DNA of 34,874 nt from Sphingomonadaceae bacterium. GTDB taxonomy: Bacteria; Pseudomonadota; Alphaproteobacteria; Sphingomonadales; Sphingomonadaceae. The notes beneath the pieces were generated by a model. It made no database searches, had not been told where the DNA came from, and saw only the letters and a program-made list of their open reading frames with translations. The stretch lies in NCBI GenBank assembly GCA_002863155.1, contig PKED01000189.1, forward strand, positions 1 through 34,874, written 5' to 3'. Within the stretch, counting starts at the first letter, position 1. The number at the start of each line of letters is the position of its first letter. Below, piece by piece: positions 1-34,874 of the stretch. The position numbers were made by a program, and so were the translations under genes.

Positions 1-46
1 AATTATCGCTCTCGCGAATCGCCTAAACCCTAGCTTTGCCGACGCG

Positions 47-1327
47 CTAAAGACACCAGTAGCGCCCAACATGCATTGGCACCTGCACATCTGGGAAACA
101 GTTCTTCAAATCGGCAAAGACACCTCCCGGTTTTACCAAAGATGCCAGCCGATCAAGGCCTATAGCCTTGTAAGCTTGGTGCGGCACGGCCAAGACTACC
201 AGCTCAAATTGTCCATCCAAAGCGGCCGTGTCGAGTTCCAGCCCGTATTCGTGAAGCGCCTCCTCGTTATCGGCATGGGGGTCGTGCACGGTGACCTTAT
301 GACCCATTGTCGATAATGACTGCACGAGATCCGCCACCTTTGAATTGCGGATATCCGGCACATCCTCCTTGAAGGTAAGGCCTAGAACCAGCACCGATCC
401 GACTCTGCCGCCAACAGCATCATGCAGCGAATTTGCCACCCACGCTGCCATCCCATCGTTGATCGAGCGGCCGGCCAAAATTACGCGAGGGTCATAGCCA
501 AGTTGCTGCGCACGAAAACTTAAGTAATACGGATCAACGCCAATGCAATGGCCACCGACCAGGCCAGGTTGGAACTTTAAGAAATTCCACTTAGTACCAG
601 CAGCCGCAAGAACGTCCCAAATGGAAATATCCATTTGGCTAAAGATCTGTGCAATTTCATTCATGAACGCGATATTTATATCTCGCTGGGCGTTCTCGAT
701 AACTTTTGCTGCCTCGGCTGTCCTGATCGACGCAGCGCGGAAGACGCCGCCCGATGTCACTGCCTCGTACAAGGCGGCCACGCGATCGAGCACCTCAGGC
801 GTTTGCCCGGATACCACCTTGGTAATCCGGTCGATTGTGTGCTCCCTATCACCCGGATTGATTCGTTCGGGCGAGTAGCCAACAAAGAAATCAGCACCGC
901 AAACCAGAGATGAGAGCTTTGCTAGGAGCGGAGCACAGATGTCTTCGGTCACTCCTGGATAGACGGTGCTTTCATAAATGACGATAGACCGTTTATTAGC
1001 CTGAAGAACACCGCCAACGGCACGCGTTGCACTTAGCACGGGGCCAAGGTCCGGACGATTATTCTCGTCGACGGGGGTCGGAACAGTCACAATGTAGAAA
1101 TCAGCGGGAGGACACTCACCAATGTCGGTTGAGAGTTTGAGCGTAGAGGCCTGCAACCGATTACTTTCAATCTCTCCCGTGCGGTCGTGCCGGTCGCTGA
1201 GTTCCTTAATTCGGCTGGTGTTGATATCGATACCCCAAGTATCGAATTTCTCCGCAAGCGCGACGGCGAGCGGCAGTCCGACATACCCCAGACCAATCAC
1301 AACAACCTTTGATTGAGATTTCTGCAT
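47..1327 (-). CDS. tviB: UDP-N-acetyl-hexosamine 6-dehydrogenase (TviB/WbpO-type nucleotide sugar dehydrogenase)
   Basis: Predicted to oxidise C6 of UDP-GlcNAc or UDP-GalNAc twice with NAD+, giving the hexosaminuronic acid donor for a polysaccharide. The 426-residue length is normal for the family. The N-terminal Rossmann motif is IGLGYVG (11-17). YSPERINPGD lies at 151-160, and the nucleophile motif GGHCIGVDPYYL places the catalytic Cys at 261. Start: ATG preceded by AAGGGAAAAAG as ribosome-binding site. It lies on the same strand as the flippase and CgeB-like GT upstream, but an IS3 element now separates them, so its expression may depend on its own or an IS-derived promoter. No TviC-like 4-epimerase is adjacent, so GlcNAcA versus GalNAcA cannot be decided. 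Family assignment is firm; substrate is inferred. Confidence 0.9.
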   Translation of the reverse strand: MQKSQSKVVVIGLGYVGLPLAVALAEKFDTWGIDINTSRIKELSDRHDRTGEIESNRLQASTLKLSTDIGECPPADFYIVTVPTPVDENNRPDLGPVLSATRAVGGVLQANKRSIVIYESTVYPGVTEDICAPLLAKLSSLVCGADFFVGYSPERINPGDREHTIDRITKVVSGQTPEVLDRVAALYEAVTSGGVFRAASIRTAEAAKVIENAQRDINIAFMNEIAQIFSQMDISIWDVLAAAGTKWNFLKFQPGLVGGHCIGVDPYYLSFRAQQLGYDPRVILAGRSINDGMAAWVANSLHDAVGGRVGSVLVLGLTFKEDVPDIRNSKVADLVQSLSTMGHKVTVHDPHADNEEALHEYGLELDTAALDGQFELVVLAVPHQAYKAIGLDRLASLVKPGGVFADLKNCFPDVQVPMHVGRYWCL

Positions 1328-1583
1328 CTTTTTCCCTTGTCAGTCTGATGGCAGCCCATCACCCCGCAGATTGAAAACTCAAGCTCAACATGACTTTCCG
1401 AACAAAACGCTCGCAAGTCGTTTCAGGAAAGCGCGCTGGCAATGGGCTTCGTCATTCCCGGTCAGCTGTGCGCCCATGCCATTTACCACCACTATCGTCC
1501 ACCCGTCGTCCTCGCGGCTGACGGAGTCTTGGCACCCGGAACGTCCATGCCGATTTACCGCAACCATGTGTAAGGTTCAGCAT
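1328..1583. other. Intergenic left flank of the IS element
   Basis: This 256-bp stretch lies between tviB and the IS3 insertion. It holds only short ORFs without recognisable similarity (for example a 60-codon minus-strand frame at 1385-1567). Joined to 2908-3075 it would form one intergenic region of about 425 bp before the insertion. No clear promoter or terminator was seen. Confidence 0.4.
1581..1583. repeat. Left copy of 3-bp target-site duplication (CAT)
   Basis: CAT directly precedes the left inverted repeat and is repeated as CAT at 2905-2907 directly after the right one. A 3-bp duplication is in the usual IS3-family range. Confidence 0.75.
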
Positions 1584-1610
1584 TGAACCGCGGCGGGCTT
1601 GCCGGAGGCC
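1584..1610 (+). repeat. IS3 terminal inverted repeat at the orfB end
   Basis: It starts TGAACCGCGG. It matches the reverse complement of 2878-2904 at 24 of 27 positions, and similarity stops just inside. Confidence 0.85.
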
Positions 1611-1622
1611 GTTGGATGTGAG

Positions 1623-2528
1623 TCACGCTGCCATATCGATGTTGTCCGCGGCAGCATAATATTGTTCTTCGGCTTCGGCGGGCGGGATGTTGCCGATGGG
1701 CTCGAGCAAGCGGCGATGGTTGAACCAATCGACCCACTCGAGCGTCGCGTATTCGACGGCTTCGAAGCTGCGCCACGGGCCACGCCGGTGAATCACCTCG
1801 GCCTTGTAGAGTCCATTGATCGTCTCGGCCAAAGCATTGTCATAGCTGTTGCCGACGCTGCCGACCGACGGCTCGATCCCGGCTTCGGCAAGCCGCTCAC
1901 TGTATTTGATCGAGACGTATTGGCTGCCGCGATCGGAGTGATGGATGAGACCGCCGCTACGCGCCGGTCGGCGATCGTGAAGGGCTTGCTCGAGCGCATC
2001 GAGAACGAAGCCGGCATGGGCGGTCCGGCTCGCTCGCCATCCGACGATCCGCCTGGCGAACGTATCGATGACGAAGGCGACGTAGACGAACCCGGCCCAT
2101 GTCGCGACATAGGTGAAGTCCGAGACCCAGAGCATGTTCGGCGCCGGCGCGCGGAACTCTCGGTTGACGCGGTCGAGCGGACAAGGTACTGTCCGATCGC
2201 CGACCGTGGTGCGCACCGGCTTGCCGTGGATCACGCCCGCCAGTCCCATCGCCCGCATCAGCCGCGCGACCGTGCAACGCGCGACATCTAACCCCTCGCG
2301 TTGCAACTGCCGCCAGACCTTGCGGACACCATAGACGCGGAAGTTGGCTTCCAACACGCGCCGCACCTCGACTTTGAGCGCAACATCGCGTCGCGCCCGC
2401 GCCGACAGGCGCAGTGGATCCCGTCGCTGCGCGACATGCGCATGATAGGTTGATGGGGCGATCGGCAGCACCCTGCAGATCGGCTCGACCCCATGAACGG
2501 CGCGCTGATCATCGATAAACGCGATCAT
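1623..2528 (-). CDS. IS3-family transposase OrfB (DDE integrase domain)
   Basis: Catalyses strand cleavage and transfer for the IS element, normally as the C-terminal part of an OrfAB fusion. From the ATG at 2528 it has 301 residues. An N-terminal HTH_21-like segment (about 40-100) includes [14 protein letters not shown]. The rve catalytic core carries D137 (VSDFTYV), D199 (HHSDRGSQY) and E235 ([11 protein letters not shown]), a DD(35)E arrangement. The ATG overlaps the orfA stop as ATGA, so coupled reinitiation is possible. The frame is also open upstream into orfA, allowing -1 frameshifting, with TTTTG (plus-strand aaaa at 2561-2564) as a candidate slip site. The frame is intact. Confidence 0.92.
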
Positions 2529-2854
2529 CTCTTGAACGGGCGGTCGAGCTCCGCCTGAGCAAAATATGCCGACGCCTTGCGCAGAATCTCGTTGGCTTGG
2601 CGCAGCTCGCGGTTCTCGCGTTCCAGCGCCTTCAGCTGCGCGGCAACATCCGTCGGGACGCCGGCACGTCGGCCGCTGTCCACCTCCGCCTTCTTCACCC
2701 ACTCGTGCAACGTCTGCGTTGCACAGCCAATCTTCGCTGCGATCGACACTACCGCCGCCCAGCGCGACGGGTGGTCCTTCTCGTGCTCCAGCACCATCCG
2801 CACCGCCCGGACGCGGACCTCAGGTGAAAACTTTTTCGTCGTCTTGCTTGTCAT
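2525..2854 (-). CDS. IS3-family transposase OrfA (HTH, leucine zipper)
   Basis: DNA-binding and multimerisation subunit of the IS3 transposase. It has 109 residues: an HTH_Tnp_1-type helix-turn-helix (about 10-57, with [17 protein letters not shown]) and a C-terminal coiled coil (about 72-98, [20 protein letters not shown]). The stop codon overlaps the orfB ATG. It starts about 50 bp inside the element's right end. Length and layout are typical for the family. Confidence 0.92.
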
Positions 2855-2877
2855 AGCCCCTTACTCTCAGGAGTTGG

Positions 2878-2904
2878 GGCCTCCGACAAACCCGGCGCGG
2901 TTCA
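2878..2904 (-). repeat. IS3 terminal inverted repeat at the orfA end
   Basis: Read on the minus strand it begins TGAACCGCGCCGGG and pairs with 1584-1610 with three mismatches. Confidence 0.85.
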
Positions 2905-2907
2905 CAT
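2905..2907. repeat. Right copy of 3-bp target-site duplication (CAT)
   Basis: Same trinucleotide as 1581-1583, immediately outside the right inverted repeat. The following 168 bp up to the flippase stop show no gene. Confidence 0.75.
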
Positions 2908-3075
2908 CGCCAATCGCCAGCTTAGAAAGGTGGCCGCTGCCACGTAACTTGATCGGCTAGTCGGCGTTGCGCCTTCCCCGACACGACCGGTCGCGATAGG
3001 CTGATCCTTAAGGGCTCAGGTCAACAGTCATCGTTGACAAGCGGGATGCGCGAGGGCGCTCCACCGTATTGCCGC

Positions 3076-4365
3076 TCATGCCGACGACCTATGACTATCC
3101 GACTTTTCGTGTAGCAAGGCCATTACCGCCAGAGCGAGCATCGCGTAGATCCAGGACGCAAGATGCGCGATTGCCAGTCCCTCGGCGCCATGGGCAGGGA
3201 CGAGAATGAACGCGGCGATTACCAGGATCATATCCTTGGGGATGGTAAAGCCCAGTACCGACGCCCACATCCGTCGCTCGGCTGCCAAGCGATAGGACCA
3301 GAGCGTCGCCGTGCACTCGAAGACGACGCTCAACATTAGCCAGCGCAGGACGTCGGCGCCCTGGGCAAAGCCAGCACCGAACGCTGTCATCGCGATGTCG
3401 CCAAACACGCCGAACAACACTGCGAGCGCGGCACTAAAACTGGCGACGGCCAGCACGGCTAGGATAAGTTGTCGGCGTGCTCCGGCGCCGTCCTCCATAC
3501 GCCTGGCGACATACTGGGGGAGAAATACGGTGCCGAGCTGCATCGGAACGAATGCGATCAGGGTCTTGAGCGTAAGCGCGGCCGAAAAAACGCCGAGATC
3601 GTGCAGCCCATGGCGTCCGGCGAGAAGCGCGTTGGTGCCCCAGACTGCAGGCGTCAACGTTAGCCCAGCAATAGCTGCTGGAAGCGCAAAGGGAAAGATT
3701 TCGCGCGCGATGTCACTGCTGGTCCGCGACCCGGCAGCCTGAGCCTTGAGCGTGACGAGCGTAAGCTGCAGGTAACCGGCCCGCAACGCGGTCGCAATTG
3801 CATAGCCGACAGCAGCCCCTATCGATCCGGCAAGCGTCACTCCCGCTGAGGTAAAGGCGAGCAGCGAGATAGCGAACACCGTCGCGGCAACCGTCTGGAT
3901 GCGAAAGCGCTGCAGCCCGATGGCGACGCCGCTCTGGACCGCCGTCAACGCGGCAAACGGGATGGCGGCGGCAGCAATCACGAAGATCGGGACTAGGCTT
4001 GCATCCTGATAAATATCGCGCGCGACCGGAACCGCGAGCATTATCAGTCCCGCGCTAAAAACGAGTCCTGCTATAAGAGCCGCGCGAATACAGAAGCGCG
4101 CTACAGCCGCAGCTGAGGCGGGATCGAGTTTCAATAAGCGCGCGACGAAGTTGGTGGCAGTGAAGGCCAGCCCGCTTTGCGCAACCGCGCTCAATGTAAG
4201 CGTCGTTCCGACCGCGATTGCGTACCGCGCATATTCAGTGGGCCCCAGCCGGTTGGACAGCAGCACGGTGACAAGCAAGGTCACCCCTTGGCCGATAACA
4301 GAGGCGGTACCGTTCCATAGCAGGTGCCCGGTAAGGGCAGGCAGGCGCAGACGGGCCAGCCTCAA
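3076..4365 (-). CDS. Oligosaccharide flippase (Wzx-like, MVF/polysaccharide synthase superfamily)
   Basis: Predicted to flip undecaprenyl-pyrophosphate-linked repeat units across the inner membrane. The 429 residues hold about 12 hydrophobic segments, starting with ASVIGQGVTLLVTVLLSN near residue 23 after a short basic N-terminus, the usual Wzx length and layout. The N-terminal motif LGPTEYARYAIAVG resembles the polysaccharide-synthase family signature. The start codon overlaps the stop of the upstream glycosyltransferase by 4 nt (ATGA), so the two are translationally coupled. Downstream on the same strand lies the IS3 element. Specific substrate cannot be read from sequence. Confidence 0.85.
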   Translation of the reverse strand: MRLARLRLPALTGHLLWNGTASVIGQGVTLLVTVLLSNRLGPTEYARYAIAVGTTLTLSAVAQSGLAFTATNFVARLLKLDPASAAAVARFCIRAALIAGLVFSAGLIMLAVPVARDIYQDASLVPIFVIAAAAIPFAALTAVQSGVAIGLQRFRIQTVAATVFAISLLAFTSAGVTLAGSIGAAVGYAIATALRAGYLQLTLVTLKAQAAGSRTSSDIAREIFPFALPAAIAGLTLTPAVWGTNALLAGRHGLHDLGVFSAALTLKTLIAFVPMQLGTVFLPQYVARRMEDGAGARRQLILAVLAVASFSAALAVLFGVFGDIAMTAFGAGFAQGADVLRWLMLSVVFECTATLWSYRLAAERRMWASVLGFTIPKDMILVIAAFILVPAHGAEGLAIAHLASWIYAMLALAVMALLHEKSDSHRSSA

Positions 4366-5426
4366 CTCTTGAGGTCCGCCCGTGCGTCGCGGATCAGCGC
4401 ATCGAGTTGATGCATCCGATGGCCGATGCGGTGATCTCGCATCGTCCGACGAAAGGCCGCCACAATATGGTCGCGACGTTCCCGATCATGGGTGAGAAAA
4501 TGATCAATTTTACCGATCAATTGGTCCGTGCCACGAAATCCCTGAATCTCGGTACCGACCTCATAGAAATCGCTCAGATAGGGTCCGCCGTCAGAGATTT
4601 GCATGACGCCGTTGGCTGGTAGCTCGAAAATGCGAAAGCTGCCCACGGTGTAGTCACCACGCAGGTGGACGTTGAAACCGATCTTGCTGCGCTTATAGAG
4701 CCCGACATAGTCCTCAAATGCGATTGGGCTGACCCAGCCGGGCGCACGATGCTTGACCTTGAAGTAAAGGTTTTTCTTCCAATTCGTGAGCCCGTGAAGA
4801 CGACATCGTGATCCGAAATGGCGCTTGACTGCCGCCAGCGTTGGCATCTTGTCTACATGCAGCGCGCCGACGAAAAGAATATCGATATCTCGGGGATGGC
4901 TGAGAATCTCCGACTCGGTCCTACTCGCATCCCATGCTGCATCGAACAGCGCGAGCGGCCAGAAGTCCGCCCGCTTTGCGCCGAGATACGCCAGCTTTTC
5001 GGGCATCGTCATCTCGAAGCTGTAGGCGCGGCTGTGATAGAGCACCTGATCGAAGGCGTGGACATAGCAAAAGTCCCGCTCATAGGCGACCATCGGCCCG
5101 TCCGACGTCCGAAGCACCTTATGGACCGGCACGGTCAGCAGATATTCCGGGTGATAGGGATTCGCGTTGTCGACGACAAGCGCCTCGGCCTTCTCACGAG
5201 CAATCGCCTCCTCGAGCGCGGCATACGTCGCAAGCAGCTTGGGATCTTTGCGGAACCACAGGGTGTCGAGCCTCTGTGCTTGAATATAGTGGGACGGCGA
5301 CAGGATCTTGCCATGGTCAAAAGGCACGAACCGCACTTCGTCGGTCGACGCTCCGGCAATCTCCCGCTCCCAGAACAGCCGCTCATATCCAACCTTATTA
5401 TGCGAATACAGGATGACGCGCATCAA
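4362..5426 (-). CDS. Glycosyltransferase, CgeB-like (Glyco_trans_1_2 domain)
   Basis: Likely transfers one sugar of the repeat unit at the cytoplasmic face. The 354 residues have no signal peptide. The C-terminal half carries a GT-B donor-binding region typical of CgeB-like proteins: DIDILFVGALH near 180, YKRSKIGFNVHLRG near 255 and GSFRIFELPANGVMQISDGG near 275. The first in the minus-strand operon, it is coupled by ATGA to the flippase. The start could be either of two consecutive ATGs (5426 or 5423). Donor and acceptor are unknown. Confidence 0.78.
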   Translation of the reverse strand: MMRVILYSHNKVGYERLFWEREIAGASTDEVRFVPFDHGKILSPSHYIQAQRLDTLWFRKDPKLLATYAALEEAIAREKAEALVVDNANPYHPEYLLTVPVHKVLRTSDGPMVAYERDFCYVHAFDQVLYHSRAYSFEMTMPEKLAYLGAKRADFWPLALFDAAWDASRTESEILSHPRDIDILFVGALHVDKMPTLAAVKRHFGSRCRLHGLTNWKKNLYFKVKHRAPGWVSPIAFEDYVGLYKRSKIGFNVHLRGDYTVGSFRIFELPANGVMQISDGGPYLSDFYEVGTEIQGFRGTDQLIGKIDHFLTHDRERRDHIVAAFRRTMRDHRIGHRMHQLDALIRDARADLKS

Positions 5427-5486
5427 ACACCTTTGCGAAAAGCCACTGCAGGCTCGCTGACGGCTGTGGCGCTCAACAGCAAACCC

Positions 5487-5515
5487 TTAAGCTGTCAAGG
5501 TCGGGCGGTGATAAT
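5487..5515 (+). promoter_or_regulatory. Candidate sigma70-type promoter toward gmd
   Basis: In the 187-bp divergent gap, TTAAGC (5487-5492) and GATAAT (5510-5515) are separated by 17 bp. The -10 box matches TATAAT at 5 of 6 positions; the -35 is weak. The position, about 100 bp upstream of gmd in a divergent intergenic region, is plausible. It is only a pattern match. Confidence 0.25.
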
Positions 5516-5613
5516 GGGCTGGCAATCGTCCTCGCTCCACCCTATGAGCACGGTGGTCTAAACGAGGGCGCTTACCGCCACTCGCCCCCCCCAGAAACAG
5601 AGATGCCGACCCG

Positions 5614-6663
5614 ATGAAAAGAGCGTTGATCACTGGCATAACGGGACAAGACGGCGCCTATCTTAGCGAGCTTTTGCTTGCCAAGGGCTATGAAGTTCAT
5701 GGTATTAAGCGTCGCTCGTCCTCGTTCAATACTGGCCGGATCGATCACCTTTTCACAGACCCTCATCAAGAAGGCGGGCGATTTTTCCTGCATCACGGCG
5801 ACTTGACCGACGCAACCAATCTGATCCGCCTGGTACAAGAAATCGCGCCGGACGAAATTTACAATCTTGCGGCTCAGAGCCATGTTCAGGTCAGCTTTGA
5901 GACTCCCGAATATACCGCCAATGCGGATGCATTGGGAACGATGCGCCTACTGGAGGCACTGCGTATCCTGCGGCTCGAAGACAAGGTCCGTTTTTACCAA
6001 GCGTCGACTTCGGAGCTTTATGGACTGGTACAGGAAGTGCCGCAAAAAGAGACGACACCCTTTTATCCGCGCTCGCCCTATGCGGTTGCGAAACTTTACG
6101 GCTACTGGATCACGGTTAATTACCGCGAGGCTTATGGGATTCACGCGTCCAACGGCATCTTGTTCAACCACGAGAGCCCGCTGCGCGGCGAGACGTTCGT
6201 CACTCGTAAGATCACCCGCGCCGTCGCCGCTATCCATCACGGCCGCCAGAAGGAGATTTTCCTTGGCAATCTCGACGCCAAGCGGGATTGGGGCCATGCT
6301 CGGGACTATGTCGAAGGCATGTGGCGCATCGTTCAGCAGGACGTCGCTTCCGACTACGTCCTCGCGACGGGCGAAGCCCGGTCGGTGCGCGAGTTCGTCG
6401 AACATGCCTTCCGTGAAACTGGACGCGAAATAGATTGGGACGGATCGGGCGTCGATGAGGTCGGGCGCGACAAAGCGAGTGGACAAGTGCTCGTCCGCGT
6501 AGATCCTCGGTATTTCCGACCGACAGAAGTGGATTTTCTGATCGGCGATCCAGCCAAGGCAGAACGTGAGCTCGGCTGGCGGCACACCACCGGCTTCGTT
6601 GATATGGTACGCGAGATGGTGGCAGCCGATCTTGCCCTGTGCGCGGCGAATCAGGCGCGCTAG
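5614..6663 (+). CDS. gmd: GDP-mannose 4,6-dehydratase
   Basis: Converts GDP-D-mannose to GDP-4-keto-6-deoxy-D-mannose, the branch point for GDP-fucose, GDP-colitose, GDP-rhamnose and GDP-perosamine. The 349 residues are standard length for an extended SDR. GITGQDG (8-14) binds the dinucleotide. STSELYG (131-137) with T132/E134, plus Y156 and K160 in YAVAK, form the catalytic set. [14 protein letters not shown] (33-46) and [16 protein letters not shown] are Gmd hallmarks. It is the first gene of a three-gene operon, with the next ATG following its stop directly. No manA/manB/manC is nearby, so GDP-mannose must come from elsewhere. Confidence 0.96.
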
Positions 6664-7593
6664 ATGCGGGTTTGGTTGACCGGGGGTAACGGTATGGTCG
6701 GCGGGGCGTTGCGTCGCCTGGCGCCGGATCTCGCCCCGGACGTCGAGATAATAGCGCCGGGACGCGACATTCTTGATCTCACCGATCCTGCGGCGGTGCG
6801 CGGTTTCCTTGCCGACACGCGAATCGATGCCGTGATCCATGCCGCTGGCCGGGTTGGTGGGATTGCTGCCAACCTGCGCGACATGGCCGGTTTCTTGGCA
6901 GAGAACTTGGCGATTAACCTCGCAGTGATCGAAGGCGCGCGGCGAGCGGGTATCGGCACGCTGATCAATTTCGGCAGCTCGTGCATGTATCCTGTCAACT
7001 ATCGCCAGCCGCTGATCGAAGAGGATATCCTGGCCTCCCCGCTTGAACCGACCAACGAAGGCTATGCGCTCGCCAAGATCGCGGCCGCCCGTCACTGCGC
7101 CTACATCGCGCGCGAGACGGGGGCGGCATTTCGGACGATTATACCGTGCAACCTTTACGGTCCCGGGGACCATTTCTCGCTAACGCGCGGCCATCTGGTC
7201 GCGAGCGCGATCCGCAAGACGCATGATGCCAAACTGGCCAAGGCATCGCATGTCGAGATCTGGGGCGACGGCACGGCCCGCCGCGAGTTCCTTTATGTCG
7301 ACGATCTGGCCGGCTGGGTACTTCAACAAGCGTTGCAGCGGGCACGCGATTTGCCGCAGGATCTGAATGTCGGCTTCGGCGACGACTTTTCCGTCACCGA
7401 CTATTACCGCATGGCGGCGAAGGTTGTCGGCTATGAGGGCGACTTCCAATACGCCCCCTCCCGCCCAACTGGTATGCAGCAGAAGCTGATGAGTTCTGCT
7501 AGGGCCAAGGCATTTGGCTGGCGCGCGATTACCTCGCTCGATGAAGGAATGGCCACAGCTTATCGCTATTTCCGTCAGAAGGGTGACGAATGA
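6664..7593 (+). CDS. fcl: GDP-4-keto-6-deoxy-mannose epimerase/reductase (GDP-L-fucose synthase or ColC-type GDP-L-colitose synthase)
   Basis: An NADPH-dependent SDR that epimerises and reduces a GDP-4-keto-6-deoxy sugar. The 309 residues are typical. TGGNGMVG (6-13) is the nucleotide site. SSC places the acid/base C107, Y134/K138 form the YxxxK pair, and H176 is the second acid/base, so both epimerase and reductase functions look intact. It starts immediately after the gmd stop and overlaps the next gene by 4 nt or less. Because the next gene is ColD-like, it may act as ColC, epimerising C5 and reducing C4 of the 3,6-dideoxy intermediate, rather than making GDP-fucose. Fcl and ColC are homologous and cannot be separated by eye. 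Confidence 0.9.
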   Translation: MRVWLTGGNGMVGGALRRLAPDLAPDVEIIAPGRDILDLTDPAAVRGFLADTRIDAVIHAAGRVGGIAANLRDMAGFLAENLAINLAVIEGARRAGIGTLINFGSSCMYPVNYRQPLIEEDILASPLEPTNEGYALAKIAAARHCAYIARETGAAFRTIIPCNLYGPGDHFSLTRGHLVASAIRKTHDAKLAKASHVEIWGDGTARREFLYVDDLAGWVLQQALQRARDLPQDLNVGFGDDFSVTDYYRMAAKVVGYEGDFQYAPSRPTGMQQKLMSSARAKAFGWRAITSLDEGMATAYRYFRQKGDE

Positions 7594-8777
7594 TGCCGCA
7601 GCCCCCCCTACTCAGGCTAGCGACGGACAGTTGGGACGAGGCTGAATATGCAGCGATTGACCGCGTGGTGGCGTCGCGGCAGTTTTCCATGGGGCCTGAA
7701 GTCGCCGCATTCGAACGTGACGCGGCGGCGCTGTTCGGCAGTCGCCATGCGCTGATGGTCAACAGCGGCTCCTCCGCTAATCTCGTTGCGATTGCCGGTC
7801 TGGTCTATCATCCCAATGCCCCGCTGCAGCGCGGTGACGAGGTGATCGTCCCGGCGGTGTCCTGGAGCACAACCTTTTATCCCGTCCACCAGCTTGGTTT
7901 GAGCTTGCGCTTTGTCGATATCGATCGTGATACGCTCAACATCGACCTCAACCTGCTCGAAGCGGCGCTGACCCCGAAGACGAAGGGCGTCCTTGCCGTC
8001 AATCTGCTGGGCAATCCCGTCGACCTGCCGCGGCTGAGAACGTTTTGCGAAGCGCACGGGTTGGTGCTGATCGAAGACAATTGCGAATCAATGGGTGCCG
8101 AGATCGGCGGCAAGCAAGCCGGCACATATGGCCTTTGCGGAACATTCAGCACCTTTTTCTCCCACCATATCTCGACCATGGAAGGTGGGTTCGTTCTGAC
8201 CGACGACACAGTGCTTTACAACACGATGCTCTCGCTCAGGGCACATGGCTGGGTGCGCGGACAACCGGCGGACAGCCACCTGCCGATCCCCGAAGACGCG
8301 TTCATGCGGATGTTTCGCTTTGTGCTGCCAGGCTATAATCTGCGTCCTTTGGAGATGTCGGGGGCGATCGGGCAGGATCAGCTCCGCAAATTGCCGACGA
8401 TCGTGGCTGCGCGCCGCGCCAACGCCGACCATTTCCGGGCGTGTTGCGATGGCATCCCGGGGATCCGAATTCAAGCCGAGACCGGACGCAGCTCTTGGTT
8501 CGGGTTCGCAATCGTCCTTCAAGAGCATTTGCAGGGACGCCGGGCAGAACTGGTCGCTCGGCTACAGGCGGCAGGGGTCGAGTGCCGACCGATCGTCAGC
8601 GGCAACTTCCTCGCCAATCCTGTGGTCGAACTTCTGGATCACAGCGTCGCCGGACCTGTTCCCGTGGCCGAAGAGATCGACGCCAACGGTCTTTTCATTG
8701 GCAACCATCATTTTCCAATCAATGACTCTCTCAACCTGGTCGGGCAGCTGCTGCGCGAGTTCGCGACCGGCCAATAG
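7590..8777 (+). CDS. colD: GDP-4-keto-6-deoxy-D-mannose 3-dehydratase (ColD-type PLP enzyme)
   Basis: A member of the DegT/DnrJ/EryC1/StrS aminotransferase fold, 395 residues. Most members have a lysine that binds PLP. Here the motif is FSTFFSHHISTMEGG (186-200), with His192 at the lysine position, as in ColD (His188 there), which removes the C3 hydroxyl of GDP-4-keto-6-deoxymannose using PMP. D163 (IEDN) and S187 occupy other cofactor-contact positions. Encoded with gmd and fcl/colC, it completes a GDP-L-colitose route. The related E1 dehydrase also has His but uses CDP-sugars and a 2Fe-2S cluster; the GDP-sugar neighbours argue against it. The start is the first of two ATGs (7590 or 7593), overlapping the upstream stop. 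Confidence 0.88.
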   Translation: MMPQPPLLRLATDSWDEAEYAAIDRVVASRQFSMGPEVAAFERDAAALFGSRHALMVNSGSSANLVAIAGLVYHPNAPLQRGDEVIVPAVSWSTTFYPVHQLGLSLRFVDIDRDTLNIDLNLLEAALTPKTKGVLAVNLLGNPVDLPRLRTFCEAHGLVLIEDNCESMGAEIGGKQAGTYGLCGTFSTFFSHHISTMEGGFVLTDDTVLYNTMLSLRAHGWVRGQPADSHLPIPEDAFMRMFRFVLPGYNLRPLEMSGAIGQDQLRKLPTIVAARRANADHFRACCDGIPGIRIQAETGRSSWFGFAIVLQEHLQGRRAELVARLQAAGVECRPIVSGNFLANPVVELLDHSVAGPVPVAEEIDANGLFIGNHHFPINDSLNLVGQLLREFATGQ

Positions 8778-8822
8778 GCGCGACGCCGGATCGTTTTCGC
8801 GGACAAGGGAACCAAGGGTGAG

Positions 8823-10100
8823 TCACCGGGTAGGTTGCGGACTGCCCAACAGCCGCACCTTCTTCAGCCTCAAGCCCGAAAGGCCGCTTCCCAGGAAGAG
8901 ATATAGGTAGAAATCGTGATTAGTCTGGTGAAACAGCCCCCCAGCCAGGCTCGCTACAAGCGTCAGGATTTCCAGCCTCATCCATGGCTTGTCCAAAGTT
9001 GCGCAATATTGCAGTTTTCGCCGATAACCTCGAACCGACAACACGCACAGCAATAAGAACAGCCCCGCACCCAGCAGACCAGTCTCACCCAAGATTTCCG
9101 AGGGAATCCCATGTGCTGCGGTAAGATAAGGCGTCAAACGGCCGACATAGTAGGACGTGCTCATGTAGCCTGTGCCTACGATTGGCGAGAGGTAGAATGA
9201 ATCGATCGAAACCTGCGTCACGAGGCGGCGTTCGACATCCACCCGGTCGGCACCGCCAACATTCGCCTCATAAAACACGGTATCGCCCAGTGCGAGCGAA
9301 GTGCCAGTAGGATCAAGGCGAGCAGATGCGATAAGATTCCCAAAGCGTTGAGTTTGAGAAAGTACGCCCCCAAGCGCCACCCCGACCACGGCCATGATTA
9401 CTAGGATAAGATTTACATATCTCTTGGAAATCCTCAGGCAAATTAATAGACTTGCCAGCAATATTGGCAAAATAAATATGATAAAGACTCGGTTCTCTAG
9501 GCTAAAGCCCACGCCCAACATGACAGTTAGCAATAAAATTGAAAGGTACGACTTATCTAGAATAATTCTACCCATCAAGGCTGGCGTAACAATTAGAAAT
9601 ATAAGTCCAAAGAGGCTTCTAAAGGCTCCCTTTCCTTCGTCCAAAAGCTCACCTATTGTTAATAGGTTTATGGATATACATACAATAAAAGCGAGCGCGT
9701 ACCATATTATTAATATAAATACAAATGAGTTCTTTTCATCCGGTTTCCAAAAAAATGGAATCGTAGAAAATAAAACAAAAATAGTGTCGATCCCAGATTG
9801 AAATAATCCCCTGCCGGGATCGGGCGACCAGAATGAGGAAATTGCTACATAAATTAGAAACAAAACTAATGGCCAAAGGCACCACAAACCAAAAACATGT
9901 CTTGAACGAGATATCGTCAAAATCATTAATACGGATATCAAGCCCGCTATATAAATAGCATATTGCAATAATACATAATACAAAACTGTGAAAGAAAATA
10001 TTGTCGCGCAGCATATTCCCGACAACAGGACATATGACGCCCGAGGACGGGTTAATTGAGGAACATATTTAGCTGCGGGATGTGCCGTTCGTTGTTGCAA
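8823..10100 (-). CDS. O-antigen polymerase/ligase-like membrane protein (Wzy/WaaL family)
   Basis: Predicted inner-membrane protein that polymerises repeat units (Wzy) or ligates polysaccharide (WaaL). About 11 hydrophobic segments are visible. A large periplasmic loop lies between SQTQRFGNLIASARL and HGIPSEILGETGLLG, the usual Wzy_C arrangement. I place the start at TTG 10100, preceded by GAGG at 9-nt spacing and 1 nt after the stop of the upstream GT. The frame stays open to ATG 10139 and 10232, but those lie inside the upstream gene without a ribosome-binding site. The middle of the gene is strikingly AT-rich (17 of 60 bases are G or C at 9721-9780), unlike everything around it, which suggests foreign origin. 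Wzy versus WaaL is undecided; Wzy is favoured by cluster content. Confidence 0.8.
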   Translation of the reverse strand: MQQRTAHPAAKYVPQLTRPRASYVLLSGICCATIFSFTVLYYVLLQYAIYIAGLISVLMILTISRSRHVFGLWCLWPLVLFLIYVAISSFWSPDPGRGLFQSGIDTIFVLFSTIPFFWKPDEKNSFVFILIIWYALAFIVCISINLLTIGELLDEGKGAFRSLFGLIFLIVTPALMGRIILDKSYLSILLLTVMLGVGFSLENRVFIIFILPILLASLLICLRISKRYVNLILVIMAVVGVALGGVLSQTQRFGNLIASARLDPTGTSLALGDTVFYEANVGGADRVDVERRLVTQVSIDSFYLSPIVGTGYMSTSYYVGRLTPYLTAAHGIPSEILGETGLLGAGLFLLLCVLSVRGYRRKLQYCATLDKPWMRLEILTLVASLAGGLFHQTNHDFYLYLFLGSGLSGLRLKKVRLLGSPQPTR

Positions 10101-10101
10101 T

Positions 10102-11238
10102 CTACTTATCCTCGTGAACCTCAGAACTGACACGACCATAAAGGCGCAAATACGCAAGCACGATCGCGTCCACGTCAAATTGCTGGACGGTGGCCCGTGC
10201 CGCCTTGGCAAGCGAACCACGTAGAGAGTCATCAGCCATCAGGCGAGCCAACTGACGCGTAAATCCTTGTGGATCGTCGCATGAAGCGTAGAGCGCGCCG
10301 CTTCCCAACAGGGATTGATGCATCGGAATATCGGACAGAACCGTTGGGACTTCCAGCGCGGCCGCCTCCGTAACACTATTCGGATGCCCCTCAAACGTGC
10401 TGGCAGAGGCAAAAACGTCAGCCGAGGCTATCCATTCCAGGGGGTTGGGCTGGTACCCCACGAACGTGACATCCGCGCAAAGCTCCGACAGTGCAACCTG
10501 AGCCTCCAAATTCGCTCGCTCCGGTCCGTCGCCGACGATCACCAAGTGAATATCGCGGATAGACTGCTTCAACAACGCGACGGCCTCGATGAGAGTCCGA
10601 ACATTCTTTTCGGGCACCAGACGCGAAACGGTGATGATGGTGGGGCGCCTCGCCGGCTGACGCCCATCGCCCGCACACTTGCTTCGAACCCGGTCAACTA
10701 CCGCGAAATCGATTCCATTTCCGATCACTGAAACGTTTCGATGCCCTGGCCAAACCCCACGCCCATGTTCCGCGTTAGCGACTACCAACGCGCTCCCTCC
10801 AAGGTGCTGACGGATCCTGTTCTTAAATCCGGGTGGATAGGCCCCAATCGACGAACGCTCGGCAATGACCCAGCGCAAGCCGGTCACGCGTGCCACTGCG
10901 CCGCCCAGTATGTCCATCTGAGTGAGCCATGTCTGGATCACGGTAGGCCGCATTTTGCCTACGGCACGGTACAGCGCGAACAATAGCCGGGGGTCGTGGT
11001 TGGAATATTGAGAGATATCGAAGCAGCGAACCCCCTGCGCGGTCAGTGCTCGTTGATCATCCTCCGACAGACGGCTGAATATTGCGACTTCCGCTCCCGC
11101 CGCCACCATCCGAGGAGCTAGCAAGCGCAACTGCGTTTCAGCCCCGCCGACGGAAAGTGTCGGGATACAGTGCAACACGCGGACCGCAGACGCGGCTCTC
11201 TGCGGACATGAAGGTTCAGCGGCCAAAGGCGAAATCAT
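10102..11238 (-). CDS. Glycosyltransferase family 4
   Basis: A retaining GT-B glycosyltransferase acting on the lipid-linked repeat unit in the cytoplasm. It has 378 residues. The N-terminal domain begins VRVLHCIPTLSVGGAETQLR (19-38), typical of GT4 acceptor domains. The C-terminal donor domain contains TVSRLVPEKNVRTLIEA, LVIVGDGPER and the E-x7-E motif EGHPNSVTEAA. It is first in a two-gene minus-strand operon with the Wzy-like gene, with 1 nt between the stop and the proposed TTG start. Sugar specificity is unknown. Confidence 0.88.
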   Translation of the reverse strand: MISPLAAEPSCPQRAASAVRVLHCIPTLSVGGAETQLRLLAPRMVAAGAEVAIFSRLSEDDQRALTAQGVRCFDISQYSNHDPRLLFALYRAVGKMRPTVIQTWLTQMDILGGAVARVTGLRWVIAERSSIGAYPPGFKNRIRQHLGGSALVVANAEHGRGVWPGHRNVSVIGNGIDFAVVDRVRSKCAGDGRQPARRPTIITVSRLVPEKNVRTLIEAVALLKQSIRDIHLVIVGDGPERANLEAQVALSELCADVTFVGYQPNPLEWIASADVFASASTFEGHPNSVTEAAALEVPTVLSDIPMHQSLLGSGALYASCDDPQGFTRQLARLMADDSLRGSLAKAARATVQQFDVDAIVLAYLRLYGRVSSEVHEDK

Positions 11239-11522
11239 CGATCTACCAGCATTGGAGCAGCGTCGACCGACGCCCGCTGTCGTAGAAAATCGCTACGACA
11301 CCGCCTCCGATTGTGCAACAGCGAAGGGCAAGCTAAAGCGCGTGAGGCAATGTCGCGCTTATCCCTCACGCATCCGTCAACTCGGTCGGACGCTTCGCTG
11401 TCCAATTTTTCCCTGCGCTATTGATTTGTGCCGCAGTGGCTGTGTTGCTATCCGGCCGGCGCACCGTGAGTAATTATCGCGAAGCCCCGCCCGCCCGTGG
11501 CGCCCAGACGGAATGATCCCCG
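11239..11522. promoter_or_regulatory. Divergent intergenic region between GT4 and asnB
   Basis: This 284-bp region separates a minus-strand and a plus-strand operon and must hold promoters for both. A weak plus-strand candidate is TTGATT (11421-11426) with TTGCTA (11445-11450), 18 bp apart. No operator repeat or terminator was recognised. Confidence 0.35.
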
Positions 11523-13385
11523 ATGTGTGGAATAATTGGTTACCTATCGGCTACGACGCCGATCGATCCCGGGCTATTCGACGCCATGCGGGACATGTCG
11601 ACCCATCGCGGGCCCGACGGCGCGGGATCATGGATGTCGCAGGATCGTCGCGTCGCGCTTGGGCACCGACGCCTGGCGATCATCGATCTGACCGAGGGCG
11701 GCTTCCAGCCGATGTCGTCCCCCGACGAACGCTACATCATCACCTACAACGGAGAGATCTATAATTATAAGGAACTGCGCGAGGAGTTGCGTGCTCGGGG
11801 GCACGCTTTCAAAACCGACAGCGATACCGAGGTGCTGCTCGCGGCCTATCTGGAATGGGGTGATGCCGCCCCGACCCATCTGCAGGGCATGTTCGCCTTT
11901 GCGATTTTCGACCGCAAGACTCAGTCGCTCTTCGCGGCGCGCGATCGTGCCGGCGAAAAGCCGTTTTTCTATCGGCAGGCCGGTCGAGGTCTGATTTTCG
12001 GTTCTGAACTAAAGATGCTGCTGCGCGACCCCGAGGTACCGCGAGAAGCCGACCCGGTGGCCCTTGATCACTATCTGGCCTATGGCCATGTCCCGCGCGA
12101 GCTTTGCCTGCTCAAGGGCTTTGCCAAGCTGCCCGCGGGCCACTCGCTGCGCTATGATCTGAATGCCGACAGCCTGTCCGTGACAGCATACTGGACTCTG
12201 CCGCGGCGCGAGGCCGACGCGGCCGAGCAGACGTTTGACGCCTTGGTGGATGAGCTGGAACCACTGCTGGATCAGGCCGTCCGCCGCCAGCTGGTCGCCG
12301 ACGTGCCGGTCGGCGTGCTTCTGAGCGGTGGGCTGGACAGCAGCCTGATCGCCGCCACGGCAACCCGCGTCTCCAGCCGCGTCCAGACCTTCACCATCGG
12401 CTTCCCCGATCATTCGGCCTATGATGAAAGCCCCTTGGCCAAGCGTCTGGCCAGCGAACTGGGTACCGACCATGTCGAACTGATGGTCAATCCCAACGCA
12501 TATGACCTTCTTCCCCAACTTGCCGCACAGTTCGACGAGCCGATCGCCGACAGCTCGATGATTCCCACCTTCATCGTCAGCCAATTGGTCCGCACGCGTG
12601 CAACCGTGGCTTTGGGCGGCGATGGCGGGGATGAGCTATTCGGTGGTTACCATCATCATGCCTGGATGCAGAACATGGCCAAGCTCCGAGCGGCCGGTAT
12701 TCACCGGCTGCCGCTGGCCCGGTCACTGGCCGATGCCGCCCTCCCCTATCGCGCCAAAGCGCGGAAGACCGTGCTCCGCCTGTTCGACAAATATGATCCG
12801 GCGATTACCGTTACACGGCTGATGGAGCCAAGCCTGCGGCAAGCGCTGATTGGGCCCCGGCACCTGGTTCCCAATCAAGCTGCCGAGCAATTTCGAGCGG
12901 ACCTGATCGGCGACTGGGTGGAACCGCGCGAGCGTGCAATGGCGCTCGATTACCTGACGTACATGTGCGACGACATCCTCGTGAAGGTCGATCGCTCAAG
13001 CATGCTTGCATCACTCGAAGTCCGGGCGCCGATGCTCGACCCGGCGATCATTGAATTCGCTTTCGGCCGACTCTCGCCCGAACGGCGCGTCAGCCAATCG
13101 GGGCGTAAGCTGATGCTGCGCCATCTGGCAAAGCGCAGGCTGCCCGCTTGGTTCGATACCGCCCGCAAGCAAGGCTTCTCTATCCCGCTTCCCGCCTGGC
13201 TGCGCGGTCCCTGGAAACCGTTGCTTGACGATATCGCCAGCTCTGCCGATGACAGCTTGCTCGATCCTCAAGCGGTCCGTCGGTTCCTTGCTGGCGGGCT
13301 CGCTGCCGACCGGCTCGCCCATCCGGTGTTCCAGATCGCAATGCTGGAACTCTGGCGACGCCAATACAACGTAAGAATGGCCTGA
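11523..13385 (+). CDS. asnB: Asparagine synthase (glutamine-hydrolysing) family amidotransferase
   Basis: The AsnB fold couples glutamine hydrolysis to ATP-dependent amidation. It has 620 residues. Cys2 is the class II glutaminase nucleophile after Met1 removal, with RGPDG (29-33) and NGEIYN (76-81). The synthetase domain has the PP-loop SGGLDSS (268-274). In polysaccharide clusters such proteins (WbpS-like) are thought to amidate uronic acids rather than make asparagine. The TviB-type dehydrogenase in this locus could supply such a uronic acid. It opens the second plus-strand series, and the next gene follows after 2 nt. Amidation of a sugar is inference; ordinary asparagine synthesis is not excluded. 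Confidence 0.9.
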   Translation: MCGIIGYLSATTPIDPGLFDAMRDMSTHRGPDGAGSWMSQDRRVALGHRRLAIIDLTEGGFQPMSSPDERYIITYNGEIYNYKELREELRARGHAFKTDSDTEVLLAAYLEWGDAAPTHLQGMFAFAIFDRKTQSLFAARDRAGEKPFFYRQAGRGLIFGSELKMLLRDPEVPREADPVALDHYLAYGHVPRELCLLKGFAKLPAGHSLRYDLNADSLSVTAYWTLPRREADAAEQTFDALVDELEPLLDQAVRRQLVADVPVGVLLSGGLDSSLIAATATRVSSRVQTFTIGFPDHSAYDESPLAKRLASELGTDHVELMVNPNAYDLLPQLAAQFDEPIADSSMIPTFIVSQLVRTRATVALGGDGGDELFGGYHHHAWMQNMAKLRAAGIHRLPLARSLADAALPYRAKARKTVLRLFDKYDPAITVTRLMEPSLRQALIGPRHLVPNQAAEQFRADLIGDWVEPRERAMALDYLTYMCDDILVKVDRSSMLASLEVRAPMLDPAIIEFAFGRLSPERRVSQSGRKLMLRHLAKRRLPAWFDTARKQGFSIPLPAWLRGPWKPLLDDIASSADDSLLDPQAVRRFLAGGLAADRLAHPVFQIAMLELWRRQYNVRMA

Positions 13386-13387
13386 CC

Positions 13388-14506
13388 GTGACGCAGATCC
13401 TTTTGAGCGCGGTGTCGGCACGCCGCGGCGGCGGACGCACCTATCTGCGGCACATCGTTGCCGAATTTCCCGCCGACGACCGCCATTGCCTAACCATTTT
13501 GTCGGCATCTCGGATCGAAGGCGTAACCGAGCTCGCAAATGTACGTTGGCTGGCCGCACCTGGCTGGACCGAAAATCCTGTTCTGCGATTTTTGCTGGGC
13601 TCGTTCTATTTTCGCTGGCTGTGGAAATCCCGGAACGATTTTGACGTCGTTTATTATCCCGGCGGCAGCTTCGATATCCCGCTGCCGCGAAAGGTTAAGC
13701 GTGCTGTCGCCTTTCGTAACATGCTGCCCTTCGATGAAGCATCTGCTCGTTTATACCCTCTGGGGTGGATGAGGTTGCGCCATTGGATGCTCAAATATCT
13801 GCAGGCGCATGCCTTCCGCTCGGCCGACCTTGTCATTTTCATTTCCCGATACGCGCGTTCTGTCATCGACGGCATTGTCGATCGGCGCGGCACGGCCGTC
13901 GTAATCCCGCATGGCGTGACAGCGACGACGGGGACGCTCTCGACGGCGTTGCAGGAGCGCCTTCCCGAAAAATTTGTGCTCTATCTGTCGATACTCGATT
14001 ATTACAAGGCGCAGGTCGAACTGGTCGACGCATGGGCTCGGCTTCGCGCAATTAAGACGGTTGAGGAGAAGCTCGTGCTCGCGGGTCCGACGGGCTCGCG
14101 TTACACAGAGCGTGTCCGCGCGGCCATTGCGCATCACGGGCTTGAGGACCACGTCATTCTGCTCGGAGAGGTCAGCTACGATCAGGTTTTCGATTTGGCG
14201 CGGAGGGCTCGCCTAAACGTCTTCATGTCGCTATGCGAAAACTGCCCGAACATCATGCTCGAACTGATGCGGGTGGGGTGCCCGCTGCTCGTCTCAAATC
14301 GGCAGCCGATGCCCGAACTCGGCGGTGAATATCTGGAATATGTTGATCCAACAAATGTGGAGGCTGTCGCCCATGCCTTAGCGCGCCTCATCGATGACGA
14401 TCAGCGATTGAATGAGATTGGCCAAGCAGCCCTTGTCGGCTCGCTCAAATATGATTGGCCGCGCGCAGGCCGTGAAACATGGGCCAGTATCTTGGCCCTC
14501 GGCTAA
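13388..14506 (+). CDS. Glycosyltransferase family 4
   Basis: A GT-B retaining transferase of 372 residues. The N-terminal acceptor domain opens with a glycine-rich SARRGGGRTYL (10-20). The donor domain includes KFVLYLSILDYYKAQVEL, KLVLAGPTGS and the E-x7-E motif ENCPNIMLE (E284, E292). It starts with GTG two bases after the asnB stop, so it is co-transcribed with it. No signal peptide is present. Donor sugar cannot be assigned. Confidence 0.85.
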   Translation: MTQILLSAVSARRGGGRTYLRHIVAEFPADDRHCLTILSASRIEGVTELANVRWLAAPGWTENPVLRFLLGSFYFRWLWKSRNDFDVVYYPGGSFDIPLPRKVKRAVAFRNMLPFDEASARLYPLGWMRLRHWMLKYLQAHAFRSADLVIFISRYARSVIDGIVDRRGTAVVIPHGVTATTGTLSTALQERLPEKFVLYLSILDYYKAQVELVDAWARLRAIKTVEEKLVLAGPTGSRYTERVRAAIAHHGLEDHVILLGEVSYDQVFDLARRARLNVFMSLCENCPNIMLELMRVGCPLLVSNRQPMPELGGEYLEYVDPTNVEAVAHALARLIDDDQRLNEIGQAALVGSLKYDWPRAGRETWASILALG

Positions 14507-14571
14507 TGCAGTCGGCGAGGCTTGATTGAGTTCGGATGGCGTAAAGTTTTGTTTCGGGACGAGTGGACACA

Positions 14572-15606
14572 ATGTTCAAGGGAAAGACACTGCTGATTTC
14601 AGGGGGAACGGGGTCGTTCGGCGGTGCCGTTCTTCGACGCTTTCTCGACAGTGATATCGGCGAAATCCGGATCTTCAGCCGAGATGAGAAGAAGCAAGAT
14701 GACATGCGGTCTCTTTACACGAGCGACAAGCTCCGGTTCATTATCGGAGACGTTCGAGATCCGATAGCGATCGGCAATGCGACGCGCGATGTCAATTTTG
14801 TCTTTCATGCCGCGGCGTTAAAGCAGGTCCCGTCATGCGAATTTCACCCGCTTGAAGCCGTACAGACGAATATCAACGGCACGGCCAACCTGCTTGAGGC
14901 TGCTGTCGCTAATGGTGTGGATCGGGTTATCTGCCTCAGCACGGACAAGGCAGTCTATCCGATCAATGCGATGGGCATGTCCAAAGCATTGATGGAAAAG
15001 GTGATGATCGCGAAGTCGCGCTTGCCGAGGCGCGGTGGCGGCGTGATCTGCGGAACGCGGTACGGCAATGTGATGGCCTCACGAGGCTCAGTAATCCCGC
15101 TGTTTGTCAACCAGATCATCGAAGGTCTGCCGATCACGGTCACCGACCCCTCCATGACCCGATTCATGATGTCTTTGGACGATGCGGTCGAGTTGGTTTT
15201 GTTTGCCTTTCAGCATGGTGAGAACGGCGACATATTTGTTCAAAAAGCGCCAGCATCCACAGTGGGCACTGTCGCCCGTGCAATTGCCGAACTCATGGGC
15301 GTGCCCGACCACCCGATCAAAGAAATCGGAACGAGGCACGGCGAGAAACTTTATGAAACATTGCTGACACGTGAAGAGATGGTCACCGCGCGTGATCTAG
15401 ATCGATATTTCAGAATTCCGCCGGATATGCGTGATCTTAACTACTCTAAGTATTTTATTGAAGGTGAAAAGAGCATTTCGGAAGCAATCGATTACAATTC
15501 TCATAATACCAGAAGGCTTGATCTACAGGAAACGAAGGACTTACTGATGACCCTGTCGTTTGTGCGCGCTGCAGTTGAAGGAAAGGTGTCTGTACCCAAT
15601 TTCTAG
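14572..15606 (+). CDS. UDP-GlcNAc 4,6-dehydratase/5-epimerase (CapE/WbjB/FnlA/WbvB family)
   Basis: First step from UDP-GlcNAc toward L-configured 6-deoxy-HexNAc sugars (L-FucNAc, L-RhaNAc, L-QuiNAc). Numbering here counts from GTG 14563, which adds three residues. GGTGSFG (14-20) is the Rossmann loop. STDKAVYPINAMGMSK (126-141) has Met where SDRs usually have Tyr, the signature of the CapE/WbjB branch rather than PseB or FlaA1. RYGNVMASRGSVIPLF and TVTDPSMTRFMM are also characteristic. I prefer the ATG at 14572, which matches the family start MFKGKTLLISGG. It is followed by the WbuB-like GT, a reductase and a 2-epimerase. Confidence 0.9.
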   Translation: MFKGKTLLISGGTGSFGGAVLRRFLDSDIGEIRIFSRDEKKQDDMRSLYTSDKLRFIIGDVRDPIAIGNATRDVNFVFHAAALKQVPSCEFHPLEAVQTNINGTANLLEAAVANGVDRVICLSTDKAVYPINAMGMSKALMEKVMIAKSRLPRRGGGVICGTRYGNVMASRGSVIPLFVNQIIEGLPITVTDPSMTRFMMSLDDAVELVLFAFQHGENGDIFVQKAPASTVGTVARAIAELMGVPDHPIKEIGTRHGEKLYETLLTREEMVTARDLDRYFRIPPDMRDLNYSKYFIEGEKSISEAIDYNSHNTRRLDLQETKDLLMTLSFVRAAVEGKVSVPNF

Positions 15607-15690
15607 CTTTGCCTCCCCTTTATCGTTCCTACTACTGGCTCTTCAATATCATCCAGGCGCAAAGCCGCTCTTGTAAGGAAGCAGGATGCA

Positions 15691-16932
15691 ATGCTGCGCA
15701 TTTTGATGATCAGTCAAAGTTTCTGGCCGGAAGATTTTCGTATCAACCAGATAGCGGCAGATTTGATACGCGCGGGCGTACAGCTTACGGTGCTAACCGG
15801 GCAGCCCAATTATCCGGAAGGAAAGATATTTCCGGGCTATCGGCCACTATCGGCCGGATGCGAGGATCATGAGGCTGGGTATAAGATTGTTCGCGTCCCC
15901 CTTGTGCCTCGGGGCCGCGGCGGGGGCCTCCGGCTCATTTTAAATTATGCTTCATTCCTTATCGGCGGCATCGTGATTGGCGGTTGGCTGGTGCGCGGCG
16001 CGAAATTTGACGTCGTGTTCGTTTATGGCAATTCACCAGTCACTCAGGGATTCATCGCCATCTGGATCGGCTGGCTGAAACGTGCGCCGGTAGTCCAATG
16101 GATCCAGGACCTCTGGCCCGATGCGCTTTCTGCCACTGGGCACGTACGGTCCCCGATTATCCTTGGGACAGTCGGCTGCATCGTGCGTTTTATGTATCGC
16201 CAGTCTGATCTCGTTCTGGCGCAGTCCCGATCGATAGCAGCTTATTTGATCAAGCAGGCCGCGCCAGTACCGGTCCGTTATTTCCCTAATCCCGGCGAGC
16301 ATCAGCGGCCTCTTTTGGGCGCCGGTCGACGGCTCCTACCCGTAGGTTTCAACATTGTTTTTGCCGGCAATCTTGGTCGCGCGCAGGCACTGGATACCGT
16401 GATCGCTGCGGCCGCCCGTCTGACGGATCTTCATGACGTGCGCATTCATCTATTTGGTTCAGGATCGATGACCGCATGGCTTAAGCAGGAAATCAGCCGG
16501 CTTGGCTTGGCGAACGTGATGCTGCCAGGGCGCGTCACGCCGGCTGAGATCGCCTCGATCTACAAGGAGGCTGACGCTCTGTTGCTGACGCTTGTCGGCG
16601 ACCCAATGGTTGCGCTGACCGTCCCTAGCAAACTGCAGTCTTATCTCGCGGCCGGGCGGCCGATCATCGCCGCAGCCGACGGAGAAGCGGCAAAAATTGT
16701 CGGTTCGTCGGGCAGCGGCCTTTGCTGCAGCGCCGGCGACCCACAGCAGCTCGCGTCAACGATTCGCCATATGTACGCCCTGACGCAGCAAGAGCGCGAG
16801 CAGTTAGGGGCATCGGGCAGACAGTATTTTGAAGCACATTATCAGGCAGATGTGCTGACCCAGAAGCTTGTTGATGGGCTGACAAAGGTCGCGGCGGGCG
16901 ACCGCATGCATGCCTTCCGCTCAGGAGATTGA
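15691..16932 (+). CDS. Glycosyltransferase family 4, WbuB-like (probable L-HexNAc transferase)
   Basis: 413 residues. It opens with MLRILMISQSFWPEDFRINQ and has LTGQPNYPEGKIFPGY near 36, both typical of WbuB, which works beside the L-FucNAc genes fnlABC in enteric O-antigen loci. The donor domain has FNIVFAGNLGRAQALD, the WbuB-type TVPSKLQSYLAAGRPIIAA and no classical E-x7-E. A hydrophobic segment around 90-105 may associate with the membrane. AAGGA lies upstream of the ATG. It sits inside the L-sugar module, between dehydratase and reductase, which suggests it transfers that module's product. Its C-terminus overlaps the ribosome-binding site of the next gene. Confidence 0.87.
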   Translation: MLRILMISQSFWPEDFRINQIAADLIRAGVQLTVLTGQPNYPEGKIFPGYRPLSAGCEDHEAGYKIVRVPLVPRGRGGGLRLILNYASFLIGGIVIGGWLVRGAKFDVVFVYGNSPVTQGFIAIWIGWLKRAPVVQWIQDLWPDALSATGHVRSPIILGTVGCIVRFMYRQSDLVLAQSRSIAAYLIKQAAPVPVRYFPNPGEHQRPLLGAGRRLLPVGFNIVFAGNLGRAQALDTVIAAAARLTDLHDVRIHLFGSGSMTAWLKQEISRLGLANVMLPGRVTPAEIASIYKEADALLLTLVGDPMVALTVPSKLQSYLAAGRPIIAAADGEAAKIVGSSGSGLCCSAGDPQQLASTIRHMYALTQQEREQLGASGRQYFEAHYQADVLTQKLVDGLTKVAAGDRMHAFRSGD

Positions 16933-16934
16933 CA

Positions 16935-17798
16935 TTGAAGATCATGGTCTTGGGTGCCACGGGCATGCTAGGTAGCGCAGTGACGCGTGTCGCGGCCGAC
17001 CGGCACGATTATGAGGTGGTGGCCGCTGCCCGAAACGCAGAACCTCTGAAGGCGAAATTGCCCTCGGCAAAACTACAATTTGCAGAGGGATTGGACGTTG
17101 AAAACTTCGAAAGCTTGAGTGCCGTTTTTTCCAGCCACCGTCCCGATGTCGTCATTAACTGCGTGGGCATCGTCAAACAACTGGCATCTTCCTCAGACAT
17201 CATGACTGCGGTGCCGATCAACACGTTACTGCCGCATCGCTTGAAGCGCCTGTGCGAATTGCTTGGGAGTCGATTGGTTCACATAAGTACGGATTGTGTC
17301 TTCTCTGGCCGTACAGGCAACTACAACGAGTCAGACATCTCAGATGCACGTGACCTGTATGGCGTCAGCAAGTTTTGGGGCGAGGTCGGTGGCCAGCATG
17401 CAGTCACGTTGCGGACGTCGATCATCGGGCCAGAGCTTCGTAGCGCGCACGGCCTGCTGGGCTGGTTTCTGGCTCAGGAAGGTCCGGTTCGTGGTTTCAA
17501 ACGCGCCATCTTTTCTGGGCTGCCGACCAACGAGCTCGCACGGATCATCTTCGACCACGTGATCCCGAACCCAGATTTGCAGGGCTTGTATCACGTTTCA
17601 GCCGCGCCAATTGACAAGGATTCATTGCTCAGATTGTTCGCCAAACACTATGCCCGGGCAAACATAATAACGTCTGATGAGGCGTTGGTAATTGATCGAT
17701 CGCTCGATTCGTCTCGGTTCAGAACTGCTTCCGGCTATCACCCACCTGACTGGGATCAGCTAATCGGAGAAATGTTTACTTTTGATCAAGGCTATTAA
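16935..17798 (+). CDS. RmlD-like SDR reductase (WbvR-type, UDP-4-keto-L-HexNAc reductase)
   Basis: Predicted to reduce the C4 keto group of the L-sugar intermediate made by the CapE-like enzyme, using NAD(P)H. It has 287 residues from TTG 16935, placed 7 nt after GGAG (16924-16927). An upstream in-frame TTG at 16929 is too close to that site. The nucleotide motif is GATGMLG, and VHISTDCVFSGRTGNYNE and DLYGVSKFWGE are RmlD-family catalytic regions (Ser/Thr, Tyr, Lys). It lacks the C-terminal cupin found in CapF/WbjC, so the L-FucNAc branch is less likely and WbvR-like UDP-L-RhaNAc formation more likely. Confidence 0.84.
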   Translation: MKIMVLGATGMLGSAVTRVAADRHDYEVVAAARNAEPLKAKLPSAKLQFAEGLDVENFESLSAVFSSHRPDVVINCVGIVKQLASSSDIMTAVPINTLLPHRLKRLCELLGSRLVHISTDCVFSGRTGNYNESDISDARDLYGVSKFWGEVGGQHAVTLRTSIIGPELRSAHGLLGWFLAQEGPVRGFKRAIFSGLPTNELARIIFDHVIPNPDLQGLYHVSAAPIDKDSLLRLFAKHYARANIITSDEALVIDRSLDSSRFRTASGYHPPDWDQLIGEMFTFDQGY

Positions 17799-17812
17799 AG
17801 ATAGGCTTAACA

Positions 17813-18940
17813 ATGAAGGTAGCAACAATTGTTGGGACACGCCCCGAACTGATCAGGCTTTCGCTCACTATCGCCAAGCTGGATAAATATTGCGATCACC
17901 TACTTGTCCATACTGGTCAGAATTACGATTTTGAATTGAACGAGGTCTTTTTTCAAGACCTGAACATTCGTCGGCCCGATAAGTTCTTGAACGCGGCAGG
18001 TGCAAGCGCTGCAGAGACAATTGCCAACGTCATTCAGTCGACCGATGCCTTTCTGGCCGAAACTCAGCCTTCGGCCGTATTGATTTTGGGAGATACCAAC
18101 AGCGCGCTCGCGGCGATTTCTGCAAAACGCCGACGAATTCCAATTTTCCACATGGAAGCGGGCAACAGGTGTTTCGACCAGCGGGTGCCGGAGGAAATCA
18201 ACCGAGTCATTGTCGATCACATTGCCGATATCAATCTGACTTACAGCGATATTGCACGAGAGATGTTGTTGCGAGAAGGCTTGCCGCCCGATCGCGTGAT
18301 CAAGACCGGTAGTCCAATGTTCGAGGTCATTGACTTCTTCAAAAGCAACATTGCCGCATCGGATGTGCTCGACCGGTTCAATTTGCAAAGAGAAGAATTC
18401 TTCGTCGTCAGCTCTCATCGCGAAGAAAATATCGACTCCGACCGCAATTTTTCACGCCTGGTGGCGGTACTCAACCACCTTGCCGTTCGGCATAACCTTC
18501 CTGTCATCGTATCGACACATCCAAGGACCCAAAAGCGGATCGCAGCCAGCGGTGCAAATTTTGATTCTCGGATCAATTTTCTAAAGCCCTTGGGCTTTCA
18601 CGACTATATCAGCCTTCAAATGTCTGCACGCGCCGTGCTTTCAGATAGCGGAACCATTACCGAAGAGGCGTCGATCCTTAATTTTCCTGCTATCAATCTG
18701 CGCGAAGCCCATGAACGTCCAGAAGGAATGGAGGAGGCATCGGTCATTCTAACCGGGCTGAATCTCGATCGGGTGGAAGAGGCCCTTGCCATCCTCGCCG
18801 ATCAGCCGCGCGGAACGGATCGATCATTGCGCTTGGTCAGCGACTACGCGATGCCGAACGTGTCCGAGAAAGTCGTCAGGCTGATTACCAGCTATTCTGA
18901 CTATGTTCGGCGTACAGTCTGGCACGACTATGAAGACTAA
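17813..18940 (+). CDS. UDP-HexNAc 2-epimerase, non-hydrolysing type (WbvD/WbjD/CapG-like)
   Basis: Predicted to invert C2 of the UDP-L-HexNAc made upstream, for example UDP-L-RhaNAc to UDP-L-QuiNAc. The 375 residues fit the GT-B-like WecB family. VGTRPELIRL (7-16), HTGQNYD, GDTNSAL, HMEAGNR, PEEINR and SSHREENID are the conserved active-site blocks. It starts 14 nt after the reductase stop. The sequence alone could also be WecB (UDP-ManNAc synthesis). The adjacent CapE-like dehydratase and RmlD-like reductase make the L-sugar role the better reading. Confidence 0.88.
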   Translation: MKVATIVGTRPELIRLSLTIAKLDKYCDHLLVHTGQNYDFELNEVFFQDLNIRRPDKFLNAAGASAAETIANVIQSTDAFLAETQPSAVLILGDTNSALAAISAKRRRIPIFHMEAGNRCFDQRVPEEINRVIVDHIADINLTYSDIAREMLLREGLPPDRVIKTGSPMFEVIDFFKSNIAASDVLDRFNLQREEFFVVSSHREENIDSDRNFSRLVAVLNHLAVRHNLPVIVSTHPRTQKRIAASGANFDSRINFLKPLGFHDYISLQMSARAVLSDSGTITEEASILNFPAINLREAHERPEGMEEASVILTGLNLDRVEEALAILADQPRGTDRSLRLVSDYAMPNVSEKVVRLITSYSDYVRRTVWHDYED

Positions 18941-19005
18941 GAGACAATGTTAGCCGGACGGCGAGGCAAGCCTATCCCATTCCTCAAGCACAGCGAGCGC
19001 AGTCA

Positions 19006-19947
19006 ATGAAGGTAGCAGTGACTGGCGCCTCCGGCTTCGTCGGCGGCGCCCTAATTGCCGCGATTCGTGCGGAAGGCGTCGACGCCTTGGCGCTTGTCCG
19101 TCAGTCAACCGGCGCCGCGATGGAAATCGCGGTTGGAGACCTCTCGACTGCACAGCCTTCACCGGAAGCGTTGGAAAAGATTGACGCAATTATCCACCTT
19201 GCGGCGCGCGCGCATGTGATGAAAGATCATGACGCAGATCCGCTGTCAGCCTATCGAGCTATCAATGTCAGAGGCACCCGCAATATTTTGGAAGCAGCGG
19301 CGGCTGCGGGCGTCAAGCGCTTTGTATATGTCAGTTCGATCAAGGCATGTGCGGAGCGTTCGACGCCGGGTTCTCCGCTGACTGAAAGAACACCCGAAAC
19401 ACCCGAGGATGCCTATGGCATCTCCAAACTCGAAGCGGAGAAACTGGTCGCCGAAACGGCGTCGCAGAACGGCATGGAATGGACTGTCGTCCGTCCCCCA
19501 TTGGTCTATGGGCCAAATGTTCGCGGCAATTTTGAGCGCCTGATCGCGCTCGCAAATCGCCAATTGCCTCTCCCTTTTGGCGCGATCAACAATCGCCGAA
19601 GCATCATTTCCCTGGATAATCTTACAGCGGCGCTAGTAGCCGCGTGTCGATCGCCTGACGTCAATACCCGCAAGTTAATGCTCGCTGATGATTGCCTATC
19701 GACCCCTGCACTTTTACGGGCGATCGGTCAGGCACTGGGTCGGCCGCAGCGTTTGTTGCCGGTGCCGGTCGCGCTATTGCTCCGCGGCGGCGGGATGGCC
19801 GGGCGGCGCGCTGTCATAAGCCGACTGTGCGAGTCACTCGAAATCGACGCCGCACCAAGCTGGCAGGCCTTGGGGGTACGCCCCAGTAAAACGACAGCCG
19901 AGTCCATGGACGCCACGGTTGACGCTTGGCGCGCACAGGTCAGCTGA
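19006..19947 (+). CDS. UDP-4-keto-QuiNAc 4-reductase (WbpV/WreQ-like NAD-dependent epimerase/dehydratase)
   Basis: An extended SDR of 313 residues. GASGFVG (7-13) binds the cofactor, S110/S111 with Y137 and K141 (YGISK) form the catalytic set, and RPPLVYGPNVRGNFERL is typical of the WbpV/WbmF group that reduces the 4-keto intermediate to D-QuiNAc. The next two genes are a short phosphoglycosyl transferase and a WbpM-like dehydratase. This trio recurs as wbpV-wbpL-wbpM in Pseudomonas and as wreQ, wreU and wreV in Rhizobium. The exact product is inferred; a D-FucNAc-type reductase cannot be excluded. Confidence 0.83.
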   Translation: MKVAVTGASGFVGGALIAAIRAEGVDALALVRQSTGAAMEIAVGDLSTAQPSPEALEKIDAIIHLAARAHVMKDHDADPLSAYRAINVRGTRNILEAAAAAGVKRFVYVSSIKACAERSTPGSPLTERTPETPEDAYGISKLEAEKLVAETASQNGMEWTVVRPPLVYGPNVRGNFERLIALANRQLPLPFGAINNRRSIISLDNLTAALVAACRSPDVNTRKLMLADDCLSTPALLRAIGQALGRPQRLLPVPVALLLRGGGMAGRRAVISRLCESLEIDAAPSWQALGVRPSKTTAESMDATVDAWRAQVS

Positions 19948-20061
19948 TAGCCCCTCGACTGGTGTAACCTGCACGATCGGCTGGTGTTGCGCGGCTAACG
20001 TCACTTGTATGCCTTGGTCGGTTCAGCTAACCCCGCCCCAAGCTGGTGAAGAGGAGCGATG

Positions 20062-20628
20062 ATGAAGCGGCTTGTCGATTTGGCCGCGGCGTTGATTTCG
20101 GCACCGCTGGTGATACCGGTTTGCATCATTCTGATGGCGGTTATCAGGCTGGAAAGCAAAGGGAACCCGCTCTTCGTTCAACGCCGTGTCGGCAGACACC
20201 AACGCCTATTCTGGATGCTAAAGTTGCGCACGATGCAGGCCAATACGGGCGATCTCCCATCGCATATCGCGGGTGAACAAACGATTACCAGAGTTGGGCG
20301 GCTTCTTCGCCGCCTGAAGCTCGACGAGTTACCGCAATTGTTCAACGTGGCCATGGGAGAGATGAGCCTTGTCGGCCCGCGGCCTTGCCTCCCTTCGCAG
20401 CATGAACTGGTTGCAGAGCGCGCCCGGCTGGGGGTTTTCGCCTATTCACCCGGAATAACGGGACCGGCGCAGGTCGCTGGGATTGACATGTCTCAACCGA
20501 GGCGGCTCGCGGAGGCAGAGGCGGCTTATTTTCGCGGCGCAACCCTTGCCGAGGATGTCAAGATTCTGCTGGCAACGGTGTCGGGCCGCGGATCTGGGGA
20601 TGCGGCAGCAGCGGAGCGTCATTCGTGA
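20062..20628 (+). CDS. Initiating sugar transferase (PglC/WreU-like monotopic phosphoglycosyl transferase)
   Basis: Transfers a HexNAc-1-phosphate from a UDP donor to undecaprenyl phosphate, starting repeat-unit synthesis at the inner membrane. It has 188 residues, the minimal Bac_transf domain without the multi-TM WcaJ extension. A hydrophobic re-entrant helix (about 5-28) is followed by FVQRRVGRH, KLRTM and the catalytic Asp-Glu pair in LKLDELPQL, then GEMSLVGPRPCLPSQ and YSPGITG. The start is ATG 20062, with AGGAG at 5-nt spacing; ATG 20059 is too close. Flanking genes suggest D-QuiNAc-1-P or its 4-keto precursor as substrate. Confidence 0.9.
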   Translation: MKRLVDLAAALISAPLVIPVCIILMAVIRLESKGNPLFVQRRVGRHQRLFWMLKLRTMQANTGDLPSHIAGEQTITRVGRLLRRLKLDELPQLFNVAMGEMSLVGPRPCLPSQHELVAERARLGVFAYSPGITGPAQVAGIDMSQPRRLAEAEAAYFRGATLAEDVKILLATVSGRGSGDAAAAERHS

Positions 20629-20762
20629 CCTTCAATCACTCCGGCCCGGGATCGCCAAATTCCAGGGATCCGGCTATGACGCTGGGCATATTGCGATCGA
20701 TCGCGGGCTGTGACGAACTGGACTCTGCCTGGCTGCAATCTTCCCTGAATACGAGCCCCTGA
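20625..20762 (+). CDS. Possible small ORF between sugar transferase and WbpM-like gene (doubtful)
   Basis: A 45-codon frame starts with GTG overlapping the upstream stop (GTGA) and ends 1 nt before the ATG of the next gene, filling the gap exactly. The predicted peptide has no recognisable domain, signal or transmembrane segment. A chance open frame of this size in GC-rich DNA is quite likely. Confidence 0.2.
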   Translation: MTFNHSGPGSPNSRDPAMTLGILRSIAGCDELDSAWLQSSLNTSP

Positions 20763-20763
20763 G

Positions 20764-22743
20764 ATGAGCACCGCAGTCCTGATCGATTGGGTCCTCGGGC
20801 TTTCTAGGAGGGCCAAGCGACTGATTGCGCTGTCCTTTGACAGCTTTTGTTGTGGGCTGAGCGTCTTGCTAGCCTTCTATCTTCGGTTGGGCGTCTGGCC
20901 CTCGATTGACGCTATTGTTGCTGTGCCAGCGCTTGTGTCGATCGCAATAGCGCTTCCGATCTTCGTGCTGTTCGGTCTCTATCGGGCGATTTTTCGCTAT
21001 ATTGGCTGGAGTGCAATCCTCGCGATCATTCGGGCGATTGCGCTTTATTCGTTCGCCTTTGTTGCCATTTATACTATTTTCGGCGTGGCCAACGTCCCGC
21101 GTACTGTGGGCCTTATCCAGCCAATTATCCTATTCCTTCTGATCGCGTCCTCTCGAATGATCGTGAGGCTATTCCTAGCCGAACGCTATGCCGATTTGTG
21201 GCGCAAAAACTCGTTGCCTCGGGTTATAATTTATGGCGCGGGATCTTCAGGCCGGCAATTGGCGAGCGCGATCAGGGCATCGAACGAGATGAAAGTCGTG
21301 GGCTTTGTCGACGATGATGCCGAGCTCTGGCAATCAACGATCGATGGTGTCCCCGTGCACAAACCCAGTGCGGTGGAGAGTTTGGTAAGCCGTCACACGG
21401 TAAGCGACGTTCTGCTGGCCATGCCCTCTGCCAGTCGCGCCCGTCGCAACGAGATTGTGCGTCAGATGCGGGAGCTGAACCTGGAGGTCCGCACCCTGCC
21501 CGGCCTGCTGGATATTGCACGCGGCAAGGTCTCTGTCACCGATCTGCGGACCGTCCAGATCGAGGATCTTTTGGGTCGCCCGCCCGTAAAACCGGATTAC
21601 GACCTGGTCGGCGACAGCGTGGGCGGCGCGACGATTCTGGTTACCGGCGCCGGTGGATCAATCGGCGGCGAACTGTGTCGCCAGATCATCCTCAACCACC
21701 CCGGACGCTTGCTGCTTGTCGATTCTAGCGAGTTCAACCTCTATTCAATCCATCATGAGCTGATGGAGATAGCCACCAATAATGGGATAGACGGTGAAGT
21801 AATCGTTCCGCTGCTCGCGTCGGTGATCGATGACAGACGGATGACGGAAATCTTTGCAGCCTGGCGACCAAGCACGGTTTTTCACGCGGCTGCTTTCAAG
21901 CATGTCCCGCTCGTCGAACATAACATTGTCGAGGGAGTACGAAATAACGCGATCGGTACTTATGAAACGGCGCGCCTTGCACAACGCTACAGTACTTCCC
22001 GGTTCATCTTGATTAGCACCGACAAGGCAGTTCGACCCACAAATATCATGGGAGCGAGCAAGCGACTGGCCGAGATGATGCTCCAGGCAATGAACGATGC
22101 GGGTGGCGCGACGCGTTTTTCCATGGTCAGGTTCGGAAACGTTTTGGGATCAAGTGGATCGGTAGTGCCACTGTTCCGTCGTCAACTCGCAGCGGGCGGT
22201 CCGGTGACGGTCACACACCCGGAAATGACGCGCTACTTCATGACGATTCCCGAAGCAGCGCAACTCGTACTGCACGCTGGAGCCATGACGAGTGGTGGCG
22301 AGGTCTATGTGCTCGACATGGGTGAACCGGTCTTGATCATAGATTTGGCCCGCAACATTATCGAATTGTCGGGCCTTTCCGTGCGCGATTGCGAAAATCC
22401 GGACGGAGACATCGAAATTCGTGTTGTGGGTCTGCGACCAGGCGAGAAACTCTATGAAGAGCTGCTGATCGGCGACAATCCGGAGCCTACGTCACACCCC
22501 CGGATTTGCCGTGCAAACGAACGTTTTGAGCCTTGGCCGCAGTTAATGCCCAGGCTGGCGGAATTGCAGCGCGCAATTGCAGCCGGCGACGCACGTGAGA
22601 CGCAGCGGATACTTGGCTCGATCGTCACCGAATACCGGCCTAATTCCCCAATGGTTGACTGGATTGCCTGCGCTTCTAACACGAGCACAGGCTTCGATCA
22701 TAAAGCCGCAATCAAGCTTGCAGCCACATCCGCAGGGCCATAG
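20764..22743 (+). CDS. UDP-GlcNAc 4,6-dehydratase, membrane-bound (WbpM/WreV-like, FlaA1 family)
   Basis: Makes UDP-2-acetamido-2,6-dideoxy-D-xylo-4-hexulose, precursor of D-QuiNAc or D-FucNAc. It has 659 residues: four N-terminal TM segments (about 20-43, 51-73, 84-107, 115-130), a CoA-binding-like Rossmann domain (IIYGAGSSGRQLA near 155-167) and a C-terminal dehydratase domain. That domain has TGAGGSIGGE (294-303), ISTDK (417-421) and MGASK (429-433), with Met replacing the SDR tyrosine as usual for this family. FHAAAFKHVPLVE and RFGNVLGSSGSVVPLF are also family blocks. It is the last gene of the polysaccharide locus and overlaps the convergent DUF2474 gene by 32 nt. Confidence 0.92.
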   Translation: MSTAVLIDWVLGLSRRAKRLIALSFDSFCCGLSVLLAFYLRLGVWPSIDAIVAVPALVSIAIALPIFVLFGLYRAIFRYIGWSAILAIIRAIALYSFAFVAIYTIFGVANVPRTVGLIQPIILFLLIASSRMIVRLFLAERYADLWRKNSLPRVIIYGAGSSGRQLASAIRASNEMKVVGFVDDDAELWQSTIDGVPVHKPSAVESLVSRHTVSDVLLAMPSASRARRNEIVRQMRELNLEVRTLPGLLDIARGKVSVTDLRTVQIEDLLGRPPVKPDYDLVGDSVGGATILVTGAGGSIGGELCRQIILNHPGRLLLVDSSEFNLYSIHHELMEIATNNGIDGEVIVPLLASVIDDRRMTEIFAAWRPSTVFHAAAFKHVPLVEHNIVEGVRNNAIGTYETARLAQRYSTSRFILISTDKAVRPTNIMGASKRLAEMMLQAMNDAGGATRFSMVRFGNVLGSSGSVVPLFRRQLAAGGPVTVTHPEMTRYFMTIPEAAQLVLHAGAMTSGGEVYVLDMGEPVLIIDLARNIIELSGLSVRDCENPDGDIEIRVVGLRPGEKLYEELLIGDNPEPTSHPRICRANERFEPWPQLMPRLAELQRAIAAGDARETQRILGSIVTEYRPNSPMVDWIACASNTSTGFDHKAAIKLAATSAGP

Positions 22744-22831
22744 CGACTACGCCCAGCGACGCTACGCTCATCGCCCAGATCGCCGCCATCCAGGCAAGCC
22801 GCTTCCACAACGGCGCGGTGACGCCAGCCAT
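22712..22831 (-). CDS. DUF2474 small membrane subunit of cytochrome bd-type oxidase
   Basis: A 39-residue protein with one TM helix (about 12-36: a basic PLWKRL start, then AWMAAIWAMSVASLGVVAMA). It matches the DUF2474 pattern of short CydX-like proteins encoded directly after CIO-type cydB, probably stabilising the oxidase in the inner membrane. The ATG overlaps the cydB stop by 1 nt (TGATG), so it is translationally coupled. Its last 32 nt overlap the end of the convergent WbpM-like gene. Confidence 0.82.
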   Translation of the reverse strand: MAGVTAPLWKRLAWMAAIWAMSVASLGVVAMALRMWLQA

Positions 22832-23835
22832 CAATGATATCCCGCGCCGACCTTGCCGCGAAACACCCAATAGGCCCAAACGGTATAGCCGAGGATGATC
22901 GGCAGCATCACGCCGGCCCCGATCAGCATGAACATCTGGCTCTCGGCGGGCGCGGCCGCGTCCTGGATCGACACCGATGGCGGGATGATGAAGGGATACA
23001 TGCTGATCCCCAGCCCCACGAAACTGAGCGCAAAGATCCCGAGCGCCAGCACGAACGGCGCATATTGCGCTTCGCGTCCCAGCGCCCGCCAGAACAGCGC
23101 CGCCGCGATCGTAACCAGCAGCGGCACCTGCGCCGTTACCAGCACGCCGGGAAAGGTCAGCCAGCGCGCGGCGTACCCATGCGACAGGAACGGCGTTGCA
23201 GCGCTCACCGCGATGATCGCCGCCAGCGTTACGACGCCGAATCGCCGGGCAAGGCGATAGGCATGGGCCTGTGCCTGACCCTCGGTCTTGGCGATCAGCC
23301 AGCACGCGCCAAGCAGTGCGTAGCCCGCGACAACGCTACCGCCCGTCAGCAGGGAAAAGGGCGTCAGCCAATCGAGCCAGCCGCCGCCATAGCTCCGCCC
23401 GGCGACGGTCACGCCCTGAAGCAGGGCACCCAGGATGATACCCTGCGCAAGCGCCGCCGTTGCCGAGCCCGCGGTGAACGCGAAGTCCCAGAACTTGCGG
23501 TGCGACGGGTCGCGCCAGCGGAACTCGAACGCGACACCGCGAAACACCAGCCCCAGCAGCATCGCGATGATCGGCGGATAAAAGGCCGGCATCACGATTG
23601 AATAGGCCAGCGGAAAGGCCGCAAACAGACCACCGCCGCCCAGTACCAGCCAGGTTTCGTTCCCATCCCACACCGGCGCGATCGCGTTCATCGCCTGGTC
23701 GCGCTCTTCGCCGACCCCGAATTCGGCGAACAAGATGCCGATCCCAAGATCGAAGCCGTCCAGCACGACATAGGCGAACACCGCGAACGCGATCAGGCCC
23801 GCCCAGATGGTCGCCAGTTCGGGGCTGGCGGTCAT
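22831..23835 (-). CDS. cydB: Cytochrome bd-type (CIO) ubiquinol oxidase subunit II
   Basis: The second large integral-membrane subunit of the quinol oxidase. It has 334 residues with about 8-9 TM helices. The start AFAVFAYVVLDGFDLGIGIL (17-36) is the CydB/CioB signature, followed by WDGNETWLVLGGGGLFAAFP. ATG 23835 overlaps the cydA stop by 4 nt. A longer frame reaches 24168, but it runs into cydA and lacks family similarity. The operon order is cydA-cydB-DUF2474. Confidence 0.95.
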   Translation of the reverse strand: MTASPELATIWAGLIAFAVFAYVVLDGFDLGIGILFAEFGVGEERDQAMNAIAPVWDGNETWLVLGGGGLFAAFPLAYSIVMPAFYPPIIAMLLGLVFRGVAFEFRWRDPSHRKFWDFAFTAGSATAALAQGIILGALLQGVTVAGRSYGGGWLDWLTPFSLLTGGSVVAGYALLGACWLIAKTEGQAQAHAYRLARRFGVVTLAAIIAVSAATPFLSHGYAARWLTFPGVLVTAQVPLLVTIAAALFWRALGREAQYAPFVLALGIFALSFVGLGISMYPFIIPPSVSIQDAAAPAESQMFMLIGAGVMLPIILGYTVWAYWVFRGKVGAGYH

Positions 23836-25259
23836 GCCGGCGCACCTTCTGCAATGATCTGAGGCGCAGGCGTCGTCCCGGCAGTGCGGATCGGCCCATC
23901 CTGCAGAGCCGGTTCGTGCACCTCGACGCCCTTTGCCATCAGCTTCAGGATATACCAGGTGCCAATGCCGAACACCGCGAAATAGACCACGACAAAGGCG
24001 ATCAACGACGCGCCGACCGCAGGTGCTGCAAGCGGCGAAGCGCTCTTTGCGGTCTCCAGCAACCCATAGACAGTATAGGGCTGGCGCCCGACTTCGGTCG
24101 TGATCCATCCCGCGATCACGGCGACAAAACCCGCCGGCGCCATTGCCACGCCGGCGCGGTGGAGCCACGGCCAGTCATAGAGCCTGCCGCGCAACCGCGC
24201 GTACAGGCTCCATACGCCAAGCGCGAGCATCGCCATGCCGAGCGCCACCATGACCCGGAACGACCAGAACACGATCCCGACCGGTGGCTGTCGGTCGCGC
24301 GCGACCGTGTCGAGCCCGGCAAGCGGCGCATTCGCGTCATGTTTCAGGATCACCGACGACAATTTGGGAATTTCGACGCTGTAATCGACCCGCTGCTCGG
24401 CCTGGTTGGGAATACCGAACAGGATCAGCGGTGCGCCGTCCGGATGGCTTTGAAAATGCCCTTCCATCGCCATGATCTTGGCAGGCTGATGCTCGAGCGT
24501 GTTGAGGCCGTGCGCGTCGCCCGCGAAGATCTGGATCGGTGCCACGATCGCGGCCATCCACATCGCCATCGAAAACATGATCCGCGATGCCTCCGCCGAA
24601 GCGCCGTCGGGCGCGCGGCGCTGTTGCAGCAGGTGCCACGCCCCCACCCCGCCGACGGCCAATGCGGTCGTCAGATAGGCTCCGGTCACGGTATGGATCA
24701 GACGGTAGGGGAAGCTGGGATTGAAGATGACGTCCAGCCACGATCCTTCCATCACGAACTGACCGGCGTCGTTCATTGCATAGCCGGCCGGCGTCTGCAT
24801 CCAGCTATTGGCCGACAGGATCCAAAAGGCCGAAATGAACGTGCCGAGCGCGACCATGCAGGTTGCGGCAAAATGCAGCCCGGGGCCCACCTTTTCCCGC
24901 CCGAACAGCATCACGCCCAGAAAACCAGCCTCGAGGAAAAACGCGGTGAGGACTTCATAGGCCATCAGCGGCCCGAGCACCGGCCCGGTCTTGTCGGAAA
25001 ATACCGCCCAGTTGGTGCCGAACTGATAGGACATCACGATGCCGGAGACGACACCCATCGCAAAGGCAACGGCGAAGATTTTCACCCAGAATGTGAAGAG
25101 ATCGAGATAGACCGATTTGCCCGTTCGCAGCCAGAACCCTTCGAGCACGGCCAGATAGCTGGCGAGACCGATCGAGAAGCTGGGGAAAATGAAGTGGAAG
25201 CTGACGGTAAAGCCGAACTGGATTCGCGCCAGCACGATCGGGTCGAACCCATCAAACAT
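23832..25259 (-). CDS. cydA: Cytochrome bd-type (CIO) ubiquinol oxidase subunit I
   Basis: The heme-bearing subunit, oxidising ubiquinol and reducing O2 without proton pumping. It has 475 residues from ATG 25259, preceded by AGGAAAGG; the frame extends further upstream, but those residues are not CydA-like. The heme ligand His22 lies in SFHFIFPSFSIG, another His in FPYRLIHTVTGAYL, and the Met ligand is probably in FWSFRVMVALGM. GRQPYTVYGLL is the conserved C-terminal block. The Q-loop (about 250-325) is short, as in the cyanide-insensitive CIO group and unlike the long loop of E. coli CydA. No cydDC is present locally. Confidence 0.95.
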   Translation of the reverse strand: MFDGFDPIVLARIQFGFTVSFHFIFPSFSIGLASYLAVLEGFWLRTGKSVYLDLFTFWVKIFAVAFAMGVVSGIVMSYQFGTNWAVFSDKTGPVLGPLMAYEVLTAFFLEAGFLGVMLFGREKVGPGLHFAATCMVALGTFISAFWILSANSWMQTPAGYAMNDAGQFVMEGSWLDVIFNPSFPYRLIHTVTGAYLTTALAVGGVGAWHLLQQRRAPDGASAEASRIMFSMAMWMAAIVAPIQIFAGDAHGLNTLEHQPAKIMAMEGHFQSHPDGAPLILFGIPNQAEQRVDYSVEIPKLSSVILKHDANAPLAGLDTVARDRQPPVGIVFWSFRVMVALGMAMLALGVWSLYARLRGRLYDWPWLHRAGVAMAPAGFVAVIAGWITTEVGRQPYTVYGLLETAKSASPLAAPAVGASLIAFVVVYFAVFGIGTWYILKLMAKGVEVHEPALQDGPIRTAGTTPAPQIIAEGAPA

Positions 25260-25376
25260 CGCGATGCACCTTTCCTGCCCGCCTCTGCGCCCGACCGGCA
25301 CCCCCGGCAAGTGCAGCGCTTGCAAGCATGATAGCATTTATCGCACGCCAGCGGACCTGCCCATTTGGTCAGGTGC

Positions 25377-25394
25377 GGCGGCGGTCAGGCCGCC
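25377..25394 (-). terminator. GC-rich hairpin after the FKBP gene
   Basis: GGCGGC (25377-25382) pairs with GCCGCC (25389-25394) around a 6-nt loop, 1 nt beyond the FKBP stop codon. No U-run follows, so intrinsic termination is uncertain. Confidence 0.3.
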
Positions 25395-25395
25395 G

Positions 25396-26013
25396 TCAGG
25401 GAGTCGGCGCCGTTCCGGGCGGCGGACCGCCGGCGCCTTCGGGCAGGCCGCCCGGGCCCTGCGGCTGCATCTGCTGCATCCTTGCGCGCAGGACCGATTC
25501 GGGAAGGAAATCGAGCAGCTCGACGTCAAAAACCAGCACCTGCTTGGCGAGCTCGGCGGCCTTGCCTTCGAGCGGCGGGGCGCCTTCGGGGCGCGGGCTG
25601 CCGTAACCGAGCGAAGGCTTGATCCAGAAGCGGTAATTGCCGCCCTTCTTCATCAGCCGAAGCGCCTCGCCAAAGCCCGGCACCACACCCTTCACGGGCA
25701 GCGGCGTCGGCTGAGCCGACTTGTCGAAAGTCTCGCCGCTCAGCAATTTGCCTTCGTAATTGATCAGCGCGACATCGTCTTCGGTCGGGCTCTGCGTGCC
25801 GGTGCCCGGCTTGATCACCTTGTACTGCAGCCCGGATGCGGTTTCGACGACCCCGGCGGCGCGCCGATTCTTCGCGAGGAAGGTAAGGGTGGGATCACCG
25901 GGCGTCAGCGTGGCCAGGCCGATGCCGCCCAGGATCGCTACCAAGATTCCCGCCCAGAGCATGTACAGGACATTGCGGTTGGTTGGCTTGATCGGCACGG
26001 CCGTGGTCGACAT
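25396..26013 (-). CDS. FKBP-type peptidyl-prolyl cis-trans isomerase, membrane-anchored
   Basis: Predicted folding catalyst on the periplasmic side of the inner membrane. It has 205 residues: an N-terminal TM anchor (about 15-36, VLYMLWAGILVAILGGIGLA), a linker, then an FKBP domain (about 58-170). That domain has GLQYKVIKPGTG, VALINYEGKLLSGETFDKS, VKGVVPGFGEAL and SLGYGSPRP, the usual FKBP blocks. A Pro/Gly/Gln-rich tail (178-205) is probably disordered. It lies between rpsU and cydA on the same strand, with gaps of 75 and 136 bp. Confidence 0.93.
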   Translation of the reverse strand: MSTTAVPIKPTNRNVLYMLWAGILVAILGGIGLATLTPGDPTLTFLAKNRRAAGVVETASGLQYKVIKPGTGTQSPTEDDVALINYEGKLLSGETFDKSAQPTPLPVKGVVPGFGEALRLMKKGGNYRFWIKPSLGYGSPRPEGAPPLEGKAAELAKQVLVFDVELLDFLPESVLRARMQQMQPQGPGGLPEGAGGPPPGTAPTP

Positions 26014-26060
26014 CGCTAAATCACCCGCAAATCGCTTGGAATGGGAACGTAATGGGAAGC

Positions 26061-26078
26061 GGCGGGCAAGCGCCCGCC
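26061..26078 (-). terminator. GC-rich hairpin downstream of rpsU
   Basis: GGCGGGC (26061-26067) pairs perfectly with GCCCGCC (26072-26078) around AAGC. It lies 10 bp past the rpsU stop, a fitting place for a terminator, but no T-tract follows. Confidence 0.4.
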
Positions 26079-26088
26079 CGGCAGGCGA

Positions 26089-26295
26089 TCAGCGGACGCC
26101 GTCGCGCTCCGCACGCTTGCGCTCCATCTTGCGGGCGCGACGGACAGCGGCGGCACGCTCGCGAGCGCGCTTTTCCGACGGCTTTTCGTAGTGGCGGCGC
26201 AGCTTCATCTCGCGATAGACGCCTTCACGCTGCAGCTTCTTCTTCAGGGCACGCAGCGCCTGGTCGACATTATTGTCGCGCACGATGATTTGCAT
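26089..26295 (-). CDS. rpsU: 30S ribosomal protein S21
   Basis: A small-subunit protein helping initiation. It has 68 residues, starting [20 protein letters not shown] and continuing through [20 protein letters not shown] to a strongly basic Arg/Lys tail. This is the alphaproteobacterial S21 layout. The frame is open upstream to 26406, but the added residues are not S21-like. GGAG lies about 13 nt upstream of ATG 26295. It is divergent from cysS, with the intervening 148 bp holding both promoters. Confidence 0.96.
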
Positions 26296-26443
26296 AAACC
26301 GCACAGTCTCCGAATCAATAGAACTGGGTCGCCACGAACGAAGGTCCGCGCCGCAAGCCGTGGCCCATAACCGGCAATGTCCGACGATGCAAGCGCCGAC
26401 GCCCATTTACGCGCAACGGTGCGCGCGGCTATGCGCGTGATCC

Positions 26444-27871
26444 ATGACCGACACGCCGCTGATGCTCTACAACAGCCTGACCCGTTCGATCGAGCGGTTC
26501 GAGCCGATCGATCCTGCGCAGGTGAGGGTCTATACCTGCGGGCCGACGGTTTATAACTACCAGCATGTCGGCAACATGCGCGCCTTCCTTTTCGCCGACA
26601 CGCTCGGCCGGGTGCTGCGGTGGAAGGGCTGGCCGACCAAGCACGTCATCAACATCACCGACGTCGGCCACCTGACGAGCGATGCCGACTCCGGCGACGA
26701 CAAGATGGAAAAGGCCGCGGCTGCGCAGGCGAAATCGATCTGGGAAATCGCGGCGCACTATACCGAAGCGTTCAAGCAGGATGTCGCCCGGTTGAACATC
26801 ACGACTGTCAGCGAATGGACCGTCGCGACCGATCATATCGCGCAGATGATCGAATTTGCGAAAAGGATCGAGGGCGATTGCTATCAGATCGACGGCGGAC
26901 TGTATTTCGACACGTCGAAAGTGCCCGACTATGGCACGCTCGCGCGCGCCACGACCGACGACGGGGAAAGCAGGATCGACCCGGTATCGGGCAAGCGCCA
27001 TCCGCAGGATTTCGCGATCTGGCGCACCTCCCCGCCCGGCGAGCAGCGGCAGATGGAATGGGATTCGCCGTGGGGCAAGGGAGCGCCGGGATGGCATCTC
27101 GAATGCTCGGTGATGAGCCTCCAGCATCTGGGCCACCCGTTCGACATCCATACCGGCGGGATCGATCACCGAGAGATCCACCACCCGAACGAAATCGCCC
27201 AGAATCAGGCCTATTGCGGCTGCGGCGACAGCGGCGCGCGCATCTGGATGCACAACAATTTCCTGGTGGATCGCGGCGGCAAGATGTCGAAGTCGGCGGG
27301 TGAGTTCCTGCGGCTGCAGACGCTGGTCGATGCCGGGTTCCACCCGCTTGCCTATCGGCTGATGTGCCTGCAGGCGCATTATCGCAGCGAAATGGAATTC
27401 ACCTGGGACAATCTGGCCGCGGCAAGCGTCAGGTTGAAACGGCTGGTCATGGCCGTCGCGGCGCTTCGCACAAAGCCCGTGAAGGCCGACAAAACGGGCG
27501 ATAGGCGGGACCATCTGGCCAAGCTCGACGCGGCAGTGTCGGATGACCTCAACACGCCCGCCGCGCTGGTCGCGCTTGACGAAATGCTCGCGGCGCCACT
27601 GTTGAACCCGGAACGCGACGAAGCGCTGGCAGCGTTCGATGCGGTTCTGGGACTCGATCTTTCGTCGATCACCCGCGCCGACCTGCGCATTCGCCCCGCC
27701 ACGGCAAAGCTGACCGAAGCCGAGGTCGAGGCGCGCTTGGCCGAACGTCGCGAAGCGCGGGCCGCGAAGGACTTTGCCCGATCCGACGCGATCCGTGACG
27801 AACTCGTCACCTCCGGTGTCGATGTGATGGACGGCGATCCGCTGGGCTGGGACTGGAAGATCGACATCTAG
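26444..27871 (+). CDS. cysS: Cysteinyl-tRNA synthetase
   Basis: Charges tRNA-Cys with cysteine using ATP, in the cytoplasm. The 475 residues are normal for class I CysRS. Zn ligand Cys32 lies in YTCGPTVYNYQHVGNMR, where HVGN (41-44) is the HIGH motif. ECSVMSLQHLG and GGIDHREIHHPNE hold further zinc and substrate residues. KMSKS lies at 280-284. The C-terminal DALR region ends in ARAAKDFARSDAIRDEL. It is probably single or first in the following run; the PhyH-like gene begins 52 bp later with its own ribosome-binding site. Confidence 0.97.
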   Translation: MTDTPLMLYNSLTRSIERFEPIDPAQVRVYTCGPTVYNYQHVGNMRAFLFADTLGRVLRWKGWPTKHVINITDVGHLTSDADSGDDKMEKAAAAQAKSIWEIAAHYTEAFKQDVARLNITTVSEWTVATDHIAQMIEFAKRIEGDCYQIDGGLYFDTSKVPDYGTLARATTDDGESRIDPVSGKRHPQDFAIWRTSPPGEQRQMEWDSPWGKGAPGWHLECSVMSLQHLGHPFDIHTGGIDHREIHHPNEIAQNQAYCGCGDSGARIWMHNNFLVDRGGKMSKSAGEFLRLQTLVDAGFHPLAYRLMCLQAHYRSEMEFTWDNLAAASVRLKRLVMAVAALRTKPVKADKTGDRRDHLAKLDAAVSDDLNTPAALVALDEMLAAPLLNPERDEALAAFDAVLGLDLSSITRADLRIRPATAKLTEAEVEARLAERREARAAKDFARSDAIRDELVTSGVDVMDGDPLGWDWKIDI

Positions 27872-27923
27872 GCGACGCCTGCCGATCGCACTAGCATCGC
27901 GGGGCTAAAGGAGAGCGAAGCGC

Positions 27924-28865
27924 ATGGCGAGCAACGCAACCACCGATCGCAGCGAGGCGCTGGCGACCTGGCACCGTGATGGGGCGGTGATCCTCGAACG
28001 GTTCTTCGATGCAGCCGAAATCGCGCCCGTCCGCGCCGATTGCGACACGCTGTTCGCTGGTCGCGGCAGCCGCGGCGACGCGATCGACCGCAAGCCTGCG
28101 GGCGGTATCGGCGCCTTCGATGCCGCGCAGTTTCTCAATCAAGAACAGCTGCCCTTCGCCGCCTCTCCCGCGATCAACCTGATCGGGCTTCATCCACGGC
28201 TGATCGCCTTTGCCAAGGCCGCGCTGGGCGTCGACCGCGTCCACCTGTATCAGTGCGATGCCTGGGCGAAATACACGGGCGAGGCCGATTATGATCAGCC
28301 CTTCCACTGCGATTTCGCCAACCACACGCTCACCGTGCCGGGCGACTCCGCCGCTGAACGCACGATCAACTTAATGATCTACGTCACCGATGTCAGCGAC
28401 GACCTTGGCGCGATCCACTATGTGGCGGCGCCCGATGCGGCACCGATCGTCGGCGAGGAACATGCCGCACTGCCACACACGCCCACCGAAGCCGGGGAAC
28501 TGCAGCGCGCATTGAAGGTACGCGAGCGTTCGGGTGCGGCACCGGCGGGGTCGATCTTTGCCTATGGGATCGACGTCTATCATCGCGGCACCAACCTCAC
28601 GCGACCGGGCGGGCATCGCTATACGATCACCGCGAGCTACAAGGCCGCCGGCAACGATATGGTCAACCGCGCGGCTTGGCCACTTTACTTCACGCGACCC
28701 TGGAAAAACCTGATCCATGTCGCCTCGCCCGAACAACTCGCCTGTATCGGCATTCCGCTCCCCGGCGACCGCTTCTGGACGCCCTCGACGATCGCGCGTA
28801 CCCAGGCCCGCTGGCCGGGATGGGACATGACTCCCTATCGCGCGGCGATCGGGCTCGCGGCATGA
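27924..28865 (+). CDS. Phytanoyl-CoA dioxygenase (PhyH) family protein
   Basis: A putative Fe(II)/2-oxoglutarate-dependent oxygenase of 313 residues. The jelly-roll facial triad is visible: H128-x-D130 in FHCDFANH and H220 in VYHRGTN, with R232 in GGHRYTI as the 2-oxoglutarate contact. GGAG lies upstream of the ATG. Its stop overlaps the next gene's start (ATGA), so it is coupled to the D-2-hydroxyacid dehydrogenase. Substrate is unknown, since PhyH members hydroxylate very diverse molecules. Cytoplasmic, with no signal peptide. Confidence 0.85.
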   Translation: MASNATTDRSEALATWHRDGAVILERFFDAAEIAPVRADCDTLFAGRGSRGDAIDRKPAGGIGAFDAAQFLNQEQLPFAASPAINLIGLHPRLIAFAKAALGVDRVHLYQCDAWAKYTGEADYDQPFHCDFANHTLTVPGDSAAERTINLMIYVTDVSDDLGAIHYVAAPDAAPIVGEEHAALPHTPTEAGELQRALKVRERSGAAPAGSIFAYGIDVYHRGTNLTRPGGHRYTITASYKAAGNDMVNRAAWPLYFTRPWKNLIHVASPEQLACIGIPLPGDRFWTPSTIARTQARWPGWDMTPYRAAIGLAA

Positions 28866-29797
28866 AGGCGGTCCTCCCTGCCCTCGCCCGACCGCTGATC
28901 GAGCCGCATTTGCCGGACGGACTGCGTACCGCGTGGTTCGTCGACCACGAGCAGGCGCTGGCGGAGGTCGCAGACGCCGACATCGCCTGGGTCGACATGC
29001 AACGCCCGCAATGGACCGGCGACGCAGTGGCGGCAGGCGCGCGGCTGAAATGGGTCAGCACCATCTATGCCGGGCTCGATGCCTTTCCGCTGCCGCTGCT
29101 GAAGGAGCGCGGCACCATCCTGACCAACGGCGTCGGCATCAATGCCATTGCGGTTGCCGAATATGCGGTGATGGGCGTGCTCATCGCCGCCAAGCGTTTT
29201 GACGAGGTGGTGCGCACCGCCGACCGGCGCGAATGGACGATCGCGGCACCGGGCCAGGTCGAACTGTTCGAAACCAGCGCGCTGATCATCGGCATGGGCG
29301 CGATCGGCACGCTGATCGCCGATCGGCTGCGCGCCTTCGGGGTTTCGGTAACCGGCGTTACCAGGTCGGGGCGCGAGGGCACGCTGACGCCCGATCAGTG
29401 GCGCGATCGGCTGTGCGACTTCGACTGGGTGATCCTCGCCGCCCCGTCGACCGGCGAGACCAGGGCGATGATCGGCGCGGCCGAGTTCACCGCGATGAAA
29501 GCCAGCACGTGGCTGATCAACATCGCCCGCGGCGACATGGTCGATCAGGACGCGCTGATCGACGCCCTGACCAAGCGAAGGATCGCCGGCGCTTTCCTTG
29601 ACGTCGTGACGCCAGAGCCCCTGCCCGCCGACCACCCTTTGTGGCGCGCGCCCAACAGCATCCACAGCATGCACTTGTCGGGCCGCAGCCAGACCAAGAT
29701 GTTCCAGCGCGCGACCGCTCTGTTCCTGCGCAATCTCGATGCGTTCATGGCCGGAAAGCCAATGGCGAATGTCGTCGATCTCGACGCCGGTTACTGA
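28862..29797 (+). CDS. D-2-hydroxyacid dehydrogenase family protein
   Basis: An NAD(P)-dependent oxidoreductase of the 2-hydroxyacid family, 311 residues from ATG 28862. The cofactor motif GMGAIG is at 144-149. The active-site Arg is probably in NIARGDMVDQDAL, the Glu in VVTPEPLPADHPLW and the His in IHSMHLSG. The start overlaps the PhyH stop (ATGA), and the GNAT gene starts 1 nt after its own stop, so these three are one translational unit. The upstream frame extension to 28676 lies inside the PhyH gene and is rejected. Substrate is unknown. Confidence 0.88.
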   Translation: MKAVLPALARPLIEPHLPDGLRTAWFVDHEQALAEVADADIAWVDMQRPQWTGDAVAAGARLKWVSTIYAGLDAFPLPLLKERGTILTNGVGINAIAVAEYAVMGVLIAAKRFDEVVRTADRREWTIAAPGQVELFETSALIIGMGAIGTLIADRLRAFGVSVTGVTRSGREGTLTPDQWRDRLCDFDWVILAAPSTGETRAMIGAAEFTAMKASTWLINIARGDMVDQDALIDALTKRRIAGAFLDVVTPEPLPADHPLWRAPNSIHSMHLSGRSQTKMFQRATALFLRNLDAFMAGKPMANVVDLDAGY

Positions 29798-29798
29798 C

Positions 29799-30317
29799 AT
29801 GCGTCGGGTCCGCGTCGCGACCGCAGCGGATGTGGACGCGCTCGGGACGATCGGGCCGCTGGCCTATGCGCAAGCCTATGGCGCGTGGTGGGTCGACAAG
29901 GCCGCGCTCGCCCTCCACGCCCGTTCGTTCGATGCAGCGGCGTTCACAATATTGCTCGCCGATCCGCGTATCAGCGTCTGGATCGCCGAGCGGGGCGACG
30001 ATCCGGTCGGTTTTCTGACGATGCACCGCGATTCGCCCGATCCGGTGACGGCGCGGGCCAACGGGGTCGAGCTGCGGCGCATCTATTTGTTGCAAGATGC
30101 CATGCGCGGTGGCCTTGGCCGCCTGCTTGCCGAAGCCGCGATCGACCAGGCGCGCGCGGAAGGGTACGACCATGTCTGGCTGGACGTGATGGCGCAGGCG
30201 GATTGGGCTGTCGCCGCCTATCGCCGCTGGGGCTTTGCCGAGATCGGGCAAAAGATGTTCGAAAACACGCTACGCGGCGACCTGCGCCAGATGATCGTGA
30301 TGGCGCGCGACATCTGA
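29799..30317 (+). CDS. GNAT-family N-acetyltransferase
   Basis: 172 residues with one GNAT fold: [15 protein letters not shown] at the N-terminus, a β4-type strand in [25 protein letters not shown] holding the acetyl-CoA loop (RGGLGR at the Q/RxxGxG/A position, about 103-108), and [14 protein letters not shown] as motif B. An upstream ATG at 29739 lies inside the preceding gene. Acceptor substrate unknown; the tight spacing suggests a shared role with the PhyH and dehydrogenase genes. Confidence 0.87.
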
Positions 30318-30415
30318 CCGGCTTTGGCCGATCCACGAATGTGCGATTGCGAAAATACGCGTTTGCGCGCATGGGAACTCCCCCGACTTTTCTGGACGAT
30401 TGGACGTTTGAGATC

Positions 30416-31789
30416 ATGGCCGCGACCTGGGCCCCCGACAGCTGGACCACGCACGAAGCAAGGCAGTTGCCCCATTATCCCGACGCCGCGGCACTGTCGG
30501 CGGCGACCGCGACGCTGCGCAACTATCCACCGCTGGTGTTCGCGGGCGAGGCACGCGACCTGACGGCCGACCTAGCGCGAGTGGTCGATGGCAAGGCATT
30601 CCTGCTGCAGGGCGGCGACTGCGCCGAAAGCTTTGCCGAATTCCATCCCAACAACATCCGCGACACCTTCCGCGTGCTGCTGCAGATGGCGGTCGTGCTC
30701 ACCTTTGCGTCGAAGCTGCCGACGGTGAAACTCGGGCGCATGGCCGGGCAGTTCGCCAAGCCGCGCTCCGCCGACACCGAAGTGCAGAACGGCGTCGAGC
30801 TGCCGAGCTATCGCGGCGACAATGTCAACGACATCGCCTTCACCCCCGACGCGCGCACGCCCGATCCGCAACGCATGATCCAGGGCTATGCCCAGTCGGC
30901 TGCCACGCTCAACCTGCTGCGCGCCTTTGCCAGCGGCGGCTATGCCAATCTGCATCAGGTCCATCGCTGGACGCACGACTTCATGGGCCGCAGCCCCTGG
31001 GCCAAGAAGTTCGCCGATGTCGCCGACCGTATCGGCGAGGCGCTGGATTTCATGGAGGCCTGCGGGATCAATCCGGAAACCGTCCCGCAGCTGAAGGGCA
31101 CGCAGTTTTACACCAGCCACGAAGCGCTGCTGCTTCCCTATGAGCAGGCGATGACGCGGCAGGATTCGCTGACGGGTGACTGGTACGACACCTCGGCGCA
31201 CATGCTTTGGATCGGCGACCGCACCCGTTTCGAAGGGTCGGCGCATGTCGAGTTCCTGCGCGGTGTCGGCAACCCGATCGGCATGAAGTGCGGCCCGAGC
31301 CTCGAGCCCGACGCACTGCTGCGTCTGCTCGATACGCTCAATCCGGGCCGTGTGCCGGGACGGATGACGCTCATCACCCGCTATGGCCATGACAAGATCG
31401 AAACCGGCCTGCCCAAGCTGGTGCGCGCCGTCCAGCGCGAAGGGCATCCGGTGCTGTGGTCGTGCGACCCGATGCACGGCAATGTCATCAAGACCAATAA
31501 TGGCTACAAGACCCGCCCGTTCGATCGGATCCTAGCCGAAGTGCGCGGTTTCTTCGCGGTTCACCGCGCGGAGGGGTCGATCGCGGGCGGCATCCATGTC
31601 GAAATGACCGGCCAGAACGTCACCGAATGCACCGGCGGCGCGATGGACGTGACGCAGATGGATCTGGCGGATCGTTACCATACGCACTGCGATCCCCGCC
31701 TGAATGCGGGGCAGAGCCTGGAACTCGCCTTCCTTCTCGCCGAAATGCTGAACGTCGAGATGACCGAACGACGCCGCGCCGCTGCGTGA
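30416..31789 (+). CDS. 3-deoxy-7-phosphoheptulonate synthase, class II
   Basis: Condenses PEP and erythrose-4-phosphate in the first step of the shikimate pathway. It has 457 residues from ATG 30416 ([10 protein letters not shown]), which fits the family start; ATG 30371 would add 15 unrelated residues and lacks a ribosome-binding site. Class II blocks visible are [41 protein letters not shown] and [15 protein letters not shown] (metal and substrate sites). Its stop overlaps the GTG start of the next gene. It lies 98 bp after the GNAT gene, so it may have its own promoter. Confidence 0.96.
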
Positions 31790-32964
31790 AGCGTTCGGCC
31801 CGACGCAGGTTCGGCAACACGGCCGAAGAAGCGCTGCTGATTGCGGCGACACGGTGGCCCCATGATGCTTCAGCGGTATCGGACGCTGCAGTGCGCATCT
31901 CCGACTGGCCATATTTTGAGTTGCTCGTTGCACGCCACCGGGTAACCCCGCTCGTCGTCCAGGCGTTGACCGTATCCAAGGTCGCAGTGCCCAATCGGCT
32001 CATGGAGAGCGCTCGGCAGATCACCCGGCAAACGCTCAACATCATCGCTGCATCCATCCGCCTGGCCAAAGGCTTCGAGCAAAACGGCATTAAAACGGTC
32101 GCACTGAAAGGACCGGCACTTTCACAACGCCTTTACGGTGTGCCAACCCAGCGTGAGATGCATGATTGCGATCTTCTCGTCGCGCCGGATGACTTCATGG
32201 CTGCCCGTGCGTTGTTGGAAGACCAGGGGTTCGTCGCAGTCGGAGCACCTGCAGCAAACGCATCCGCGCAGGTCATCCGTACCTGGATGGGGCAGCAGAA
32301 AGACGTGTACCTCATCGATGCTGCCGGCGAGCTGGTCGTCGAACTCCACCATCGGCTAAGGCCGAACGCAGCCATCCTGACGGGATTAGGCGTTCGCAAT
32401 GCGACCGAAACAGTTTCGCTAGGCGCGCATCCAATGCGCTTTTTCGATAACAGAGACCTGTTTGCCTACCTTGCCGCCCATGGGACAGAACATCTTTGGT
32501 TCCGCCTTAAGTGGGTTGCTGATCTCCAGGTTCTGCTCGGCAAGTTTGATCAGCGTTCGATCGAGACCCTTTACCAGCATGCCTGCGCCCTGGGCGTCGG
32601 TCGCAGTTCGCGCATCGCGCTTGCTTTGACCCGGCAGCTATACGGCCAGCCGTTGCCGCCCACCATGGAGGCCGCAATTGCCGACGATCCCCAGGTCGAT
32701 CGCTGGCTGAATGCATGCCATCTGGCGATGTTTGCACCAGCCGAACGAAGCCTCTTGCAAGTTGCGCAGGATCGCGTCCGGATGCTTTCCTTCGAGGATA
32801 ATGCGGAATTTCGCAGCGTCGAAGTTGCGAACTGGTGGCACGACTGGCGATTGGAGAGCCGCATACCCCTTCCCAAATCGCTCAACGTCCTTTATCGGCC
32901 GTTGCGCCTGCTCGATGTCATGGTTCGGAACGGTCACAAGCTGCTGCTTGGTAGCTCTCCTTGA
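31786..32964 (+). CDS. Nucleotidyltransferase family protein (NTP_transf_5-like)
   Basis: 392 residues from GTG 31786, which overlaps the DAHP synthase stop as GTGA. The central motif [11 protein letters not shown] (108-118), followed by [10 protein letters not shown] (123-132), matches the pattern of putative nucleotidyltransferases where a D-x-D pair would bind metal. LVVELHHRL near 180 may supply a third acidic residue. The rest is helical with no TM segment. Relatives are often found in polysaccharide or peptide-modification clusters, with no settled function. Codon use looks like its neighbours. Coupling to an aromatic-pathway enzyme gives no clear hint. Confidence 0.72.
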
Positions 32965-33017
32965 CCTGGATGATCGATCCCACTAGGCACGTTGGGCTGC
33001 GAATGCAGCTGATATAT

Positions 33018-33092
33018 GGCCCCTTCGTCTAGCGGTTAGGACGCGGCCCTCTCACGGCTGAAACACGGGTTCGATTCCCGTAGGGGTCACCA
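33018..33092 (+). tRNA. tRNA-Glu (anticodon CTC)
   Basis: The 75-nt cloverleaf has acceptor GGCCCCT pairing with AGGGGTC, anticodon stem CGGCC/GGCTG around loop CTCTCAC (anticodon CTC), T-arm ACGGG-TTCGATT-CCCGT, discriminator A and an encoded CCA. An integrase gene follows, so its 3' end is a likely attachment site. Confidence 0.95.
33061..33092. other. Probable attachment site (att) in the tRNA-Glu 3' end
   Basis: Integrases encoded just downstream of a tRNA commonly recombine into its 3' half. The tRNA is intact here. The matching direct repeat would lie at the far end of the element, outside the window, so this is positional inference only. Confidence 0.4.
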
Positions 33093-33178
33093 TCACCGCA
33101 CAATGCCGCAGTTTTCTGCGGAATGCCAGCAAATCCTCGACTTCTCGACCGCCAACTGGTACAAAAGGCTGGTCCAAA

Positions 33179-34874
33179 ATGAGGATTCGCGTGGCAGGGC
33201 TCTGGCGTCATCCCGACTCGAAGGTCTACTGGTTCCGCATGGGCGTGCCGGAGCGCTATCGCGCGCTTGTTGGCAAGCGCGAGATCAAGATGTCGCTCGG
33301 CGAGACGTGCGCGCAGGCGGCCGCCGCCAAAGCCGCGATCAAACGCGCCGAGACGCTGGCATACTTCAAGAAGCTAGAGGAAGAACGCGCGCTTGGTGTC
33401 GACCGGCACGCCGATGAGATCGTTCGCGGTGGGTTCGAGGCACTGGCCCGGCGGCATGACGCCTTCCAGGACTGCGATGCCGATCTCGCCCAAGCGCTCG
33501 ATTATATCACCCATACGATGCTGCGCGTACTCGCCTTTCGGGTCCGTCTTGATTGGGGCGGCGAGCACGCTGCGGCCGCACAGCTGGAGAACATGGGTGA
33601 AGTACACGACCCGTTCCTTACCTCTCCGCCGCGACCCGGGCCGGCTCTACTTGGCGAGACTTTCCGGGCAACCACATCGGCAAACATTGCCCTGTTCGAA
33701 CGCGGCGGACCATTTCGGGGGGCAGCATATCGCGAGGTCGCGCGTGGCTTGCTGGTTGCGAGCGACTGGCAGGCGGTGGATTTCGAGGTGGAGATCGTCG
33801 CATCGACAGCGGGTGCAGAGATTGGCCGGTTCGGTCCGCTGTACGATGCGGTCGCGCGCCGCATTCTTACCCGATTGAGCGAGCATCGCTTCGGCCATTG
33901 GCCTACGAGCGTCGACCTCGTCGTCGCGCCAATGGCTCAGGCGCTTGCCTCGACGATCATCAAGGTGTCACCGCCAGCGGCGGCCGACGACGCTGCCGAG
34001 GATGAAGACCTTCCCACGACGCTGACCAAGGCATTTGCAATCTGGAAGGCGGCTCGGCCGACAAAGGCTGTTGAAAAGATCGATGACGAGTTCCAGCTCT
34101 CGATCAAGCGGTTCAAAGAACTAATCGGCACCGAAGATGTACGCGTCATCACCAAGAAGCAGGTGAAGACGTTCCGCGATACGATTGCCAAGCTCCCGTC
34201 ACGGCCGAAGCGCGAGATTGGCACGCTGCCATTGCGCGAGCAGGTAAGAATCGCCGAAGATCAGGGAATGCAAACACTGGCCCCGCCAACCGTCGGCAAG
34301 CACGTCGCGGTGATCAAGGTGCTGCTCGGTGTTGCCGTCGAGGAAGAGGTGATCACCGCCAATCCGGCAGAGGGCGTGACGGTGGAGGGTGCCAAGCATA
34401 CCGGCTCCGAGCGCGACCATTTCAGCGACGCCGAGATGAAGCTGATCTACGAGTCGTCGCTGATGACCGATCCCGATGCCTGCAGCGATACGATGTTCTG
34501 GATCATCTTTGCGGCACCGTTCCATGGGGCAAGGCCCGGCGAAATGTGCAAGGTCAAACCGCACGAAATTGTCGAAGACGACGGCGTCTGGGTTATGCGC
34601 TTTCGCGAAGACAAGCGGCCCGGATTCGCGCATGCTGGAGACGAGCGGGCGCGTCGTCAAAAGACAGACGAATCAGTGCGCGACCTCCCGATTCACTGGA
34701 TCGTCGAGGAGGGCGGGTTCGTCGAGTTCGCCCGGCATCAGGCCGCGATCGGGGCCACATGGCTGTTCGACGATCTGACGCCTGACAAATATGGCGATCG
34801 CTACAAATATCTCTCGCGCGCGATCAACACGCAACTCGCCGGCTTCATCAACTTCTTCGATGAAGTCGTTGGAG
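33179..34874 (+). CDS. Site-specific tyrosine integrase, partial (runs off the window)
   Basis: An open frame of at least 565 codons from ATG 33179, 86 bp after tRNA-Glu, with no stop before the window ends. The N-terminus (residues about 1-50, VAGLWRHPDSKVYWFRMGVP) is the SAM-like head seen in many proteobacterial island integrases. A core-binding domain follows around 280-400. The catalytic domain begins with FHGARPGEM, Arg452 being the first catalytic Arg. The H-x-x-R and Tyr motifs must lie beyond the end. It probably drives integration and excision of an element extending rightward. Confidence 0.85.
   Translation, partial: MRIRVAGLWRHPDSKVYWFRMGVPERYRALVGKREIKMSLGETCAQAAAAKAAIKRAETLAYFKKLEEERALGVDRHADEIVRGGFEALARRHDAFQDCDADLAQALDYITHTMLRVLAFRVRLDWGGEHAAAAQLENMGEVHDPFLTSPPRPGPALLGETFRATTSANIALFERGGPFRGAAYREVARGLLVASDWQAVDFEVEIVASTAGAEIGRFGPLYDAVARRILTRLSEHRFGHWPTSVDLVVAPMAQALASTIIKVSPPAAADDAAEDEDLPTTLTKAFAIWKAARPTKAVEKIDDEFQLSIKRFKELIGTEDVRVITKKQVKTFRDTIAKLPSRPKREIGTLPLREQVRIAEDQGMQTLAPPTVGKHVAVIKVLLGVAVEEEVITANPAEGVTVEGAKHTGSERDHFSDAEMKLIYESSLMTDPDACSDTMFWIIFAAPFHGARPGEMCKVKPHEIVEDDGVWVMRFREDKRPGFAHAGDERARRQKTDESVRDLPIHWIVEEGGFVEFARHQAAIGATWLFDDLTPDKYGDRYKYLSRAINTQLAGFINFFDEVVG

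Follow-up and report, generated by a model that had tools for sequence, protein, structure and literature searches.

The window, a stretch of 34,874 nucleotides that is the whole of contig PKED01000189.1 from a Sphingomonadaceae bacterium, probably carries part of a Wzx/Wzy-type surface polysaccharide cluster in which two parallel branches would lead from UDP-GlcNAc to an L- and a D-configured deoxyamino sugar, the L-branch following the UDP-L-QuiNAc route. The left end of the cluster is cut off. ORF and family profile searches of the window showed that all named L- and D-series genes are intact open frames (Table 1). Each gene belongs to the family expected from the sequence-only reading, with matches covering nearly the full length. 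The proposal made there of a distinct route for each hand, L and D, is also supported. The L-set indeed precedes the D-set; the gene list of that reading had omitted the WcaI/WbuB-group glycosyltransferase lying between the first dehydratase and the QnlA-type reductase (15691-16932), which belongs to the L-set. Few genomes of the window's own family carry a QnlA-type reductase. Only 4 of 298 genomes, the source genome included, gave a match above 200 bits; of the rest, 147 had weaker matches at E 0.001 (53.6 bits at most) and 147 had none. Because of this rarity and of the nearly full-length matches, the gene set is not a chance assembly. In the source genome, eight places exceeded the PF02719 cut-off and only the two window dehydratases scored above 55 bits, leaving no second copy of either.

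Table 1. Positions and family assignments of the sugar-pathway genes and transferases in the window; functions are predicted from family membership.
Feature	Positions	Strand	Supporting match
TviB/WbpO-like nucleotide-sugar 6-dehydrogenase, uronic acid supply	47..1327	-	TIGR03026 373.4 bits, cut-off 189.8; TviB model 406.9, below 592 cut-off
Colitose set: Gmd, ColC/Fcl-like, ColD	5614..8777	+	TIGR01472 588.7 bits, cut-off 415
Asparagine synthase-like amidotransferase	11523..13385	+	TIGR01536 464.6 bits, cut-off 267.1; 37% identity to asnB of L070
FnlA/WbjB/CapE-type UDP-GlcNAc 4,6-dehydratase with predicted 5- and 3-epimerase activity, first L-series step	14563..15606	+	
GT4 glycosyltransferase, WcaI/WbuB group	15691..16932	+	PF00534/PF13692; PRK10307 113.5 bits, below 276 cut-off
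QnlA/WbvR-type 4-reductase, RmlD family, without cupin domain; predicted product UDP-L-RhaNAc	16929..17798	+	PF04321 84.8 bits; 289 aa
CapG/FnlC/QnlB-type 2-epimerase; predicted UDP-L-RhaNAc to UDP-L-QuiNAc	17813..18940	+	TIGR00236 224.3 bits, cut-off 210.15
WbpV/WbpK/WreQ-like 4-reductase; predicted product UDP-D-QuiNAc or UDP-D-FucNAc	19006..19947	+	38-42% identity to reference reductases
Small phosphoglycosyl transferase; predicted to start repeat unit with D-sugar	20059..20628	+	PF02397 161.1 bits
Long WbpM/WreV-type retaining UDP-GlcNAc 4,6-dehydratase, first D-series step	20764..22743	+	PF02719 387.3 bits and PF13727

The first L-series dehydratase, for which GTG 14563 and ATG 14572 are alternative starts, scored 562.9 bits with the FnlA profile TIGR04130 (aligned residues 4-338 of 347), as compared to 313.4 bits for PseB. 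The FnlA score lies under the NCBIfam cut-off of 730, which counts against the L-branch assignment. The protein shares 61-71% identity with FnlA-type proteins of E. coli, Proteus, Mesorhizobium and P. aeruginosa loci, and its PDB matches include 4j2o (E 8.9e-154) and CapE (3vvb, E 1.7e-135). The 2-epimerase matched 4hwg (E 1e-125) and CapG (7ya2, E 9.8e-120), as compared to 1.7e-31 for the UDP-GlcNAc 2-epimerase 1f6d. The reductase between these two enzymes shares 41-45% identity with its RmlD-type counterparts in E. coli O123/O186, O163 and O181 and 49-56% with five others. Its catalytic motif is kept, Y144 and K148 being invariant in nine aligned sequences. Reductases of the WbjC/CapF type carry a C-terminal cupin domain. 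No cupin domain was found in the window reductase with Pfam, no match to the WbjC profile NF047837 was obtained at E 1e-3, and tblastn against the WbjC-type loci L022-L028 and L032 gave nothing above 60 bits. The GT4 enzyme probably adds the L-sugar. It is 40% identical to the glycosyltransferase encoded after the 2-epimerase in L027, a P. aeruginosa locus, and a homologue lies directly 5′ of the QnlA-type gene in nine loci (L068, L069, L071, L072, L080, L084, L091, L116 and L140). The homologue in L071 is annotated WbuB.

The left-handed sugar is very probably L-QuiNAc, judging from the enzyme families: an FnlA-type dehydratase, a cupin-less RmlD-type reductase and an adjoining CapG-type epimerase are all present. 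The same three enzymes are carried by the O123/O186-type locus L029, and the E. coli O123 repeat contains alpha-L-QuipNAc according to the accessible text of PMC10609480. The dehydratase and the epimerase are common to the L-QuiNAc and L-FucNAc pathways, and the window epimerase is 66-67% identical to its counterparts in the E. coli WbjC loci O15, O26, O4 and O29 (63.5% in L028), as compared to 60-65% for O163, O123/O186 and O181. Synthesis of UDP-L-FucNAc through WbjB/WbjC/WbjD is nevertheless very unlikely, because the reductase decides the configuration at C4 and the window reductase is of the RmlD/QnlA type. It is thus through the reductase type that the earlier assignment of UDP-L-QuiNAc is supported. 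The two types never occurred together in an ORF set of 115 loci (L005-L020, L025 and others left out): the QnlA type was found in 19 loci, representing 16 distinct places, WbjC in 10, and both in none. An epimerase tree was also considered. It placed the window epimerase outside the WbjC sequences, though near them, with weak support, and the QnlA loci were paraphyletic; the tree therefore does not decide the L-product.

On the D-side, the long WbpM/WreV-type 4,6-dehydratase expected of a UDP-D-QuiNAc pathway is present. Its identity to the R. etli p42b dehydratase is 51.9% over 657 aa, and it reaches 57% with a Sphingomonas taxi protein and 46-47% with P. aeruginosa WbpM-type proteins. The phosphoglycosyl transferase shows 38% identity to the sugar transferase encoded next to that R. 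etli dehydratase, and the order WbpV-like reductase, phosphoglycosyl transferase, WbpM-like dehydratase also occurs in L075, L076, L105 and L108. The 4-reductase keeps its catalytic motif (Y137, K141, G7, G10 and G13 invariant in six sequences). In the PDB (E 1e-10) it matched 12 sequences, general SDR proteins named epimerases, reductases and oxidoreductases. A viral collection search for reductase relatives returned 66 loci; as none of them carries a name and the Megavirus enzyme could not be recognised among them, they were left out of the comparison.

The right-handed sugar could, from the reductase sequence, be either D-QuiNAc or D-FucNAc. The D-route put forward in the sequence-only reading stands and its D-QuiNAc product is possible, but in sequence the reductase is as far from presumed D-QuiNAc enzymes as from the presumed D-FucNAc enzyme. 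Its identity is 38.4% to the P. aeruginosa O6-type WbpV (L070), 39.9 and 41.3% to the Rhizobium WreQ-like proteins of L165 and L166, 38.5% to the P. cichorii protein (L090) and 41.5% to the WbjF-position protein of L027, which we take to be P. aeruginosa serotype O11 and a D-FucNAc producer. The last value, the best among references of presumed function, speaks for UDP-D-FucNAc, as does the prevalence of fnr/gdr (D-FucNAc, 21) over qnr/gdr (D-QuiNAc, 3) in a table of A. baumannii K loci (accessible part of PMC9676051). The differences between references are small, however. The window reductase sits outside all labelled clades of the tree (support 0.193), and its nearest relatives by identity, L074 (47.1%) and L075 (46.1%), are not among the references of presumed function. 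Five columns split four presumed QuiNAc from two presumed FucNAc reductases, a comparison of too few sequences to discriminate; the window residue agrees with the QuiNAc group in two, with one FucNAc sequence in two and with neither in one. The loop after the catalytic serine, KACAE in the window, is unusual: KVNGE occurs in 38 of 69 sequences and a KAC loop in three (window, L104 and L125). As a product marker it was discarded, since it does not separate the D-QuiNAc from the D-FucNAc references (KVNGE in five of the six presumed references, KACGE in L104). There is a real possibility that the locus combines L-QuiNAc with D-FucNAc, in which case its two products would not be mirror images of each other.

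The L/D pairing recurs in several unrelated bacteria; order, strand and initiating transferase vary. QnlA-type and WbpV-like reductases lie within about 8 kb of each other, together with the epimerase and dehydratases, in Rhizobium sp. WL3 (L069), Pseudomonas sp. GV085 (L080), Microbulbifer variabilis (L091) and a genome of another genus of the window's own family (G194/L168). In the latter, about 7 kb separates the two reductases, and the WbpM-like gene is read only as a cut end; this genome and the window's own are the two among the four family genomes with a QnlA-type reductase in which the D-module adjoins it. More divergent or partial pairs were found in L068, L084, L116 and L140, such pairs occurring in a Burkholderiales genome, Legionella, Mariprofundus and Paenibacillus. 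The FnlA-like gene is only 43-44% identical in L084 and L140, the WbpV-like match of L140 reaches only 28%, and L084 has no initiating transferase above threshold (WbpL-like, 103 bits); L116 has no FnlA in its 12.7 kb and L068 neither epimerase nor WbpM. None of the loci with the same pairing matched the window colitose genes above 60 bits. Among loci fetched via the D-reductase, the QnlA type occurred in 5 of 80 and the WbjC type in 3 of 80; as L080, L084, L091, L116 and L140 were retrieved in this way, their share is not a frequency. From the L-side, six of 41 plasmid records were counted, the other 35 being Priestia: a WbpV-like gene lay within about 3 kb in two (Rhizobium WL3 and Legionella adelaidensis) and about 25 kb away in one (Rhizobium Q54), and three had no match at E 1e-40. 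The D-module is often absent among L-side loci; it was not found in the stretches of L021, L071, L072, L169, L170 and three E. coli loci. No description of a paired L/D locus and no sugar analysis of the source organism were found in the literature searched, most subscription journals being beyond reach.

Further genes of the window bear on the repeat unit. Colitose, also predicted earlier, is supported by matches to Gmd, to GDP-fucose synthases (6664-7593) and to ColD/WbdK (PDB 2gms, E 8.8e-124). In ColD, a histidine stands in for the PLP lysine, and the window protein has this histidine in its SHH motif, as expected for a GDP-colitose pathway. The asparagine synthase-like protein may amidate the uronic acid. 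An IS3-type transposase lies near the left end of the window, and G+C is lower in parts of the cluster.

In the proposed pathway, FnlA would make a 4-keto-L sugar from UDP-GlcNAc, the QnlA-type enzyme would reduce it to UDP-L-RhaNAc and the CapG-type epimerase would convert this to UDP-L-QuiNAc. The small phosphoglycosyl transferase would load the D-sugar onto undecaprenyl phosphate, and the second residue, L-QuiNAc, would be added by the WbuB-type transferase; colitose, a uronic acid that may be amidated and another sugar would be attached by three more transferases. We tentatively propose, as one possibility, a widespread cassette, as yet without a name, that draws on a single UDP-GlcNAc pool to supply QuiNAc donors of both hands, L-QuiNAc on D-QuiNAc being the first two residues, joined by the WbuB-type transferase. 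One of the two modules might instead be unused in the polymer, a leftover of recombination. The transposase and the lower G+C would fit such an origin, and A. baumannii PSgc5/PSgc24 offer a precedent in the accessible text of PMC3726653. We consider this improbable: every frame is open along its length, and the recurrence of the pairing in distant bacteria points to joint use of both modules. If both products are QuiNAc, the cell would keep two mirror-image donors apart, so that dehydratases, reductases and transferases would each have to accept one hand only. The recurring pairing offers a natural enzyme set in which to study how stereochemistry at C4 and C5 is determined. It is also useful for genome-based sugar prediction, D-QuiNAc and D-FucNAc not being separable by sequence here.

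Among known systems, the Pseudomonas wbjB-wbjC-wbjD-GT-SDR-(wbpL)-wbpM loci (L027 P. aeruginosa, L088 P. putida, L090 P. cichorii) resemble the window in uniting L-series genes, a GT4 homologue, a WbpV-like reductase and WbpM in one block, some with the same L-before-D order. They differ by having WbjC (L-FucNAc) in place of the QnlA type, and by a WbpL-type initiating transferase in L027 and L088, none being detected in L090, where the window has a small phosphoglycosyl transferase. The P. cichorii OPS alternates L-FucNAc and D-QuiNAc (accessible text of PMC6804347). The corresponding FnlA, WbjC, epimerase, GT4 homologue, WbpV-like reductase and WbpM are present in L090, from strain MAFF 302096, which is not necessarily the strain analysed. 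The fnlA-qnlA-qnlB loci of E. coli O123/O186, O163 and O181 share the three-enzyme UDP-L-QuiNAc route with an adjoining GT4 gene; unlike the window, they have no D-series module in their 10.5-10.7 kb stretches. In print, Proteus O1, O2, O31 and O55 all have the same route (fnlA-qnlAB; PMC5560731, accessible part). Conversely, R. etli WreV/WreQ (D-QuiNAc) and P. aeruginosa O6 WbpV/WbpL/WbpM combine a long dehydratase, a 4-reductase and an initiating transferase as in the window, but no L-series module was found in the L070, L154, L165 and L166 stretches of this type, and their reductase is only 38-41% identical to that of the window. The printed Bacteroides fragilis PS B repeat contains beta-D-QuiNAc and alpha-L-QuiNAc, plus GalA and L-Fuc (PMC4931636, accessible part). 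Colitose is absent from it, and the likeness to the window is one of printed and predicted sugars. Since both QuiNAc enantiomers, a uronic acid and L-Fuc already appear there together, the word "unusually" in the predicted unusually deoxy-sugar-rich repeat is weakened, while colitose and the L-QuiNAc route keep their support. With both enantiomers in one polymer already in print, the paired locus adds a further case to an established type.

The window is a single complete contig of 34,874 bases in a 3.29 Mb genome. Seven consecutive genes form the block of interest (see the table). The genes named in the sequence-only reading were all correct; family searches of the block added the GT4 glycosyltransferase, which was missing from that list.

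Location of the features discussed (window coordinates unless stated)
Feature	Position	Strand	Remark
IS3-family transposase frame	1623-2702	minus	adjoins dehydrogenase gene
Rfam ALIL pseudoknot	2454-2570		first part of the transposase frame
G+C 0.434	9001-10000		in Wzy-like gene; 0.516-0.668 in other 1-kb steps
Seven-gene block	14563-22743	all on one strand	FnlA/CapE-type dehydratase, GT4 glycosyltransferase, RmlD-family reductase, 2-epimerase, WbpV-like SDR, Bac_transf-family phosphoglycosyl transferase, WbpM-like dehydratase
tRNA-Glu (ctc)	33018-33092
Long open frame	33179-34873		directly after tRNA-Glu, past contig end; DUF6538 at start
ManC-like gene	G000:C24:4041-5081		other contig of own genome; one TAG within matched stretch
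Paenibacillus periandrae locus (L116)	L116 4778-11513		WbpM-like, GT, QnlA-type reductase, epimerase, WbpV-like reductase, small PGT, consecutive

The FnlA-type dehydratase scored 562.9 bits against TIGR04130, below the cut-off of 730, as compared to 313.4 for PseB. Its top solved relatives were PDB 4j2o and CapE. The 2-epimerase is of the CapG type. The choice between L-FucNAc and L-QuiNAc is decided at the reductase step. In the E. coli O15, O26, O4 and O29 loci, wbjC is annotated directly after fnlA; in O123/O186, O181 and O163 the gene at this place is annotated 'dTDP-4-dehydrorhamnose reductase family protein', to which the RmlD-family reductase of the window aligned over its full length at 45, 41 and 43%, respectively. 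It was also 49-56% identical to Mesorhizobium, Bradyrhizobium, two Rhizobium and one Legionella proteins. No tblastn match above 60 bits was obtained among WbjC-type loci, nor any match to the WbjC model. According to an excerpt of PMC10609480, the O123 repeat contains alpha-L-QuipNAc. The Proteus serogroups listed with QuiNAc in part of PMC5560731 all carry fnlA-qnlAB, and those with FucNAc fnlABC. In giant viruses, an excerpt of PMC9614988 describes a 270-aa NADPH-dependent enzyme yielding UDP-L-RhaNAc and credits the adjoining epimerase with L-QuiNAc. Relatives of the QnlA-type reductase, at most 53% identical, were encoded in 66 viral-collection loci (L171-L236).

In the D-series, the 659-aa dehydratase was 46-47% identical to P. 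aeruginosa WbpM-type proteins and 51.9% over 657 aa to the product of an R. etli CFN 42 p42b gene, which we take to be lps-beta-2/WreV. The reductase is a WbpV-family protein. It was 41.5% identical to its counterpart in a P. aeruginosa locus of presumably O11-like gene order (L027), 38.5% to that of P. cichorii, and 39.9 and 41.3% to proteins from two Rhizobium genomes chosen by 96 and 89% DNA identity to the p42b gene, each protein being the lone strong homologue in its genome. A third genome (87%) likewise had one strong homologue, left out of the reductase tree; we infer that these Rhizobium proteins are WreQ orthologues. Identity was 38.4% to a protein preceding the WbpL and WbpM genes in a locus taken as P. 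aeruginosa O6 because of its tviB, tviC and asnB homologues, a content we assume to be that of O6. The O6 repeat contains alpha-D-QuipNAc (excerpt of PMC10609480). In the tree, the window reductase stood apart from all these references (node support 0.193; FastTree, 69 sequences), and its loop reads KACAE where 38 of the 69 sequences have KVNGE. Because of this isolated position and deviant loop, the C4 configuration of the product is not readable from sequence. On balance we slightly favor D-QuiNAc as the product, D-FucNAc being a somewhat less probable candidate.

The D-sugar would come first in the repeat and L-QuiNAc second. This order is proposed because the initiating transferase sits in the D-module, because homologues of the window GT4 adjoin L-sugar genes, and because the P. 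cichorii polymer alternates L-FucNAc with D-QuiNAc (excerpt of PMC6804347). Colitose is supported by the Gmd, Fcl/ColC-like and ColD genes of the window. GDP-colitose synthesis would need GDP-mannose; the ManC-like gene found elsewhere in the genome, however, has one TAG within the matched stretch. The remaining cluster genes encode a TviB/WbpO-like dehydrogenase, Wzx-like, Wzy-like and asparagine-synthase-like proteins and three more glycosyltransferases; since the left end of the cluster is the contig edge, genes may be missing. At the other end of the contig, the tRNA-Glu and the frame with DUF6538, a domain presumably integrase-associated, probably mark the edge of an integrated element.

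The L/D pairing put forward in the sequence-only reading recurred in other genomes, including one of the window's own family. Among the matches listed from the species-genome collection by D-reductase alignment (80 loci, of a larger number), a QnlA-type reductase lay nearby in five: Pseudomonas sp. GV085 (L080), Microbulbifer variabilis (L091), a Burkholderiales MAG (L084), Mariprofundus micogutta (L140, WbpV-like match only 28%) and P. periandrae. The WbjC type lay nearby in three (L088, L090, L108). The GV085 order is unbroken (GT, QnlA, FnlA, epimerase, WbpV, WbpL, WbpM). A Rhizobium sp. WL3 plasmid (L069) has epimerase-FnlA-QnlA-GT opposed by PGT-WbpM-WbpV, and a Legionella adelaidensis plasmid (L068) GT-QnlA-FnlA-WbpV. 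In P. periandrae, FnlA is absent from the 12.7 kb stretch: either it lies outside this stretch, or both reductases draw on a single dehydratase. Within the window's family, QnlA exceeded 200 bits in 4 of 298 genomes. The D-module adjoins it in two, the window and G194 (L168); no D-module was seen beside it within the 19 kb read in G292 (L169) and G232 (L170). Among these 298, the five other genomes of the window's genus gave one weak match (31.5 bits) and none in four, which fits horizontal gain.

The noteworthy point is how frequently the QnlA/WbpV pairing recurs. A repeat unit that combines the two QuiNAc enantiomers, as first proposed for the window, is described for Bacteroides fragilis PS B in part of a review (PMC4931636). 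As in the window, the L-series precedes the D-series in one block in P. aeruginosa (L027), P. putida (L088), P. cichorii (L090) and Vibrio penaeicida (L108). With these precedents for both features, the window adds to a known kind of locus.
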